From positions 488,138 to 552,137 of the forward strand of contig JALHLU010000001.1 in assembly GCA_022844345.1 (NCBI GenBank): a stretch of 64,000 bases of DNA, in the 5' to 3' direction. Of the stretch, positions 1 through 64,000 are shown piece by piece. Source of the stretch: Hyphomonadaceae bacterium. GTDB lineage: Bacteria > Pseudomonadota > Alphaproteobacteria > Caulobacterales > Hyphomonadaceae. Numbering within the stretch: the stretch's first letter is position 1; the number at the start of each line of letters is the position of its first letter. The notes beneath the pieces are model-generated. The model saw only the letters and a list, made by a program, of their open reading frames with translations. It was not told the DNA's origin and made no database searches. The position numbers were made by a program, and so were the translations under genes.

Positions 1-2
1 GC

Positions 3-30
3 CCACCCCCCCCGCTTGGGGGGGGGGTGG
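3..30. repeat. C-tract/G-tract palindrome
   Basis: A run of Cs interrupted by an A is followed, after a short CGCTT spacer, by the matching G run with TGG at its end, so the two arms pair almost perfectly. It lies next to other palindromic repeat DNA at 42-134. Long homopolymer runs are error-prone in sequencing, so the exact length of each tract is uncertain. Confidence 0.5.
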
Positions 31-41
31 ACGGCGCCTGT

Positions 42-134
42 CCTCCCTCGCCGAAGGCGGGGGAGGTGGCGCGATGCGAAGCATCGCGACGGAGGGGGCC
101 GCCCGCAGGGCGGATGCCGCCTCAATGCGAGGCC
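42..134. repeat. REP-like palindromic element (CCTCCC family), copy 1
   Basis: Three hairpins lie in series: CCTCCC..GGGAGG (42-66), GCGATGC-GAA-GCATCGC (71-87) and CCGCCC-GCA-GGGCGG (99-113), linked by GGTGGCGCG and GGAGGGGG. The same building blocks (GGGGAGGTGGCGCGA, CCCCCTCCGTC in inverse) occur at 20315-20456. Elements of this look are common between genes in Caulobacterales-type genomes and are not coding. The open frame that crosses this stretch is therefore not annotated. Confidence 0.7.
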
Positions 135-338
135 CCCCACACTCGATTGAAGGAGCGAACCCGTAAACGCGCCTCGCAGGCTCACATCCTGCGAGACCGC
201 GAACCCGTGCCCGGAACGCACAGCCGCCTGACCCCACCCCTCCATCGCTTCGGGAACAAAGCCGCAAGGCCCAACCCGGCATCGATGCAGATCTCACTTC
301 AAACCACCACTTCGCAGGCCTTGCCTGCGAGAACGCGC
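135..338 (+). repeat. About 200-bp dispersed intergenic repeat, copy 1
   Basis: It starts with CCCCACACTCGATTGAAGGA and GCGAACCCGTAA and continues with CTCGCAGG..CCTGCGAGAC and GCGAACCCGTGC. It ends with CTTCGCAGGCCTTGCCTGCG. The reverse complement of 19351-19551 shows the same blocks in the same order and with similar spacing (204 against 201 bp). The ends are therefore shared hairpins and the middle is more diverged. Nothing in 1-388 looks like a gene; the rest of this stretch, 339-388, is unremarkable leader DNA of the next gene. Confidence 0.75.
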
Positions 339-388
339 CCCTACACCCCGGCTTCCACCGAACCTCAACACGACCTAACCTCGCGGGC

Positions 389-1063
389 ATGACCTCCCGC
401 TTTTTCCGCCGCGCCATTTCATGGGACGATTATCGCGCCGCGATCGATCTCGTGGCGCCGCCGCATGTCGATGCGCCGGAAGCCGAATACAACATCGCGC
501 CAGGCAGCCACGCCCCCATCCTGCGCCGCGCGCCTGAAGGCGAATACGCCCCGCGCCACGCGATACAAGTCGCGCCGGCCTTCTGGGGCCTCGTGCCGGT
601 GTGGTGGAAACAGCCCCTGTCGGACAAGAAGTTCGCGACCTTCAACGCCCGCGCCGCCGACATCGAAACCAGCAACACCTTCTCCGGCGCCTTCCGGCAG
701 GGCCGCTGTCTCGTGCCGGCCTCGGGCTTCTATGCATGGAGCAGCGGCGCGCCCTTTGCCTTCGCGCTCACATCCGGCGCGTGGTTCTGCTTCGCCGGCC
801 TGTGGAGCCGCGCGATGATCGACGGGTCGGAGTTCGACACCTTCGCCATCATCACCACCGAGCCCAACCTCGCCGTCGCCGGCATTGCCAACTCCATGCC
901 CGTGATTCTCTCGCCCGGTGACTACACGCGCTGGCTCGACCCCTACGACCGCGATCCGCACGCGCTGCTGAAGCCCTGCCCGTCAGACAGCTTGCGCGCC
1001 TGGCCCGCCAACCCCGCCGTCGGCAATGTCCACAATCAGGGCGAGGCGATGCTGGGCGAGTGA
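389..1063 (+). CDS. SRAP-family (YedK/HMCES-like) protein lacking the catalytic residues
   Basis: SRAP proteins bind abasic sites in single-stranded DNA and crosslink through Cys2 once Met is removed. Fold signatures are clear and the 224-aa length is normal: RFFRR at the N-terminus, YNIAP (34-38), FWGLVPVWW (65-73), FNARA (85-89), RCLVPASGFYAW (106-117) and ANSMPVIL (167-174). The active site is degenerate. Position 2 is Thr (MTSRF where the family has MCGRF), the Glu expected in the W/F-x-E-W motif is Ala116, and the His expected before the x-x-P-V motif is Asn168. Only Asn86 of the NAR motif remains. No alternative start giving a Met-Cys end exists just upstream. The tryptophan pair used for DNA contact is kept, so a DNA-binding, non-crosslinking paralogue is the simplest reading. 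Confidence 0.85.
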   Translation: MTSRFFRRAISWDDYRAAIDLVAPPHVDAPEAEYNIAPGSHAPILRRAPEGEYAPRHAIQVAPAFWGLVPVWWKQPLSDKKFATFNARAADIETSNTFSGAFRQGRCLVPASGFYAWSSGAPFAFALTSGAWFCFAGLWSRAMIDGSEFDTFAIITTEPNLAVAGIANSMPVILSPGDYTRWLDPYDRDPHALLKPCPSDSLRAWPANPAVGNVHNQGEAMLGE

Positions 1064-1194
1064 GCGAGTCAGAACGTCGCACCCGCGCACCCTGTCTGCA
1101 TCGTAATGCCCGGCGCGCGGTTTTCGCCGCATTCTCTGCGTTTATGACCATGATGCCGCGCAGAATCGCGGCGCAGCAGAGGTTCAAAGCGCTG

Positions 1195-1419
1195 ATGTCG
1201 TTCCAGGAAGCCGCCCAATCGCTCCGCGCCGACGGCAAGGTCCGCATCAATGCCGGCCACTTCTCGATCGAGGAACTCGAGGCCGCCGCCGCCCTCGCAG
1301 CCGAGCGCCAGGCCAGCCTGATCATCGAGAACCTCAAGGCCTGCACCTGCGCCGACATCGCGCGCATCAACGCCGCCGGCGGCCGCCAGGTCTCCTTCGC
1401 CGACCTCCACCTGATCTGA
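1195..1419 (+). CDS. Small hypothetical protein
   Basis: About 74 aa if translation starts at the ATG at 1195; in-frame starts further upstream (1060, 1147) are possible. The part after 1195 looks coding: it is helical and amphipathic, with a central EELEAAAALAAERQ stretch, one Cys-x-Cys (ACTC) and a C-terminal SFADLHLI. I do not recognise a family and there is no signal peptide or membrane segment. It lies between the SRAP gene and a convergent membrane-protein gene whose stop is 2 bp away. Confidence 0.5.
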   Translation: MSFQEAAQSLRADGKVRINAGHFSIEELEAAAALAAERQASLIIENLKACTCADIARINAAGGRQVSFADLHLI

Positions 1420-1420
1420 A

Positions 1421-2002
1421 TCAGCCCTTCGGCAGGTGGCTGCGCAACACGCGCGCCAGGTCCGCCGGAGCCGCCGTGGGCAGTTTCGCGAATGGGTTGT
1501 AGCGCATGGCGAACGCGCCGCCGCTCAACGCGATCAGGATGGCCATCACGATCAGGGCGATGCCCTCGAAATCCATCCGCCCTTCCACCAATGGGATCAG
1601 CACCAGCAGGGCCCCCAATATCGCCATCACGGCGCCCAGCACCGCCATCGTCCAGCGCACCCCGGGTCCGCCGCCAAGCTCCAGCTGAACGCCCGGCTTC
1701 ACCCGCGCCAGCCCCTCCAGGATCGCCGCGCTGGCCGCGACGAACGCAGCCGCGTTCTCGTCATGGGCAGCGTCCGTGATCTGCCCGCCATGGTTGATCG
1801 CGAACTTGCCGCCCCTGTGCATCAGCACCAGGGAGACAGACGAGGTGCGCATGTTGAGCTCGAGCAGCCGCCCGCCCGCCACCTCGCTGAAATTGACGCG
1901 CTGTATACGCGACCCGCGCTTCAGCTCCGCGCCAGCCTCGTCGACCTTTACCTCGCAACGCGCGCCAACCAGCGCCGGCTTCCAACCGAATGTGAACGCC
2001 AT
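1421..2002 (-). CDS. Hypothetical membrane protein with two transmembrane helices
   Basis: 193 aa. The first 110 residues are soluble and beta-rich, without a signal peptide. Two hydrophobic helices follow at about 118-137 and 147-165, then a short basic tail ending HLPKG. The soluble N-terminus joined to a two-helix hairpin resembles small PH-like membrane-anchored proteins, but no specific family is recognised. It is followed on the same strand by the exported protein at 2008-2430, which lies upstream in transcription order with only 5 bp between them, so the two are probably co-transcribed. Confidence 0.65.
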   Translation of the reverse strand: MAFTFGWKPALVGARCEVKVDEAGAELKRGSRIQRVNFSEVAGGRLLELNMRTSSVSLVLMHRGGKFAINHGGQITDAAHDENAAAFVAASAAILEGLARVKPGVQLELGGGPGVRWTMAVLGAVMAILGALLVLIPLVEGRMDFEGIALIVMAILIALSGGAFAMRYNPFAKLPTAAPADLARVLRSHLPKG

Positions 2003-2007
2003 GGCGG

Positions 2008-2430
2008 CTATCGCCTCTGCCAGATCAGGCGGCCCATATCGCTCTGCGTCACCAGATAGTCTCCCGAGAAGCTATAGGTGGCAGCGGGCGTGTAGTCCGG
2101 CAGGCCCATGCCATGCACCAGCAGAGTGCCGTTCGCAGTGCGCCAGCGGCCGTCGAAGTCCAGCGTGCGCCCGCTGTTCGACGACCATTCGCCACCGCCG
2201 CCAACCGACTGGGTGTATTGCTGGATCGTGCCGTCAGCGTTCAGCTGCATCGTCATCACGGTGGAGAAAGACGCAAATCCGCCCGCGCCGCCCGGGCTGT
2301 TGATCTGCTTTTCATTGATCCACACGCCCACGAGATTCTGGTCCAGCATGCTTCCTCCCTGCGCCTGCGCCGGCGCCAGCGTTGCAACAAGAATTCCCGC
2401 CAATGCCGCCGCACCCCAGCGCATGCTCAC
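2008..2430 (-). CDS. Hypothetical exported protein
   Basis: 140 aa with a cleavable signal peptide (MRWGAAALAGILVATLAPAQA, likely cut after AQA). The mature part is about 115 aa and beta-rich with many Gly, Ser and Thr residues: a LVGVWINEKQ segment, an LNADGTIQQ turn and a C-terminal MGRLIWQRR. This layout resembles lipocalin-like/DUF small exported proteins in which GVW begins the first strand, but no family is assigned. Start may be the first ATG or the one two codons later. Confidence 0.65.
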   Translation of the reverse strand: MSMRWGAAALAGILVATLAPAQAQGGSMLDQNLVGVWINEKQINSPGGAGGFASFSTVMTMQLNADGTIQQYTQSVGGGGEWSSNSGRTLDFDGRWRTANGTLLVHGMGLPDYTPAATYSFSGDYLVTQSDMGRLIWQRR

Positions 2431-2479
2431 TCTCCCCGATCCAGTCGCGTTGCGTAAATGCTAGCCCGAAGCGCACGAC

Positions 2480-2968
2480 ATGGCGAGCTTCGCGCCTGCG
2501 CTTGCCTACCCTTTGAGACGAGTGGAGCGCCGAACCCAGGAGATCGGCGACTGGTGGATAGATACCCCCACGTTCCGCTTCACCCCACGCAGCCCCGGCA
2601 CGCTTGCCTTCGAGCCGCCTGCCGGCGATGCGCCCGGGCGGCTGGTCGAGCGTCTGCCCAACGGCAAGGTGTTCGAGATCGGGCCGGTTCGCGACTGGCG
2701 GCCCGGCGAACGGCTGGTGGTCAGCTGGCGGCAGGCGACGTTCGGGCCCGATCACGCCACCGAGGTCGAGGTGCGGTTCGAGCGGGTCGGCGGGGAAACG
2801 CGCGTTACCGTTGAGCACCGGGGCTGGGACAGCGTCCCGCAGGAACACGTTGCCCGCCATGGCTTCCCGCTCATCCGCACCAACCAGCTTCAAGGCGATC
2901 AATGGCGCGCGGGCCTTGATCGCATCAGAATACGTGTCTCGACCTTCGCCACAACCAACCCTGATTGA
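2480..2968 (+). CDS. SRPBCC (AHSA1-like) domain protein with atypical N-terminus
   Basis: The segment from about residue 21 on matches the START/SRPBCC family typically annotated as AHSA1 or SRPBCC domain protein: EIGDWW, FRFTPRSPGTLAF, GRLVERLPNGKVFEIG, WRQATFGPDH, VTVEHRGWDSVPQEHVARHG. These proteins form a helix-grip fold around a hydrophobic ligand. The first 20 residues do not look like the usual V-x-C-S-P-E-x-A-F strand-helix that precedes EIG-WW. The gene may therefore have a decayed or frameshifted 5' end, or the real start is different. The C-terminus after HGFPL is also unusual. Confidence 0.6.
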   Translation: MASFAPALAYPLRRVERRTQEIGDWWIDTPTFRFTPRSPGTLAFEPPAGDAPGRLVERLPNGKVFEIGPVRDWRPGERLVVSWRQATFGPDHATEVEVRFERVGGETRVTVEHRGWDSVPQEHVARHGFPLIRTNQLQGDQWRAGLDRIRIRVSTFATTNPD

Positions 2969-3018
2969 CTGGCCACCCCCGCCCGCGTATCCGCGCTGGG
3001 TCCAGACTGGAGCCGGAC

Positions 3019-4416
3019 ATGTCCGCTGCTGATGCAACGCCGAATGCTCCGCTGGCCCGGAAGCCCGGCAAGAACGCGTTCTTCTTCATCATCGTGACCG
3101 TGTTCATCGACATGATGGCGTTCGCCGTGATCATGCCGTCCATGCCCTATCTCGTGGCAGAGCTGCTCAATGGCGAAGCGGCCGTGCTTGAGGCAAAGCG
3201 CCTTGCAGCCTCCGGCAATCTCGGCCCCCTGGAAACGATGCTGTCGAACGCCGCGCCCTGGGGCGGTTACATCACGACGGTCTATGCGGTGATGAACTTC
3301 CTGGTTGCGCCCATCCTCGGCGGACTGTCGGACCGGTTTGGCCGGCGGCCCGTGCTGCTGGTGTCGATGGGCATGCTGGCGATCGACTTCGTGATCATGG
3401 GGATGGCGCACACGGTGTGGCTGCTCTTCCTGGGCCGCGTCCTGTCGGGGATTTCGGGCGCCACGCACTCAACTGCCGCCGCCTACATCGCGGACGTGAC
3501 CGAACCCAAGGCGCGCGGCCAGGCGTTTGGCATGCTGGGCATGGCCTTCGGCCTTGGCTTTATCCTCGGGCCGGCCATCGGCGGCTATCTCGGCCAGTTC
3601 GATCCACGCCTGCCTTTCTTCGCTTCGGCGGCGCTGGCGGGCGTCAACTTCTGCTACGGCCTTTTCGTCCTTCCGGAATCGCTGGCGCACGAACACCGCC
3701 GCCGCTTCGACTGGAAACGCGCCAACGCCTTCGGCACGTTCAAGCACCTGATGCAGGTGCCTTATCTTGCATGGTTCATGCTGGCGCTGGGCCTCTTCAA
3801 CGTCGCACACTGGGTCTACCCGGCGACGTTCAACTATTTCGCTGGCGTCGCCTTTGGCTGGAATGAGGGCATGATCGGCCTGGCGCTGGTCGCCGTGGGC
3901 GTCGGCTCCGCGGTCGTGCAGGGTGGCCTCACGGGGCCATTGATCAAGCGCTTTGGCCCGACGCGCATAGCCGTTTTCGGCTTCGTGATCTGCGCCATCA
4001 CCTTTGCGGCCTATTCTATGGCGACGGAAGGGTGGATGATGTTCATGATCATACCCTTCGGCGCGCTCGCGGGCGTGCTGGGACCTTCGATCAACCAGAT
4101 CATGTCGGTGCGGACTCCAAGAAATGCGCAGGGCGAACTTCAAGGCGCCATCGCCAGCGTTCAGTCGCTGACCAACATATTCGCTCCGCTGATGCTGACG
4201 CAGGTGTTCCACTACTACACCTCGCCCGCAGCGCCGATCTACTTCCCCGGGGCCGCGTTCGCGCTTGCGGCCATCGTCTGCACCATCTCGCTGATCCCGC
4301 TTATGCGCGGCCTCCAAACTGCGCCGAAGCTCGAGGAGCAGCCGCCGGACCCGGTTGGCGATACCCCGCCGGAAGAAACGCCAGCAGCCGCCGCCCCGGC
4401 AGCGCAGACCGCCTGA
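3019..4416 (+). CDS. MFS transporter, TetA-like drug antiporter family
   Basis: 465 aa from the ATG at 3019, which has GGAG nine bases upstream; the open frame extends further upstream but that part is not convincing. Twelve hydrophobic helices can be counted. MFS signatures are present: GGLSDRFGRRPVLL in the loop between helices 2 and 3 (motif A) and GFILGPAIGGYLG (motif C of drug:H+ antiporters). Helices 1 and 2 are separated by an unusually long loop of about 45 residues. The C-terminal tail is Pro/Ala/Glu-rich. It is directly followed by the HAD gene one base after its stop, so the two form an operon. Substrate unknown. Confidence 0.85.
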   Translation: MSAADATPNAPLARKPGKNAFFFIIVTVFIDMMAFAVIMPSMPYLVAELLNGEAAVLEAKRLAASGNLGPLETMLSNAAPWGGYITTVYAVMNFLVAPILGGLSDRFGRRPVLLVSMGMLAIDFVIMGMAHTVWLLFLGRVLSGISGATHSTAAAYIADVTEPKARGQAFGMLGMAFGLGFILGPAIGGYLGQFDPRLPFFASAALAGVNFCYGLFVLPESLAHEHRRRFDWKRANAFGTFKHLMQVPYLAWFMLALGLFNVAHWVYPATFNYFAGVAFGWNEGMIGLALVAVGVGSAVVQGGLTGPLIKRFGPTRIAVFGFVICAITFAAYSMATEGWMMFMIIPFGALAGVLGPSINQIMSVRTPRNAQGELQGAIASVQSLTNIFAPLMLTQVFHYYTSPAAPIYFPGAAFALAAIVCTISLIPLMRGLQTAPKLEEQPPDPVGDTPPEETPAAAAPAAQTA

Positions 4417-4417
4417 C

Positions 4418-4942
4418 ATGGCAACGTCGCGCCCCGCCCTCTTCCTTGATCGCGACGGCGTCATCAACGTCGACCGCAACTATGTCTTCCGCGTCGAGGA
4501 TTTCGAGTGGATCGAAGGGGCGCAGGATGTGATCCGCCGCTTCAATGACATGGGCTGGTGGGTATTCGTGATCACCAACCAGTCAGGCATTGCACGGGGC
4601 TACTACACCGAAGAACAGATGCAGGCGCTACACGACTGGATGGCCGGGGAGCTTGCAATGACCGGCGCGCGGATCGACCGCTTCTATCACTGCCCGTTCC
4701 ATGAGGACGGAACCATCCCGCGCTATCGCAAGGACAGTTTCGACCGCAAGCCAAAGCCCGGCATGCTGATCCGGGCAATGACGGATTTCCCGGTCATCAA
4801 GGAACGCTCCTTCATGATCGGCGACAAGCAGGCCGATATGGAGGCGGCGATGGCCGCAGGCGTGCGCGGCTTCCTGTTCGGCGGCGGCAACCTCGCAAGC
4901 TTCACCGACTGGGTTCTCGCCGACATGGGCGAGAAGGCCTGA
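4418..4942 (+). CDS. gmhB: HAD-IIIA phosphatase, GmhB / histidinol-phosphatase-like
   Basis: 174 aa. The HAD nucleophile motif is LFLDRDGVIN (residues 8-17), followed by VFVITNQSGIARG (motif II Thr), RKPKPGML (motif III Lys) and MIGDKQADMEAA (motif IV acidic pair). A Cys/His segment YHCPFH near 88-93 is the partial zinc loop of the D-glycero-D-manno-heptose 1,7-bisphosphate phosphatase subfamily. Family members act on heptose bisphosphate or histidinol phosphate, and substrate cannot be decided here. Heptose use would fit the two heptosyltransferase-type genes around 26-28 kb only weakly. Start follows the MFS stop by one base. Confidence 0.85.
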   Translation: MATSRPALFLDRDGVINVDRNYVFRVEDFEWIEGAQDVIRRFNDMGWWVFVITNQSGIARGYYTEEQMQALHDWMAGELAMTGARIDRFYHCPFHEDGTIPRYRKDSFDRKPKPGMLIRAMTDFPVIKERSFMIGDKQADMEAAMAAGVRGFLFGGGNLASFTDWVLADMGEKA

Positions 4943-4945
4943 GCC

Positions 4946-5851
4946 CTACTGGCGCTGCTCGGGCGGGGCTTGCGGCATGACTTGCGGCATGACTTGCGGC
5001 TGGATCAGGTCGGGGTCAGCCGGCATCGGCGCCTGCACAGGCGGGGCCGCTTGCGGCGCAACCGTGGCCGGCGGCGCGTTCGGCGCAGCGGCGCCCGGCG
5101 CGCGATACTCGATCGCGCCCGAAGGCGTCTGCACCGGCGTCGTCACCGGATCGCAGTTGAGTGCGCTGCGGCGGTCGATCGCCTGCTGCTGCAGGTTCAT
5201 AGCGACCTGGTTGCCTTCCTGCGGCTTCAGCATCACGGCGTCCTGCGTCGCGACGATGTCGTACACAGCGCCATCGCCCAGCGGCTGGCCGCTCAGCGTG
5301 TTGTGCGCGACCTCGCGCGCGGCCGCGAACTTCCACGCCTCGGCGATGGAATCGAGCAGGCTGTCATTGTTCGGGTTGTCGATGGTCTCGACGCGCGGGT
5401 TGTAGGTGTTGGTGCAGTTCGCGTTGAAATAGCCGCCGCGCACCGTCGCCACCTGGAACACCGCGTCCATGCCGACCACGTTGGCCCATGGCTTGAAGGT
5501 GATGATCGGGCCGCCGACGAAAATCTCCTCGCCCGTCACCTGATAGTCATGCGGCTGGCCGCGCAGCTGGCCGTTGTCCATCAGGTCGATGCTGGCGATC
5601 CAGTCAAAATCGGCCATGCCTTTCTTGATGGTGACGACGCCGACTGGCCACTCCTTGGAGAGCTGGGCGTAGGTTTGCAGGTTGAGACCCACCAGGCCGA
5701 TGATCGCGGCGCCCGCCAGCGTCAGCCCGCCGAACAGGACGCGCACGATGCCGCCGCCCAGTTCAGCCTTGAACACCTTGGCGACGCCGCCCACCAACAT
5801 CAATACGCCGACAAGCCCCACGAATGCCGGAAGCAGCCACCAGATCGCCAT
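4946..5851 (-). CDS. Hypothetical membrane-anchored protein with Pro/Ala/Gln-rich tail
   Basis: 301 aa from the second in-frame ATG; an ATG ten codons upstream is also possible. Two transmembrane helices lie at about 3-24 and 32-57. An exoplasmic domain of about 150 aa follows, with a NANCTNTYNPRVETIDNP segment and a segment rich in charged residues. The last 65 residues are low-complexity (Ala, Pro, Gln, Val), ending with a short PQVM repeat. The domain resembles annotations of the type 'cation/multidrug efflux pump' in related genomes, but nothing in the sequence shows transport. Convergent with the HAD gene, 3 bp apart. Confidence 0.65.
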   Translation of the reverse strand: MAIWWLLPAFVGLVGVLMLVGGVAKVFKAELGGGIVRVLFGGLTLAGAAIIGLVGLNLQTYAQLSKEWPVGVVTIKKGMADFDWIASIDLMDNGQLRGQPHDYQVTGEEIFVGGPIITFKPWANVVGMDAVFQVATVRGGYFNANCTNTYNPRVETIDNPNNDSLLDSIAEAWKFAAAREVAHNTLSGQPLGDGAVYDIVATQDAVMLKPQEGNQVAMNLQQQAIDRRSALNCDPVTTPVQTPSGAIEYRAPGAAAPNAPPATVAPQAAPPVQAPMPADPDLIQPQVMPQVMPQAPPEQRQ

Positions 5852-5993
5852 ACGTGTCACCTTCGCCCAATGCGGGGTCACGCCGCTGACGGGCGCGCCT
5901 GACCCAGACCCAACGGCTGTTTACCAAAAGGCGCAAGGCCTGCCCACCCACAAGCTGTGCTGCGGGGGCTGTCAGCTGAGTCTTGCCGAAAGT

Positions 5994-6725
5994 TCAGAAT
6001 ACGCGGGGGCGTTCCTGCCGTTCGAGGTGCAGGCCGCATTCTTCCTTCTTGAAGCCGACCCAGCGGCCTGACCTCACGTCATTGGGGTCGATCGGGCGGA
6101 CGGTGCAGGGCCAGCAGCCAATGGAGGGGTAGCCATCGGCGACCAGTGGATGGCGCGGCAGATCGCGATCCACGAAGTATTGCTGGATGTCCTCGGCGTC
6201 CCACTCGATCAGCGGATTGATCTTGTAACGGCCTTCCGAGAATTCGACGACCGGCAGGCGGACACGGCCGCCGCCATGGAACCGCTTGCGGCCCGTGATC
6301 CAGGCATCGAACCCTTCCAGCGCCGGCGCAAGCGGGCGCACCTTGCGCACCTCGCAGCAGGCGTCCGGATCGGTCTTGTTGAGGACCCCCTTTGGATCGG
6401 CCGCCTTCACCTCCTCCTTCACGGGATGAGAGGTGCGGATATCCGTGAGGCCGAGCTTGGCCGCCAGTGTATCGCGATACTGGAGGGTCTGGTGGAAATG
6501 CATGCCCGTATCGATGAAGACGATGGGCATCTCGGGATCGACTTCCGAGATAAGGCCGAGCATCGCCGCACTCTCGGCGCCGAAGGACGAAACATAGGTT
6601 AGCCGCCGGCCGAACTCGCGGAGGGCAACGCGGATGATTTCCTGCGCCGGCTTGCCACGTAGTTCCTCGTTGAGGCGCGCGGCCTTCTCCTCGGGTGTCT
6701 CGATCGTTGTGGCGAGCGCGTTCAT
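5994..6725 (-). CDS. cysH: Phosphoadenylyl/adenylyl-sulfate reductase
   Basis: 243 aa PAPS/APS reductase of the PP-loop fold, which reduces activated sulfate to sulfite in the cytoplasm. Visible are SSFGAESAAML (PP-loop), a Cys-Cys pair (DACCEVRK, about 122-123), a GCWPC pair (about 203-206) and the catalytic ECGLH near the C-terminus. The CC plus CxxC set binds a [4Fe-4S] cluster, which in this family marks the adenylyl-sulfate (APS) type. Last gene of the sulfite operon; its start overlaps the DUF934 stop by 4 bp. Confidence 0.95.
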   Translation of the reverse strand: MNALATTIETPEEKAARLNEELRGKPAQEIIRVALREFGRRLTYVSSFGAESAAMLGLISEVDPEMPIVFIDTGMHFHQTLQYRDTLAAKLGLTDIRTSHPVKEEVKAADPKGVLNKTDPDACCEVRKVRPLAPALEGFDAWITGRKRFHGGGRVRLPVVEFSEGRYKINPLIEWDAEDIQQYFVDRDLPRHPLVADGYPSIGCWPCTVRPIDPNDVRSGRWVGFKKEECGLHLERQERPRVF

Positions 6726-7234
6726 TCGGCGGCCTTGGATTGTCGCGCACGCTGGCGCTTCACGAAGATGGTGTCGGTCGTGTCCGCGGCGGACTGGTAG
6801 AACTCTGAAAGCTCATGTGCGGAAAAATCGTAGACAGCTTCAGCATCGGCTTCGTCGATCACCATGGCGTCGAAGCCGGAACGGATCATCAGGCGGAGCT
6901 GGTCGCGCAGCACTTGTCCCGTGGCGCGGATCTCGCCCGTGTAGCCATGGCGCCGCCGCAAGAGCTGGGATTGCGATAGCGCGCGGCCGTCGGTGTATTT
7001 GGGGAAGTCGAGAGCGATCAGGCTGATCTTCTCGAGCCACGCTGCGATGTCGGCGGGATCGTCCGTATTGGCGAGCTTCACGCCAACGGAATGATTGCCC
7101 GCCAGAAGGCTCGCATGCTCCGCCTTGAGCCGGGCGAGAGACACAAGCACGGGCCCGCTTTCGGGAAGCTCCTGCCCATCCTCGACCAGCGTCCACACGT
7201 CCGCATCGATCCTGCCGTCCTTAAGCAGCGGCAT
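6722..7234 (-). CDS. DUF934 protein of the sulfite reductase operon
   Basis: 170 aa from the internal ATG (MPLLKDGRI); longer in-frame starts read back into cysI. DUF934 proteins accompany cysI and cysH in many alpha- and betaproteobacteria and are usually called putative oxidoreductases of unknown function. Recognisable parts are ALDFPKYTDGRALSQSQLLR (a conserved F-x-x-FTDGR-like motif) and GYTGEIRATGQVLRDQL. The gene overlaps the end of cysI by 14 bp and the start of cysH by 4 bp, so translation is coupled. Confidence 0.9.
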   Translation of the reverse strand: MPLLKDGRIDADVWTLVEDGQELPESGPVLVSLARLKAEHASLLAGNHSVGVKLANTDDPADIAAWLEKISLIALDFPKYTDGRALSQSQLLRRRHGYTGEIRATGQVLRDQLRLMIRSGFDAMVIDEADAEAVYDFSAHELSEFYQSAADTTDTIFVKRQRARQSKAAE

Positions 7235-8882
7235 AGAGCGCCTCCTTGAACGGCGCCTGGCCAACGCGGGACATGGTGTCGATGAATTTCTCGCCGCCGT
7301 CGCGACGCAGCGAGAGATACGTATCGATCACGCGGCGGATGGCCGGCGCGACTTCCTCGTGCCTTAGGCCGGGGCCCTGGATCGTGGCGATGGCAGCCTT
7401 CTCGTCCGCACGACCGCCGAAGAGCACCTGGTAGAATTCCTCGCCCTTCTTGTCGACGCCGAGAATGCCGATATGGCCCACATGGTGGTGGCCGCAGGCA
7501 TTGATGCAGCCCGACACGTTGACGTGCAACGTGCCGACCTCGTCCTCGAATTCAGGATCGGCAAACACCGCCTGGATCTCGTTGGCGACAGAGATCGAGC
7601 GCGCGTTGGAGAGGTTGCAGTAGTCGAGCCCCGGACACGCAATGATGTCCGATCCAAGACCGGCGTTCGAAGCATGCAGGCCAGCCGCCTTGAGCGCTGC
7701 GTAGACTGCAGGCACGTCATCCAGCTTCACATGCGGCAGGACAATGTCCTGCTCATGCGCCACGCGGATATCGTCGAGACCGAAGCGCTCGCCGATGTCG
7801 GCCATCGCACGCATCTGGTCGGAGGTCGCATCCCCCGGCGCCTCGCCCTGCTGCTTCAGCGCGATGTGGGCCGACGCATAGCCCGGCGCGCGATGCGGGC
7901 GCAGATTGTTCTTCGCCCAGCGCGCATGCTCGCGGCTTTCCGACTTGAAGGCCTCGAACGCAGGCGAGGCGGCGGAAAGCATTTCAAACTTCGGCGGTGC
8001 GAAGTAAGCCGTAATGCGATCGATCTCTTCCTGCGGCAGGACGACCTTTTCCCAGCTGTTCTGCGCAGCGAACTCTTCCTCGACCTGGCGCTTGTACTCT
8101 TCAAGCCCAAGCTCGCTCACCAGGATCTTGATGCGCGCCTTGTACTTGTTGTCCCGCCGGCCATGGCGATTGTAGACGCGCATATTGGCTTCGAGATAGC
8201 TGAGCAGGTCTTCCTTCGCGACCCACTCGCGTACCGTCGGCCCCACGAAGGGCGTGCGGCCGAGGCCGCCACCGACGATGAACTCGAAGCCGACCTTGCC
8301 TTCGGCATTCTTCTTCATGTGCAGGCCGATATCGTGCACGCGCACGGCAGCGCGATCCGTCTCGCCCGCCGTCACCGCGATCTTGAACTTGCGCGGGAGG
8401 GACGAGAATTCCGGATGAAAGGTCGACCACTGGCGAATGATCTCGCACCAGGGACGCGGGTCCTCGATCTCGTCGCGGTTGGCGCCGGCGAGGTGATCCG
8501 ACGTCACGTTGCGGATGCAGTTCCCGCTCGTCTGGATGGCATGCATCTCGACGTCTGCCAGCACGTCGAGGACGTCTGGCATGTCGGCGAGCGCGATCCA
8601 GTTGTACTGGACGTTCTGGCGCGTTGTGAAATGCGCATAGCCCTTGTCGTAGACGTCCGCGACCATGGCGAGCTGGCGCATCTTCTTCGCGTTCAGCTGG
8701 CCATAGGGAATCGCCACGCGCAGCATGTAGGCGTGCAGCTGGAGATAGACGCCGTTCTGCAGGCGCAGCGGCTTGAAGTGTTCTTCCTTCAGCTCGCCCT
8801 TGAGCCGACGCTCCACCTGGCCGCGGAACTGCTGCGCGCGCTCCCGGACCAGCGTGTCATCGAACTCGTCGTAACGGTACAT
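7221..8882 (-). CDS. cysI: Nitrite/sulfite reductase (assimilatory, siroheme)
   Basis: 553 aa siroheme-[4Fe-4S] reductase converting sulfite to sulfide with six electrons. It has two ferredoxin-like repeats: an N-terminal half with HFTTRQNVQYNWI and GNCIRNVTSDHLAG, and a C-terminal half with the cluster ligands CPGLDYC and CINACGHHH. The length and lack of a CysJ flavoprotein in the operon suggest a ferredoxin-type electron donor, as usual in alphaproteobacteria. The start codon overlaps the stop of the GST gene by one base. Confidence 0.95.
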   Translation of the reverse strand: MYRYDEFDDTLVRERAQQFRGQVERRLKGELKEEHFKPLRLQNGVYLQLHAYMLRVAIPYGQLNAKKMRQLAMVADVYDKGYAHFTTRQNVQYNWIALADMPDVLDVLADVEMHAIQTSGNCIRNVTSDHLAGANRDEIEDPRPWCEIIRQWSTFHPEFSSLPRKFKIAVTAGETDRAAVRVHDIGLHMKKNAEGKVGFEFIVGGGLGRTPFVGPTVREWVAKEDLLSYLEANMRVYNRHGRRDNKYKARIKILVSELGLEEYKRQVEEEFAAQNSWEKVVLPQEEIDRITAYFAPPKFEMLSAASPAFEAFKSESREHARWAKNNLRPHRAPGYASAHIALKQQGEAPGDATSDQMRAMADIGERFGLDDIRVAHEQDIVLPHVKLDDVPAVYAALKAAGLHASNAGLGSDIIACPGLDYCNLSNARSISVANEIQAVFADPEFEDEVGTLHVNVSGCINACGHHHVGHIGILGVDKKGEEFYQVLFGGRADEKAAIATIQGPGLRHEEVAPAIRRVIDTYLSLRRDGGEKFIDTMSRVGQAPFKEALYAAA

Positions 8883-9514
8883 CAGGCAGCCTTCTTTGCG
8901 TGCTCGATCCCGAGGTCACTCTCGACCCGCGCGATCCAGCGCTGCACGTTGGGGAATTCGGACAGGTCAAAACCGCCCTCGTCCGCCACGCGCGTGTAGG
9001 CCACCAGCGCAATGTCGGCGAGCGTGAGACTGTCGCCGACGAAATAGCTCGAGAAGGTGAGCTGCAGCTCCATGACGCCAAGCGCCCGGCGGCCGCGCGC
9101 GAGAAGCTGGGGATCAAGCTCCTCGTCCGTCATGTTCATGAACTTTTTCCGGAAGCGGCGCACGGCGATATAGGGTTCGTGGCTGTACTGTTCCCAGAAC
9201 AGCCAGCTCATCATTTTCGCTTTCTCGAACGGATCGGCGGGGATCAGCTCACTGCCGCCGCCGATCTCGGCGAGATATAGGATGATAGCGTTCGACTGCG
9301 GCAGGATACGGCCATCGGGCAGGCGCAGCACGGGCACCTGGCCAGACGGGTTCATCGCCATGAAGGCGTCCGATCGCGTGCCGCCCTCGACCACGCTGAT
9401 CTCGACCCAGTCATGATCGATGTCGAGGTATTCAGCGGTCCACTTCGTCTTCAGGCAATTGCCCGAGATTGAATCGCCGTACAGCGTCAGCTTGGTGACC
9501 GAACGGTCTGGCAT
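8882..9514 (-). CDS. Glutathione S-transferase family protein
   Basis: 210 aa with the two GST domains: an N-terminal thioredoxin fold (KLTLYGDSISGNCLK, then NPSGQVPVLRLPDG and LPQSNAIILYLAE) and a C-terminal helical domain with SLTLADIALVAYTRVADEGG. The QSNAI motif binds the gamma-glutamyl part of glutathione. The gene is inserted between the DUF2849 gene and cysI, touching both by one base, which ties it to sulfur assimilation transcriptionally. The exact substrate is unknown. It could handle sulfite- or sulfide-derived thiols, which is inference from position only. Confidence 0.9.
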   Translation of the reverse strand: MPDRSVTKLTLYGDSISGNCLKTKWTAEYLDIDHDWVEISVVEGGTRSDAFMAMNPSGQVPVLRLPDGRILPQSNAIILYLAEIGGGSELIPADPFEKAKMMSWLFWEQYSHEPYIAVRRFRKKFMNMTDEELDPQLLARGRRALGVMELQLTFSSYFVGDSLTLADIALVAYTRVADEGGFDLSEFPNVQRWIARVESDLGIEHAKKAA

Positions 9515-9834
9515 CAGTTGTTCCCCGCCTGCTTGCCGAACATCGGATGATTTGTCGGCCCACGTGCGCGGATGGTTTCGCGGATTGTCTCGCGGCCTGC
9601 AACCTTTCCGTCGGGGGTAACCTGCATGAAATAGGGATCAGACACGCGGGTCTGGTCTTTGGCCGCCCATGCGAGAATGTCGTTTGCGCCAATCCCTGTC
9701 AGCACTTCCGCGTCGGCGAGATCTTCAGACCAGTTGCGGTCCTGCGTCAGATAGACGACGCGGCCCGTGGCGGAGAGCCAGGCCGTAACCACTTTTGGAA
9801 TATCGGGACCGAGCTTTGGACGTTCGGAGCTCAC
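9514..9834 (-). CDS. DUF2849 protein
   Basis: 106 aa protein of the small DUF2849 family, found next to siroheme synthase and sulfite reductase genes in alphaproteobacteria. Typical features are VVTAWLSATGRVVYLTQDR at the N-terminus, a DAEVLTG segment, and a P-Y-F-M-Q-V strand near the middle. Function is unknown. Its start overlaps the cobA-type gene by 4 bp and its last base is shared with the GST start. Confidence 0.9.
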   Translation of the reverse strand: MSSERPKLGPDIPKVVTAWLSATGRVVYLTQDRNWSEDLADAEVLTGIGANDILAWAAKDQTRVSDPYFMQVTPDGKVAGRETIRETIRARGPTNHPMFGKQAGNN

Positions 9835-10679
9835 GAGAACATCCTCCAGAGATCGGTAAGGGATGGTTTCGACTTGACGTCGTTGGCTTCAACCGAGCTG
9901 GCCGGCGTGACGCCGATACTCGCTTTGCGGGCCACGGTCGCCACCTCGCCGATGACCAGAAGCGCGGGGCCCTGGATGCCGGCGGACTGGATGAGCTCAG
10001 CCGCGCGATCGAGCGAGCCAAACACCGCGATCTCGTTTGCCCGCGTCGCATTCTCGACGATGGCGACCGGCGTTGCGGGGTGCCGCCCCGCAACGATCAG
10101 GCGTGCGGCGATCATGCCGGCCGTGCCGACGCCCATGAAAACCACGACGGTCTGGTTGGGCCGCGCGAGGTAGGCCCAGTCGAGATCGGGCTCCTTGCCG
10201 AGCGCGGCATGGCCCGTGACGAATGTCACCGATTGCGCAACATCGCGATGGGTCAGCGGAACCTGCAGGGAGGCTGCGGCGCCGAGCGCGGAGGAGATGC
10301 CGGGCACGACGCCGACTTCGACACCTGCTTCGCGCAGGGCTTCGACTTCTTCCCCGCCACGGCCGAAGATGAAGGGATCGCCGCCCTTGAGGCGTACGAC
10401 GCGTTTGCCAGCCTGGGCCGCCGCGATCATGCGGCGATGAATCTCGTCCTGCGGGACGGAGTGCTCGCCCTTCGACTTGCCGACCGGAACAATTTCGGCT
10501 GACGCTGGGATCAGGTCGAGCACGCCCTTGCCGACCAGCCGGTCCACGAACACGACATCGGCGGACGCGATCTCGCGAACGGCGCGAACCGTCAGCAGGT
10601 CCGGATCGCCCGGTCCGGCCCCCACGAGCACGACATGCCCGTATCGAGAATTTTTCGAGGGTCCGGACGGGCCGGTCAT
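9831..10679 (-). CDS. cobA: Uroporphyrinogen-III C-methyltransferase (siroheme synthesis)
   Basis: 282 aa SUMT that makes precorrin-2 from uroporphyrinogen III with two S-adenosylmethionine. Motifs are VGAGPGDPDLLTVRA near the N-terminus, VFVDRLVGKGVLDL, RLKGGDPFIFGRGGEE and VVPGISSALGAAASLQVPLTHR. It is only the methyltransferase domain, with no CysG-type Rossmann dehydrogenase/ferrochelatase part, so oxidation and iron insertion must be encoded elsewhere. First gene of the sulfite operon and therefore the supplier of siroheme for CysI. The region upstream is shared with a divergent LysR gene. Confidence 0.93.
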   Translation of the reverse strand: MTGPSGPSKNSRYGHVVLVGAGPGDPDLLTVRAVREIASADVVFVDRLVGKGVLDLIPASAEIVPVGKSKGEHSVPQDEIHRRMIAAAQAGKRVVRLKGGDPFIFGRGGEEVEALREAGVEVGVVPGISSALGAAASLQVPLTHRDVAQSVTFVTGHAALGKEPDLDWAYLARPNQTVVVFMGVGTAGMIAARLIVAGRHPATPVAIVENATRANEIAVFGSLDRAAELIQSAGIQGPALLVIGEVATVARKASIGVTPASSVEANDVKSKPSLTDLWRMFS

Positions 10680-10837
10680 CTGTTCGCCCTTTAGTTTTTC
10701 TTACGCCCGCGCATATAACACACGGAACGCCAGGGGGTGACCCAAGCGCTTGTCCTAATGTCGGCAAATGGCCGGATAGCGGGTTCAGCGCAATGGACCA
10801 TTCCTAAGCCCAAGCATTAGTCGCCCTCACCACCAAA

Positions 10838-11788
10838 ATGACGGGGAAACTGCCGCAAATGGCCCAGGAAGAACGCCTCCCCGCCCTGAACGCCCTGCGC
10901 GCCTTCGAGGCCGCGGCCCGTCACCTGTCATTCACGCGGGCGGCGGAGGAGCTGAACGTCACGCCGGGCGCCATTTCCCAGCAGATCCGGCAGCTTGAGG
11001 AATTTGCCGGCGCCCCGCTTTTCCGGCGCACCGGACGGCAGGTCCTGCTCACCGACGCGGGCCAGGCCGCCCTTCCCCTGCTGACCAACGCTTTCGAGAT
11101 GATGGCCGAGGCCGTGCACCACATGCGGGCCCCGGCGCGGCGCGACCGGCTGATGGTGTCCTCCGCCCCGTCCTTCGCTGCGAAGTGGCTGGCCCCGAGG
11201 CTGGAGAAGTTCCAGGGCCTGAACCCGGAGGCCGAGGTGTGGGTCTCGGCTGATCTTGCCATGACCGACTTCAACCACTCCGACATCGACCTCGCCCTGC
11301 GCTATGGCAAGGGGACCTATGAGGGCCTGCGCTCGGAAAAGATCATGTCGGAGTCGGTGCTGCCGGTGTGCTCGCCGGACCTTATGGCGGGGCCGCACCC
11401 GCTGCGCTCGCCGGCCGACCTTGCCCATCACGTTCTGTTGCACGACGAGAGCCCGGAGAACGATCCGTCCCGGCCCGACTGGAATTCATGGCTGAAGGCG
11501 CGCGGCGTCACGACCGTCGATGGCAATCGGGGCCCGCGCCTAACGCAGTCATCTCTGGTCGTCGAAGCAGCGGCAGCGGGCCGCGGCGTGGCGTTGGCGA
11601 AATTCGCGATCGCATCAGGCGACCTCGAGCGCGGCCGCCTGATTGCGCCTTTTGCCGATGGCGCATCCGATCTCGAATTCGCCTACTGGATCGTCTACCC
11701 GAAGTGGCGCACGCCCTCGAAACTGGCGCGCACTTTCATGGCGTGGCTGAAGTCCGAGGCGCAGGCGGGGGAAGTCACGGGGGTCTGA
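10838..11788 (+). CDS. LysR-family regulator, GcvA-like
   Basis: 316 aa. The winged helix-turn-helix is at residues 14-75 (LPALNALRAFEAAARHLSF, RAAEELNVTPGAISQQIRQLE), in the subgroup annotated as GcvA-like because of the PALNALRAFEAA start. A periplasmic-binding-like effector domain follows (SSAPSFAAKWLAPRLEKF, DIDLALRYGKG). It is divergent from the sulfite operon with 158 bp between them and so is a candidate regulator of that operon, though GcvA-like regulators control many other things. Its stop overlaps the next start by one base (TGATG). Confidence 0.9.
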   Translation: MTGKLPQMAQEERLPALNALRAFEAAARHLSFTRAAEELNVTPGAISQQIRQLEEFAGAPLFRRTGRQVLLTDAGQAALPLLTNAFEMMAEAVHHMRAPARRDRLMVSSAPSFAAKWLAPRLEKFQGLNPEAEVWVSADLAMTDFNHSDIDLALRYGKGTYEGLRSEKIMSESVLPVCSPDLMAGPHPLRSPADLAHHVLLHDESPENDPSRPDWNSWLKARGVTTVDGNRGPRLTQSSLVVEAAAAGRGVALAKFAIASGDLERGRLIAPFADGASDLEFAYWIVYPKWRTPSKLARTFMAWLKSEAQAGEVTGV

Positions 11789-12207
11789 TGCGCGGCGCAC
11801 CGGTTGCGAGTACGGTCGATGAATGGCTGAAGCAGCTCGCGCCTGATCAGCGCGTGGCGCTGGAGAAGCTGCGCGTACAGATCAGGGCAGCGGCGCCGGG
11901 GGCAGAGGAAGTCATCTCCTACGGCCAGCCGACTTTCATACTGCACGGCCATCTCGTGGGCTTCGGCGCGTTCAAGAAGCATCTGAGCTTCTTCCCGATG
12001 ATCTCCGTGGTTATCGATCAGAATGCTGATGCGCTGGCTGGCTTCGTCACATCGAAAGGCACGATCCAGTTTACCCCGGACAAGCCGATACCGGCGGCGA
12101 TGGTGAAGAAGATCGTGAAGGCGCGGATTGCGCAGAACCTCGAAGTGACCAGCGAGCGCGCGGCGGCGAAGACGGCGAAGACAGCAAAGCCGCGGGCCAA
12201 GAAGTAG
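11788..12207 (+). CDS. DUF1801 protein
   Basis: 139 aa. The DUF1801/YdhG-like fold is recognised by VDEWLKQLAP, VISYGQPTFI, LVGFGAFKKHLSFFPM and GTIQFTPDKPIP. Family members are small cytoplasmic proteins of unknown biochemical role, related to the iron chaperone frataxin-like fold. The basic C-terminus is an AKTAK repeat, which is common for this family and suggests nucleic-acid or surface binding. Translationally coupled to the LysR gene by a one-base overlap. Confidence 0.88.
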   Translation: MRGAPVASTVDEWLKQLAPDQRVALEKLRVQIRAAAPGAEEVISYGQPTFILHGHLVGFGAFKKHLSFFPMISVVIDQNADALAGFVTSKGTIQFTPDKPIPAAMVKKIVKARIAQNLEVTSERAAAKTAKTAKPRAKK

Positions 12208-12210
12208 CGA

Positions 12211-12945
12211 TCAGAACTTCACCGCAGGCAGGCTGTGAAAAGCCTGTTTCAGGGATTGGGCCCACGAGTCGCTGATCTGGCGGAATTCCTTGTGGTCACT
12301 TTCGATGCGCTGGGCCTTGGCCTTGAACTCGCCAGCCGGGATCACGCACAGATCGAGCGGCATGCCGACGGATAGGTTCGAGCGGAGCGTCGAATCCATC
12401 GAGACGAGGACAGCCTTCACGGCATCGTCGATCGACGTGTCGGGACGGATGACGCGGTCGAGGATCGGCTTGCCATACTTGTGCTCGCCGATCTGGAGAT
12501 AGGGCGTGTCGTCATAGGCTTCGATGAAATTGCCGGCGGTGTAGACCAGGAAGAGACGAAGCTCGCCGCCCTTTCTCTGCCCGGCCATGATGATGGTTGC
12601 GTCGGCCGCTGCGCCCTGCGCCTCGATCTCGGCGCGGTCGCGCTTCTGGACTTCGCGCATCGCCTCACCGACCAGCTGGGCGCCGCGATAGAGCGTATCG
12701 CAGGTCATCAGGCTTTCGATTTCTGGATCGGTCTTGCTGTGCTTGATCGCCGCCCCAAGCTTGGTGATGACGCCCTGCGTGATGCCGAGATTGCCGGCGC
12801 ACATCAGGGCGACAACGCGCTCGCCCGGCTCTTCAAATACGAACATCTTGCGGAAGCGCGCGATGTTGTCGACGCCCGCATTGGTGCGGGTGTCCGACAG
12901 CAGCACGAGGCCAGCCTTGAGCTTGAGGCCAACGCAGTAGGTCAT
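12211..12945 (-). CDS. anbu: Anbu (proteasome-like peptidase, HslV relative)
   Basis: 244 aa Ntn-hydrolase of the Anbu/bacterial proteasome homologue type. It begins MTYCVGLKL, which places Thr at position 2 as the expected N-terminal nucleophile, followed by LLSDTRTNAGVDNI. Conserved parts include ALMCAGNLGITQ and TLRSNLSVGMPLDL. Anbu genes are typically clustered with transglutaminase, alpha-E and circularly permuted ATP-grasp genes, exactly as here (upstream neighbours in the operon). The proposed role is cleavage of peptides or tags made by the neighbouring ligase. It is the distal gene of the four. Confidence 0.93.
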   Translation of the reverse strand: MTYCVGLKLKAGLVLLSDTRTNAGVDNIARFRKMFVFEEPGERVVALMCAGNLGITQGVITKLGAAIKHSKTDPEIESLMTCDTLYRGAQLVGEAMREVQKRDRAEIEAQGAAADATIIMAGQRKGGELRLFLVYTAGNFIEAYDDTPYLQIGEHKYGKPILDRVIRPDTSIDDAVKAVLVSMDSTLRSNLSVGMPLDLCVIPAGEFKAKAQRIESDHKEFRQISDSWAQSLKQAFHSLPAVKF

Positions 12946-12996
12946 ATCCGTCCCAATTCCCCGGCGGCTCTTGTGTTCCGGCTCATAGCGGCCCCG

Positions 12997-13851
12997 CTAT
13001 TGCTGCGTCTGGCCCTGTGTATTGTTTTCCTGGCCGCCTTGATTCTGAGACTGCACCTGCATCTGGCCGATGTCGACCGAGGCGCTAAGCCGCTCCTTCG
13101 ACCCGCCGAGCACATTGCCCCGGATCGGGGCGGCGTCGGCCGCATCAAGGCCGCAGCCGAGGCGGACATAGCGGTCGGTAGGACACAAACGGTTGGCCGG
13201 ATCGAACCCGACCCAGCCGATATCGGGCACGAACGCTTCCGCCCAGGCGTGCGTTTCGGTGGGTTTCTCCTCAAGGGCGAGCAGGTATCCGACAACATAG
13301 CGTGCGGGAACTCGCAAGCTGCGGGCCGCGGCGAGGAAGACATGGGCGTGGTCCTGGCACACGCCCTGCCCGGCCTTCAGCGCCTGGGCGGCAGTGGTGT
13401 GCGAGACGGTGGAACCCGGCTTGTATTCGATGGCGTCGGCGACGGCGTTGAACAGGCTGTGCAGACGATCAAGCGGTGTTGCGCCCGAGACGCCCGCCGC
13501 CAGCGCGTCGATCTTCTTGTCGGTTTCGGTGAGAGGGGTTGTGCGGAGGAAGACTGCGGGGCGAACAGCCTCGCGCAGGCCGCGCACCACGCCGGCGGTA
13601 TCCTGCGTCTCGATCTCGCCTTCGGCCACGACTGCGATTTCGTCTCCCGCGCCATGGCAGGTCCAGATCGCTTCGCGGTCGGCGGTCGCCGTGGTGAGAA
13701 GGGCCTGCAGCGGCTGGCCGTTTACCGACACGGTCCACGCATGCACGCGCTGGCCATCGAAGGATGGCGGGAAGAGCCGGACGCGAAGCGCGCACCGCTC
13801 CGCAGGCGGATCGTAGGAGTAGGTCGTGGCGTGGCGGATTGTGAGACGCAT
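12997..13851 (-). CDS. Transglutaminase-like cysteine protease, locus 1
   Basis: 284 aa with an N-terminal beta domain (MRLTIRHATTYSYDPPAE, the bacterial transglutaminase-like N-terminal region) and a transglutaminase core. The catalytic triad is visible: Cys in GQGVCQDHAH (about 165), His in ETHAWAEAF (about 200) and Asp in GFDPAN (about 215). The C-terminus is a Gln/Asn-rich tail. No signal peptide. In this operon context such proteins are thought to hydrolyse or form isopeptide bonds on peptides handled by the ATP-grasp partner; this is from literature on the family, not visible here. Confidence 0.92.
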   Translation of the reverse strand: MRLTIRHATTYSYDPPAERCALRVRLFPPSFDGQRVHAWTVSVNGQPLQALLTTATADREAIWTCHGAGDEIAVVAEGEIETQDTAGVVRGLREAVRPAVFLRTTPLTETDKKIDALAAGVSGATPLDRLHSLFNAVADAIEYKPGSTVSHTTAAQALKAGQGVCQDHAHVFLAAARSLRVPARYVVGYLLALEEKPTETHAWAEAFVPDIGWVGFDPANRLCPTDRYVRLGCGLDAADAAPIRGNVLGGSKERLSASVDIGQMQVQSQNQGGQENNTQGQTQQ

Positions 13852-13868
13852 GAAACTTCGACCGGACC

Positions 13869-14798
13869 CTAGAAGTGATACGCCTTGCTGATTTCGGACG
13901 ACAGGCGCCGCGTCGTTCCGATGGCGTCTGATACGAACTCGTGAAGCCCGCTCTGGAACAGCTCCTCGATGCCGATCCTGTCGAGACGTTCGACCATCTC
14001 GCTGGCGACCAGCTGCGGCGAGCTCTTTTCGCCGTAGAGATCGGCAAGATCATCAAGGAAGCGCTTGATCGACCGGTAGCAGTAGGACACCGAGCGCGGG
14101 AATATCCCGTTGAGAATGAGGAAGTCGGCAATGCCCCAGGGCGTGTAGTCGCCTTTGTAGACGTGGTGATAGGCGCGCAGGGCCGAGGTGGCGCGCAGCA
14201 CGCTGGTCCACTGGTGATAATCGCGGCCGCCGCCGACCACATCGGTTTCGGGCAGCAGCACATAGTATTTCACGTCGAGCAGGCGAAGGGTCATGTCGGC
14301 GCGTTCGATCAGCCCGCCCATGCGCAGGAAGTAGTAGCCGTCATTGCGCAGCAGCGAGATTTCCGAGGCGCCGCGGAACGCCGCCGTGCGGTTTTTCGTC
14401 CACTCGAGCAGGGTCGGCAGATTCTTGAGCGCGGTCTCGGCGTCCATCTGGCCGAGCTGACGCCAGCCGTCGTTGAGGGCTTCCCACATGTCCTGGGTCA
14501 GCGCCGTGCGGATAGCGCGGCCATTGGCTCGGGCCGAGTTGAGGCATGAGCGGATCGAGGAGGCATTGTCCGGATCGAGCAGAAGGCGTTGCACGACGGC
14601 GGAGGCGTTTAGCCGCTCCTCGCCCGCGATGTCGGGCGCCGAACCGGAAGCTGCGGCGACCGAGCGCCATTCCTCCATCTCGTTCGAGCCGGGCAGCATC
14701 GCCATGCGATAGCCCATCTCGATCAGGCGCGCGGTCGCATCCGCACGCTCCATGTAGCGGCCCATCCAGAACAGGTTTTCTGCGGTGCGGCTCAGCAT
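13869..14798 (-). CDS. Alpha-E domain protein, locus 1
   Basis: 309 aa, almost entirely helical. The Alpha-E family mark is the N-terminal RTAENLFWMGRYMERAD, and later ALTQDMWEALNDGW, RMGGLIERADMTLRLLDVKYY and SALRAYHHVYKG occur. Alpha-E domains accompany circularly permuted ATP-grasp ligases and are thought to act as partner or regulatory subunits. In locus 2 of this window the same domain is fused to the ligase (52717-55116), which supports a direct partnership. It starts 5 bp after the ligase gene. Confidence 0.93.
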   Translation of the reverse strand: MLSRTAENLFWMGRYMERADATARLIEMGYRMAMLPGSNEMEEWRSVAAASGSAPDIAGEERLNASAVVQRLLLDPDNASSIRSCLNSARANGRAIRTALTQDMWEALNDGWRQLGQMDAETALKNLPTLLEWTKNRTAAFRGASEISLLRNDGYYFLRMGGLIERADMTLRLLDVKYYVLLPETDVVGGGRDYHQWTSVLRATSALRAYHHVYKGDYTPWGIADFLILNGIFPRSVSYCYRSIKRFLDDLADLYGEKSSPQLVASEMVERLDRIGIEELFQSGLHEFVSDAIGTTRRLSSEISKAYHF

Positions 14799-14802
14799 GG
14801 CA

Positions 14803-16209
14803 TCAATCCGCCAATATCCATGTGTCCTTCACCCCGCCGCCCTGGGAGGAGTTCACGACGAGCGAGCCCTTCTTCAGCGCGACCCGCGTGAGGCCGCCGG
14901 GCGTCAGGCGGATTTCCTTGCCGACGAGGCAGTAGGGACGGAAGTCGACGTGGCGATCCTCGATGCCCGCCTCACCAAGGATCGGCGCGGTGGAGAGGTC
15001 GAGCGTCGGCTGGGCGATGAACTCGGACGGGTTCGCCTTGATCTTGGCGCGGAAGGCCTCGATCTCCTTCTTCGATGCGTGCGGGCCGATCAGCATGCCA
15101 TAGCCGCCGGAGCCGTGGACGCGCTTGATGACGAGGTCCTTCAGGTTGTCGAGCACATATTTGAGATCGTCGGGCGCAGCACAGCGCCAGGTCTGCACGT
15201 TTTCGAGGATCGGCTTTTCGCCGAGATAGAATTTGATCATGTCCGGCACGAATACATAGATCGCCTTGTCGTCGGCGACGCCCGCGCCGGGGGCCGAGCA
15301 CAGCGTGACGCCGCCCGAACGATAGACATTGAACAGGCCCGGCACGCCCAGCAGCGAATCCGCCTTGAAGGTGAGCGGGTCGATATAGGTGTCGTCGATC
15401 CGGCGGTAGATCACGTCCACCCGCTGGGGTCCGCGCGTGGTGCGCATCCAGCACAGGCCGTTCTCCACAAACAGATCCTGAGGTTCGACCAGTTCGATGC
15501 CCATCAGGTCGGCGAGGAAGGAGTGCTCGTAATAGGCCGAGTTGAGCGAGCCGGGCGTCAGCAGAACGACCGTGGGGTCATCATCGCACTTGATCGGGGC
15601 GACTTCCTCGAGCGTCTTCTTGAGCTGGCTCGGATAGCTGTCAACGCTTTCGACGATGCCGGCATGGAAGAGCTCCGGGAACATGCGCATCATGATCTCG
15701 CGGTTCTCGAGCATGTAGGACACGCCCGACGGGGTCCGGCAGTTGTCTTCCAGCACCTGGAACCTGTCGCCATCGGTGCGGACAATATCCACGCCGACGA
15801 TGTGGCTGTAGACGCGGCCCGGCGGGTCGACGCCGATCATTTCCGGCAGGAAGGCTTCGTTCTGGTAGACCAGCTCTTCCGGGATGACGCCGGCGCGCAG
15901 GATCTCGCCGCGATGATAGACGTCATACAGGAAGGCGTTGAGGGCGCGGGAGCGCTGCTTGATGCCGCGCGAAAGCTTGCGCCATTCCGAGGCGCCGAAG
16001 ACGCGGGGGATGAGGTCGAACGGGATGAGGCGCTCGGGGTCGCCGCCCTCGCCATAGACGGCGAAGGTGATGCCGATCTTGCGGAATATGGCCTCGGCCT
16101 CGCTCTGGCGCAGGGCGAGGCGGTCAATTCCGGTGGCGTTGATCCACTCGGACACCTTTTCATAGGGGGCCCGGATCGAACGGTCGTCGGAGAACATTTC
16201 GTTGAACAT
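14803..16209 (-). CDS. Circularly permuted ATP-grasp ligase, locus 1
   Basis: 468 aa. It belongs to the CP_ATPgrasp family (also DUF404/DUF407), predicted COOH-NH2 ligases. Recognisable blocks are FNAFLYDVYHRGEILRAGVIP-like (NAFLYDVYHRGEIL), GRVYSHIVGVDIVR, FQVLEDNCRTPSGVSYMLENR, LLTPGSLNSAYYEHSFLADLMGI split over 15 residues, and VIKRVHGSGGYGMLIG near the C-terminus. LEDN and KRVHGSGGYG are the expected metal- and ATP-contact regions. First gene of the four-gene locus, facing a divergent PAP2 gene across 282 bp. Confidence 0.93.
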   Translation of the reverse strand: MFNEMFSDDRSIRAPYEKVSEWINATGIDRLALRQSEAEAIFRKIGITFAVYGEGGDPERLIPFDLIPRVFGASEWRKLSRGIKQRSRALNAFLYDVYHRGEILRAGVIPEELVYQNEAFLPEMIGVDPPGRVYSHIVGVDIVRTDGDRFQVLEDNCRTPSGVSYMLENREIMMRMFPELFHAGIVESVDSYPSQLKKTLEEVAPIKCDDDPTVVLLTPGSLNSAYYEHSFLADLMGIELVEPQDLFVENGLCWMRTTRGPQRVDVIYRRIDDTYIDPLTFKADSLLGVPGLFNVYRSGGVTLCSAPGAGVADDKAIYVFVPDMIKFYLGEKPILENVQTWRCAAPDDLKYVLDNLKDLVIKRVHGSGGYGMLIGPHASKKEIEAFRAKIKANPSEFIAQPTLDLSTAPILGEAGIEDRHVDFRPYCLVGKEIRLTPGGLTRVALKKGSLVVNSSQGGGVKDTWILAD

Positions 16210-16491
16210 GCGACCCCAGTACTCGGCGACCCCAGTCCTAGCCCCCGGAAGCGTCCCCGCGAAGGCGTGCAGGCCGCCCCCTTCCGGTGGCGACAGGCAG
16301 TGCCTAAACTTTGGGCATGGAAATCAGCGCCACGCGAGTCCGTCTGAAAACAAATCGTTCAAAAATTCATTGCTGTCACGGGGCTTCATGGCCACATCGG
16401 TCGAGGACAGGGGTGGAACACGCGCTGGCGCCCATAGCTTGAAGCCGTACCGCCCTTTCGGGCGGCGCCCGTTCAGACCCGACAGGATGCG

Positions 16492-17214
16492 ATGCCCCGG
16501 CTGATTTTCCAGAAACTCCTGCGTGCTGCGCTGAGCGAGATCGGGGCGGTGTTCGCCGTTGGGGTGGCGGCCCTTGGCGTGCTGCTGTTTGCGCTGATCG
16601 CGGACGAGACGCTGGAGGGGGACACCCACGATTTCGACCAGATGATCCTGCTGGCCCTGCGCGAGCCTGGGGAGCCCGGCAATCCGGTGGGGCCGTGGTG
16701 GCTGGAACAGGCGTTCGCCGACATCACCGCGCTGGGCGGGTATACCGTGCTCAGCCTTTTGGTGGCGGGGGTTGCGATCTACCTGGTCTCGATCGGGAAG
16801 CGTGCCTCCGCCCTCCTCGTCGTCGGCGCGGTGGCGAGCGGCACGCTGGTAAGCATTCTGCTGAAACTGGGATTTGACCGGCCCCGGCCGGAGCTGGTTG
16901 CTCAACTCACGCATGCGCAGAGTTCCAGCTTCCCCAGCGGACACGCCATGCTGTCGGCGATAACCTATCTGACGCTGGGCGTGCTGCTGGCGCGGGTGCA
17001 CGGGCGGCGGCGGACGAAGATTTTCGTGATGTCGTTTGCCATCGGGCTGACGCTGCTGATCGGGATGAGCCGGGTTTATCTGGGCGTGCACTGGCCGACG
17101 GATGTGCTGGCCGGATGGGCGCTGGGCGCGGCCTGGGCGGCGCTGTGGTGGCTGGCGGCGTGGTGGCTGCAGCGGCGCGGCGGGATTGAGAAGCCGATGG
17201 AGGCGGAGGAGTGA
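16492..17214 (+). CDS. PAP2-family membrane phosphatase
   Basis: 240 aa with about five to six transmembrane helices. The three phosphatase signature motifs are complete: KLGFDRPRP (motif 1, K-x6-RP), SSSFPSGHAM (motif 2, PSGH) and SRVYLGVHWPTD (motif 3, SR-x5-H-x3-D). Such enzymes dephosphorylate lipid phosphates such as undecaprenyl pyrophosphate or phosphatidate at the outer face of the inner membrane. The substrate is not shown by sequence. It is divergent from the ligase locus and is followed by a 122-bp palindromic repeat. Confidence 0.9.
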   Translation: MPRLIFQKLLRAALSEIGAVFAVGVAALGVLLFALIADETLEGDTHDFDQMILLALREPGEPGNPVGPWWLEQAFADITALGGYTVLSLLVAGVAIYLVSIGKRASALLVVGAVASGTLVSILLKLGFDRPRPELVAQLTHAQSSSFPSGHAMLSAITYLTLGVLLARVHGRRRTKIFVMSFAIGLTLLIGMSRVYLGVHWPTDVLAGWALGAAWAALWWLAAWWLQRRGGIEKPMEAEE

Positions 17215-17233
17215 GCTTCCTTCGCATCTTATT

Positions 17234-17355
17234 CCGCTCATTCCGGCGAAAGTCGGAATCCAGGGCTGACGGTGAGGCTTGTTCCCGCCTGAAGCTTCAA
17301 GCCTGTTCAAGGAGCTCAACCGTTCCTGGATCCCGACTTTCGTCGGAATGAGCGG
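17234..17355. repeat. 122-bp dispersed palindromic element, copy 1
   Basis: It begins CCGCTCATTCCGGCGAAAGTC and ends with the inverse, GACTTTCGTCGGAATGAGCGG, so the ends are inverted repeats of about 30 bp, each itself a hairpin with a GAAA-type loop. The interior contains CAGGGCTGACGGTGAGGCTTG and GAAGCTTCAAGCCTGTTC. The reverse complement matches 37374-37495 along its full 122-bp length, including the interior. Non-coding, between the PAP2 gene and queG. Confidence 0.85.
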
Positions 17356-17402
17356 AGATGGGGCGGCTTCCAATCCCGCAATTCCCGCACTAGCAAGCAG
17401 GC

Positions 17403-18533
17403 ATGGCAGCCCTGCCCTCCCTTGAAGCTGAGCTGAAAGCGCGCGCCGTGGCGCTCGGCTTTGACGTTGCGCGGATTGCGCGGGCGGATGAGGCGTGGGA
17501 GGCGGGCGAGCGGCTGGGCGCGTTCGTCGGCGCGGGCTTTCATGGCGACATGGGCTGGATGGCGCAGACGCTCGATCGGAGGAAGCATCCGACCGCGATG
17601 TGGCCGGAGGCGAAATCGGCGCTGGTGGTAGGGCTGAATTATGGGCCGCAGCATGATCCGCTGGAGCAGCTTCAACATCGCGAGCATGCGGCGATTTCGG
17701 TCTATGCGCAGAACACCGACTATCATGACCTGATGAAGCGCAAGCTGAAGCAGCTGGCTTCGGGCTTTGCGGCTGACACAGGTCATGACGTGAAGATATT
17801 CGTAGACACGGCGCCGCTGATGGAAAAGCCGCTGGCCCAGCGCGCCGGCATTGGCTGGCAAGGCAAGCACACCAATGTGGTGAGCCGCGAGAAGGGATCG
17901 TGGCTGTTCCTTGGCGTGATGCTGACGCGCGCGGAGCTTATCCCCGATGCGCCGGCGGAGGATGCATGCGGGACGTGTTCGGCGTGTCTCGACATCTGTC
18001 CGACGAAGGCGTTTCCGGCGCCCTACCAGCTCGATGCGCGGCGGTGCATTTCCTATCTGACGATCGAGCACAAGGGACCGATCCCACGTGAGCATCGCAG
18101 CCAGATGGGCAACCGCATCTATGGGTGCGATGACTGCCTCGCCATCTGCCCGTGGAACAAGTTTGCGGCGAGCGCGCGCGAGAGCGCATTTCATCCCAGA
18201 GCCGAACTGAAAACGCCGCTACTGGCGGACCTGGCGCAGCTTGATGATGCGGGCTTTCGCGAGGTGTTCGCAGGCTCGCCGATAAAGCGGATCGGGCGCG
18301 ACCGGTTTGTCCGCAACGTGATGGTGGCGATTGGAAATTCAGGCTCGCTGCCCCACGCGGACTTGTGTATCCAGATGCTGGATGATGGTTCGCCGCTGGT
18401 TCGCGGCGCCGCCGTCTGGGCGCTGGGTCAGCTTTCGCCATCCGCCTTCGAGACTGAACGCATGCGCCGTGGCGCGAACGAGGCGGACCCAGACGTCTGC
18501 GAGGAATGGGATGGTGGACGACAAGCTCGATAG
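17403..18533 (+). CDS. queG: Epoxyqueuosine reductase
   Basis: 376 aa. QueG reduces epoxyqueuosine to queuosine in tRNA with cobalamin and two [4Fe-4S] clusters. Cluster ligands are CGTCSACLDICP and CDDCLAICP; upstream is the cobalamin-binding domain with VDTAPLMEKPLAQRAGIGWQGK split over it (TAPLMEKPLAQRAG). A HEAT-like repeat is present at the C-terminus (DGSPLVRGAAVWALGQL), as in full-length family members. The 3' end overlaps the start of mtgA by 23 bp. Confidence 0.95.
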   Translation: MAALPSLEAELKARAVALGFDVARIARADEAWEAGERLGAFVGAGFHGDMGWMAQTLDRRKHPTAMWPEAKSALVVGLNYGPQHDPLEQLQHREHAAISVYAQNTDYHDLMKRKLKQLASGFAADTGHDVKIFVDTAPLMEKPLAQRAGIGWQGKHTNVVSREKGSWLFLGVMLTRAELIPDAPAEDACGTCSACLDICPTKAFPAPYQLDARRCISYLTIEHKGPIPREHRSQMGNRIYGCDDCLAICPWNKFAASARESAFHPRAELKTPLLADLAQLDDAGFREVFAGSPIKRIGRDRFVRNVMVAIGNSGSLPHADLCIQMLDDGSPLVRGAAVWALGQLSPSAFETERMRRGANEADPDVCEEWDGGRQAR

Positions 18534-19338
18534 CTCGCTGGACAAGCCCGGTGAGGGCGATGGCGCAGCGCCGCAGGGCGGCGGCATCGGGCGCTGGCGT
18601 GCGGGCATGACCTCGCAGGGCGAAGCGTATGACGACACGAAACCGCTGTGGCGCCGCATTCTCGTTGGCGTGACGAAATGGTCCGTGATCGGAATAGCCG
18701 GCTTCTTTGCGCTGAGCCTGCTGGCGGTGTTTGCAATTGGCTGGACCGGGCCGCCTCCCACGCTCAACATGGCCGGCGTTGCGATGGGCGGAACCGAGGT
18801 GCGCTCCAAATGGGTGGACCTCAAGGACATCTCGCCCCACCTGGTGCGCGCCGTCATCGCGACCGAGGACCAGGCGTTCTGCACGCATGACGGTTTCGAC
18901 TTCAAGGAGATCGACAAGGCGCTGGCCGATGCCGAACGCGGCGGGCGTGTGCGCGGGGCGTCGACCATATCGCAGCAGACCGCGAAGAACGTGTTCCTGT
19001 GGAATGGCGGCGGCTGGATGCGCAAGGGCGCCGAGGCGTATTTCACGCTGGTGGCCGAATGGATGTGGTCGAAGCCGCGGATCATGGAAATCTATCTCAA
19101 CGTGGCCGAATGGGGTGATGGCATCTTTGGAGCCGAACAGGCCGCGCAGGAGCGCTTCGGCGTTTCGGCCAAGGACCTGACGCCCAAACAGGCGGCGGCC
19201 CTGGCGGCTGTACTGCCCAACCCCAACCGCATTCGCGTCGACGGGAACTACGCGACCGGCCGGCGCAACAATCAGGTGCAGGCGCTGATGGGCATGGTGA
19301 AGCGCGACAAGCTGGATGCGTGTGTGATCGGGCCGTGA
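18511..19338 (+). CDS. mtgA: Monofunctional biosynthetic peptidoglycan transglycosylase
   Basis: 275 aa from the ATG at 18511, preceded by GAGGA five bases upstream and lying inside the end of queG. One transmembrane helix is at about 50-72 after a Gly-rich cytoplasmic N-terminus. The GT51 motifs are present: ATEDQAFCTHDGFD (catalytic Glu), RGASTISQQTAKNVFLW, and MEIYLNVAEWGDGIFGAE. It polymerises lipid II into glycan strands at the outer face of the inner membrane. There is no transpeptidase domain, so it is the monofunctional type. Confidence 0.95.
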   Translation: MVDDKLDSSLDKPGEGDGAAPQGGGIGRWRAGMTSQGEAYDDTKPLWRRILVGVTKWSVIGIAGFFALSLLAVFAIGWTGPPPTLNMAGVAMGGTEVRSKWVDLKDISPHLVRAVIATEDQAFCTHDGFDFKEIDKALADAERGGRVRGASTISQQTAKNVFLWNGGGWMRKGAEAYFTLVAEWMWSKPRIMEIYLNVAEWGDGIFGAEQAAQERFGVSAKDLTPKQAAALAAVLPNPNRIRVDGNYATGRRNNQVQALMGMVKRDKLDACVIGP

Positions 19339-19350
19339 TGGTCATGGGAT

Positions 19351-19551
19351 CGCGTGTTCGCAGGTAGGGCCTGCGAGGTAGGGGTTTTGAGGTCAGGTCA
19401 CATCGTGGCCGGATAGGGCCTGGTGGCTTGCTCCGGACGGTGATGGTTGGGGTGGCTCCGTGCAGCCTTGGGATTTGCGCACGGGTTCGCAGTCTCGCAG
19501 GCGGGGCCTGCGAGTTGCGTTACGGGTTCGCTCCTTCAATCGAGTGTGGGG
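19351..19551 (-). repeat. About 200-bp dispersed intergenic repeat, copy 2
   Basis: Read on the minus strand it starts with CCCCACACTCGATTGAAGGA and carries GCGAACCCGTAA, CTCGCAGGC..GCCTGCGAG and GCGAACCCGTGC. It ends with the CTCGCAGG..CCTGCGAACACGCG hairpin, in the same order as in 135-338. The last part (19520-19551) is also read as the C-terminus of the reading frame at 19520-20161. Confidence 0.75.
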
Positions 19552-20161
19552 TTGCTCGCACGAGGGTTGCGGCGAGAGCTGTGAGCACGGCCTCGTGGTT
19601 CGACGGGCGCAACGCCATGCGATGCATGGCCTTGCTGCTCACCATGAGGCCTAACAGTGCTTTAGAAAATGTATCCACACCAACCGCCTCATGGTGAGCA
19701 GCCGCGCAACGCGCGGCGCCATTCGCGGTGTGTGGCGAACCATGGGCTGCGAGTCCGAGCGGATCAGCGTCGCGCAGGCGCTTGAGCCTGTCAGCGTGAG
19801 CCTGCGCGCGTTGCTCCATCGCAGCGCAGGCTTCGACCAGGGCGGCGATGCGGGTGAGGAGTTCAGGCAAGCTCTTGGCGTGCGTGAGATGTGGTGTGCT
19901 GCGTGGATGCGGGGCACCGGGCCTTATGCGCGCGATCTGGCAGCCGCGCATGGCGATCCAGAGGCGGAGGGAGTCTTCGGCGTCGAGGATCAGCTGTTCG
20001 AGGTGGAGGCGCAGGGCTGGGTTGATCAGGAGTTCGGCGAGCGTGGCTTCGTCTTGCGAGACGTGGACGAGTTGCAGCGCGCGATGACGTAGGCCTTCGG
20101 CGACCTGACGAAGGGGATCGCCGGGGAAGAGCGCGCGCAGGATGATCCAGAGCCAGGACAT
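19520..20161 (-). CDS. Hypothetical protein whose 3' end runs through REP elements
   Basis: 213 aa open frame. The first 135 residues look like a real helical protein: MSWLWIILRALFPGDPLRQV, a hydrophobic helix with VSQDEATLAELLINPAL, then LPELLTRIAALVEACAAMEQ and ADRLKRLRDADPLGL. Everything from about residue 138 to the stop is translated repeat DNA (the two REP copies and the end of the 200-bp repeat). The family is not recognised. Either the native stop was lost when repeats inserted, or the protein always had a short variable tail. A stretch of 328 bp upstream (20162-20489) holds only its presumed promoter and a REP element. Confidence 0.5.
   Translation of the reverse strand: MSWLWIILRALFPGDPLRQVAEGLRHRALQLVHVSQDEATLAELLINPALRLHLEQLILDAEDSLRLWIAMRGCQIARIRPGAPHPRSTPHLTHAKSLPELLTRIAALVEACAAMEQRAQAHADRLKRLRDADPLGLAAHGSPHTANGAARCAAAHHEAVGVDTFSKALLGLMVSSKAMHRMALRPSNHEAVLTALAATLVRATPHSIEGANP
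19591..19649. repeat. CCTCATGGTGAG-type REP element, copy 1
   Basis: It begins CCTCGTGGTTCGACGGGCGC and ends GCTGCTCACCATGAGG, enclosing a hairpin CCATGCGATGCATGG. This is the general form of a palindromic intergenic repeat common in alphaproteobacterial genomes (CCTCATGGTGAG ... CGAACCACGAGG). It lies inside the reading frame 19520-20161. Confidence 0.75.
19687..19746. repeat. CCTCATGGTGAG-type REP element, copy 2
   Basis: It begins CCTCATGGTGAGCAGCCGCG and ends GGCGAACCATGGG, so it is the same element as 19591-19649 in the opposite orientation, 37 bp away. The two copies together form a large inverted repeat around 19650-19686. Confidence 0.7.
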
Positions 20162-20314
20162 GGGGAGTATCTTGCGCTCATTCCGGGCCCGGCTGGTTCT
20201 GCGCGGCTACGTCCGACAAGTTGTGGCGCGAAGGGTTTGAAATGGCAGGCGAAGTTTTTTGAGTTGCCCACGGATGTGAGAAGGCGGTTTCCTACAAATC
20301 GCGCCTCACGCGCG

Positions 20315-20456
20315 ACCCCCTCCGTCACGCCGCGAAGACGCGGCGCGCCACCTCCCCCACTTGCATTGCAAGTGAGGGAGGCAAGTGCACTTGCCTCCAG
20401 CAGCCGCTGCGCGACTGGGGAGGTGGCGCGACGCGTAGCGGCGTGGCGGTGGGGGT
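20315..20456. repeat. REP-like palindromic element (CCTCCC family), copy 2
   Basis: It begins ACCCCCTCCGTCACGCCGCG and ends GCGTGGCGGTGGGGGT, an outer inverted repeat. Inside are CGCCACCTCCCC, the ACTTGCATTGCAAGT palindrome, a second GGCAAGTGCACTTGCC palindrome, and GGGGAGGTGGCGCGACGCGT. It is a compound version of the element at 42-134. Non-coding. Confidence 0.75.
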
Positions 20457-20489
20457 CTATCGATTGGGCAGGCGCCGGGCGGCCGCGCT

Positions 20490-21206
20490 TCAGTTGCCCA
20501 CAATCCGCGTGCGGGGCTCCAGGGCGGAGTCGAGGCCGGCGGGGTCTTCGATGCCTTGCAGGCGCATGGCTTCGCGGACGTCGCCGCGGAGGACCACGAC
20601 ACTCACATCCTTTGGCGCGAGGCGCATGGCGGCTTCGACGTCGGCCCAGGCTTCGGCGAGGCGGTTGAGCTTCAGCCGGGCCTGACCGCGCAGGCGATGG
20701 GCTTCGGCGTCGCCGGCAGACATGACGATGGCGGTGTCGAGATCGTTTGCGGCGGCGGCCCATGACTTCTTCATCACATGGGCGCGGGCGCGATCCTTGA
20801 ACAGTTCGCCGTCGCTGGGACGCAGCTTCATCGCATTGGTGAGCGTGATGATGGCTTCATCCGGCAGGCCAGCGAGGAGCCAGGCATTGCCCGACTGCGC
20901 GAGATAGACGCCGCGTTCGTCTATGCTGCCGGCGTCGGGCGCGTTGGCGAGTTCTTCGAGGCGAAGGGCGCCTTCGGCCTCCTCCCCCATCGCAATGAGG
21001 GCGAGCGCCGTGCAGTGGCGGGCGGCGGGGACGTTGCCGCGCGACATCCAGGTGAGCCCGTCCTGGTAGGCGACTTGCGGATCGCGTTCGATCTGGTCGA
21101 GGCACTGTTCCAGCTTTTCACCTTCGCGCTGGGCGAAGGCGGCGGGGGCGGACGCAAGGATCGCGGCAAGCAGCAGGATGGAACGCATGGACAGGCTCGA
21201 CTGCAT
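20490..21206 (-). CDS. Exported TPR-repeat protein
   Basis: 238 aa (or 232 aa if it starts at the second ATG, MRSILLLAAIL). The signal peptide ends ASAPAAFAQ. The mature part consists of helix pairs of TPR type: residues near 110-145 (GNAWLLAGLPDEAIITLTNA, then MKLRPSDGE) and 146-212 (AWADVEAAMRLAPKD). It probably works as a periplasmic scaffold; partners are unknown. It is divergent from the SDR gene with 61 bp between starts. Confidence 0.8.
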   Translation of the reverse strand: MQSSLSMRSILLLAAILASAPAAFAQREGEKLEQCLDQIERDPQVAYQDGLTWMSRGNVPAARHCTALALIAMGEEAEGALRLEELANAPDAGSIDERGVYLAQSGNAWLLAGLPDEAIITLTNAMKLRPSDGELFKDRARAHVMKKSWAAAANDLDTAIVMSAGDAEAHRLRGQARLKLNRLAEAWADVEAAMRLAPKDVSVVVLRGDVREAMRLQGIEDPAGLDSALEPRTRIVGN

Positions 21207-21267
21207 CGGTGCTGGCCGGGAGGGCCGGGCGAGTCCATAAGCCGTGGATCAGGATTGGGGCAAGAAC

Positions 21268-22101
21268 ATGCCTGCAGTGCAGCTATTCGCGTTCGGGTTC
21301 GGGTATGTCGCGGGCTTTCTGGCCGCGCGATTGCGTGCGCACGGCGTGGCGTGTGGCGGGACTGTGCGCAGCGAAGCGGGCGCCGCGGCGTTGCGGGAAC
21401 CTGGATATGATGCGGCGGTGTGGCCGGGGGCGGATATTGTTCCGCCTGAAGGCGCGGACTGGCTGATCTCCGTGCCGCCGGATCAGGAGGGATGTCCGGT
21501 GTTTCGGGCGTTCGGGCATCTGGCGGGACAGGCGCGGACGATTTCGTATCTGTCGACGACGGGCGTTTATGGCGACCTGCAGGGCGGATGGGCGTTCGAG
21601 GAAACACCTGTGGCGCCGCTGAGCCGCGAGGCGATCAATCGGGCGCGGGCCGAGGAGCAGTGGCTATCGCTTGGCGCGATGGTGTTCCGCCTGCCCGGCA
21701 TCTATGGGCCGGGGCGTTCGGCGCTGGAGCGGGTGCGCGAGCCGGGGGCGCGACGGATCGTGAAGCCAGGACAGGTGTTCTCGCGGATTCACGCGGGCGA
21801 TCTGGCGGTGTTGCTTGAGCTTGCGATGGGGCGCGTGAAGCGCGGCGAGATTTTCAACGTGTGCGATGACGAGCCGGCGCCAGCGGATGAAGTGCTGGTG
21901 CATGCGGCGGGGTTGCTGGGCGTTGAGCCGCCGCCGGCTGTCGCCTTCGAGGATGCGGGCCTGTCGCCGATGGCGCAGCGGTTCTATGCCGAGTGCAAGC
22001 GCGTATCGAATGCAAAGGCGAAGGCTGTGTTCGGCTGGCGGCCGGAGTTTGCGACGTATCGGGAGGGGTTGGCGGATTGCCTTTCCCATTCACTGAGATG
22101 A
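21268..22101 (+). CDS. SDR-family NAD(P)-dependent epimerase/dehydratase-like protein
   Basis: 277 aa from the ATG at 21268; a GTG eight codons upstream is possible. It is of the extended/atypical SDR type (YeeZ-like): the dinucleotide-binding motif is FGFGYVAGFLAARL, the active-site strand is YLSTTGVYGD, and the usual Y-x3-K is replaced by NRARAEEQWL. FRLPGIYGPGRS and the IHAGDLA motif follow. The substrate is unknown. The gene ends 47 bp before rsgA, on the same strand. Confidence 0.85.
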   Translation: MPAVQLFAFGFGYVAGFLAARLRAHGVACGGTVRSEAGAAALREPGYDAAVWPGADIVPPEGADWLISVPPDQEGCPVFRAFGHLAGQARTISYLSTTGVYGDLQGGWAFEETPVAPLSREAINRARAEEQWLSLGAMVFRLPGIYGPGRSALERVREPGARRIVKPGQVFSRIHAGDLAVLLELAMGRVKRGEIFNVCDDEPAPADEVLVHAAGLLGVEPPPAVAFEDAGLSPMAQRFYAECKRVSNAKAKAVFGWRPEFATYREGLADCLSHSLR

Positions 22102-22148
22102 GGCTGGCACTGCGATGATCCTGGACCGTCACACATGATCGAACACCC

Positions 22149-23222
22149 ATGATCGACCTCTATGGATGGAGCGGTGCGCTCCAGGCCTCTTTTGCTTCGC
22201 ATGTCGCGCAGGGTTTGCAGCCGGCGCGCGTGACGGCGCATCATCGCTCGCTGTGGCGCGTGGTGACGCCGGAGGGGGAATGCAATGCGCGGCTGAGCGG
22301 GCGGTTTGCACTCGATGCGGCGCAGGGGGAGCATCCTGTCGTGGGCGACTGGCTGGCCGTCAGCACGGCGGACAGCGCGAACGAGGTTGTCATTCATGCA
22401 CTGCTGCCGCGCCATAGCGTCTTCTCGCGGCGCGCGGTGAGTGGCGGGGGCGCGCAGGTGATCGCGGCCAATGTGGATGTGGCGTTCCTGGTCGCGGCCC
22501 TGAATGGCGATCTCAATCTGCGGCGGCTGGAGCGGTATCTGGTGGCGGCGCGCGAGAGCGGGGCATCGCCGGTGATCGTGCTGACCAAGGCGGACCTGTG
22601 CGCGGATCCTGATGTTGAGCGGCAGAATGTCGAGGCGATTGCGGGCGGCGCGCCGGTCGTCACCTTGTCGGCGCTGACGGGCGATGGGCTTGAAGGTCTG
22701 GCGCCGTGGTTGAGGCCGGGGCTTACGGCGGCGCTGCTGGGGAGTTCGGGGGCGGGCAAGTCGACGCTGCTCAATGCGCTGGCGGGGCGGACGCTGATGG
22801 ACACGGGGGCGATCCGCGCGAGCGACGATCGGGGGCGGCACACCACGACGCATCGCGAGCTGTTCCGCCTGCCGGACGGGGCGTTGCTGGTGGACACGCC
22901 CGGGATGCGGGAGTTCGGCGTGCTGGCCGAGGACGCGGCGCTGGAGGCGAGTTTTGCCGATGTGGCCGAGCTGTTTCCGAACTGCCGCTTTGGCGATTGT
23001 GCGCATACGACCGAGCCGGGGTGCGCCGTGCTGGCGGCGCTGGCGGATGGGACGCTGAGCGATGAGCGCTGGCAGGCCTATCTCAAGCTGCAGCGCGAAC
23101 TCGCCTTCGACGCCCGCAAGGGCGACCCGATTGCCGAAGCAGCGCACCGCTCGCACTGGAAGCAGATTCACAAGTCCCAGCGCGCCAGGAACAAGATGAG
23201 GCGGCGCAACGAGGAGGATTAG
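22149..23222 (+). CDS. rsgA: Ribosome small subunit-dependent GTPase A
   Basis: 357 aa circularly permuted GTPase that acts in late 30S maturation. The order of G motifs is G4 (LTKADL, about 146-151), G1 (GSSGAGKSTLL, about 197-207) and G3 (VDTPGMREFG). The permutation is diagnostic. The zinc-binding region CRFGDCAHTTEPGCAV follows at about 278-293. The N-terminal OB-fold region carries the ARLSGRFALDA-like beta strands. The C-terminus is basic (KSQRARNKMRRRN), suited to rRNA contact. Confidence 0.95.
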   Translation: MIDLYGWSGALQASFASHVAQGLQPARVTAHHRSLWRVVTPEGECNARLSGRFALDAAQGEHPVVGDWLAVSTADSANEVVIHALLPRHSVFSRRAVSGGGAQVIAANVDVAFLVAALNGDLNLRRLERYLVAARESGASPVIVLTKADLCADPDVERQNVEAIAGGAPVVTLSALTGDGLEGLAPWLRPGLTAALLGSSGAGKSTLLNALAGRTLMDTGAIRASDDRGRHTTTHRELFRLPDGALLVDTPGMREFGVLAEDAALEASFADVAELFPNCRFGDCAHTTEPGCAVLAALADGTLSDERWQAYLKLQRELAFDARKGDPIAEAAHRSHWKQIHKSQRARNKMRRRNEED

Positions 23223-23324
23223 GGTGACGGCGCGCGCGATTGCTGGCGGGGAAGGTCCGGGCTTGGCCCAAACCTGCCATTCCCCGATCTGTGTTTCCTG
23301 ATCCTTGCGCAACGCGACGCACGC

Positions 23325-23576
23325 CTACCCCGTAATCGGTATGCGCTCGTCGTCGGCAAATGTCGTCACAAGCACTTTGAACAGCACCTTCCCGGTTTCG
23401 TCCGTCACATCGATTTTGATGAACGCTGTCTCGTACAGCAAGGTCGGCATACCGTGGAGGATTTCACCCGCGAATCTAATGCCGGCAAATCGCGCGGCGG
23501 CTGGGTCGGGGAGGTCTCTTCCCTCCACGTCCAGTACGTGGTTGCCGCCGGCGACCTGAAAATAGTATCGAGGCAT
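23325..23576 (-). CDS. DUF6894-type small protein
   Basis: 83 aa from the ATG of MPRYYFQVAGG. The MPRY(F/Y)F start, followed by an acidic D-x-E-G-R-D-L-P-D element and AAARFAG helix, is typical of a small alphaproteobacterial family found as DUF6894. Function is unknown. An ATG five codons upstream would add MGFCP. Confidence 0.75.
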   Translation of the reverse strand: MPRYYFQVAGGNHVLDVEGRDLPDPAAARFAGIRFAGEILHGMPTLLYETAFIKIDVTDETGKVLFKVLVTTFADDERIPITG

Positions 23577-23591
23577 AGGGCAAAATCCCAC

Positions 23592-24067
23592 GAGCAGCGC
23601 TTAGGCGTAGGCCATCTGGCCCCGGTCGCGGTGCAGCCTTCGGCATAGGGCATTCCCACCCCGAGTCTGTGCGGCATCGCTCATTGTCGCCAGGTTCTCG
23701 GGAACCGTGTCGCCTTCCCTATCGCTAACCTGGTGATCGACAAACCCTATCTCGCTCAGCGCCGAGTTTCGCGCGTTCATCAAGGGCCTAGTTCGCGAGG
23801 CTCAACAGAAGAGTGGCGCCCAGACGCAGCCCCGGGAGTAGCGGCGCCGCGCGCGCGCCTCCCATCGCGGGGGCAGTTTGGCAGGCATGTGTCGCTTTCA
23901 GCGAGAGATTGCCGCTCGACAGGTTCGCACCACCAGCGCGTTCTGATCCGAAAACTGTCGGTGCGCGACTCGCCGAAGTGCGGCGCACGCACCGCTTCCG
24001 TTGCGGGCGCTCTTCTGGCCCAATTGTCCGATCTATGTCAGATTCGTCTTTCCTCTCGTTGGCGAGA
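23592..24067. other. Intergenic stretch without a convincing gene
   Basis: About 475 bp. No frame shows a recognisable protein. A short run in the plus strand at about 23757-23840 reads like protein (EFRAFIKGLVREAQQKS, then a stop) but is bounded by stops on both sides. It may be the relic of a lost gene. The local base composition is less GC-rich than the flanking backbone. Confidence 0.4.
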
Positions 24068-24547
24068 ATGGGGCTCATGATCGGCTTTTTCAAACCTCCG
24101 GTCTTCGACGATGCTGTCCTCGGACGCCTGGAGCGCTCGCATGGAATGTGGCGGGGCACGCTTTCGTTGAGCGGCGCGCAGCCGACACCTCTGGCTCTTT
24201 CAGGTTCAAACCGTGAGCCCGATACCCAGGCTTTGGTTGCCGCGAGGCTGATCACAGCTTCATTCAACGATTGGCGGCCATCGATCCAGCAAGCGCTCCT
24301 TGATCACTATACGCCCTACGCGGAAGCGGCTTCGGGAGAAGAGCCCTCTGCGCTGCGGGCGCTGACGCCTACCATCCGCGAGCCAGAGCAGATCTGGGCC
24401 CACGTATCACTTCAGTCCATCACTGTTGCGAAGTTGAGCGGCGTTCTCACGACCGAACTGGTTTACGCCGCCGCCTGGGATGAGGACCACATGCTTGGAG
24501 CCCGATTTCAGTCGGGTATTTTCATCGAATTGTGCGGAAGCGTTTAG
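24068..24547 (+). CDS. Hypothetical protein (accessory patch)
   Basis: 159 aa from the ATG of MGLMIGFFKPPVF; ATGs at 24035 and 24077 are alternatives. A clear globular protein: FDDAVLGRLERSHGMWRGTL, DHYTPYAEA, IWAHVSLQSITV and a C-terminal LGARFQSGIFIELCGSV. The F-D-D-x-V-x-G-x-L start and the W-x-H-V motif suggest a family of small cytoplasmic proteins seen next to other hypotheticals, but I cannot name it. It is convergent with the next unrecognised gene (17 bp between stops). A toxin-antitoxin or immunity role has not been excluded. Confidence 0.6.
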   Translation: MGLMIGFFKPPVFDDAVLGRLERSHGMWRGTLSLSGAQPTPLALSGSNREPDTQALVAARLITASFNDWRPSIQQALLDHYTPYAEAASGEEPSALRALTPTIREPEQIWAHVSLQSITVAKLSGVLTTELVYAAAWDEDHMLGARFQSGIFIELCGSV

Positions 24548-24564
24548 GCAGAGCACCTCGCGAA

Positions 24565-25110
24565 CTAGGTCTCTGGAATTTCAAACCCGATCGTGGGCGT
24601 GCAGCTCTCATATCCCGGCCATTGCGACGTATCGAACTGGATCCAGTAGCCCCACTTTGAAATACGGCCCGGCGGATCGTCCTCAACCTTGGGGCCAATG
24701 ATGCCGTCGGCGGCGTCTGGCCAGATTTCGCACTCCTCGAAACAGCGCTCGATCCATCCTCGCCCGAACCAGGCATCGCCGCGATAAAAATCTGCGCGTA
24801 CCCAAAAGCTTGGGGCAATTGAAAGCTCGATGCGTCCATTGATGGCGTTTGAAAGAATGATAAGCGCATCTTGATCCGTTTCGCGCGCCACGTTCACCGC
24901 AATGTCCCGTCCCGCGCGGTCACGCCAGATCGGAGAAAATCGGGCAAATCCGCACAGCAAAGACAAGAGCCCTTGCGCGGAAGCCAGCGTCGGCGGCCCA
25001 TCACCGTCCCATGCAAAATGAGGTGCGCGGATTGGCGGGCATGGCTGCATACGCGCAGGAAACTTGGTTCGAGGCGGCAGGTCAATCGCCGCACCGGCCT
25101 TGAGACGCAC
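24565..25110 (-). CDS. Hypothetical protein (accessory patch)
   Basis: 181 aa, or about 161 aa from the internal ATG at 25050. No signal peptide or membrane helix. Rich in Trp and Asp: GRGWIERCFEECEIWPDAADG and KWGYWIQFDTSQW near the C-terminus, with ARETDQDALIILSNAI in the middle. No family is recognised. Its codons are less GC-biased than those of neighbouring genes. Together with the convergent gene at 24068-24547 it forms an accessory pair between rsgA/DUF6894 and the hydrolase. Confidence 0.6.
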   Translation of the reverse strand: MRLKAGAAIDLPPRTKFPARMQPCPPIRAPHFAWDGDGPPTLASAQGLLSLLCGFARFSPIWRDRAGRDIAVNVARETDQDALIILSNAINGRIELSIAPSFWVRADFYRGDAWFGRGWIERCFEECEIWPDAADGIIGPKVEDDPPGRISKWGYWIQFDTSQWPGYESCTPTIGFEIPET

Positions 25111-25185
25111 AAGGCTGGAGTTGGCCCGCCATGATGTCCCAAGGTCGCGCCGCCCATGCGTCCGATAGACAGATTTTGGCGCGCT

Positions 25186-25977
25186 TCACCCCTGCCTCTT
25201 TTCCACCTGCTCCACCATCGCCAGCACAGTCGCGATCATGCGCTGGATGTCCTGCGGTCTTGAGAGGCGGTGGTCGGCATCCTTGATGAGGGTCCAGGCG
25301 ACGTCGCGTGTGCGGAGTTTGTCGGCGAGGTCGAGGGAGTGGGTCCAGGGCACGTCGGTGTCGAGGCCGCCGTGGAGGATGCGAACGGGGATGTCGAGGG
25401 GAATTTCGGAGTCGAGGATGTTCCAGTCCCTGCCCTCCTCGATCAGCATCTTGGTGATGGGATAGCCGGCGGGGTCATACGGAGAGGGGCGGGTCCAGTG
25501 GCCCTGTTCCATGATCTGGCGTTTCTGGCTGTCGTCGAAGCCTGCCCACATCAGCTTGTCTGTGAAGTCGGGCGCAGGGGCGAGAAGGACGAGGGCTTTC
25601 ACGCGCTCGGGCCGGGCGAGGGCTGCGAGCAGCGCCATCCAGCCGCCCATGGAGGAGCCGACGAGGACGAGCGGGCCTTGCGTCAGCTGGTCGATGATGG
25701 CGAGGGCGTCGGAGCGCCAGCGGCCGATTGTTCCATCGGCGAACGCTCCATCGCTTTCGCCGTGGCCGAGATAGTCGAAGCGGGTGAAGCTGCGGCCGGT
25801 GGCGGCGACGGCTTCGTGGAGCAGGCTCGCCTTCTCGCCCAGCATGTCGGAGTGGAAACCGCCGAGCCAGACGACGCTGGCGTGGTGCGGGTCGGCATGG
25901 GCGGGCGAGGCGGAGCTGCTGCGATAGGCGAGCTTTGCGCCGGCATGTTCGAGGAAGCTGGGCGGGGTGGTGTTCAT
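25186..25977 (-). CDS. Alpha/beta hydrolase (ABHD10/thioesterase-like)
   Basis: 263 aa alpha/beta hydrolase. Oxyanion/early strand region VVWLGGFHSDMLG; FDYLGHGESDGAF; nucleophile elbow GSSMGGWMAL (Ser at about 105). Acid in HGGLDTDVPW and His in DADHRLSRPQ complete the triad. The GGFHSDM start and the pattern of the lid are those of the family annotated as palmitoyl-protein thioesterase ABHD10-like or alpha/beta hydrolase in alphaproteobacteria. The physiological substrate is unknown. Divergent from the glycosyltransferase gene with 67 bp between starts. Confidence 0.88.
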   Translation of the reverse strand: MNTTPPSFLEHAGAKLAYRSSSASPAHADPHHASVVWLGGFHSDMLGEKASLLHEAVAATGRSFTRFDYLGHGESDGAFADGTIGRWRSDALAIIDQLTQGPLVLVGSSMGGWMALLAALARPERVKALVLLAPAPDFTDKLMWAGFDDSQKRQIMEQGHWTRPSPYDPAGYPITKMLIEEGRDWNILDSEIPLDIPVRILHGGLDTDVPWTHSLDLADKLRTRDVAWTLIKDADHRLSRPQDIQRMIATVLAMVEQVEKRQG

Positions 25978-26044
25978 GCGGCTGGTTCTGATCGGTTTGC
26001 GCCGGGATGAAAAGGCTCTATGGGAGCGACGGGGATAACGGACA

Positions 26045-27223
26045 GTGGAGTATGGACGCTTGTCGCTTCAGGGCGCCGCGATCCTTCAGGTCATTCCGCA
26101 TCTGGGCGCAGGCGGCGCCGAGCGGACGACGATCGAGGTAGCCGAGGCGCTGAAGGCGGCCGGGGCGATCCCGATTGTCGCCAGCGTGGGCGGGCGGCTG
26201 GAGGGCGAGTTGGGGCGCGTGGGCGGGGAACTGATCCGCATCGACAGCCTGGCGACCAAGAACCCGCTGCAGGTATGGCTGAATGCCGGCGTGCTGGCGA
26301 AGATAGCGCGCGAGCGGGGCGTGACGCTGATCCATGCCCGCAGCCGGGCGCCGGGGTGGAGCGCGTACTGGGCGGCGAAGCGGATGAAGCTGCCGTTCGT
26401 GACGACGTATCATGGCGTCTACAATGCGAAGTCGGGGCTGAAGCGCTGGTATAATTCGGTGATGGCCCGCGGCGACCGGGTGATCGCCAATTCGGACTAC
26501 ACGGCGGCGCATGTGCGCCAGCAGCACCCGGATGCTGCGAGCCGGATCGTAACCATCCATCGCGGCGTCGACATTGCGCGCTTCTCGCCCGAGGCGGTGA
26601 ACGAGGTGCGGCGTGCATCGTTGCGGAAGGCGTGGCGGCTGGATGAGCAGTCTGGCGCGGTGATCCTGCTGCCGGCCCGGATGACGGGGTGGAAGGGCCA
26701 TCGCGAGGCGATTGCGGCGGCGGGATTGCTGGCGAAGCAGCAGCCGGAAGCGCGCTGGAGCCTAGTGTTCGTGGGCGACCATCAGGGGCGGCTGGATTAT
26801 GTGGCGGAGCTGGCCGAGCTGATCTCGCAGCATGGCGTTGACGCGCGCGTTCGTATGGCCGGGCATTGCGATGACATGCCGGCGGCCCTTGCCCTTTCGG
26901 ACATCGTGATTGCACCTTCCAGCGAACCAGAGGCATTCGGGCGCGTTGCGGCCGAAGCGGGAGCGATGGGCGTTCCCGCGGTGGGCTCGGCCATCGGCGC
27001 ACAGGGAGAGATCATCGTGGACGGGGAGACCGGCCTGATCGTTCCGCCGCGCGATCCGGCCGCGCTGGCGGCGGCCATGGAACGGCTTCTGGCAATGGAC
27101 AGGACCGGCCGGAACGCGATGGGCGGCAAGGCCAGAGTGCGGATTGGCGAGCGGTTTACGACATCTGCGCTTCAGAAGGCGACGCTTGCAGTCTATGAAG
27201 GGCTGATGGACCGGTCCAAATGA
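26045..27223 (+). CDS. Glycosyltransferase family 4
   Basis: 392 aa from a GTG, or 387 aa from a TTG at 26060 that has GGAG nine bases upstream. GT4 (GT-B fold) features: N-terminal donor-acceptor region VIPHLGAGGAERTTIEVA, a HARSRAPGW motif, VTTYHGVYN, NSDYTAAHV, VTIHRGVDIARFSP and the C-terminal SEPEAFGRVAAEAGAMGVP (E-x7-E). Such enzymes transfer sugars during lipopolysaccharide core or capsule synthesis. It overlaps the next gene, a GT9, by 4 bp (ATGA), so the two enzymes work on the same product. Confidence 0.9.
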   Translation: MEYGRLSLQGAAILQVIPHLGAGGAERTTIEVAEALKAAGAIPIVASVGGRLEGELGRVGGELIRIDSLATKNPLQVWLNAGVLAKIARERGVTLIHARSRAPGWSAYWAAKRMKLPFVTTYHGVYNAKSGLKRWYNSVMARGDRVIANSDYTAAHVRQQHPDAASRIVTIHRGVDIARFSPEAVNEVRRASLRKAWRLDEQSGAVILLPARMTGWKGHREAIAAAGLLAKQQPEARWSLVFVGDHQGRLDYVAELAELISQHGVDARVRMAGHCDDMPAALALSDIVIAPSSEPEAFGRVAAEAGAMGVPAVGSAIGAQGEIIVDGETGLIVPPRDPAALAAAMERLLAMDRTGRNAMGGKARVRIGERFTTSALQKATLAVYEGLMDRSK

Positions 27224-28413
27224 GTGCGCCACCGAACTATACGCCGCCGCCCAACCCGGGCGACACGCTGCGCCGCGTGCTTGTGATCAAGCTGGGCGCG
27301 ATGGGCGATTTCATGCAGGCGCTCGGCGCTTTCCGGGTCGTGCGGGCGACCCATCCGTCGGCCCGGATCACGCTGCTGACCACCCCGCCCTATGAGGCTT
27401 TCGCCAAGGCGTGCCCGTTTTTCGATATCGTCGAGGCCGATGGCCGCCCCAAGGACCTTAAGGGCAAGGCCGACCTGATCCGCCGGCTGCGCACGGCCGG
27501 ATACGACATGGTCTACGACTTCCAGAACAATGACCGGACCACGCAGTACTTCATGGGGCTGTCGGGCAAGAAGCCGCTGTGGTCGGGGCATGCCAAGGGC
27601 GCATCCCACCAGCACATGAACCCCGATCGCGGGAACATGCACAATTTCGACCGGCTGGCCGAACAGCTGCGTCATGCCGGGCTTGGGCCCAAGCCGCAGG
27701 GAGATCCGAGCGGGTGGGTGATCGGCCAGGACCTGATGCCGAGCGTGGACTGGGTGCGCCCGGCCTTCCGCGATCCGCCGCGCTTCCAGCCCGCCTTTTT
27801 CGGCCTAAACGGCCCCTATGCCCTGATGATCCCGGGGTCTTCGGCGGAACACCCTGAAAAACGCTGGCCGGTGGATCGTTTTGTGAAAATCGCCAACTGG
27901 CTGGCCGATGGCGGCATCACGCCGGTTGTGCTGGGCGGCAAGGACGAGGGTGATATCGGGGCCCAGATCAACCGCAAGGAACCACGGGCCAAGAACCTGG
28001 TGGGGCGGACCGACCTGTTCCAGCTGGCGACGCTGGCCCAGCGGGCGGAACTGGCGATTGGCGGGGATACCGGCCCAATGCACCTGGCCGCCGCCGCCCG
28101 GACGCCGGGCGTCTGCCTGTTCGCGCAGGACTGGACCGAGGCCATGGAACAGGAAATGCGGACCGTATGGGACCCGCAGACCCGGCTGGGCCGCGCCGCG
28201 CCGCGCGGCGGGCCGATGATGATCGTCTATGCAGCCTCTCTCGACGGAATCAGTGTCTTTGACGTCAAGCAGGCGGCGTTCCGTCTGGGGGTGCTGCCAG
28301 CCGGTATGAAGCCCGAGCCTGCGGCTGCGCCGGCTGCCGCAACCGTGGAGCCTGCGCCACAGGAACCTGCCGCCGATACGGAACAGGCGCTTGCGAGTGG
28401 TTCCGATTCTTGA
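27220..28413 (+). CDS. Glycosyltransferase family 9 (heptosyltransferase-like)
   Basis: 397 aa. GT9/ADP-heptose:LPS heptosyltransferase fold: VLVIKLGAMGDFMQALGAF at the start, MIPGSSAEHPEKRWPVDRF in the middle and AIGGDTGPMHLAAAARTPG near the C-terminus. The last 45 residues are an Ala/Pro-rich tail, not typical of the family. Members act at the inner leaflet in LPS core synthesis. The stop is 57 bp before the infC start and in the same frame. Confidence 0.9.
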   Translation: MSAPPNYTPPPNPGDTLRRVLVIKLGAMGDFMQALGAFRVVRATHPSARITLLTTPPYEAFAKACPFFDIVEADGRPKDLKGKADLIRRLRTAGYDMVYDFQNNDRTTQYFMGLSGKKPLWSGHAKGASHQHMNPDRGNMHNFDRLAEQLRHAGLGPKPQGDPSGWVIGQDLMPSVDWVRPAFRDPPRFQPAFFGLNGPYALMIPGSSAEHPEKRWPVDRFVKIANWLADGGITPVVLGGKDEGDIGAQINRKEPRAKNLVGRTDLFQLATLAQRAELAIGGDTGPMHLAAAARTPGVCLFAQDWTEAMEQEMRTVWDPQTRLGRAAPRGGPMMIVYAASLDGISVFDVKQAAFRLGVLPAGMKPEPAAAPAAATVEPAPQEPAADTEQALASGSDS

Positions 28414-28459
28414 ATATTTGCGCCGGAACGGGCATATTCCCCGCCCGACCAGTCACCAT

Positions 28460-28473
28460 GGAGAACTACAATC
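28460..28473 (+). promoter_or_regulatory. infC ribosome-binding site and ATC start codon
   Basis: GGAGA (28460-28464) is followed by six bases and ATC at 28471. In the infC frame there is no ATG, GTG or TTG between the preceding stop codon (28411-28413) and the conserved INEDIR block, so ATC is the only start with a suitable ribosome-binding site. The ATG at 28458 is in another frame. Rare AUU/AUC/AUA-type starts in infC allow IF-3 to repress its own translation, as known from E. coli. Confidence 0.85.
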
Positions 28474-29010
28474 GCTCAGCGTCCGCAAGCGGCCCAGTCG
28501 CCCAAGAAGGAAGGTCCGCAGATCAACGAGGACATTCGCGCGCCGCGCGTCCTCCTGATTGACGAAAAAGGCGAGAAGCAGGGCGAGATGCCGCTCGAAG
28601 CCGCGCTCGATGCGGCGAAGGAAGCTGGACTCGACCTCGTGATGGTCGCGCCCGACAACGAGCCGCCGGTCGTGAAGATTTCCGACTACGGCAAGCAGCG
28701 CTTCGCCGAGCAGAAGAAGAAGGCCGAAGCCCGCAAGAAGCAGAAGTCGGCTGACCTCAAAGAGATCAAGCTTCGTCCGAACATCGACAAGCACGATTAC
28801 GAAGTGAAGGGTCGCTCGATCCGCCGCTTCTTCGAGGAAGGCGACAAGGTGAAGATCACCATGCGATTCCGCGGCCGTGAGATGGCTCACCAGAACATCG
28901 GCATGGAATTGCTGATCAAGGTGAAGGCCGAATTCGCCGACGTCGCGAAGGTGGAATCCGAGCCGAGGCTCGAAGGCCGCCAGATGGTGATGGTGCTGTC
29001 GCCGCGCTGA
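28471..29010 (+). CDS. infC: Translation initiation factor IF-3
   Basis: 179 aa starting at the ATC at 28471. The N-terminal domain has [38 protein letters not shown] and a basic linker ([12 protein letters not shown]). The C-terminal domain has [17 protein letters not shown] and [22 protein letters not shown]-3 binds the 30S platform, prevents premature 50S joining and checks the start codon. The rpmI and rplT genes, usually directly downstream, are here 4 kb away behind six other genes. The gene follows the GT9 gene by 57 bp without an obvious terminator. Confidence 0.95.
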
Positions 29011-29052
29011 GGCGTTGGGGACGGCGGTCTGCAAAATTGTGGGAGTAGCGCG

Positions 29053-29814
29053 ATGCCTGCTGTGATTGGGCGCGTGAAGGCTGGTCGTGCTGGTGCTGGC
29101 CTTTGCGCGCTTGCGCTTGTGCTGGCGTCTGGCTGCGGCGCAGCTGAAGTGATCGCCACCAACAGTGACGGCCCATCGCCTTCGCGGGGCGTGACCTCGC
29201 TGCAGACCGCGCCGTATGACGATGCAGGCGCGCCAGTGCACGCAACGCCGGCCCCGCCAGCGGCCAGTACGCCGGGTGTGCAGGCGCCGGTTGTGCCCGG
29301 ACCGGACGGTGACCTGCCCGACTTCACGTCGATCGCGGCGAACTTCAATCCGGCCATCCAGCGTTTCGTGTGGGTGCTGCCGCCCGGCGTACATGGCGAA
29401 GGGCCGTGGGGCTTCACCGTGCAGGTGCGCCACCGGGGCGAGGTGAAGCACGAGGGCGAGATGCCGCTGGTTGCCGAAAAACTGCAGGGCGGCTCGCGCC
29501 CGGAATACCCGGCGGGCTACGAGATCATCCGCCTCACTGACGATGGCAAATGGGCCGAGCGGTCGTCGGCGCTGGACAAGGTGATCCTGGGGATCATCGA
29601 GCAATATGGGCGCGGCGATGGCGAGGTGGAGTTCGCCAACAAGCTGAACCTGTCGCTGGAGCCAGCCGCGCGGCAGCTTTACTGCGTCGAAGGCAAGGTG
29701 GCGGATATCCGGCTGTACGTGGAAGAGACAGGCAAGGCCGAGCTCGTGCCCATGATGGAGGTTGCGAACGAGGCGTTCAGCCGGATCGCGATCCTGCAGG
29801 GATGTGATGACTGA
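29053..29814 (+). CDS. Hypothetical lipoprotein
   Basis: 253 aa. Signal peptide with lipobox LASGC (Cys at about 28), so exported and probably lipid-anchored. A Pro/Ala/Thr-rich linker follows (about 45-85). The C-terminal domain is about 150 aa with NPAIQRFVWVLPPGVHGEG, SRPEYPAGYEIIRL and FANKLNLSLEPAARQLYC. No family recognised. It starts 42 bp after infC. Two further lipoproteins follow downstream. Confidence 0.7.
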   Translation: MPAVIGRVKAGRAGAGLCALALVLASGCGAAEVIATNSDGPSPSRGVTSLQTAPYDDAGAPVHATPAPPAASTPGVQAPVVPGPDGDLPDFTSIAANFNPAIQRFVWVLPPGVHGEGPWGFTVQVRHRGEVKHEGEMPLVAEKLQGGSRPEYPAGYEIIRLTDDGKWAERSSALDKVILGIIEQYGRGDGEVEFANKLNLSLEPAARQLYCVEGKVADIRLYVEETGKAELVPMMEVANEAFSRIAILQGCDD

Positions 29815-29877
29815 GACTGCCTGCCCCTAACTGACGGTTCACTTGCAGGCCCGGGGGAAAGAACTAATCTCCTTTCC

Positions 29878-30225
29878 ATGAAACACATTCTTGCAGCCTG
29901 CATCGCCGGGATCGCGCTTGTGGCGTGCTCTCCTCCTGCATCAGACACGGCCGCTTCGGGGCCTGTTGCGGCCGGTGAGGTTGCGCCGGAAGCCAACCCG
30001 GCGCCTCCGCCTGTGGGGGCTGACCCCGCCCTGCCGGACACCTGCGGCATGGCCCAGCATGCAGCCCTGGCCGGACAACCGATCACGGCCGCTGGCGTGC
30101 CCGCAGAAAGCCCGCAGGTGCGCCATATCCGTCCTGACTCGCAGGTCACGATGGATTTCAGCCCGACGCGGCTGAACATCGACATTAGCGCGGACGGCGT
30201 GATCACCGGCTTCCGCTGCGGCTGA
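29878..30225 (+). CDS. I78-type peptidase inhibitor lipoprotein, copy 1
   Basis: 115 aa. Lipobox LVAC (Cys17), an Ala/Pro-rich linker, then the inhibitor domain from DTCGMAQHAALAGQPITAAG to VRHIRPDSQVTMDFSPTRLN and IDISADGVITGFRCG. The GQP(I/L) motif, the R-x-x-R-P-x-x-x-V-T-M-D block and the flanking Cys pair are those of the I78 (potato inhibitor I-like) family of bacterial peptidase inhibitors. No clear Shine-Dalgarno sequence precedes the ATG. A TTGCAG-16-TAATCT promoter-like pair ends eight bases upstream of the start. Confidence 0.85.
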   Translation: MKHILAACIAGIALVACSPPASDTAASGPVAAGEVAPEANPAPPPVGADPALPDTCGMAQHAALAGQPITAAGVPAESPQVRHIRPDSQVTMDFSPTRLNIDISADGVITGFRCG

Positions 30226-30281
30226 TCCTGAGGAGCGGCGCCAGTCCTTCCCTTGGCCAGCATTGCCTTTGGAGTGACGGC

Positions 30282-30584
30282 ATGATGCGCGCTGCAATGA
30301 TGACGTGTGTGTTGGCCTTGATGGCGGCGTGCGCGGCGGGACCGGACCCGGCCCCCGCAGAGCCGGCGAACCCCGCCCTGCCCGCACTGACTGAAGATAC
30401 GTGCGGGGCGAGCATGTATGGCGAGTTGATCGGCAGGCCGATAACGGGACCGGGCGTGCCGGGAGAGAGCCGCTTCAATCGCCGGATCCTGCCGGGCACG
30501 CAGGTTACGATGGACTATGTCCCCCAGCGGATGAACATCGAGGCCAATGCGCAAGGCGTGATCGAGAAGATTACCTGCGGTTGA
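30282..30584 (+). CDS. I78-type peptidase inhibitor lipoprotein, copy 2
   Basis: 100 aa, paralogue of the preceding gene: lipobox MAAC (Cys16), short linker, then DTCGASMYGELIGRPITGPG, NRRILPGTQVTMDYVPQRMN and IEANAQGVIEKITCG. The two domains align along their length and share the Cys pair, the I-G-R/Q-P-I motif and the V-T-M-D block. The copies are 56 bp apart, so this is a tandem duplication with diverged reactive loop (ITAAGVPAES against ITGPGVPGES). Confidence 0.85.
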   Translation: MMRAAMMTCVLALMAACAAGPDPAPAEPANPALPALTEDTCGASMYGELIGRPITGPGVPGESRFNRRILPGTQVTMDYVPQRMNIEANAQGVIEKITCG

Positions 30585-30673
30585 TTTTCTGCGATCGGAT
30601 GTAACCTTCCGGCACGCTGCCGCGAACCAGCCTTGTGGCCGCCCGTTGTTCGCGCCAGCCGTGGAGGGATTCA

Positions 30674-31255
30674 ATGAAGAACCTGCTCGCCGCCATCCTG
30701 TTGGCGTCTGTTTCCGCTGGCGCCATTGCGGCGCCCGGGCTGAACGCAATGGCGCAGGTCCCGGCGGGCATGGAGCTGGGACCGAAGGTTGGCGCCAAGG
30801 CCCCGGCGTTTTCGGTGGTGGACACGGCGGGATCGAGCCAGACGCTGGCCTCCATCGCCGGCGCGAAGGGCGTGACGCTGGTGTTCGTGCGGTCGGCCGA
30901 CTGGTGCCCGTTCTGCAAGGCGCAGCTCAAGAACCTCAACGCGGTGGCGGGCGATCTGGAAAAACTGGGCTGGCCGATGGTTGCGGTGTCGTATGACCCG
31001 ACCGAATTGCTGGGGGGATTCGCCAAGGCGAACGGGCTTGTCTATCCGCTGATGTCCGACCCCGGCTCCAAGGCGATCGATGCATTTGGCATACGCAATG
31101 AGGGCGTGAGCGGAAGCCCCCGTTTCAATGGCATTCCGCATCCGATCATCCTGTTCATTGCGAAGGACGGCACGGTGAAGGCCAAGCTGTATGAAGAGGC
31201 CTACCAGAAGCGGCCGCCCAGCGAAGTGGTGCTGAGCACGGCGAAGGGCCTCTAG
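30674..31255 (+). CDS. Exported peroxiredoxin-like (AhpC/TSA) thioredoxin-fold protein
   Basis: 193 aa from the ATG at 30674, preceded by GGAGGG. A signal peptide (MKNLLAAILLASVSAGAIAA) is followed by a thioredoxin-fold domain: VGAKAPAFSVVDTAG, VTLVFVRSADWCPFCKAQLK with a C-x-x-C pair, VAVSYDPTELLGGFAKAN and the cis-Pro segment IPHPIILFIAKDG. It belongs to the AhpC/TSA or redoxin family and probably acts as a periplasmic thiol peroxidase or reductase. Confidence 0.85.
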   Translation: MKNLLAAILLASVSAGAIAAPGLNAMAQVPAGMELGPKVGAKAPAFSVVDTAGSSQTLASIAGAKGVTLVFVRSADWCPFCKAQLKNLNAVAGDLEKLGWPMVAVSYDPTELLGGFAKANGLVYPLMSDPGSKAIDAFGIRNEGVSGSPRFNGIPHPIILFIAKDGTVKAKLYEEAYQKRPPSEVVLSTAKGL

Positions 31256-31350
31256 CGGGCAAGCAGCATCCGTTTGCCCGGCAGGGCGGACTGCGATAAG
31301 GCGGAGCGCCGACGCATTGGGGCCGGCCCGGTCAGCATGGCGGATCGCAC

Positions 31351-32460
31351 TTGAAGCGACAGTTCCTTGTGTTCGCGGACAAGATGTTCGCGCGGTCCGA
31401 GGGGTTCATCCACCAATCGTATAAGGCATTCGACCAGCTGCAGCCGGTTTTCATCGGCAGCGAGCTGCGCAGCGAGGCGCCGGCGGGGACGAAGGCGATT
31501 GCGCTCAATCCGCTGCATGGGTTGCTGGGCGAGACCGGGTTCAAGCAGTTCGGGCTGGTGTCGGCGAAGCTGAAGGCGCGCCTGCTGGCGGAAAAGCCCG
31601 CGCTGATCCATGCGCACTTTGGCAAGTCGGCGGCGTACGCCCTGCCCCTGTCGCGGGCGCTGGGTGTGCCGCTGGTGGTGACCTATCACGGGGGTGACGC
31701 GACCAAGACGGCGAACACGCGCAACAGCGCGCTGCGTGTCTACAATCGCAGACGGGCGCAGCTGTGGCGGGATGCGGCGCTGATCGTGCCGGTGTCGGAG
31801 TTCATCCGGGACGAGCTGGCGAAGGCGGGATGTCCTGCAGACAAGATGACCGTGAACTATAACGGCGCTGATCCGGGACGCTTTGCGCCCGGCGACAAGA
31901 CGAAGCTGATCCTGTTTGCCGGGCGGTGGGTGGAGAAGAAGGGGATCGACACGCTGGTGTCGGCGCTGATCGCAGTGCGGGAGCAGCTGACAGGATGGCG
32001 CGTGCGGCTGGTGGGCGATGGACCGCTGAAGCCGCAGCTGGAGACGCAGCTGAAGGCGGCGGGGCTGGAGGTGGAGCTGCCGGGGTGGGTCGCGCCCGAG
32101 GACATGCCGCGCCACTTTGCCGAGGCGATGATCGTGTGCGTGCCTTCAAGGCGCGCGGCGACGGGGGACGCAGAGGGGCTGCCGACCGTGTGCATCGAGG
32201 CGATGCTGTCAGGTTGCGCCATCGCGGCGACGCGCCATGCGGGGATTCCCGAGTGCGTGAAGGACGGTGTTACGGGCCTTCTGGTTGGCGAGAGAGATCA
32301 TGCGGCGCTGGGCGAGCGACTGGTGCGCATGACGGGAGACGTTCAGGCGACGCTGGCGATGGGCGCCGCAGGACGCGAACTGGCGCTGAAGGATTTCAAC
32401 CTCGAGCGCCAGTCGGCCAGCTTGCAGGATGTGCTGCTTGGTGTGGCGAAGAAGAGTTAG
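31351..32460 (+). CDS. Glycosyltransferase family 4
   Basis: 369 aa with a TTG start (no in-frame ATG nearby upstream). GT-B fold: KPALIHAHFGKSAAYALP, VVTYHGGDATKT, VSEFIRDELAKAG, LILFAGRWVEKKGID, VRLVGDGPLKPQLE, and the C-terminal GDAEGLPTVCIEAMLSGCA (E-x7-E). It resembles the colanic acid/exopolysaccharide GT4 type. Its last 4 bases overlap the convergent YeaQ-type gene. Confidence 0.88.
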   Translation: MKRQFLVFADKMFARSEGFIHQSYKAFDQLQPVFIGSELRSEAPAGTKAIALNPLHGLLGETGFKQFGLVSAKLKARLLAEKPALIHAHFGKSAAYALPLSRALGVPLVVTYHGGDATKTANTRNSALRVYNRRRAQLWRDAALIVPVSEFIRDELAKAGCPADKMTVNYNGADPGRFAPGDKTKLILFAGRWVEKKGIDTLVSALIAVREQLTGWRVRLVGDGPLKPQLETQLKAAGLEVELPGWVAPEDMPRHFAEAMIVCVPSRRAATGDAEGLPTVCIEAMLSGCAIAATRHAGIPECVKDGVTGLLVGERDHAALGERLVRMTGDVQATLAMGAAGRELALKDFNLERQSASLQDVLLGVAKKS

Positions 32461-32720
32461 GCCGCTCGACGGATCAGTGAGAGCAGGATCAGCACGATGA
32501 TCGCGCCGACCATGGCGTAGAGGATGCTGGTGACCAGCGCATTGCCGACCGAGAAGCTGAGGCCGAGTTGCGGCAGAAGCCAGGACGACAGCAGCGCGCC
32601 GAGAATGCCGATCACGATATTGCCCATGATGCCGAAGCCGGCGCCCTTGACGATGAGGCCGGCAAGCCAGCCGCCGATGCCGCCGATGATGAGCGCAATG
32701 AGGACGCTTTCGAGTGTCAT
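32457..32720 (-). CDS. GlsB/YeaQ/YmgE-family membrane protein
   Basis: 87 aa, three transmembrane helices. The family mark is LIIGGIGGWLAGLIVKGAGFG followed by MGNIVIGILGALL. Such proteins are induced by stress in several bacteria; biochemical role unknown. Convergent with the glycosyltransferase gene, overlapping by 4 bp. The 320-bp gap after it (32721-33041) holds the promoter and leader of the ribosomal protein operon. Confidence 0.88.
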   Translation of the reverse strand: MTLESVLIALIIGGIGGWLAGLIVKGAGFGIMGNIVIGILGALLSSWLLPQLGLSFSVGNALVTSILYAMVGAIIVLILLSLIRRAA

Positions 32721-32892
32721 GGAGTGTCTCCCTGGGGGCGGATCGGCCCGTATGCGGAGGGCGTCCCGACCGGGCGGCAGCCTGACAAGGCTCGCTGACG
32801 GTCATGCGGCGACAGGCCGGCCCGGGTTAACAATGGTCCAGCGCCACAGAAGTTCCGTGACGAGCCCTGCCCCTGCCTTGCGTCTGGACGCC

Positions 32893-32920
32893 TTGCTTTT
32901 CCGCCTTTCCCGCGTATAAC
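32893..32920 (+). promoter_or_regulatory. Sigma-70-like promoter of rpmI-rplT-pheST
   Basis: TTGCTT (32893-32898), 16 bp spacer, TATAAC (32915-32920) in the right orientation, 121 bp upstream of the rpmI start. The remaining leader of more than 100 nt is compatible with L20-type autoregulation of this operon, but I see no convincing pseudoknot or terminator by eye. Confidence 0.6.
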
Positions 32921-33041
32921 CCGCCCCTTCCACAGGACCGGACAGGCTAATGGCATGCCTCCCGGGACTTATTTCAGGCGTCGCGCCGTTGATTTTCTTC
33001 GGAAAATTTTCGGGTCGGACTGTCGCCAACAGGAGATGAAA

Positions 33042-33248
33042 ATGCCGAAGATGAAGACCAAGCAGGCCGCTGCGAAGCGGTTCTCGCAAACTGCGTCGGG
33101 AAAGCTCAAGCACGGCGTCGCCGGCAAGCGCCACCGACTGATCAGCCACAATGCGAAATACATCCGCCAGAATCGCGGCACGGAAGTCGTGTCCGAGTCT
33201 GACACCCCCCGCATCGTGAAGAAGTTCCTGCCCTACGGCGTCAAGTAA
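33042..33248 (+). CDS. rpmI: Large subunit ribosomal protein bL35
   Basis: 68 aa from the ATG at 33042, preceded by AGGAGA. Very basic. MPKMKTKQAAAKRFSQTASG and KRHRLISHNAKYIRQNRG with a C-terminal VKKFLPYGVK are diagnostic of bL35. The open frame extends upstream but that extension lacks any family similarity. First gene of the operon; rplT follows after 45 bp. Confidence 0.95.
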   Translation: MPKMKTKQAAAKRFSQTASGKLKHGVAGKRHRLISHNAKYIRQNRGTEVVSESDTPRIVKKFLPYGVK

Positions 33249-33293
33249 GCCGTTCCGCGGCGTTTCCCCTGATCAGATAATCGGAGTTTCCCT

Positions 33294-33656
33294 ATGCCCC
33301 GCGCACGCGGCCGAGTTCCGGCCCACGCCCGTCACCGCAAGGTCATCAAAGCCGCCAAAGGCTTTTACGGCCGTCGCAAGAATACCTTCCGCACCGCCCA
33401 GGCCGCCGTCGTCAAGGCCGGCGTCAATGCCTACAAAGGCCGGAAGCAGAAGAAGCGCAATTTCCGCTCGCTCTGGATCCAGCGTATCAACGCCGCCGTC
33501 CGTTCGGTCGACGATACGCTCACCTATTCGCGCTTCATCGACGGCCTCGCGAAAGCTGGCCTCGGCGTCGACCGCAAGGTGATGGCCGACCTCGCCATGC
33601 ACGAACCGGCTGCGTTTAACGCCCTGGTGGAGAAGGCCCGGGCGGCGCTGGCGTAA
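33294..33656 (+). CDS. rplT: Large subunit ribosomal protein bL20
   Basis: 120 aa, the standard length. The N-terminal rRNA-binding arm has [20 protein letters not shown] and the globular part [19 protein letters not shown] and [15 protein letters not shown]20 initiates 50S assembly on 23S rRNA domain I and represses its own operon in several bacteria. It follows bL35 in the normal order and is followed 96 bp later by pheS. Confidence 0.97.
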
Positions 33657-33752
33657 GCCAGAGTTCTCTCCGACGCTTTTCTCCGCTAGTTCCGACCGCA
33701 AGCGCGGGGCGGACTATGGCCCCGTGCGCACTCAGATCCGCACGAGTCCACG

Positions 33753-34835
33753 ATGGCTATCGAACAACAGGTTGCAGAGATCGAGGCGGACGCCGCAAAG
33801 GCGATCGCCTCGGCGCCTGACGAAGGCGCGCTCGAAGCCATCCGCGTGGCCGAGCTTGGCAAGAAGGGGCGCGTGTCGCTTCTGATGCGCGAGTTGGGCG
33901 GGATGAGCCCGGAGCAGCGGCAGGTTGCGGGGCCTGCCCTCAACGGCCTCAAGGATCGGCTGACCACGGCAATCACATCGCGCAAGGCCGAGCTCGAACT
34001 TGCGGCGCTGAATGTGCGCCTCGAAGCCGAGCGTGAGGACCTGACGTTGCCGCCGCGCTTTGAGCCGGTGGGTGCGCTGCATCCAGTGATGCAGGTGTTC
34101 GAGGAGCTGGCTGCGATCTTTGCCGACATGGGCTTTGCCGTCGCTGAAGGTCCGGACATCGAGGACGACTTCCACAACTTCACCGCGCTCAACTTCCCGC
34201 CGGGCCACCCGGCGCGGGAGATGCACGACACGTTCTTCATGAAGCCTGCGGCCGATGGCAGCCGCAAGCTTCTGCGCACGCACACCTCGCCGATCCAGGT
34301 GCGCGCGATGCTGGCGAACAAGCCGCCGATCCGCGTGATCGCGCCGGGGCGTGTGTACCGGAAGGACTGGGATGCGACGCACACGCCGATGTTCCACCAG
34401 ATCGAAGGACTGGTGATCGACGAGACGGTGCACATGGGACATCTGAAGGCGTGTCTGACGGATGCTTTCTCGCGCTTCTTCGAAGTTCCGAACACCACGT
34501 CGCGCTTCCGCCCGCACTTCTTCCCGTTCACCGAACCGAGCGCGGAGATGGATATCCGCTGCGATCGTTCGGGCGGCGAGATCAAGGTCGGCGAGGGCAA
34601 TGACTGGCTGGAGATTCTCGGCTGCGGGATGGTTCATCCCAACGTGCTGCGCTCGTGCAATATCGATCCTGAAGTCTATCAGGGCTTCGCCTTCGGCCTC
34701 GGCGTCGACCGGCTTGCGATGTTGAAATACGGGATGAACGATCTGCGTCCGTATTTCGAAGCGGATGTTGAGTGGATCAAACACTACGGCTTCAAGCCGT
34801 GGCTGCTGCCGACTGTCACTGGAGGCCTCTCGTGA
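33753..34835 (+). CDS. pheS: Phenylalanyl-tRNA synthetase alpha subunit
   Basis: 360 aa class II aminoacyl-tRNA synthetase alpha chain. The N-terminal coiled coil (about 1-85) binds tRNA. Motif 1 lies in [20 protein letters not shown], motif 2 in [20 protein letters not shown] and motif 3 in [18 protein letters not shown]. The dimer with PheT charges tRNA-Phe. Its stop overlaps the pheT start by 4 bp (GTGA). Confidence 0.97.
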
Positions 34836-37336
34836 AATTCACCCTCCCCTGGCTGAAGGACTATCTCGATACGAGCGCGGGCCTGCCCGCGATTCTCGAG
34901 GCGATGACACAGGCTGGCCTCGAGGTGGAAGAGGCGCATGATCCGCGTGAGGCGCTGAAGCAGTTCACCGTCTGCCGGATCATCTCGGCGGCGCAGCATC
35001 CGAATGCGGACAAGCTGCAGGTCTGCCAGGTCGAGACTGTGGACGGCATGAAGGAGATCGTGTGCGGCGGTCTCAATGCGCGCCCCGGTCTGGTGACGGC
35101 GTATGCGCCGATTGGCGCGTTCATTCCGGGCTCGGGGATCACGCTTGTGCCCAAGCCGGTGCGCGGCGTGGTTTCCAACGGGATGCTGTGTTCGGGCGGG
35201 GAGATGAAGACGGATGAGGATCCGTTCCGCCTGCGCATTGCGCGGTTCGATGACTGGAAGTTCCGGCCCGAGGCGCTGGGGATTTCCGAGGAGCAGGCGA
35301 TTGCGGATGGCGGGATCATCGAGCTGCCGGACAATCTGAAGGTTGGCTCGGCCGTGGCGGATGCGCTGGCGCTGGATACCGTGATCGATTTCGAGGTGAC
35401 GCCGAACCGGCCGGACTGGCTGGGCGTTACCGGCATTGCGCGCGATCTGGGCGCGAAGGGTCTGGGCAAGTTCAAGCTTGAGCCCGTGAAGCCGGTGAAG
35501 GGGACGTTCCCCTCGCCCGTGAAGGTGCGCATTGAGGCGGCGGATGCTTGTCCGGTGTTTGCGGGACGCCTGATCCGTGGTGTGAAGAACAAGCCGTCGC
35601 CGGACTGGATGCAGAAGCGGCTGAAGGCCATCGGCATCAATCCGAAGAACATGCTGGTGGATGTGACGAACTATATCTCGTTCGACCGCTGCCGGCCGCT
35701 GCACGTCTATGACGCTGCGAAGCTGAAGGGCGATGTGCGCGCGCGGCTTGGGACTGCGCAGGATTCGTTCGTCGGGCTTGATGGCAAGACGCATGCGAAC
35801 CTGTCCGAGATGTGCGTGATCGCGGACGATAGCGGCGCCATCGGGCTTGGCGGCGTGATGGGCGGCGAGTCGACGGGCTGTTCCATCGACACGGTCGATG
35901 TGTTCATCGAGAGCGCCTACTTCGACGCCAACCGCACGGCGCGGACCGGGCGCGCGACGGGGATAATCTCTGATGCGCGATTCCGCAACGAGCGCGGGAT
36001 CGATCCGCATTCTTGCGTGGACGGGATCGAGCTGGCGACGAAGCTGATCCTTGAAGTGTGCGGCGGAGAGGCTTCCGAGGTTGTTGTTGCGGGCAAGGTC
36101 CCTGAAGGGCCGGCGCCAGTGGCGTTCAAGCCGCGCGACATGAAGCGGCTGACCGGGCTCGACATGCCGGCCAAGCGCATGGAGCAGATCCTGCGCGCGC
36201 TGGGCTTTGAGCCGATTGTGCCGCCGAAGGCGCAGCATGACGAGCAGACGATCTGGGCGACGAAGGTTCCGTCGTGGCGGCCGGATGTGGAAGGCTCGGC
36301 GGACATTGTTGAAGAGCTGATCCGCATCGAGGGTTACGACAAGCTGCCGGACGAGATGCTGCCTGCGCCGGAAGGACCGGTGCGGGTTGTGGTGACGCCG
36401 ATGCAGAACCGCGTGCGCGTGGCGCGGCGGGTTCTGGCGGGGCGCGGTTTCCTCGAGACCGTGACGTGGAGCTTCATGCACCATGAGACGGCGGCGCTGA
36501 TGATCGGCGGGGCGAACAATCTGCAAGCCGCGCTGACCATCGACAATCCAATTGCGTCGGATCTCGACTATATGCGGCCGTCGATGCTGGCGAACCTGGC
36601 GCAGGGCGCGCAGCGCAATGCGGATCATGGCGCGGACGATGTGCGCCTGTTCGAGGCGGGGCCGGTCTATCCGGGCGACAAGCCCAACGACCAGCGCATG
36701 CATGTGGCCGCCGTGGTGAAAACCGCGAAGGGCCGCGACTGGCAGGGCGCGCCTGCGCCCTACAACGCCTTCTCGGCCAAGGCGGACCTGTTTGCGATGC
36801 TGACGGCGCTGGACCAGTCGCCCGACAAGTTCCAGGTGGGCGCGCCGGAGGGGGCGTTCTGGCATCCGGGCCGGGCGGGGACGCTGCGGCTGGGGCCGAA
36901 GCAGGTGGTGGCGAGCTTTGGCGAGCTGCATCCGCAGTTCCTGAAGGAGCTGGGTGTTGATGGACCCGTGCTGGCGATCGAGCTGGCGCTCAATGCGCTG
37001 CCGCTGGCGAAGGCGAAAGCGACGAAGACGCGGCCGGTGCTGGACAAGGCGGACCAGACGCCGGTGCGACGCGACTACGCTTTCGTGGTCGAGGAGAAAG
37101 TGCCCGCCGGCGACATCGTTCGGCTGGCGCTGAAGGCTGATCCCAAGCTGATCACCGCTGCGCGGGTGTTCGATGTCTATCGCGGGGCGAGCATTGGCGA
37201 GGGCAAGAAGTCTGTTGCGGTGGAAGTCACGCTGCAGCCGCGCGGCGCGGCGATGACGGACGAGCAGATCGAGGCGGTGGCGCAGGCGATCGTGAAGTCT
37301 GTCGCCAAGGGCACGGGCGCAGTGTTGCGGGGTTGA
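34832..37336 (+). CDS. pheT: Phenylalanyl-tRNA synthetase beta subunit
   Basis: 834 aa from the GTG at 34832, which overlaps the pheS stop and has GGAGG seven bases upstream; the frame reads further upstream but that part is inside pheS. Domains in order: N-terminal [15 protein letters not shown] (GTG read as Met), EMAP-type tRNA-binding region with [14 protein letters not shown]3/B4 region with [14 protein letters not shown]5 region, class II-like core with [20 protein letters not shown] (split) and the C-terminal anticodon-binding FDX-ACB domain with [19 protein letters not shown]. It is followed by a 122-bp palindromic element. Confidence 0.97.
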
Positions 37337-37373
37337 TTCCTAATCGAAATGAGATGAACCGTTTCACCTGGTT

Positions 37374-37495
37374 CCGCTCATCCCGACGAAAGTCGGGATC
37401 CAGGAACGGTGTTGCGGCGCGAACAGGCTTGAAGCTGCAAGCCTGAACAAGCCTCGCCATCAGCCCTGGGTCCCGACTTTCGTCGGGACGAGCGG
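37374..37495. repeat. 122-bp dispersed palindromic element, copy 2
   Basis: It begins CCGCTCATCCCGACGAAAGTC and ends GACTTTCGTCGGGACGAGCGG. The interior has CAGGAACGGT, GAACAGGCTTGAAGCTGCAAG and GAACAAGCCTCGCCATCAG. It is equal in length to 17234-17355 and similar to its reverse complement along the whole element. Each terminal arm holds the perfect hairpin CCCGAC-GAAA-GTCGGG. It lies between the convergent pheT and cckA genes. Confidence 0.85.
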
Positions 37496-37520
37496 AAACG
37501 GAGCGGAGGCTTCAATTCAG

Positions 37521-37561
37521 TCGGACAAAACGGAGAACGCCTCCCCGTTACCGGGGAGACG
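37521..37561 (-). terminator. Intrinsic terminator downstream of cckA
   Basis: On the minus strand CGTCTCCCCG-GTAA-CGGGGAGGCG forms a ten-pair stem with a four-base loop and one G-T mismatch. It is followed by TTCTCCGTTTTGTCC. It lies 25 bp past the cckA stop codon and is correctly oriented for it. Confidence 0.7.
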
Positions 37562-37585
37562 TTGCTGTTTCAGGCGTCGAGATGA

Positions 37586-40180
37586 TCACGCCGCGTCCTT
37601 CAGTTCCTGTTGCACGCGCTCGGCCAGCTGGCGGAGGGTGAAGGGTTTGGGCAGGAAGCTGATGGCGCGATCATCCTCCAACGTCTTGGCAAGGTCGCGT
37701 TCGGCGTAGCCCGAGATGAACATCACGCGCGTGTTGGTGAGCCACGGGCGCGCTTCCTTTAACAGGGCCGGGCCGTCCATGCCGGGCATGACGACGTCGG
37801 AGATGAGGAGATCGATATTGCCGGATTGTTCCTTGATGATCTCCAGCGCCTTTTCGCCGTCGCTGGCCTCGATGACCGAATAGCCAAATGAGGCGAGCAG
37901 CTGGGCGGCAATGCCGCGCACGCCATCCTCGTCCTCGACCAGCAGGATCGAGCCGCGGCCGGCAAGGTCGCCGCCACGCGACGGAGCGGAGGAAGACGGC
38001 GCCGGTTCTGCGGTTTCGAGAACGCCGCCAGCGGCCGCCTGTTCCTCAACGCCATCCCAGGCCGGCATGAAGATCTTGAACGTGGTGCCACGCCCGACCT
38101 TCGAGACCGGATAGATGAAGCCGCCAAGCTGCTTGACGATGCCGTAGACCGTGGCGAGGCCAAGGCCCGTACCCTTGCCTTCCGCCTTGGTGGTGAAGAA
38201 GGGCTCGAAGATCTTCTCCATGATGTCGGGCGGAATGCCGCCGCCATCGTCAACCACTTCGATCAGCACATAGTCGCCATCGGTGACGTGGGTGAAGCCG
38301 TCCTTGCGGGCGGCAGCCGCATCCGAGCGCGAGGTGCGGATGACGAGACGGCCGCCGCCGCTTTTCTCGATCATCGCATCGCGCGCGTTGGTGCAGAGAT
38401 TGGTGACGGCGGTTTCAAGCTGGCCCTTGTCGGCCTTGATGCGCGGCAGGTCGCGGCCGTGGACCACGTCGAGCTTGATGCGTTCGTCGATGATGTCGCG
38501 CAGCAGGACGTAATAATCTGACAGCGCATCGGTGACGTCGAACACCTCCGGACGGAAGACCTGACGGCGCGTGAAGGCCAGCATGGTACGCACCAGCTGT
38601 GCGCCGCGCGAGGCGAACTCGTTGATCGACTTGAGCTCGAAATAGGTGGGATCGCCCGGGGGGTGGCGGATCTGCAGCTTGTCGACATTGAGGATGATGC
38701 CAGCGAGCATGTTGTTGAACTCGTGCGCGAGTCCGCCGGCCATCTTGCCGAGCGCCTGCAGCTTCTCGCCCTGGGCGAGGCGCTGTTCGAGCAGCTTCTT
38801 CTCGGTGGTATCGATGACGTAGGCGGTGGACGGGCGGCCCTGGCGATCGAGCACGACGTAGAGATCGACCGATTTCTGGCCTTCGCCGGCGAGCTTGAAG
38901 TTGACGGCGCCGTCGAGCGCCTTCGACAGGTCCTGGGCCAGTGCGGCCGTGCCCTGGTCGGCGACGAACAGGTCGGCGAAGCGCCGGCCCGGCTGGGCGC
39001 GGCCGCCGGTCATCTCGACCAGCGTGCGGTTGGCGTCGAGCATCACGGCGCTTTCAACGCCCTCGCCATCGAGGCGGACGACGCCGAAGGGCGCATCCGA
39101 GAACATGGTGTCGTCCGAGCGCCCGGCATTGCGGAGGTCGGCCGCGGGGGCGCCGCTGGATGGGGCGGCGGCGGGCGGGGACGCGCGACGAACCTGCTGC
39201 TCGGCCGCGCTGGCGACATAGACGACCGAGCGCGTGTGGGCATCGGCGCCCTTGCCCGACCAGGTCGTGATCAAGGTCGCCGTGGTCTCGACGCCGTCGC
39301 GGGCGCGCAGGACGACTTCGGCGCGCTGGCTGGCGGAGCCGCGCACTTCGCGCTTCATCAGCTTGAGGCCTTCGGGGCGCATGATGTCTTCGAGGCGAAG
39401 GGCGCTATCGCCGTCGGGCAGGCCGAGCATCTGGCGCAGCGTCTGGTTGATGTAGACGACGCGGCCGTCGCGGCGGGCGGAGAAGAAGCCGATGGGCGCG
39501 TCTTCGACATAGAGCGCACGCGCATCAACCGAACCCGCAGAGGCGACAATGGCCTCCACGCGGCGCAGGCGCCAGAGCGACCATGTCTTGGCGAGGGGGG
39601 CAACGCTGGCTTCGTACTGCACCGGCGCATGTGAATCGCCGAACAGGAGCGCAGGCAGGAGTTCCGAGCGGGCGACACCCATCTTGGCGGCCTTGGACAG
39701 GCGGTAGATCGGTGCGGCCATGCCGGGATTCGACGAGAACAGGCGATCAACCGAGGGCGCGTGCGCGCTGTCGCCGACGACATGGGCGAGCTGGGCCAGT
39801 TCGAGATAGGCGGCGTTGGCGGCGACGCTGGCGCCGCCACGATCCGAAATGAGCGAGGGTTCGGCAAGCGCGTCCAGCCAGAGGTGGCGCTTGGGCGTCT
39901 GGGCGGCAGCTTCGGCGGCGCCGCGATCGGGGAAGACACCCAGCCGGCGGCCGGCGCCGCGAACGCCCCACATGACCAGAACCAGCGTCATGGCGCCCAG
40001 CGAGATGACCAGCACAGCGCCAGCAGGACCGACCGCCTCGCTCCACGTGATCGCCATGCCGGCGGCCCCGCCAGCCACGACCAGGGCTGCCCAGAAGGTC
40101 AGCTGGATCCAGTCGAATCCCTTGCGCGGCGCGCCGGGCGCGTCCGCAGGATCGATGGTTTGTTCGATGAAGTCAGTCAT
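37586..40180 (-). CDS. cckA: Cell-cycle hybrid histidine kinase CckA
   Basis: 864 aa from the ATG at 40180; the open frame extends 61 codons upstream without support. Two transmembrane helices (about 26-48 and 52-73), PAS-type sensor regions, HisKA with the phosphoacceptor in [14 protein letters not shown] (His about 487), HATPase with [10 protein letters not shown] (N box), [19 protein letters not shown] (G1) and [14 protein letters not shown] (G2), then a receiver domain with [13 protein letters not shown] (Asp about 795) and SGYAER, FLPKPFT. CckA feeds the CtrA phosphorelay. It follows flhB on the same strand, as in Caulobacter. An intrinsic terminator lies after it. Confidence 0.95.
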
Positions 40181-40218
40181 GGACGGTCTTCCGCTGGCTA
40201 GCCGGACAGTATTGGGGT

Positions 40219-40380
40219 GATTCGGCGCCCGGGGTGTTAGCCGGGCCTTGCATGTTAACGATCTGACTCTGCGAGGGAATCCGCCTCGGGACCCCCACAG
40301 ATTGTGCCCTGTTTTGAGTCCCTTGGGAGGACCGGCCACAAGGGATGGGGTGCGGGGAGTCAATGTTTCGCATCCGAATC
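40219..40380. promoter_or_regulatory. Cluster of six GANTC (CcrM-type) sites upstream of cckA
   Basis: GANTC occurs at 40219 (GATTC), 40265 (GACTC), 40277 (GAATC), 40316 (GAGTC), 40357 (GAGTC) and 40376 (GAATC), all inside the 246-bp gap between flhB and cckA. In alphaproteobacteria with CcrM and GcrA, GANTC methylation controls cell-cycle promoters. No canonical CtrA box was found in the gap; one TTAAC half-site is present at 40255-40259. Confidence 0.65.
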
Positions 40381-40426
40381 GGATTGAGGATGCTGTGGAG
40401 AACTTCGACCCGCGGAGATAGCGAGC

Positions 40427-41497
40427 TCATCGCGCCCTCCCCTTGCCGGCGTTCATGACGAAGCCGATGACCTTGGCGACGGCCTCGAAATGCTCGCGCG
40501 GGATCGACTCTTCGACTTCGACAGCGGCGAACAGGGCGCGGGCCAGCGGCACGTTCTCGACGATCGGAATGTTGTGCTCCTTCGCCTTTTCGCGGATGCG
40601 CAGGGCGACCTCGTCGGCGCCCTTGGCCATGCAGACCGGTGCGGCGTCTTTCTCGGGATCATAACGCAGCGCGATCGAGTAGTGGGTCGGGTTGGTGATG
40701 ACGACGGAGGACTTCTGCACGTTCTGCATCATGCGCTTGCGCGAGCGCTCGAGGCGGATCTGGCGCAGGCGGGCGCGGATGTGCGGGTCGCCTTCCTGTT
40801 GCTTGCTCTCGTCGCGGATATCCCTGCGCGACATTCGCATGCGCTGCATGAAGGTCCAGCGCTGCCAGACGAAATCCATGGCGGCGATGATGCCGATGAC
40901 GACGATGGCGGCGATCAGCAGGCGGCCGGCGATGGCCTGGGTCATTGCGAGCAGGCCAGCGGGTTCAAGCTGGCTCGATTCCGAGATGGCGGTCGCCTCG
41001 GGCCAGACGGCGTAGATCATCGCGGCGGTGATGGCCGCCATCTTGAGGATGGACTTCACGAGGTTCATCCAGCCCTGCGCGCCGAACATGCGCTGCAGAC
41101 CCTTGCCCGGCGACAGCTTGGCGAGATCGGGCTTGATCTTCTCGCCCGTCCACAACGGGCGATGCTGGACCAGGTGTCCGAGCACGGTGGCGACAGCGAT
41201 GGCGCCGAAGATTATGCCGAGCGGGACAAGAAGGGACAGAAGCAGGCTGCCCATGAGTTGTTGCGCGCCGCCATCCTGCAGGCGGAAGGCGTGGGGGTGA
41301 TCCATGATGCGCGCCAGCGGATCGGCGATCATGGCGCTGAGCGGGCCGGCCGCAGACATGATGCCGGCGGAGGCGAGGATGAGGAACCAGATCGGGACAT
41401 CGAGCGACTTGGCGACGTCGCCCTTCTTGCGCGCCTCCTCCAGCTTATGCTGTGTCGGATCTTCTGTCTTCTGACTGTTGTCCTGGTCTTCGGCCAA
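40427..41497 (-). CDS. flhB: Flagellar export protein FlhB
   Basis: 356 aa. N-terminal DPTQHKLEEARKKGDVAKS, four transmembrane helices, then a cytoplasmic domain with the autocleavage site NPTH (about residue 267, in VITNPTHYSIALRYD) and KGADEVALRIREKAKEH. FlhB is the substrate-specificity switch of the flagellar type III export gate. Genes run fliQ-fliR-flhB and then cckA, as in Caulobacter. The preceding fliR stop is 10 bp away. Confidence 0.96.
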   Translation of the reverse strand: MAEDQDNSQKTEDPTQHKLEEARKKGDVAKSLDVPIWFLILASAGIMSAAGPLSAMIADPLARIMDHPHAFRLQDGGAQQLMGSLLLSLLVPLGIIFGAIAVATVLGHLVQHRPLWTGEKIKPDLAKLSPGKGLQRMFGAQGWMNLVKSILKMAAITAAMIYAVWPEATAISESSQLEPAGLLAMTQAIAGRLLIAAIVVIGIIAAMDFVWQRWTFMQRMRMSRRDIRDESKQQEGDPHIRARLRQIRLERSRKRMMQNVQKSSVVITNPTHYSIALRYDPEKDAAPVCMAKGADEVALRIREKAKEHNIPIVENVPLARALFAAVEVEESIPREHFEAVAKVIGFVMNAGKGRAR

Positions 41498-41507
41498 GGC
41501 TTGCCCC

Positions 41508-42263
41508 CTATCGCACGGCGAGGAGACGCATCTGCGTCTCCATCGCGTCGAGCCAGACCATCATTCCGCCGCCAAGGCCGAGCGCGATGACGGCGAGTCC
41601 GAGCATCACGGACAGCGGCATGGCGGTCATGAACACCTGCACCTGCGGGATGAGGCGCGAGACAAGGCCAAGCGCGATGTTGAAGATCAACGAGAAGACG
41701 AGAACGGGGGCGGCGATCTGGATGCCGAGACGGAACGAGTTGGACACAGCGTCGATGACGAACCGGGTGGCGTCGCCGATTTGCGGCAGGCCGCCAGGCG
41801 GGAAGATGGCGTAGCTGTCGCCGGCCGCCTCGATCATCACACGGTGGAGGCCGACCGACATGATCAGCACGAGGCCCATGAGCGAGAAGAAGCCGGAGAA
41901 GACGGCGGCTGGCTGGCTGGCGATGGGGTCGATCTGCTGGGCGAAGCCGAGGCCGGAGGCGATGCCGGCGGTGGCGCCAGCGACCTGAAGCGCGCTCATC
42001 ATCAGGCGCGCGCCGAGACCGAGGATGAGGCCGATGATGATCTCGCTGATGATCAGCGGGATCGCGCCGATGATGCTGCCAGGTAGCGGCGGCGCGCTGG
42101 CGGCCAGCTGGGGCGCGAGTGTTGCTGTCACCAGAATGGCGAGCGCCAGACGCATCGCAGCAGGAACGGCCTGTTCGCCCCAGACAGGGGCGACCATCAT
42201 CACGGCGCCGAGGCGCGCGAAGAGCAGCGCTCCGATCCAGGCGTATTGGTTCAGCCAGTCCAA
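41508..42263 (-). CDS. fliR: Flagellar export protein FliR
   Basis: 251 aa, about six transmembrane helices. Family marks are ARLGAVMMVAPVWGEQAVPAAMRLAL split over 25 residues, IIGLILGLGARLMMSALQVAG, and SLIFNIALGLVSRLIPQVQVF. Part of the FliPQR/FlhB export gate in the inner membrane. fliQ ends 13 bp before its start. Confidence 0.96.
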   Translation of the reverse strand: MDWLNQYAWIGALLFARLGAVMMVAPVWGEQAVPAAMRLALAILVTATLAPQLAASAPPLPGSIIGAIPLIISEIIIGLILGLGARLMMSALQVAGATAGIASGLGFAQQIDPIASQPAAVFSGFFSLMGLVLIMSVGLHRVMIEAAGDSYAIFPPGGLPQIGDATRFVIDAVSNSFRLGIQIAAPVLVFSLIFNIALGLVSRLIPQVQVFMTAMPLSVMLGLAVIALGLGGGMMVWLDAMETQMRLLAVR

Positions 42264-42276
42264 GCAACGCGGCCTT

Positions 42277-42540
42277 TCAGAACTCGGCTATGCGGTTGAA
42301 GACCTGTTCGGCGAAGCCGGCGAGGAGCGCACCCATGAGCGGCAGGAAGATCAGCAGCGCCGCGAAGATTGCGATGATCTTGGGCACGAAGACGAGCGTC
42401 ATCTCCTGGATCTGCGTCAGCGCCTGGAAGAAGGCGATGACGAGACCGACGACGAGGCCGGCGATCATTGCGGGCGCGCACATCCAGACCGTGGTCCAGA
42501 GCGCGTCGCGCCCGAAGTCGAGAACTTCCAGGCCATCCAT
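42277..42540 (-). CDS. fliQ: Flagellar export protein FliQ
   Basis: 87 aa with two transmembrane helices: MIAGLVVGLVIAFFQALTQI and the EMTLVFVPKIIAIFAALLIF segment. Length and the LTQIQEMTL motif are diagnostic. It is the first gene of fliQRflhB here; fliP is not adjacent, since degP lies upstream on the same strand behind a terminator. Two TTAA half-sites occur 16 bp apart in its upstream region (42574 and 42596) but are not spaced as a CtrA box. Confidence 0.95.
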   Translation of the reverse strand: MDGLEVLDFGRDALWTTVWMCAPAMIAGLVVGLVIAFFQALTQIQEMTLVFVPKIIAIFAALLIFLPLMGALLAGFAEQVFNRIAEF

Positions 42541-42694
42541 GCCTGTTTCTCCATGCGATTATGGTTTCCGGCCGTTAACTCTCGCAAACGAGTGGTTAAG
42601 AAAGGGTAGGCAAAACCTGCCGGGGCTGCTGCGGGAACCCGATTTTCCTGGGTTTTTCCGAGGTGCGGCGAATTAATCGGCCCAGGGTGGCGGC

Positions 42695-42732
42695 AAAACA
42701 AAAGAGCCCGGACCTTTTGGGGTCCGGGCTCT
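42695..42732 (-). terminator. Intrinsic terminator downstream of degP
   Basis: On the minus strand AGAGCCCGGACC - CCAAAA - GGTCCGGGCTCT is a perfect 12-pair stem with a six-base loop. It is followed by TTTGTTTTG. It lies 22 bp after the degP stop and separates the gene from fliQ. Confidence 0.93.
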
Positions 42733-42754
42733 CTGTAGAAATTCGCAGGAGTGA

Positions 42755-44260
42755 TCAGTCCTCGATCGGGATTCCGACGAAGAAGCGCTGGCCATCACGT
42801 TCGACCTGGAGGAGGACGGCAGTGCGGCCCTGCTTGCGGGCGGCGTCGACGGCCTTGCGAACGGCTTCCGGCGTGGAGACCGTCTCCTGACCCACCTTCA
42901 CGACACGGTCGCCGGTGCGGATGCCGGAATCGGCGGCGTGCGAGTTGACGCCGACCGAGGTGATCACGACCGTGCCGTTGCGGGCTGCAAGGCCCAGGCC
43001 GAGCTCGGCAAGCGAGATGCCGCCGGTGTCGCTGGGCGCCACGCTGGCGAGCACGGGTTTTGGCTGGGCCTCATCCTCGAGCTTGGCGATGGTGACGCGG
43101 ACTGTCTGTTCACGGCCATCGCGGATGAAGCGCATGTCGCGGCCCGTGCCGGCCTTGGTGTCGGCGACGGCGCGGGTGAGGTCCTGGACGTGGTTCACTT
43201 CGCGATCGCCAAAGCGCAGGATGATGTCGCCCTCGCGCAGGCCAGCCTTGGCGGCTGGGCTGTCGGCGGTGACATTGTTGACGACGGCGCCCTTGGCCGG
43301 GACGTTCAGGCTGGCTGCGATCTCGGGCGTGACTGGCGAGATGGCGACGCCGAGCCAGCCGCGCTGGACTGATCCGGTTTCGATGATCTGCTGCACGATG
43401 CCCCGGGCCATGTCGGAGGGGATCGAGAAGCCGATGCCGACATTGCCGCCGCTGGGCGTGTAGATCGCCGAGTTGACGCCGATGACGGCGCCCGACTGGT
43501 CGAAAAGCGGACCGCCGCTATTGCCCTGGTTGATGGGCGCGTCGACCTGGATGTAGTCGTCGTAGGAGCCCGAGCGGATGTCGCGGCCGCGGGCCGAGAC
43601 GATGCCGGCCGTGACCGTGTTGGCGAGGCCGAAAGGCGCGCCGATGGCGAAGACATTGTCGCCCGGGCGGGCCCGGTTGCTGTCGCCCCAGACAAGGCCG
43701 CGCGGCAGGTTCGATCCTTCAACCTTGACGACGGCGAGGTCTGTGCGCGGGTCCGTGCCGACGACGGTCCCGGAAAGTTCACGGCCATCCTGAAGCACGA
43801 CTGTCAGGCTCTTGGCCTCGTCGACGACGTGGTTATTGGTGACGATGTAGCCGCCTTCGAGGAAGAAGCCGGAGCCGGAGCCGCGACGGTCAGGCGCTTC
43901 GCCTCCAGGACCGCCGCCGGGACCACCGGGGCCGAACTGGAAGTAGTCCTGGAAGGGCGTGCCGGCGAAGGGATTGGCCTGCGGGCCGGACATGCGCTGG
44001 ACCGGCGAGGCCTGGCGCACTTCGATCTGGACGACGGCCGGGGAGACGGTTTCGACCAGGTCTGCGAGGTTCGGAAGGCTTCCCCAGCGCGCCTGCTGCC
44101 CCGCTGCGGCCTGAGCTCCAAGCTGCGCCGCCATGGGAGCGGCGATGGACGCGCCCTGGCTGGACAGGTGGGCGAAGGATGGGGCGGCAAGCGCGAGGGC
44201 GCCGAGGCTGACGCCAGCGACAAGGCCGCCGACAGCGCCAATGATTGTTCCACGATTCAT
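42755..44260 (-). CDS. degP: Periplasmic serine protease, DegP/HtrA family
   Basis: 501 aa with a signal peptide or anchor at the N-terminus (IIGAVGGLVAGVSLGALALA). Trypsin-like protease domain with His in IVTNNHVVDEA (about 142), Asp in DPRTDLAVVK (about 172) and Ser in NQGNSGGPLF (about 246). Two PDZ domains follow: about 280-370 (GWLGVAISPVTPEIA) and about 400-495 (GISLAELGLGLAARNG). A Gly-rich stretch (FGPGGPGGGPGG) precedes the first catalytic strand. It degrades or refolds damaged envelope proteins. Expected control is by envelope stress, not visible in sequence. Confidence 0.95.
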   Translation of the reverse strand: MNRGTIIGAVGGLVAGVSLGALALAAPSFAHLSSQGASIAAPMAAQLGAQAAAGQQARWGSLPNLADLVETVSPAVVQIEVRQASPVQRMSGPQANPFAGTPFQDYFQFGPGGPGGGPGGEAPDRRGSGSGFFLEGGYIVTNNHVVDEAKSLTVVLQDGRELSGTVVGTDPRTDLAVVKVEGSNLPRGLVWGDSNRARPGDNVFAIGAPFGLANTVTAGIVSARGRDIRSGSYDDYIQVDAPINQGNSGGPLFDQSGAVIGVNSAIYTPSGGNVGIGFSIPSDMARGIVQQIIETGSVQRGWLGVAISPVTPEIAASLNVPAKGAVVNNVTADSPAAKAGLREGDIILRFGDREVNHVQDLTRAVADTKAGTGRDMRFIRDGREQTVRVTIAKLEDEAQPKPVLASVAPSDTGGISLAELGLGLAARNGTVVITSVGVNSHAADSGIRTGDRVVKVGQETVSTPEAVRKAVDAARKQGRTAVLLQVERDGQRFFVGIPIED

Positions 44261-44457
44261 GTCAGTCTCCGTGTTCGCACAGAACCATCGGATGCTTGAG
44301 ATTGGTTCGATGCTTCAATTCGCAAGGGCTGGACGCCACACAGAAAACGGGCCGGACCGGCGGGTTTTCGGGAAGCGCCCTCATGATCGAATTTCGATGC
44401 GTAAATGTGGAATTTTTCGGGCGGGAATGGTCACAGGCTGTAACGATCGTTGCGGCC

Positions 44458-45444
44458 TCACGCCGCGCGTTCGTCCTGCCAGACGGCGGTCTCGAACAGG
44501 CTGGGGGGAACGTATTCGTCCCGGAACCAGGGATTGCGGCGGCGATCGAACAATTCCCGCAGCCAGGTGACCACGGTTCGGACCCGCGGCGTCCGCCGGG
44601 CGCCCTCGTGGAAGCTGAGCCAGACCTTGACCGAAGCCAGCGGCGGGATCGGGAGGGAGACAAGGCGCGAATCCAGCCGCGCCGCATAGCTGGGCATAAC
44701 AGCTATTCCCGCGCCTGCGGCAGTGGCCTGCAGCAGGGCGGCCGAGCAATCGGTGAGGATGGTGGGCTCGATCAGGGCGGCGATCTGGGCCGTCTTGTCC
44801 TTCCAGCCGGCGTTCTCGCCATACATCATATGATTGAGGACGCGGTGATTGGCGACGTCGAGCGGCCCTGTGGGCGCGCCGTAGGTGTCGATGTAGCTGC
44901 GGCTGGAGAAGACACAATAATGCAATGTGGCGACCGGGAACGAGATGGTATCTGCCTGGTGCGGCTGATCGAAGCCGACGACGACGTCGGCATAGCTCTG
45001 CCCTTGCTTTGGCAGAGTCCGGTCTGACTGAAGAGAAAGCCGCAAGCCAGGGTTGGCCGCGAGGAACTCCGCGAGACTTGGCGCAATACAGTAGGCAAGC
45101 ACGCCATCATTCGACCAGAGCTTCACTTCACCTTCGGCCTTGGTCTCAAGTCCCTTGAGCGTGTTCTCAAGAGAAAGACTTGCGCGCACCATGGTCGTGA
45201 CGTGATCGAGCGCTTCAGCACCAGCCTCAGTGAGTTGAATGCCTGAGGGCGAGCGGTCGAGAAGACGCGTTCCAAGTCTTTGCTCGAGCTGGCTTAGCCG
45301 TTTTGAAATCGCCGACTGTGTGACGCCCAACTGTTCTGCTGCTGCATTCATCGAGCCGGCAGTTGCAACAGCATAGAAGGTGCGAAGGTCGGACCAGTCG
45401 ACCAGTTCACGGACAAGCCGCTCGGTCCCTTCCCTGGTCGTCAT
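44458..45444 (-). CDS. LysR-family regulator
   Basis: 328 aa. Winged helix at about 18-78 (LRTFYAVATAGSMNAAAEQLG, then VTQSAISKRLSQLEQRLG and LLDRSPSGIQLTEAG). Effector domain beginning VKLWSNDGVLAYCIAPSLAEF and ending with AGIAVMPSYAARL. It is divergent from the GNAT-like operon across an 86-bp gap that contains a CtrA-like box, so it is the candidate regulator of that operon. Substrate or inducer unknown. Confidence 0.9.
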   Translation of the reverse strand: MTTREGTERLVRELVDWSDLRTFYAVATAGSMNAAAEQLGVTQSAISKRLSQLEQRLGTRLLDRSPSGIQLTEAGAEALDHVTTMVRASLSLENTLKGLETKAEGEVKLWSNDGVLAYCIAPSLAEFLAANPGLRLSLQSDRTLPKQGQSYADVVVGFDQPHQADTISFPVATLHYCVFSSRSYIDTYGAPTGPLDVANHRVLNHMMYGENAGWKDKTAQIAALIEPTILTDCSAALLQATAAGAGIAVMPSYAARLDSRLVSLPIPPLASVKVWLSFHEGARRTPRVRTVVTWLRELFDRRRNPWFRDEYVPPSLFETAVWQDERAA

Positions 45445-45496
45445 ACCCGGTCTGCCTGAAATGAAGTGGCGCAGTCTTCCAGTTTGTGGTGAATGG

Positions 45497-45512
45497 TTAG
45501 CAACTGATTAAC
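45497..45512. promoter_or_regulatory. CtrA-like box
   Basis: TTAG-CAACTGA-TTAAC, matching the CtrA consensus TTAA-N7-TTAAC with one mismatch. It lies in the 86-bp gap between the divergent LysR gene and the GNAT-like gene, 19 bp before the latter's start. The location is compatible with CtrA control of one or both transcripts. Confidence 0.4.
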
Positions 45513-45530
45513 AGCGCGGGTGGTTGGGTG

Positions 45531-46142
45531 ATGGCGGCTCTGATCTGGAACGCACGCACGCAGCTGAAATCGCTCGGCGGTGCGCGGTTGCACGCGAACT
45601 ACATGCCTGGCGCGTCCGAGGCGATGATGGCCTCGGTAAGGCTTACACATGTGGTGAGTGACGCGGACTATGCCGCCGTGCATTCGCTCGCGACGTCGGA
45701 GTTGGGGCCCGGTCTTGCTTCGCTCGCAGAGATCAAGCGCGTCGATGATCTTACGGGCGCATCCATCTGGGTTGTTCGCCGCAATGATGCGGTGACGGGG
45801 TTCCTGGCACCGCTGGCGCTGACGGAGGCCGGCGTTGCGGCGCTGGCCGATAGTACGTTCGATGCTGCAAACATTGATGAAGCCTGGGTTGCAGGGCTGG
45901 GTGAACCGCTCGCGGGCTTCTACTGCTGGTGTTACGCGGGCAAGGATCAGGTGAGCCGCGGCGCGCTTGTGCTGGGTCTGCGCACGCTGATCGACAAGCA
46001 TTTTACCGACCTGCCCTTCTTCGGCAGGGATTCAACCGACGCCGGCGCGCGCATCATGCACCATCTCGGCTTCTTCCCGTTCGATGACACACCGCACCTG
46101 TTCTGGCGTTGCTGCTCGCTGATGGAGCCGGTCTCATGCTGA
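45531..46142 (+). CDS. GNAT-fold-like hypothetical protein
   Basis: 203 aa from the ATG at 45531 (a GTG directly precedes it). No catalytic motif is certain. Features: a soluble protein with IWVVRRNDAVTGFLAPLALT, and a C-terminal FFGRDSTDAGARIMHHLGFF that resembles the last helix-strand of GNAT acetyltransferases. Its last 7 bp overlap the start of the next gene, a clear GNAT protein, so both belong to one transcript. The function is unknown; it may be a divergent acyltransferase. Confidence 0.65.
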   Translation: MAALIWNARTQLKSLGGARLHANYMPGASEAMMASVRLTHVVSDADYAAVHSLATSELGPGLASLAEIKRVDDLTGASIWVVRRNDAVTGFLAPLALTEAGVAALADSTFDAANIDEAWVAGLGEPLAGFYCWCYAGKDQVSRGALVLGLRTLIDKHFTDLPFFGRDSTDAGARIMHHLGFFPFDDTPHLFWRCCSLMEPVSC

Positions 46143-46717
46143 GTGTCGGCTCAACCAACCAGCGGAACGACCTGGCCGTCGAGATCGTTCGCGATCTTTC
46201 CGATTTCATGAAGGTCGTGGCGATCCGCGCGTCTGTGTTCCTGGCGGAGCAGGACTGCCCCTACGACGAAGAGTTCGATCACAACGACCTGTCGTCGCTG
46301 CACCTGATCGCCTACCTGCGCGGCGAGCCGGTGGCGACGCTGCGGGTGCGCTGGTTCGCCAACTTCGCGAAGATCGAGCGCGTGTGCGTGATGAAGCATG
46401 TGCGTGGCGGGGCTGTCGTGAAGCTGATGATCGAGACAGCTGTCGATATCATCAGCCGCAAGGGGTACACGCTGGCGATCGGCTATATCCAGAAGCGGCT
46501 TGCGCCGTTCTGGAAGCAGCTTGGCTTCCTGCCGCGCGAGGGACGGTCCGATTTCCGCTTCTCGGACTATGAATATGTCGAGTGCCAGCGCGTGCTGCCG
46601 GCGCGCATGGATGCGATTACCATCGACAGCGATCCCTATGTCGTGATGCGGCCCGAGGGCGCCTGGGACCGCGAGAACGTGCTCGACCGTTCGGCGTCGC
46701 GACCTGCGGTGGCCTGA
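46136..46717 (+). CDS. GNAT-family N-acetyltransferase
   Basis: 193 aa from the ATG at 46136, overlapping the previous stop; an in-frame start at 46109 is less likely. GNAT features: FMKVVAIRASVFLAEQDCPY, YLRGEPVATLRVRWFANFAKIE (beta4 with the acetyl-CoA-binding region following) and ERVCVMKHVRGGAVVKLMIE. Then IGYIQKRLAPFWKQLGFLPR near the C-terminus. The FAEQ-x-CPY start is that of the autoinducer-synthase-like GNAT subgroup. Acceptor unknown. Confidence 0.85.
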   Translation: MLSVGSTNQRNDLAVEIVRDLSDFMKVVAIRASVFLAEQDCPYDEEFDHNDLSSLHLIAYLRGEPVATLRVRWFANFAKIERVCVMKHVRGGAVVKLMIETAVDIISRKGYTLAIGYIQKRLAPFWKQLGFLPREGRSDFRFSDYEYVECQRVLPARMDAITIDSDPYVVMRPEGAWDRENVLDRSASRPAVA

Positions 46718-46722
46718 CCGAC

Positions 46723-47283
46723 ATGACAAAACTTCCGAGCAGGCTTCTCTGCATCGACCTCCAGGCCGATGCGGTTCCCGGGTGTGACCCCGATCCGGCC
46801 GCTGTGATGGCGGCTCGCAATCTCCTCTCAGTCGGCCGCAGGCTGGGGTGGACGATCGCGCACACGCGCCGGCGCACGCTGCCCGTTATCCGCACGCGCA
46901 ACGGCTTGCAGGCGACCAGCGTCAACCCGTTGATGACCGAGCAGGTGTTCTTCCATGACGGCCGGTCAGTTGCGGAGGCCTATGGCCTTTCCGGCCTGCT
47001 GCGCGGCTGGCGCGAGGAGACTGTGCTGGTCGCGGCCTACGATCCGGTGGCGCTGCTGAGTTGCGTGCTGGCGTGCCAGGAGCCGGGACCGCGCCTGATG
47101 CTGGTAGAAGACGTGATGCCGATGAAGGCGCTGGAGGGGGCTGCGCGCGTTGGACTCTTCCATGGCGATGACTGGCGGCACAGCTTCAAGGGCGCCACGC
47201 TCGCCAGGCTGGTGAAGGACGCAGCCCGGGCGACCGGCGTGCATGTGCTTCCGCTCCCGGAAGGGTCGCAACCGGGCCTGTAA
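46723..47283 (+). CDS. Isochorismatase-like (cysteine hydrolase fold) protein
   Basis: 186 aa from the ATG at 46723. The Rossmann-like fold of isochorismatase/nicotinamidase relatives: LLCIDLQADAVPG (first Asp), TIAHTRRR and VLVAAYDPVALLSCVLACQE (Cys position). The Lys of the usual Asp-Lys-Cys triad is not found where expected (MTEQVFFHDGRS). Activity may therefore be altered or absent. It starts 5 bp after the GNAT stop, so it is the third gene of a small operon. Confidence 0.75.
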   Translation: MTKLPSRLLCIDLQADAVPGCDPDPAAVMAARNLLSVGRRLGWTIAHTRRRTLPVIRTRNGLQATSVNPLMTEQVFFHDGRSVAEAYGLSGLLRGWREETVLVAAYDPVALLSCVLACQEPGPRLMLVEDVMPMKALEGAARVGLFHGDDWRHSFKGATLARLVKDAARATGVHVLPLPEGSQPGL

Positions 47284-47342
47284 GGCTGGCGGCAGACCAG
47301 TGGCCGTGGCAGTCTGCGCGGCAGCAAGAAACGACCTCGGGG

Positions 47343-48572
47343 ATGGACATCATGCGCGGCGCGATTTTCGCGGCGGCCTTTGCGCTGGCCGGATGCGTGA
47401 CACTGCCGGCGAGCCAGTCAACTTTTTCGCCTCGCCTGTCGACGCCGCGTCTCGACGTGGTGGACACGAGCAATCTAAGCGAGGCGCAGCGCGACATGCT
47501 GGGTGCGCGCGCCAATCTCAACATCTACCGGACGCTGGCGCATCACGTCGATCTCTACAATCGCTGGTCGCCGCTTGGACAGGTGCTGCTGAATGGCACC
47601 AGCGTGTCGGCGCGGCATCGCGAGCTGGCGATGCTGCGGATGGGATGGCTGTGCCAGTCGCCGTATGAGTGGTCACAGCACGCGCGGATCGCCAAGGCGT
47701 CTGCAGGCATGACCGATGCGGAAGTCCGCGCCATCGCGGCGGCGCCGGACGCGGCTTCGTGGTCTGACATTGATCGGGCGGTCATGAGAATGGCGGATGA
47801 GCTTCGCTATGACGCCATGATCTCGGATGCGACGTGGGCGGAGCTGCGAAAGGTTTATTCGGACAAGCAGGTGATGGAGCTGCTGTTCACGGCCGGGCAG
47901 TACCAGCTGGTATCGATGGCCCTCAACACACTGGGCATACAGGTGGAGCCGGAGGCCGTGGATTTCATGCCCATCGGCCTGCCCCTGCCTGCGCTGGCGG
48001 GCCGTGCTGGCGGGCCGCGCCTGACGGAGCCGCGCATAGCGCCGATCACGCCAGACAGGTGGACAGCCGAGCAGCGCGCGATGATTGCGCCACAGACCCG
48101 GCCAGACGGGACGGCGCTCAACCTCTATACCACCATGCTGAACCATCCGGGCCTGTATGGCCCGCGCGCTCGGTTTGGCTCGTACCTGCAGCGCGACAGC
48201 CTGCTCGATCCCGAAACGCGCGAACTGCTGATCATGCGGACGGCGTGGAATATCCGGGCCGAGTACGAATGGGCGCACCATGTCGCGTACGCCAAGTCGG
48301 CGGGCTTGAGCGACGCACAGATTGCCGACATCGCAGCGGGCGCGTCGGCGATGGGCTGGAATGCACGGCAGCGGGCCGTGCTGACGGCGGCGGACGAACT
48401 GCGGCGCGAGGCGTTCATTTCCGATGCGACGTGGGATGAGCTTGCCAAATACTATGGCATGAAGCAGCGGATCGAGATCGTATACACGGTGGGAGGCTAC
48501 ATGATGACCGGGCTTGCCATCAATTCATTCGGCGTCCAGGTGGAGCCGGGTTATCCGGCGATGCCGAAGTGA
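47343..48572 (+). CDS. Lipoprotein with two carboxymuconolactone-decarboxylase-like domains
   Basis: 409 aa. Lipobox LAGC (Cys about 19). Two tandem CMD/AhpD-like domains: about 60-200 (LNGTSVSARHRELAMLRMGW, YEWSQHARIAKASAGMTD) and about 245-400 (LLDPETRELLIMRTAWNIR, YEWAHHVAYAKSAGLSD). Each keeps the E-W-x-x-H motif but lacks the C-x-x-C pair of AhpD peroxidases. The domains are similar to each other, indicating internal duplication. The membrane-anchored location is unusual for this fold. Confidence 0.85.
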   Translation: MDIMRGAIFAAAFALAGCVTLPASQSTFSPRLSTPRLDVVDTSNLSEAQRDMLGARANLNIYRTLAHHVDLYNRWSPLGQVLLNGTSVSARHRELAMLRMGWLCQSPYEWSQHARIAKASAGMTDAEVRAIAAAPDAASWSDIDRAVMRMADELRYDAMISDATWAELRKVYSDKQVMELLFTAGQYQLVSMALNTLGIQVEPEAVDFMPIGLPLPALAGRAGGPRLTEPRIAPITPDRWTAEQRAMIAPQTRPDGTALNLYTTMLNHPGLYGPRARFGSYLQRDSLLDPETRELLIMRTAWNIRAEYEWAHHVAYAKSAGLSDAQIADIAAGASAMGWNARQRAVLTAADELRREAFISDATWDELAKYYGMKQRIEIVYTVGGYMMTGLAINSFGVQVEPGYPAMPK

Positions 48573-48622
48573 AGCGGCTGAACCAACTGGGCTGAGTAGA
48601 CTGTGCAAACATGAGGGCTGAC

Positions 48623-49129
48623 GTGAAACTCCGTACCGTATTTCTGACGACTGCCGCCTTTGCGCTTGCTGCGGCCTGCACGCCGGCCACCGAAACGCCG
48701 GCGGCGGAAGCCCCGCCGGCCGCCGAGATTGCTGAACCGTCGACGGCGCCGAGCGGCCCGGCCGCCGACAACACGACCGACTCGCTGGCGTCCACGCCGA
48801 CGGATGCGCCGGCAGTGGCCGACGCTGGAGCCATTCCGGCCGCGCCGCCGGCCGCAACGCCGGCCCCGGCGGCAGATCCTGCTCCTGCGGTGATGGCTGC
48901 CGGCAAGGCCGCTTACGCCCAGTCCTGTGCGATGTGCCATGGTCCGGCGGGCGCCGGCACGCCGATGGGCGTCGCCCTGACGGCCGGGCTTGAGGCCGCA
49001 GCCATCAAGGAAAAGATCGTGAAGGGCAAGGTGAACGCCACCGACACGATGCCCCCGATGGGGGCCCTGTTCTCGGAAGACCAGCTGAATGCGCTGGCCG
49101 CGTTTGTCGAGGCTGGCCTACCGCAGTAG
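48623..49129 (+). CDS. Lipoprotein cytochrome c
   Basis: 168 aa from the GTG at 48623, which has GAGGG five bases upstream; the ATG at 48611 is an alternative. Lipobox LAAAC, then an Ala/Pro/Thr-rich linker of about 65 residues, then a class I cytochrome c domain with CAMCH (heme) and the distal Met region DTMPPMGALFSEDQLNALAAF. The linker would hold the heme domain away from the membrane, where it can carry electrons in the periplasm. 38 bp separate it from the lipoprotein before it. Confidence 0.88.
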   Translation: MKLRTVFLTTAAFALAAACTPATETPAAEAPPAAEIAEPSTAPSGPAADNTTDSLASTPTDAPAVADAGAIPAAPPAATPAPAADPAPAVMAAGKAAYAQSCAMCHGPAGAGTPMGVALTAGLEAAAIKEKIVKGKVNATDTMPPMGALFSEDQLNALAAFVEAGLPQ

Positions 49130-49250
49130 GCGCAGCCCCCAGGCCGAATACGGGCAAGGTTGGGGCCGGGCGCCGTAGAATTAAGCAGCTTACGCCACTG
49201 CCCCGGGAAAACCGTGGCGAGGGCGCACGGTTTGTGGAACGCTGCGCCCC

Positions 49251-52200
49251 ATGTCGATCAAGGCCAGCATCTATCACCTTACCCATTACATGTATGACCA
49301 GCCGGTGGTGCTGGGGCCGCAAGTCATAAGACTGCGGCCGGCGCCGCATTCGCGGACGCGGGTGATCTCGCATTCGCTGAAAGTGTCACCCGACAAGCAT
49401 TTCGTGAATTACCAGCAGGACCTCTATGGCAACTGGCTGGCGCGGTATGTCTTCCCCGAGCCGGTGCGCGAGCTGAAGATCGAGGTCGATCTCGTCGCCG
49501 ACATGACCGTCTACAACCCGTTCGACTTCTTCGTGGAGGAGAGCGCGGAGACATGGCCCTTCGAGTATCCGCCGGAGATTGCGGATGACCTCGCAATCTA
49601 TCGCTCGACCGAGCCGATGGGGCCGCACCTCAAGAAATTCCTTGCGGGCATTCCCAAGGGCCGGCTGCGTACCGTCGATTTCATCGTGATGCTGAACTCG
49701 GCCGTGGCGAAGGCGGTGGGGTATGTGATCCGGATGGAGCCGGGCGTGCAGACGCCGGAGGAGACATTCGAGAGCGGCAAGGGATCGTGCCGGGATTCAA
49801 GCTGGCTTCTGGTGCAGGCTGCGCGGCATCTGGGATTCGCGGCGCGGTTTGTGTCGGGCTACCTGATCCAGTTGAAGCCCGACCTGGTGGCGCTGGATGG
49901 GCCGCCGGGGACGAGCGTCGATTTCACTGACCTGCATGCGTGGTGCGAGGTCTACCTCCCAGGTGCGGGGTGGATCGGCCTTGATCCGACATCGGGGCTG
50001 CTGACGGGCGAGAGCCACATCCCGCTGTCGGCTACGCCGCACTATCGGAACGCTGCGCCGATTTCGGGCGGGTATACCGGCACGGCCAATGTGTCGTTCG
50101 CGTTCGACATGAAGGTGAAGCGCGTGGCCGAGCATCCGCGCATCACCAAGCCTTTTTCCGACGAGAGTTGGGCGGCGCTCGATGCGCTGGGCGAGAAGGT
50201 GGATGCGGCGCTGAAGGCGGGCGATGTGCGCCTGACGATGGGCGGCGAGCCGACGTTTGTTTCGATCGACGACTTTGAAGCGGACGAATGGAACACGGGC
50301 GCGGACGGGCCGACCAAGCGCAAGCTGGCGGACAAGCTGATCCAGCGGCTGCGAGACCGCTTCGCGCCCGGCGGATTCCTGCATTATGGGCAGGGCAAGT
50401 GGTACCCCGGAGAGACGCTGCCGCGCTGGACGTTCTCGCTTTACTGGCGGCGCGACGGGTTGCCGATCTGGCACGATCCTGAGCTGGTCGCAGGCGAGAA
50501 TGGCGCGGGCACGGCGACGAAAGTCGAGGCCGAGCAATTGCTGCAGGCGATGGCGGAGGAGTTGGGCGTTGGCGCGGAGATGGTGATTCCCGCCTTTGAA
50601 GACCCCGCGAACTGGATTCTCAAGGAGGGAAATCTTCCGGAGAATGTGACGCCGGAGAATTCGAAGCTGAAAGACCCCGAAGAACGCAACCGCATCGCGC
50701 GCGTGTTCGAGCGGGGCCTGACCGAACCGAGCGGCTATGTTCTGCCGATCCAGCGCTGGCAAGCCAAGGCGAGCACAAAGGCGAAGGTCGGCAAGGGCGC
50801 GGCAAAGAAAAAGAGCGCCGTGGCGGAGACGCCGGGTCGTGTTGCGACCAAGGGACGGTGGAAGTCCGAGAAGTGGAAGCTGCGGCGCGGGCACATGTTC
50901 CTCGCGCCGGGCGACAGCCCCGTTGGTTATCGCCTGCCGCTCGAGTCGTTGACGTGGATTCCGCCCCAGCTTTATCCGCACGTGATTCCGGCTGATCCGA
51001 GCGAGGAGCGTGGGCCGCTGCCAGACTATGCGGCTTTCATCGGCACGTCGCAGGGCTATGCGCTGCAAGGCAATCCGCCGGCTGAGCAGGCGCGGGCACA
51101 GTTCACGGCGAGCGAGGGCGGGCGGCAGCAGGTTCAGGAGCAGTCGTTCTCCGAGGTCGCGGGCTCTGTGCGCACGGCTATGTCGGTGGAGGCGCGCGAG
51201 GGGCGGCTGTGCGTGTTCATGCCGCCGGTGGAGCGCATCGAGGACTATCTCGAGCTGGTGGCGGCGGCGGAAGCGGCGGCGAAACAGATCGGGCTGCCGG
51301 TGCACATCGAAGGGTATGCCCCGCCACACGACCCGCGCATGAATGTGATGCGCGTGACACCGGACCCGGGCGTGATCGAGGTGAACGTGCATCCGGCCAC
51401 GAACTGGCGCGAGTGCGTGGACATAACCACGACGCTCTATGATGAGGCGCGGCAGTGCCGGCTTGGCTGCGACAAGTTCATGATCGACGGGCGGCATACC
51501 GGCACGGGCGGCGGCAACCATGTGGTCGTCGGAGGAGCAACGCCGAATGACTCGCCCTTCCTGCGGCGGCCGGATGTTCTGAAGAGCCTGCTGCTGCTGT
51601 GGCAGAAGCGGCCGTCGCTATCGTATCTGTTCTCGGGCATGTTCATCGGGCCGACGAGCCAGGCGCCACGCATCGACGAGGCGCGGCATGATGCGCTCTA
51701 CGAACTCGAGATCGCGCTGTCGCAGATCCACACGCCAGGCGCAGGACCGGGTGGCGATCCTTACACGCCGCCATGGCTGGTGGACCGGCTGCTGCGCAAC
51801 CTGCTGGTGGACGTGTCGGGCAATACGCACCGCACGGAAATCTGCATCGACAAGCTGTTCTCGCCGGACGGACCGACGGGGCGCCTCGGCCTCGTCGAGT
51901 TCCGCGGCTTCGAGATGCCGCCAGATCCGCGCATGAGCCTGGCGCAACAAGTGCTGGTGCGGGCGATCATCGCGCGGATGTGGAAGTCTCCGATCACGGG
52001 CAATCTCGTGCGGTGGGGAACGACGCTGCATGACAGGTTCATGCTGCCGCATTTCGTGTGGCAGGATTTCCTCGACCTGCTGCGCGATCTTTCGGCGCAT
52101 GGTTTCGAGCTGCGGCCAGAATGGTTCGAGGCGCAGCTGGAATTCCGCTTCCCGTTCTGCGGGGAGATCGAGGTAGAAGGCGTGAAGCTGGAAGTGCGGC

Positions 52201-52694
52201 AGGCGCTTGAGCCGTGGCATGTACTGGGCGAGACCGGCGCGATTGGGGGGACGGTGCGTTATGCGGACTCCTCCGCCGAGCGCGTGCAGCTGAAGCTGAC
52301 GGCGGCCGATCCGGGGCGCTATCGCGTGGCAGCCAATCGCCGGCCGGTGCCGCTGCAACAGGTGGGCAATGGCGAGGCGGTCGCGGGGGTGCGTTACAAG
52401 GCGTGGAAACCGCCGCTGTCGCTTCACCCGGTGCTGCCGACCAACGTGCCGCTGGTCTTCGATGTGTTCGATACCTGGTCGGGCCGGGCCATCGGGGGAT
52501 GCGTCTATCACGTGGCCCACCCCGGGGGGCGGAGCTACGACACCTTCCCGGTCAACGGCAACGAGGCTGAGGCGCGGCGTCTGGCCCGGTTTGAACCCCA
52601 TGGACATTCTCCGGGGATGTATCAGCTTGGCGTTGAGTCGCCGCACCCGGAGTTTCCGCATACTCTGGACCTGAGGCGGGCGCCGGGTATCTAG
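49251..52694 (+). CDS. Transglutaminase-DUF2126 protein, locus 2
   Basis: 1147 aa. N-terminal beta domain ([20 protein letters not shown]), transglutaminase core with Cys in [16 protein letters not shown] (about 178), His in [12 protein letters not shown] (about 228) and Asp in GLDPTSGL (about 244), then the long DUF2126 region (about 290-1140). DUF2126 is predicted to be a glutamine-synthetase/GCS-like COOH-NH2 ligase. Conserved parts here are [49 protein letters not shown] and [21 protein letters not shown] (split). First gene of a three-gene locus without an Anbu peptidase. Confidence 0.92.
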
Positions 52695-52716
52695 GCGGGA
52701 TTCCAAAGGGGCTGAC

Positions 52717-55116
52717 GTGTCGTCCGCGAAACCACAAACCGGGCCAGATGCGGTCACGCGGCTGCTGGCGGGCTATCGCCCCCTGCCCGGCGTGTCCGAT
52801 GAGCTGCTTGATGCTGCGGGAGCCGTGAGGCCAGCCTGGCGCGGCTTCATCAGCCATGTGGCGGCGATGGCGCCGGAGGAAATCTCTCACCGCATCTCGC
52901 AGGGCGACCAGTATCTTCGGGATGCCGGCGTGTTCTTCCGCCAGTATGGCGACGGGCAAGCCGAACGTGCCTGGCCGCTGAGCCATATCCCCGTCATCGT
53001 CCATGAGAGCGAGTGGGGGACGATTACCGAAGGGCTGATCCAGCGCGCCGACCTGCTCGAGAGCATCGTGGCTGACCTTTATGGCAGCCAGCGCCTTGTG
53101 ATGGAGGGGCATCTTCCGGCGTCCCTGGTGGCGATGTCGCCGGAATGGCTGCGGCCACTGGTGGGCGTGCGGCCCCGCTCGGGCCAGTTCCTTCACTTCA
53201 TCGCGTTCGAGATTGCGCGCGGGCCAGACGGCCAGTGGTGGGTGCTGGGCGATCGCGTGCAGGCGCCATCGGGCGCGGGTTTCGCGCTGGAGAACCGCGT
53301 GGCGACGGCCCGCGTCTTTCCGGACCACTATGCGCGGGCGAACATCCACCGGCTTGCCGGATTCTTCCGCGCATTTCGTGACATGATGAACGATCTGCGC
53401 GGCGACACGGACAGCCGGGTTGGCATCCTGACTCCCGGGCGCCTCAACGACACTTATTTCGAGCATGCCTACATCGCGCGCTATCTTGGCTTCATGCTGC
53501 TGGAGGGCGAGGACCTGACGGTCGAGAACGGCCAGGTGATGGTGCGCACGATTGCGGGGCTGGAGCCGGTGAGCGTGCTGTGGCGGCGGATTGATGCAGC
53601 GTTCGCCGATCCGCTGGAGCTGAACGAGCAGTCGCGGCTTGGTGTGCCGGGGCTGGTGGAGGCGGTGCGGCGCGGGCAGCTGGCGGTTGTGAACGCGCTG
53701 GGGACCGGCATACTGGAGACGCGCGCGCTGCTGGCGTTCATGCCGCGCATTGCGCAGGCGCTGCTGGACGAGCCGCTGAAGCTTCCGAACATCGCAACGT
53801 GGTGGTGTGGACAGGAATCGGAGCGCGCGCACGTTCTGGCTCATGCCGACCGCATGATGATTGGCGAGGCGCTATCGACGCGCATGCTGTTTGATTCGGA
53901 AGACCGCACGCACCTTGGCGCGACACTTGCCGAACGCCAGCAGAGCCTGAGCGACATGATCGACCGGCGTGGGCCGATGCTGGTGGGACAGGAAGCGGTG
54001 ACGCTTTCGACGACGCCCGCGATGGTGGATGGCGCGCTGACGCCGCGGCCGATGAGCTTGCGCGTTTTTCTTGCCCGCACGCCCCGCGGATGGCGCGCGA
54101 TGCCCGGGGGCTATGCCCGCATCGGTCGCTCGCAGGACGCAACGGCCATTGCGATGCAGCGCGGCGGATCCGTGGCGGATGTCTGGGTGCTGTCGGACAA
54201 GCCGGTGAGGAACGAGACGCTGCTGCCCTCGCCCGCCGCCCCCTATAAGCGTTCGCGGCGCGTCGAGCTTCCCAGCCGCGCGGCGGACAATCTTTTCTGG
54301 ATGGGACGCTATGTCGAGCGGGCGGAAGGCCTGATCCGGATGCTGCGCGCATGGCATGTGCGCCTGGCGGAGGCGGGGCGGGACGACACGCCATTGCTGA
54401 CGCATGTGCGGAGTTTTCCGGGGTTTCATGACGCCGATCCGACCAGCGAGGCGCCGGGGGCCCTGCTCGCCGCCATCAGCGCGGCGACAGCAAGCGCGAG
54501 CCAGGTGCGCGACCGGTTTTCCATCGACGGATGGAACGCGCTGAACGATCTTGCGGCCAGCGCGCAGGCGGAGCTGGGCAATGTTTCGCCGGGCCATGCA
54601 TCTGCGCGGGCGCTGGGTCGGCTGCTACATCGGGTCACCGGATTCTCGGGCCTCGTGCATGAGAACATGTACAGGTTTGCCGGATGGCGCTTCCTGTCGA
54701 TCGGACGGTCGCTGGAAAGGGCCGTCAACATGTGCGAGGCGCTGGCCTGGTTTGCGGCCGAGGCGGCGCCAGAAGGCGCGCTCGATCTTGTCGTCGAGGT
54801 GGGCGACAGCGTACTGACGCACCGGCGACTCTATGCGGTGGCGACCGGCCGCTCGACCGTGATTGACCTGCTCGCGTGCGACGCCAACAATCCGCGTTCG
54901 GTGCTCTACCAGTTGGCGGAGATGAAGGAGCAAGTGAGCTTCCTGCCCGGCGCGCAGGAGGCCGATGGCATGTCCGAGCTGTCGCGGGCGATCCTGAAGC
55001 TGCATGCGGAGATAGCGGTGGCGGCCCCTGAAGACATCGATACGGCGCGGCTGATGGATCTTCGCGCCGACCTGTGGCGGGCGTCAGACTTGCTGACGCA
55101 GGCCTATCTGCGCTGA
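52717..55116 (+). CDS. Fusion of circularly permuted ATP-grasp ligase and Alpha-E domain, locus 2
   Basis: 799 aa from a GTG at 52717. Residues about 1-510 are CP_ATPgrasp: GDQYLRDAGVFFRQYGDG, WVLGDRVQAPSGAGFALENR, LTPGRLNDTYFEHAYIARYLG and LEGEDLTVENGQ. Residues about 518-799 are Alpha-E: RAADNLFWMGRYVERAEGLI, DGWNALNDLAASAQAELG and GRSLERAVNMCEALAW. The second half aligns with the separate Alpha-E protein of locus 1 (13869-14798). The gene starts 22 bp after the DUF2126 gene; the transglutaminase follows after 4 bp. Confidence 0.93.
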   Translation: MSSAKPQTGPDAVTRLLAGYRPLPGVSDELLDAAGAVRPAWRGFISHVAAMAPEEISHRISQGDQYLRDAGVFFRQYGDGQAERAWPLSHIPVIVHESEWGTITEGLIQRADLLESIVADLYGSQRLVMEGHLPASLVAMSPEWLRPLVGVRPRSGQFLHFIAFEIARGPDGQWWVLGDRVQAPSGAGFALENRVATARVFPDHYARANIHRLAGFFRAFRDMMNDLRGDTDSRVGILTPGRLNDTYFEHAYIARYLGFMLLEGEDLTVENGQVMVRTIAGLEPVSVLWRRIDAAFADPLELNEQSRLGVPGLVEAVRRGQLAVVNALGTGILETRALLAFMPRIAQALLDEPLKLPNIATWWCGQESERAHVLAHADRMMIGEALSTRMLFDSEDRTHLGATLAERQQSLSDMIDRRGPMLVGQEAVTLSTTPAMVDGALTPRPMSLRVFLARTPRGWRAMPGGYARIGRSQDATAIAMQRGGSVADVWVLSDKPVRNETLLPSPAAPYKRSRRVELPSRAADNLFWMGRYVERAEGLIRMLRAWHVRLAEAGRDDTPLLTHVRSFPGFHDADPTSEAPGALLAAISAATASASQVRDRFSIDGWNALNDLAASAQAELGNVSPGHASARALGRLLHRVTGFSGLVHENMYRFAGWRFLSIGRSLERAVNMCEALAWFAAEAAPEGALDLVVEVGDSVLTHRRLYAVATGRSTVIDLLACDANNPRSVLYQLAEMKEQVSFLPGAQEADGMSELSRAILKLHAEIAVAAPEDIDTARLMDLRADLWRASDLLTQAYLR

Positions 55117-55120
55117 TGAC

Positions 55121-56005
55121 ATGATCTACGATATCCGGCTCACCATCGAGTATGTCTATCGCGCGCCGGTCGCGGGGGGGCGGCATGTCCTCTACATGAC
55201 CCCGTCACAGGCGAGCTCGCAGCGGGTGATCACGTCATTGCTGGACATCACGCCGGCGCCGGACGAGCGCATCGCCATGACGGACTTCTTCGGCAACACA
55301 GCTGTCGAAGTCGCGTTTCGGGCGCCGCATGCGGAGATCGCGTTCAGGCTGCGCGCGCGCGTCGAGCGTATTGCGCCGGAGGATAAGCCGGATATTTCGC
55401 CCGCGTTGCCGGCGCTGGCGAGCGAGCTTGCCGGCTTGCGGTCGCTGGCGGCGGACTCCCCGCATCACTTCCTTGCGGACTCGCCGCGTGTGAGAGCGCA
55501 GCCCGAGTTCGAGGCCTATGCGCGTGCACAGGTCGCGGACGACAAGCAGACGGTGTGCGCCATCGTTGCGTCTATCGGGCAAGCTCTGGACCGTGACCTG
55601 ACGTTCGATCCGGGATCGACCAATGTTGACACGCCGCCCGAGGAGGCCTTCGCGGCGCGCCATGGCGTCTGTCAGGATTTCACCCACATCATGATCGCAT
55701 GTCTGCGGTCGATCGGTATTCCGGCGGGCTATGTGAGCGGCTTCCTGCGGACGCGGCCACCGCCTGGCGAAGAGAGGCTGGAAGGCGCCGACGCGATGCA
55801 CGCCTGGGTACGCGCCTGGTGTGGCGGGGCGACGGGCTGGGTCGAGTATGATCCGACCAATGGTATCTGGGTGAAAGACCAGCATATCGCCGTTGCGCAT
55901 GGGCGCGACTATGGTGATGTCGCCCCGGTTCGCGGCGTGGTGCGGACGTCAGGCGGGCAAACAAGCAAGCAGGCCGTAGATGTCATGCCGCTGGGCGAAA
56001 CCTGA
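55121..56005 (+). CDS. Transglutaminase-like cysteine protease, locus 2
   Basis: 294 aa. Beta-rich N-terminus (MIYDIRLTIEYVYRAPVAGG, as in the bacterial transglutaminase-like N-terminal domain), then the core with Cys in RHGVCQDFTHIMIACLRS (about 182), His in DAMHAWVRAWCGG (about 226) and Asp in EYDPTNG (about 244). The C-terminus carries IAVAHGRDYGDVAPVRGVV, a conserved end of this subfamily. No signal peptide. It is the last gene of locus 2 and is convergent with the exported-protein gene. Confidence 0.92.
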   Translation: MIYDIRLTIEYVYRAPVAGGRHVLYMTPSQASSQRVITSLLDITPAPDERIAMTDFFGNTAVEVAFRAPHAEIAFRLRARVERIAPEDKPDISPALPALASELAGLRSLAADSPHHFLADSPRVRAQPEFEAYARAQVADDKQTVCAIVASIGQALDRDLTFDPGSTNVDTPPEEAFAARHGVCQDFTHIMIACLRSIGIPAGYVSGFLRTRPPPGEERLEGADAMHAWVRAWCGGATGWVEYDPTNGIWVKDQHIAVAHGRDYGDVAPVRGVVRTSGGQTSKQAVDVMPLGET

Positions 56006-56010
56006 GGACG

Positions 56011-56484
56011 TCAGGTCGCCTGACAGCCGATCATGCCGCCGACCGGCAGGACGGTCACGAATCCCTTCTGATCGCGCGTGCGCAGTACGCCGCGTTCAAT
56101 CACGGCGCCATCCTTGAGCTGGGCCTCGCGATCGTAGGTGAGATCGATCTCGAAGCTGTACTTGCCGCCGGCGAAGGTCTGCTTCTCGTAGTGTCCGAGC
56201 ACGGCCTCGCCGCTTGCCTGTTTGCGGTCAAGGCGGTGTTCGCGGTTGCCGATGCGCACCAAGGCGCGGGCCGGGGATTCTGTCGCGAAGAGGATGAAGA
56301 CCGGGCGTTCGGTCTTGCTCCACAGGAAGAGGCCGCAGCGGCCGGCGGCCAGCGTCTGCGCCGGCAGGTTCTGGAGCTCGATGGCGCCAACGCTTATGCG
56401 GTCGCCCACGCTTTGCGCAAACGCTGCGCCGGCAATCGAGATTGCCGCAGCCGCACAGGCCAGTCTTGTCAGAACGGTAGCCAT
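56011..56484 (-). CDS. Hypothetical exported protein downstream of gspN
   Basis: 157 aa with a signal peptide (cut after AGAAFA). The mature part is beta-rich: SVGAIELQNLPAQTLAAGRC, LFLWSKTERPVFILFATES, and a C-terminal LPVGGMIGCQAT with a Cys pair in the domain (Cys about 48 and about 155). The start lies 16 bp inside the end of gspN, so it is translated from the type II secretion transcript. No family is recognised. Confidence 0.7.
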   Translation of the reverse strand: MATVLTRLACAAAAISIAGAAFAQSVGDRISVGAIELQNLPAQTLAAGRCGLFLWSKTERPVFILFATESPARALVRIGNREHRLDRKQASGEAVLGHYEKQTFAGGKYSFEIDLTYDREAQLKDGAVIERGVLRTRDQKGFVTVLPVGGMIGCQAT

Positions 56485-57200
56485 CGCGCCGCTCCCCTCT
56501 TCTCGTATGAACCACTATCACTTTGTAGCAGCAGGCCAAACGCCGCGAGGCGGAGGGCCACTTCAGGGTTTTCCGTGCGATACTGCACCGACCATTGGGC
56601 GGCGCCGGAGTTTGCAAGATCCAGCACGAGCTGGGCGCTCTCGCCATCGCGTTCGCCGTTCATCACAAGACGGCCGACCGGCCCGTGGCAGGCGGCAGCG
56701 CCCGACATCATGGGACCGTTTACGCCGAGGACCTCGCCGCTTCGCATGAGCGTGTCGCTTTCGAGGATGCCCTGGGCCGAGATGCAGGCGTCGCTGCCCA
56801 GCAGCACATCGACATTACGCAAGCTGGTTTGCCCGGGCAGGCGAAGCGTTTCACTGACTGGCAGACCCTGGAGGAGGAGTTCATCGGAGGTGAGGCGGCG
56901 TTCGCCATCCATACCGAGCTGAAGGCGGGCGGCTCCCGTAATGTCGCGGCCGGACAGGTCGATATCGGCGACGACGCGGCCAAACAGCAGATCAGCCGCA
57001 GAGACCCTGATGCCGACATCGCCGGCGTCGAGCTGGCCAATGCGCGCGCGCGTGAGCGTTGCATCCCAGATCGTTCCGCTGGCGCGGGCGAAGGACAGCC
57101 CGTCAGGCGTCGGCTGCAGGAAGGCCTGGGCGGGAGCAAAGGCGACAGCGCCACCCGCGAGCGCCAGACCGAACACGGCGACATGCCAGATCCTGATCAT
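56469..57200 (-). CDS. gspN: Type II secretion protein GspN
   Basis: 243 aa. Signal/anchor at the N-terminus (MIRIWHVAVFGLALAGGAVA), then beta-rich sequence with FARASGTIWDATLTRARIGQ and the Cys-containing ACISAQGILESDTLMRSGE region. GspN is an optional inner-membrane/periplasmic component of type II systems. The gene starts 4 bp before the gspM stop, and its end overlaps the next gene by 16 bp. The family is weakly conserved, so assignment also rests on position. Confidence 0.82.
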   Translation of the reverse strand: MIRIWHVAVFGLALAGGAVAFAPAQAFLQPTPDGLSFARASGTIWDATLTRARIGQLDAGDVGIRVSAADLLFGRVVADIDLSGRDITGAARLQLGMDGERRLTSDELLLQGLPVSETLRLPGQTSLRNVDVLLGSDACISAQGILESDTLMRSGEVLGVNGPMMSGAAACHGPVGRLVMNGERDGESAQLVLDLANSGAAQWSVQYRTENPEVALRLAAFGLLLQSDSGSYEKRGAARWLPF

Positions 57201-57679
57201 GTGCGCCTCGCCGCGAGACTTGCATCGCCCTGGACGAGATCGCCCTCGCCGGCGCGCACGATGGTGATGCGGGTGACCGCAAAGCCCGCGCGCTCGACGG
57301 CGTCGATCCATCCATAGATGCTGCGCGAGGCGGCGGGCTGAAAGGATATGCGGACGCCGGTGGGGCCGTCGGGCTCGATACGCGTGGGCGACAGGCCGAA
57401 CTGGGCGGCGATGGCGGCGGCGGCTCCGCGCGGCGTGCCGTCGGAGGCGGCCGGCGCGACTTGCCCAGCGCCGTCTGTAGGAGCCGTGCGGAGGCGGGCG
57501 ACGTCGTCGCGCAGCTGCACGGCGCTGGCGAGGTCGGCGGCGGCGGCGGTCCGATAGCTGTTGGCGGCCTGCCATCCAAACCAAAACAGGCCGAGAAGTG
57601 CGACGAGTACGCCGACCTGGAGCAGGAGCTGCTCGCGTGGCGTGCGCGAGGCAAACCAGGATGCGAGTGCGCCCATCAT
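57197..57679 (-). CDS. gspM: Type II secretion protein GspM
   Basis: 160 aa. One transmembrane helix near 20-40 (QLLLQVGVLVALLGLFWFG) preceded by the S-R-T-P-R-E-Q motif usual in GspM, then a periplasmic ferredoxin-like domain. GspM pairs with GspL in the inner-membrane assembly platform. It overlaps gspL by 4 bp and gspN by 4 bp. Confidence 0.88.
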   Translation of the reverse strand: MMGALASWFASRTPREQLLLQVGVLVALLGLFWFGWQAANSYRTAAAADLASAVQLRDDVARLRTAPTDGAGQVAPAASDGTPRGAAAAIAAQFGLSPTRIEPDGPTGVRISFQPAASRSIYGWIDAVERAGFAVTRITIVRAGEGDLVQGDASLAARRT

Positions 57680-58893
57680 GCGCCTCCCATCGAAACGGAA
57701 ACCGAGGAGCGTCCGTCAATCGCCTGCATCGGACCGACATCAATCTGACCCGCGGCCTGGCGAAGGCCTTCGACGGCGGAATCCAGCTGGGGCTGCAACA
57801 GGCTGGAGAGACGGAGGTCAACTGTGCGCCCAGGCGCATCAAGGCGGACCTCGTCGAGCTGGACGTCCGGATGAAGTTGCAGAACGTCGGAGATCAGCGG
57901 ATTGGCGGCGATGACGGGGTTAGCGGCCGGCCGCTTCATGGCGTTGAGGGCGGCTGTCACCTGTGCACGGAGATTGTTGACGCGTTTCACCTCCGGGCGC
58001 GCCTCACGAAACGCTTTCTCCGACGCCGCATGGACTGCCTCGGCCGAGGCAGCGTCGCGCATGCCGTCCCAGGTGGTTATGCCGATCTGGAGCAGGCCCA
58101 GGGCCACAGCGAGGCCGGCGGCCAGTCCCCACGCTGCCAATGGAGACGCGGAGGCCTGCGACCGTTCGGACGAAGCGCCTGCAAGGTCAGGCGCGAGCGC
58201 CGGCCGCCTTGCCGCAAGCCGGGCCAGGCGGATGGGTGGGTCTTCAGCGTCCGTCTCCGTCACGTCGACCCGGAGGGAGCCAAGCTGAGGGGCGAGGTCA
58301 GCGCGTGTCCAGCCCTGCAGGCGGACGGCGTCGATGGTGGCGCCAAGCTGAGCCATCCACTGACCCATCACGGCTGGAGCGAGGCCTGAATCCATCGTGA
58401 AACCGCCAAGTTCGCCGGCGGAAACCAGAGTGCGGTCTCCCAGTCGCAGCACTTCGATGCCGCCACGGTCCGGCGCAAGGAGCGAACAGTCGAGATAGAC
58501 CGCCAGCGGCTTGAGACGCATGGCGGCGCAGCGGTCCAGCCAGGCCGTCAGACGCCCGCGCGACATCGCCGCGGCGAGGCGGCCATCGTCCTCCCCGGCG
58601 CCGCCGACGGCGAACACTGTGTCGACGGTGTCCGTTGCGAGACTATCCTTGAACAGGTGGGCCGCAGCGGCGCGGGCCTGGGCTGCGGAACGTGTTGGCG
58701 TCGCGAGGCGGCGCAGCTGCGCGTCGAAGCCGGGGATGACGAGGAGGCACTCGCCCTGGGCGCCGCGGATGGCGTCGCCCGAAGCGACCATGCCGCTTGC
58801 TGCGACGCCAGTCGCACCCGCCTGAAGACGCACCCAGGCCATCGGCTCTTCGGGCGTGTTTCCGGCGATCAGGACAATCACGGCGGTGCTCAC
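57676..58893 (-). CDS. gspL: Type II secretion protein GspL
   Basis: 405 aa from the GTG at 58893, which overlaps the gspK stop by 4 bp; longer in-frame starts read into gspK. The cytoplasmic actin-like part has LLVIPGFDAQLRRLATP and VFAVGGAGEDD, there is a helix at about 275-295 (AWGLAAGLAVALGLLQIGI), and a periplasmic ferredoxin-like domain follows. GspL links the GspE ATPase to GspM. Confidence 0.85.
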   Translation of the reverse strand: MSTAVIVLIAGNTPEEPMAWVRLQAGATGVAASGMVASGDAIRGAQGECLLVIPGFDAQLRRLATPTRSAAQARAAAAHLFKDSLATDTVDTVFAVGGAGEDDGRLAAAMSRGRLTAWLDRCAAMRLKPLAVYLDCSLLAPDRGGIEVLRLGDRTLVSAGELGGFTMDSGLAPAVMGQWMAQLGATIDAVRLQGWTRADLAPQLGSLRVDVTETDAEDPPIRLARLAARRPALAPDLAGASSERSQASASPLAAWGLAAGLAVALGLLQIGITTWDGMRDAASAEAVHAASEKAFREARPEVKRVNNLRAQVTAALNAMKRPAANPVIAANPLISDVLQLHPDVQLDEVRLDAPGRTVDLRLSSLLQPQLDSAVEGLRQAAGQIDVGPMQAIDGRSSVSVSMGGA

Positions 58894-59906
58894 AGCAGGT
58901 TGTTCGCGACGCGCGCGCCGAAGACTCGCCGCACGACACGCCCGCGCCCGGCGGCGGTATCCACGAGGGCGACACTTGTTTCTGTCACATCGCCGAAGTT
59001 GACCCTGATGCCGATCACATACCAACGCGACAGTTTTGTGAACATCGCGCGACTTTCGTCACTGAGTTGTATTGGGGCGATGCGGCGGTCTGCAAAGAAG
59101 GCGTCGAGGGTGGACCATCCGCCAAGCGGACGCTCGCGGATCAATGCCTCGGCCGAGGCCAGCGGCAGTGCAGGCCCGAATATGACTGCCAGCAGCGGCG
59201 CCTGGTCGGGACGGAGCGTGTTGATCGCAATCACGTTAGCCGACGTGGTGGGTCGTACGCAGGCAAGGCGGGCGAGCCGCGAGGTAACGCTCGCATCGAA
59301 GCCAGCGATGGAGCGCATCTCGCTGGCGTCGCCGAGAAGGTGGTTGGCAGGCAGCGCGACGGCAGAACCGCCGCCATAGGCTTCGTCCTCGGCGCCGCCA
59401 AGGCCGGGGACGGTGTCGCTGTCGATCCAGTCGGCCAGCGAGGCCGCAAGTGTGCGATGGGAGCCGATGCCAAGCAGCGCCAGCAGACGCGAGAAACGCG
59501 CCTGTCCATCTTCGCTGGCGACCAGCGGACCGCCCTCCTCCTGCCTGACGAGGCTGTTGAGGTTGAAGCAGTTGTCGCCGCTAGCCACGGTGACCTGCAT
59601 CGAGCCATTGTCGAGCGGCAGGGTAAGCGTGCGATCGAGCCAGTCTGACGGGTTGACCGCTTCCGTTGCGGTGGCGGTTGCGGCCTGGTCGATGCGGCGG
59701 ATGGCGTAGGCTTCAGCGCCGAGAAGATACCAGCGGGTCTGGTCCATCTGCGCCTGGTTGCCGGTGCGTTGCGTGCTGAAGCGGGCGGCTTCCACGACGG
59801 AGATCGCGAGCACGCTCATCACAGCAACCACGACAAGGACGGCAGCGAGGGCTGCGCCGCTTTCGCCGTCGGGGGAAGGTCGGGGGGCGCGCGCCATTTC
59901 TGTCAA
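58890..59906 (-). CDS. gspK: Type II secretion minor pseudopilin GspK
   Basis: 338 aa from a TTG overlapping the gspJ stop, or 335 aa from an ATG three codons later. The prepilin-like N-terminus is ESGAALAAVLVVVAVMSVLA, the typical GspK helix in which Glu5 is replaced. A large globular domain follows with SYSLASLADWIDSD-like (AASLADWIDSDTVPG) and IALNTLRPDQ-like (IAINTLRPDQAPLL) calcium-domain segments. GspK caps the pseudopilus tip. Confidence 0.92.
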   Translation of the reverse strand: MTEMARAPRPSPDGESGAALAAVLVVVAVMSVLAISVVEAARFSTQRTGNQAQMDQTRWYLLGAEAYAIRRIDQAATATATEAVNPSDWLDRTLTLPLDNGSMQVTVASGDNCFNLNSLVRQEEGGPLVASEDGQARFSRLLALLGIGSHRTLAASLADWIDSDTVPGLGGAEDEAYGGGSAVALPANHLLGDASEMRSIAGFDASVTSRLARLACVRPTTSANVIAINTLRPDQAPLLAVIFGPALPLASAEALIRERPLGGWSTLDAFFADRRIAPIQLSDESRAMFTKLSRWYVIGIRVNFGDVTETSVALVDTAAGRGRVVRRVFGARVANNLL

Positions 59907-60499
59907 AGCCCCGTCAGCGCTTGAAGCCGCACGCGTCCATAGCGCGGAAGCGTGACTTCGATGGCGACGGCCTGTGGGACCATGGACATGGATGTCGGCC
60001 AGTCTTGACGCCAGCCAAGCCCGTCGTGGAATCCGAACGCGACATCTCCTGCTGAGGACAGGACCGTGCGATCGCGCGTGACGGCATTGGGGCCGGGATC
60101 GATGGCGGCGCGAGTGGAACGGACGAAGCTGCCTGTCTCATCGAGGCTGTAGCTTACGACGGTCAGGGACGTGGATATCTGATCTTCCGATCCGGGCTCG
60201 CCCTGGGCGCGGACAAACGACATGGTGGGACGAACGCCGCCAACGGCGTGGAAGGCGAACGGCGGGCGGCCGGGATCGCGCGTGACGCGCGGGGCAATCT
60301 GGGCAAGGTCCGCCGCCAGCAGGGCGCGGGCCGACTGGAGTTCACGCAGGCTATCCTGCGCTTCCTCGACATCGGCCTGGGCATAGAGGGTCTGCGAGAG
60401 AAGCAGCACGCCGCCGCCAGCGACCAGCGCAAAGATGAAGAGCGAGACGAGGGCTTCGACAAGCGTGAAGCCAGCGTCGGATGGCGCAGCTGACTTCAT
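59903..60499 (-). CDS. gspJ: Type II secretion minor pseudopilin GspJ
   Basis: 198 aa. Prepilin cleavage site and helix in SDAGFTLVEALVSLFIFALV (cut after Gly, Glu at +5). The C-terminal beta domain has VVSYSLDETGSFVRSTRAAI and AVAIEVTLPRYGRVRLQALT. Overlaps gspI by 4 bp and gspK by 4 bp. Confidence 0.92.
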   Translation of the reverse strand: MKSAAPSDAGFTLVEALVSLFIFALVAGGGVLLLSQTLYAQADVEEAQDSLRELQSARALLAADLAQIAPRVTRDPGRPPFAFHAVGGVRPTMSFVRAQGEPGSEDQISTSLTVVSYSLDETGSFVRSTRAAIDPGPNAVTRDRTVLSSAGDVAFGFHDGLGWRQDWPTSMSMVPQAVAIEVTLPRYGRVRLQALTGL

Positions 60500-60894
60500 G
60501 GCGCGACGCCTCCGGTGAGGCGGAAAGCGGACACTTCGGCGGAGGGCGCCGCCTCGCCGGCGAGGAAGGCGGCGGCTTCGATGCGAACACTTTCGGGATC
60601 ACCTGTGGAGAACACATCCATACGCCAGCGCCAGCTACGGCCGGCCAGCTCAACCTCGCCTTCCGTGGCGCCGAGCGATGGGGGCGTTCGCGCCGCCATG
60701 ACGTCGATCAGCGCGTTCTCGATGACAATTGCCCCGAGCGCGCGCGTTTCGACCCGCGAGTAGGTTTCCACCGATTGCGCCTGCATGGCTATGAGCGCGA
60801 CAGCCGCAAGCGCGAACACAAAGAGTGCGACCAGCGTTTCGACGATGGTGATGCCGGCGTCGGCAGGCGCTTGATCAGGAGACACGTTCGACAC
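60496..60894 (-). CDS. gspI: Type II secretion minor pseudopilin GspI
   Basis: 132 aa from the GTG at 60894 (or the GTG at 60885). Prepilin site PADAG-ITIVETLVALFVFAL with Glu at +5, then ALIAMQAQSVETYSRVETRAL and a short C-terminal beta domain with SWRWRMDVFSTGDPESVRIE. The start overlaps the end of gspH, so the real start is uncertain by three codons. Confidence 0.88.
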   Translation of the reverse strand: MSNVSPDQAPADAGITIVETLVALFVFALAAVALIAMQAQSVETYSRVETRALGAIVIENALIDVMAARTPPSLGATEGEVELAGRSWRWRMDVFSTGDPESVRIEAAAFLAGEAAPSAEVSAFRLTGGVAP

Positions 60895-61375
60895 GAACTT
60901 CTCCCTGTTCGTCGATTTCCACGCGCCAGCCACTGCCGGCCTCACCGAAGCGGAGACGCATAGATGTGGAGCCGCCAAGAGGATCGAAACGTGCAAGACG
61001 GCGGGTTTCGCTGTCGCGTTCCGCAGGTTCGGGCATTTCAATCTGAGGGGCTTCATCGGCTGGCCAGGGCTGGAAGCCGAGCGAGGGCACAGTCTCGAGC
61101 CGGCGCCAGCCATCCTCGTCGAGGCGCTCGAAATGGTAGCCCTCATTGGTGGCGACGAAAGCCAGCTGCCGGTTCATGAGGATGCTCTGGTCGCTGGCGA
61201 GGTCGATACGCGCGGCCAGGCGTTCCAGCGCAGAACGGAGACGCGAGTCGGCGCCGGGCGACATGAGCAGCACAGAACTGGCGACCAGCGCGATGATCGC
61301 CAGCGTGGCCATCACCTCGACCAGCGTGAAGCCGGCCGAGCGGGCGCCGCTATCGTGCGTTGACGACGTCTGCAT
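60875..61375 (-). CDS. gspH: Type II secretion minor pseudopilin GspH
   Basis: 166 aa from the ATG at 61375. Prepilin site SAGFTLVEVMATLAIIALVA, then ADSRLRSALERLAARIDLAS and GYHFERLDEDGWRRLE. GspH is the first minor pseudopilin after the major GspG. The start overlaps the gspG end by 26 bp and the stop overlaps gspI. Confidence 0.88.
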   Translation of the reverse strand: MQTSSTHDSGARSAGFTLVEVMATLAIIALVASSVLLMSPGADSRLRSALERLAARIDLASDQSILMNRQLAFVATNEGYHFERLDEDGWRRLETVPSLGFQPWPADEAPQIEMPEPAERDSETRRLARFDPLGGSTSMRLRFGEAGSGWRVEIDEQGEVRVERVS

Positions 61376-61820
61376 CAAGCCCCTCGCCGCCGACCTTGCC
61401 GTCGGCCCCCATCGAATAGAGGTCGTAAGGGCTGTTCTCGCCGGGCGCGACATACTGGTATGGCCGGTTCCACGGATCTTTGGGCAGCTGGCGAATGAAT
61501 GGCTGGCGTTCGGCGCCAAGCGCAGTGGCCGGCGCAATCAGCGTTTCGAGCCCCTCTTCGGTGGTGGGAAAGCGGGCGGCTTCGAGATGGAAAAGCGTCA
61601 GCGCCTGGTCGATCGCGGCGATGTCAGCCTTCGCTTTTTCCACGCGCGCCTTGTCCTGGCTTGGGAGGACGTTGATGGCGACGATGGCGGTGATGAGGCC
61701 GATGATCAGGATCACGACCATCATCTCGACCAGCGTGACGCCAGCCTCGGGATGGAGGCGCTGGGTCGAGGCGCGAGGGGCGGCATCGGTGTGATCAGGA
61801 AGCACGGGCATCTCCATCAT
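61350..61820 (-). CDS. gspG: Type II secretion major pseudopilin GspG
   Basis: 156 aa. Prepilin site EAGVTLVEMMVVILIIGLIT (cut after Gly), then PSQDKARVEKAKADIAAID, YPTT-type RFPTTEEGLETLI and the C-terminal calcium-site region DPWNRPYQYVAPGENSPYD. The unusually long leader before the cleavage site is about 26 residues. GspG forms the shaft of the pseudopilus. Confidence 0.95.
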   Translation of the reverse strand: MMEMPVLPDHTDAAPRASTQRLHPEAGVTLVEMMVVILIIGLITAIVAINVLPSQDKARVEKAKADIAAIDQALTLFHLEAARFPTTEEGLETLIAPATALGAERQPFIRQLPKDPWNRPYQYVAPGENSPYDLYSMGADGKVGGEGLDADVVNAR

Positions 61821-63043
61821 CCTGCTGCAAGCTGGTTGAGCTGCAGGATCGGCAGCATGATTGCCAGCACGATGCTGGCGACAATTGCGCCCATCAGGAC
61901 GATGATGAGCGGTTCAATGAGGCTGAGCGCTGCCTGCACAAAACCCTCGAATTCCTCGTCGAGATGGTTGGCGGCGCGGTGAAGCATATCTGGCAGTTCG
62001 CCGGAATTCTCGCCGCCGACGGCCATGTAGACGACGACGGGCGGAATGAGCGCAGACTTGCGCATGGCGCCGGAGAGCGGCTCGCCCTCCTGGATGCGAT
62101 CGCCCATGGCGTCAATGGCGCGGGCGAATGCGCGGTTGGAGGCGGAGTCACGCGAGGCGCGGACGCTTTCGAGAACCGGAAGACCGCTCGACGACAACAT
62201 CGACACGGAGCGAACGAAGCGGCTGGTGCTGACGGCGCGGATCCACTTGCCGAGCAGCGGCAGGCGCATCATCGCCGCATCGAAGCCAAGCCGGATATGT
62301 GGCTGGCGTAGCGCCGTGCGCGCCGCCACGAAGGCCCCGACGATGGCGATGAGCAGCACGGGCCAGTAACGCGCAAGCCCTTCCGAGACGCCGATCAGGA
62401 TCTGCGTCACCAGCGGCAGTTCGCCATGGAAGGCCTTGAACTGTTCGACGAGCGCCGGAACGACGAAGATCATCAAACAACCAACAACGGCGGCGGCGAC
62501 CGTCATGAGCGCGGCCGGATAGATCATCGCGGTGGCGATCTTCGAGCGCAGGGCGTGTTCGCGCTGGAGATAGTCCGCAAGGCGAGTGAGCACGGGGGCA
62601 AGATTGCCGGATCGTTCGCCGCCGGCGATGGCGGCGCGGTAGGCGCCCGGGAAGCTGGACTTGTGGCGGGCCATGGCGTCGGCCAGCCGCATGCCTTCCT
62701 GGATGCCTGAGCGGAGATCCGCCATAATGTGGCGGGCGGCAGACTGTTCCTGCTGGGCCGCGAGCATGCCGAGCGCTTCGTCGACCGAGATGGCGGCGCC
62801 GACCAGCGTGGCGAGCTGGCGCGTGACGAGCAGACGCGTCTTGTGACTGAGCGAACCGCGCGTACGGACCGGCGCTGCCTTCTGTGTCCGGGCGGCGGGC
62901 TGGGCGCCGGTGGGCGAGACCTCAACGGGATAGAGCTTGCGGCCAGCGAGCGCGGCATGGGCCGCGCGTTCATCGCGGGCGTCGATTCCGCCCCGCCGCT
63001 CGCGGCCTTCGAGGTCGATGGCGACATAGGAGTAGCGGGCCAT
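61817..63043 (-). CDS. gspF: Type II secretion inner-membrane protein GspF
   Basis: 408 aa. The two repeated T2SSF domains are seen at about 75-195 and 275-400, with FPGAYRAAIAGGERSGNLAP in the first and PPVVVYMAVGGENSGELPDM in the second. Three transmembrane helices. GspF is the platform protein that moves the pseudopilus. Overlaps gspG by 4 bp. Confidence 0.95.
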   Translation of the reverse strand: MARYSYVAIDLEGRERRGGIDARDERAAHAALAGRKLYPVEVSPTGAQPAARTQKAAPVRTRGSLSHKTRLLVTRQLATLVGAAISVDEALGMLAAQQEQSAARHIMADLRSGIQEGMRLADAMARHKSSFPGAYRAAIAGGERSGNLAPVLTRLADYLQREHALRSKIATAMIYPAALMTVAAAVVGCLMIFVVPALVEQFKAFHGELPLVTQILIGVSEGLARYWPVLLIAIVGAFVAARTALRQPHIRLGFDAAMMRLPLLGKWIRAVSTSRFVRSVSMLSSSGLPVLESVRASRDSASNRAFARAIDAMGDRIQEGEPLSGAMRKSALIPPVVVYMAVGGENSGELPDMLHRAANHLDEEFEGFVQAALSLIEPLIIVLMGAIVASIVLAIMLPILQLNQLAAG

Positions 63044-63046
63044 GGC

Positions 63047-64000
63047 CTATCCCGCCTCCCCCGCGCCTGCGCTGCGCAGGACGTCGCTGAGGGACGTGAC
63101 GCCAGCAGCGACACAGGAAAGGCCGCTGGCGAAGAGGCGTTCCGAAGTGCGGAAGGCGTGGGCGGCCATCGCTTCTTCGGTGGCGTTCGCGTGGATCAGA
63201 CGGCGGATCTCATCATCGACCACCATGCATTCGTAAAGACCGATGCGCCCGACATAGCCCGAACCACTGCACTCGGGGCAGCCGCCGCCTTCGAAAGCTT
63301 CGGGCTTTGCGCCGATCGATGCGAGGAGCGCCGCTTCGCGCTCGCCAATCACGGCCGGCCGCTTGCACGCTTCGCAGAGACGGCGGACGAGACGCTGGGC
63401 GACGACGGTGCGCAGGGTGGACGCCAGCAGGTAGGGTTCGATGCCCATGTCGCGCAGGCGCGTGATGGCGGCCACTGCATCGTTGGTGTGCACGGTCGAG
63501 AAGACGAGGTGGCCGGTGAGCGAGGCCTGCACGGCGATCTGGGCGGTTTCGGCGTCGCGAATTTCGCCGACCATAACGACATCGGGGTCCTGGCGCAGGA
63601 TGGCGCGGAGGCCCGCGGCAAACGTCATCCCGATGCGGCTGTTCACCTGGGTCTGGCCAATGCCTTCGATCGCGTACTCGATCGGATCTTCGACCGTGAG
63701 GATGTTTCGGCTGCGATCGTTGAGCAGGTTGAGGGCGGCGTAAAGCGTCGTTGTCTTGCCCGAGCCTGTGGGTCCCGTGACGAGCACGATGCCGTTGGGA
63801 GCCGACATGGCGGCCTGGAAGCGCGCTAGCGTGGCCGGCGCCATCCCGAGACCGTCCAGGCTGCGCAGGCTCTGGTCCTTGTCGAGGATACGCATCACCA
63901 CGCGCTCGCCATGGCGGGAGGGAAGCGTGGAGACGCGGACGTCGACGCCGCGCCCGCCGAGGGTGAGCGAGATGCGGCCGTCCTGCGGCAAGCGTTTCTC
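63047..64000 (-). CDS. gspE: Type II secretion ATPase GspE (partial, cut by window end)
   Basis: The 3' part of the gene, about 318 codons. Visible: [40 protein letters not shown] (Walker A), the acidic Asp box in [32 protein letters not shown] (Walker B), [18 protein letters not shown] (His box) and the zinc-binding CEACKRP and [17 protein letters not shown]. The 5' end lies outside the window. GspC, GspD and the prepilin peptidase are not in the window. Confidence 0.95.

Follow-up and report, generated by a model that had tools for sequence, protein, structure and literature searches.

In the window, the whole 64,000-nucleotide stretch of Hyphomonadaceae bacterium DNA that was analysed, locus B spans three genes on the forward strand, and their open reading frames, strand and Pfam matches agree with the domain make-up given in the preliminary description:

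49251..52694, + strand, transglutaminase-DUF2126 protein (ORF, 1147 aa; Pfam)
52717..55116, + strand, CP-ATP-grasp-Alpha-E fusion with a GTG start (ORF, 799 aa; Pfam)
55121..56005, + strand, stand-alone transglutaminase TG2 (ORF, 294 aa; Pfam)

The first protein matched Bact_transglu_N and Transglut_core at residues 6-246 and DUF2126 at residues 279-1142 (1306.9 bits), the fused protein matched CP_ATPgrasp_2 at 92-469 (447.3 bits) and Alpha-E at 518-798 (203.1 bits), and TG2 matched Bact_transglu_N and Transglut_core in Pfam, while none of the three obtained a name from NCBIfam. The intergenic gaps are only 22 and 4 bases, suggesting that locus B is a single transcription unit. The Cys-His-Asp triad of the transglutaminase-like family (PF01841) was observed in both transglutaminase domains, as Cys180-His229-Asp245 in the DUF2126 protein (25 of 26 aligned sequences, the remaining one having a gap) and as Cys184-His227-Asp244 in TG2 (19/19). 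No peptidase family in Pfam or NCBIfam matched the three proteins, as had been described for this locus; peptide cleavage is also possible for transglutaminase-fold enzymes themselves.

The Anbu locus (locus A, 12211-16209, minus strand) lies in the same window, and its coordinates bear out the distance of 33 kb from locus B:

12211..12945, - strand, Anbu peptidase (Proteasome family, 26.9 bits)
12997..13851, - strand, transglutaminase TG1, Cys165-His201-Asp217 (Pfam and triad)
13869..14798, - strand, AE1, unfused Alpha-E (Pfam)
14803..16209, - strand, AG1, intact unfused CP-ATP-grasp (Pfam and motifs)

By Pfam, the set of the Anbu operon (ATP-grasp, Alpha-E, transglutaminase and Anbu) is complete in locus A and, with Anbu missing, incomplete in locus B. 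The TG1 triad was present in 12/12 aligned sequences. Anbu is identified here by its length and operon context; neither Pfam nor NCBIfam gave a match to an Anbu-specific model. The Thr at position 2 is presumed to be the nucleophile once Met is removed. The genome as a whole holds 2 Alpha-E, 1 DUF2126 and 5 Transglut_core matches.

CP-ATP-grasps are said to occur in active and inactive forms, with fusion to Alpha-E frequent among the latter, and a transglutaminase-COOH-NH2 ligase fusion has reportedly been described as well (both in the 2009 work and the Pfam text). All domains and both loci found here belong within the peptide synthesis-modification system, or Anbu operon, predicted by Iyer et al. 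2009 (CP-ATP-grasp, Alpha-E, transglutaminase and Anbu, together with the transglutaminase-COOH-NH2 ligase fusion), and nothing differs in kind. What is added here, with novelty judged from the open-access literature, are the motif-loss counts, the co-occurrence with the unfused form, the dispensability of Anbu, and contiguous and hybrid gene orders.

The phylogeny of the two ATP-grasp and Alpha-E pairs points to old paralogues: in trees built by a quick method, a single branch with support 100 separated 40 fused from 36 unfused ATP-grasps, and likewise 34 fused from 51 unfused Alpha-E sequences. The view that the loci are related holds up on this ground, and also because every genome found to have locus B had unfused Alpha-E.

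Unfused Alpha-E was present in 58 of the 144 genomes of the class sample, in all 23 fusion genomes against 35 of the 121 others (Fisher 3e-11), and DUF2126 gave the same distribution (23/23 vs 35/121, Fisher 3e-11). Sequence reading covered all 23 fusions, although in G196 a contig end leaves just a fragment. It also covered the unfused partner in 13 genomes, and for the other 10 a second, higher-scoring Alpha-E match stands for this partner. All 16 fusion genomes among 61 relatives also had unfused Alpha-E (15 read in sequence, G005 being interrupted by a contig end), as did all 28 among 31 named genomes, which come from a hand-picked subset of 34 out of 80 named loci. G144 and G150 were inspected and are both unfused, and G013, with three Alpha-E fragments on three contigs, was left unclassified. 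Among the matches listed for the phylum sample, DUF2126 occurred in at least 96 of 299 genomes, with Alpha-E in 96/96 of these and at least two copies in at least 91, fused and unfused forms being distinguished there only through the Alpha-E count per genome. The fusion genomes sampled thus also carry unfused Alpha-E, and the loci do co-occur in other genomes, contrary to the refuting case named in the preliminary description. Joint inheritance of a wider set of genes could also account for the co-occurrence. The genomes sampled are relatives of one another, and the samples share members. DUF2126 was found without the fusion in 10 of the 25 DUF2126 genomes among the relatives and in 4/23 of the class sample, and the fusion without DUF2126 in 4/23 fusion genomes of the class sample, indicating that the locus B module is not indivisible.

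The order DUF2126-fusion-transglutaminase was observed in 69/80 named loci; genes were read from ORFs required to have a stop codon, and the cut locus L155 gave no gene. In G119, G125 and G232 this order continues without interruption into the ATP-grasp and Alpha-E genes, a fusion-transglutaminase-ATP-grasp-Alpha-E run reaches the contig end in G196, and both loci stand back to back in Pseudooceanicola pacificus (L107). The spacing of 33 kb is not general: in G017, G019 and G026 the loci lie some 235 to 560 kb apart.

Pathways that run in parallel and independently, with a separate ligase, Alpha-E and transglutaminase for each locus, would fit the age and clear separation of the paralogues, the separate transcription units at these distances, and a DUF2126 serving as locus B's own ligase. 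This reading is nevertheless unlikely, as the ATP-grasp of locus B lacks the ATP/Mg-site residues, and the distinct pathways proposed earlier are not favoured because locus B always came with unfused Alpha-E in the genomes sampled and in some of them directly adjoins locus A.

The residues concerned are the E-x-N pair, two lysines and the SGGYG loop, which we take to form the ATP/Mg site from the roles known in glutathione synthetases. E154, N156, K315 and K362 (AG1 numbering) were all present in 52/52 unfused ATP-grasps; none of the four was retained in 97/104 fused ones and a single one in 7/104, the 104 being those of 106 fused sequences without a gap at any of the four (L222 and L243, the latter a 114-residue fragment, frame 811 residues, were set aside for gaps). 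The SGGYG loop was intact in 0/106 fused against 51/52 unfused sequences and the E-x-N pair in 0/106 fused ones, both lysines were gone in nearly all with varied replacements, and the copy in the window has G, R, R and G at the four sites. R170, E228, R269, R270, R424 and D462 (AG1 numbering) are common to both forms. The fused protein still matched PF14403 and PF04174 (447.3 and 283.2 bits), and its model (pLDDT 87.9) aligned with 3n6x at Z 38.2 (rmsd 3.0, 439 residues, 27% identity) and with glutathione synthetases at Z about 23. The structure 3n6x is the CP-ATP-grasp of Methylobacillus flagellatus, which matches AG1 (E 1.8e-189, residues 2-468) and shares with it the E-x-N, lysine and SGGYG motifs, which are missing from the fused protein. 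Comparison with four genomes of the same genus, two of them nearly identical to each other, gave a dN/dS of 0.07-0.19 for the fused gene. With the site residues lost, the fold kept and purifying selection acting, the fused ATP-grasp appears, by its sequence, to be a pseudoenzyme.

The agreement of motifs noted earlier between the loci therefore stands for Alpha-E, where E17R18 and E165R166 of the unfused form correspond to E534R535 and E667R668 of the fused one, and fails for the ATP-grasp, whose ATP/Mg-site residues are lost in the fused copy. The Alpha-E domain is identified by the PF04168 profile match and these ER motifs; structure comparison returned only helical rows (Z about 10), within chance level for helical bundles. 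Some enzymes of pseudo-like appearance have proved active, and a fused ligase that is still active through a rebuilt nucleotide site would agree with this precedent, with the intact fold and with the several residues kept from the active form; the complete loss of E-x-N and SGGYG and the varied replacement of the lysines make it quite unlikely.

Anbu was not found in 7/23 fusion genomes and 6/23 DUF2126 genomes of the class sample, nor in 11/31 named DUF2126 genomes; Sinorhizobium fredii, for one, has both loci and no Anbu match. In the class counts, nine distant full-length forms (E 1e-37 to 1e-42) and the partial match of G150 count as Anbu, and a match in G093 (2.9e-4, 46 residues) does not; if the distant form resembling Anbu in G119, G123 and G132 is set aside, the Anbu-less fusion genomes number 10. 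Within the 58 genomes with unfused Alpha-E, Anbu was associated neither with the fusion (Fisher p 0.34) nor with DUF2126 (p 0.75). In 16 split loci of Anbu-less genomes, no non-core neighbour that might substitute for Anbu was common to more than 4 of the other 15. A locus B that borrows the Anbu of locus A, with the shared peptidase as the link, could draw on the 14 own-family fusion genomes with Anbu among the 16 of the relatives (absent from G045 and G053) and on 8 relatives in which DUF2126 stands divergently beside ATP-grasp-Alpha-E-Anbu, but these absences and the lack of association indicate that Anbu is not the general link, and the reading is improbable. One Anbu serving both loci, as suggested in the preliminary description, is possible in this genome and does not hold as a general link; the best reading is that the unfused ATP-grasp/Alpha-E pair, rather than the peptidase, is the constant link. 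That the fused gene is a decaying remnant is suggested by its faster divergence (76% identity vs 93% for AG1 in one genome pair) and can be dismissed as highly improbable given its dN/dS, long open frames and unchanged gene order across the class.

DUF2126 (PF09899, profile positions 3-826 of 826) is a predicted glutamine-synthetase-fold amidoligase. Its model (pLDDT 72, moderate) could be aligned over 235-274 residues with many glutamine synthetases (Z about 8-9.6, rmsd 4-6), scores close to those common between unrelated models, and no glutamine synthetase was among the Foldseek top 50. A PDB search with a single DUF2126 sequence gave no match, and the term "DUF2126" was not found in the open-access literature searched. 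A PDB profile search with DUF2126 matched transglutaminase-like chains only.

Among characterised relatives, the ATP-grasp of the Yersinia bercovieri operon releases phosphate from ATP, according to the accessible part of PMC6376114. The same part reports that, with Anbu as the bait, none of the other three proteins interacted specifically, an observation that counts against a one-system reading. In the accessible text of PMC5491218, B. cenocepacia I35_5080-5083 are listed as DUF404/DUF407, DUF403, transglutaminase-like and large transglutaminase-like proteins, with log2 changes of -8.2, -9.4, -9.4 and -6.0 in a nitrogen-limited ntrC mutant; by name this is the gene set found here, the fused ATP-grasp is not named in that text, and the large protein would, from its name, be DUF2126. 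Nitrogen control of such genes is reported, in the text available, for Burkholderia and Pseudomonas. It is not supported here: a simple scan for sigma-54-like sites, run on the regions upstream of 107 DUF2126 starts, 36 AG1 starts and 92 fusion starts, gave best scores no higher than those of mononucleotide-shuffled sequence. RloABC of P. aeruginosa, as far as the accessible text of PMC12239564 goes, likewise has an ATP-grasp, a transglutaminase-fold protein and a peptidase in one operon, but its RimK-similar ATP-grasp, inactive membrane transglutaminase and secreted retropepsin-like peptidase differ in family from the proteins here.

The computation shows the architecture, residue loss, constraint, old paralogy, co-occurrence and independence from Anbu. 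On balance, we lean towards the two loci being two parts of one peptide or isopeptide ligation system. Locus A would provide the working ATP-grasp ligase, its Alpha-E partner, a transglutaminase and optionally Anbu, and locus B a glutamine-synthetase-type ligase (DUF2126) fused to a transglutaminase, another transglutaminase and the pseudo-ATP-grasp-Alpha-E. The fused protein would no longer use ATP, may bind, through the residues kept in both forms, whatever substrate or partner the active enzyme binds, and could act as a scaffold or regulatory subunit of the active ATP-grasp/Alpha-E, while DUF2126 would form an amide bond and the transglutaminase-fold domains would transfer or remove the product. 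More tentatively, locus B may be an obligate accessory module, in which the pseudo-ATP-grasp-Alpha-E associates with both the active ATP-grasp and its Alpha-E, passing a shared substrate to the DUF2126 ligase-transglutaminase, giving an Anbu-independent two-ligase conjugation machine.

A role in peptide tagging or modification has reportedly been predicted for the Anbu-associated system since 2009; the accessible parts of papers from 2017 call that role unconfirmed. The second cluster would be a new example of this largely described system. Should the constant core be the unfused ATP-grasp/Alpha-E pair, work that focused on Anbu would have addressed an optional part. A conserved, apparently dead ligase found only in genomes with a live paralogue offers a simple handle on shared binding and on the product.

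Locus B and its surroundings are arranged in the window as follows.

12211-16209, minus strand: locus A, with an unfused CP-ATP-grasp (AG1), an unfused Alpha-E, a transglutaminase and Anbu
49251-56005, plus strand: locus B, with a transglutaminase-DUF2126 protein, a CP-ATP-grasp fused to Alpha-E, and a transglutaminase
upstream flank of locus B: GNAT, carboxymuconolactone decarboxylase and cytochrome c families
57197-63991, minus strand: downstream flank, type II secretion families (M, L, K, F, E; family matches)

ORF reading and Pfam matches bore out the preliminary description of the three locus B frames and their domains, and of the Anbu locus 33 kb away on the opposite strand. The flanks look unrelated to locus B. 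Across the genome, Alpha-E matched twice, DUF2126 once and Transglut_core five times. Two of the Transglut_core matches are on a different contig, where their frames share 27-36% identity with the window transglutaminases over the aligned parts.

The suggested phylogeny of the ATP-grasp and Alpha-E pairs indicated that they are paralogues. In quick maximum-likelihood trees, each with long branches flagged, fused and unfused forms lay on opposite sides of a single branch with support 100, for both ATP-grasp (40 fused and 36 unfused rows) and Alpha-E (34 and 51 rows). The split predates the genus and is compatible with one single fusion event.

The ATP-grasp motifs had been described as matching between the loci, but E-x-N and SGGYG were intact in none of the 106 fused sequences. 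The fused form of the window is 28% identical to its unfused paralogue and lacks E154, N156, K315, K362, the SGGYG loop, H420 and D422 (AG1 numbering), and most of the NSSQGGG motif. E154, N156, K315 and K362 were present in 52/52 unfused sequences, and the entire SGGYG loop in 51/52; all four sites carry a letter in 104 of the fused sequences, and of these 97 retained none of the residues and seven retained one. R170, E228, R269, R270, R424 and D462 were retained in 52/52 unfused and 101-105/106 fused sequences; the roles of these residues are presumably those in glutathione-synthetase structures. The predicted fused protein keeps the fold of 3n6x, the Methylobacillus flagellatus CP-ATP-grasp structure (Z 38.2; about 23 against glutathione synthetases), and dN/dS against four same-genus genomes was 0.07-0.19. 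Judged from sequence, the fused ATP-grasp is a predicted pseudoenzyme under constraint. An inactive fused form is reportedly mentioned both in the Pfam text and by Iyer et al. in 2009.

The other modules look active by sequence, with Cys-His-Asp kept in all three transglutaminase domains. Sequence searches with DUF2126 found no solved relative. Its model (pLDDT 72) aligns in the transglutaminase part and also with glutamine synthetases, the latter at a middling Z of about 8-9.6; glutamine synthetases were absent from Foldseek's top 50. Since the model aligns in this way and Pfam names the family putative amidoligase, DUF2126 is the likeliest, putative ATP-dependent ligase of locus B.

In the class sample (144 genomes), unfused Alpha-E occurred in 58, the fusion in 23, DUF2126 in 23, both in 19 and Anbu in 46. 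Unfused Alpha-E was present in 23/23 fusion and 23/23 DUF2126 genomes; seven and six of these, respectively, lacked Anbu. Within the 58 genomes, Anbu was associated with neither. Among 31 named DUF2126 genomes, 28 had one fused and one unfused Alpha-E, three had the unfused form only, and 20 had Anbu. In the phylum sample, DUF2126 was found in 96/299 genomes, all 96 with Alpha-E and 91 with two or more. Alpha-E served as the search target for the unfused partner, and an intact ATP-grasp stood beside it in every case read (52 sequences). The samples partly overlap and the genomes are related, so the co-occurrence p values overstate independence.

Gene orders among 61 relatives included the split AG-AE-TG-Anbu (ATP-grasp, Alpha-E, transglutaminase, Anbu) and DUF2126-FUS-TG (FUS, the fusion). 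In a separate set of 80 named loci, 69 had DUF2126-FUS-TG, DUF2126 stood alone in nine (four with <2.3 kb remaining downstream), L122 had DUF2126-FUS close to a contig end, and one locus was cut. At eight hybrid loci of the relatives, a divergent DUF2126 adjoined AG-AE-Anbu: L063 (G016), L064 (G031), L065 (G025), L095 (G056), L098 (G060), L099 (G029), L100 (G021) and L102 (G036). No separate transglutaminase was found there, as if the DUF2126 protein's own transglutaminase domain substituted for it. Genomes G020 and G044 had DUF2126 adjoining TG-AG-AE without Anbu at the locus, G038, G040, G045 and G053 had AG-AE-TG without Anbu, and G053 had FUS-TG without DUF2126. DUF2126-FUS-TG-AG-AE was contiguous in G119, G125 and G232, and in Pseudooceanicola pacificus (L107) loci A and B diverge from one intergenic region. 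At L066:9222-12628 (G004), DUF2126 is divided between overlapping frames of 731 and 404 aa, which may reflect a natural split or an assembly error.

Anbu itself varied. A lone copy (L078:7046-7780; G020:C9), 68-69% identical to that of the window, had none of the usual partners within the 15 kb examined. Two matches apiece occurred in G082, G157, G199, G224 and G230, and a distant, almost full-length form, which may be a subtype in its own right, was matched at E 1e-37 to 1e-42 in G104, G114, G119, G123, G132, G154, G179, G206 and G218.

Passages of PMC6376114 and PMC5666114, both citing Iyer et al., already describe the Anbu operon and a predicted role for it in peptide tagging. Passages of other papers place such genes under nitrogen control in Burkholderia (PMC5491218), and PP_2685 and PP_2688 likewise in P. 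putida, nitrate versus ammonium (PMC8050072); COG3484 (proteasome-type protease) is listed among predicted sigma-54 targets (PMC12316311). A simple scan upstream of DUF2126, AG1 and the fusion found no matching sigma-54-like promoter signal.

Against a single system, the module is at times incomplete, and in a published test (PMC6376114) Anbu as bait gave no specific interaction within the operon. It is locus B that depends on the unfused ATP-grasp/Alpha-E pair, and Anbu is an optional part; loci A and B would therefore form a single system divided between two sites. Within it, the fused protein probably binds, without ATP, the substrate or partner that the active form binds.
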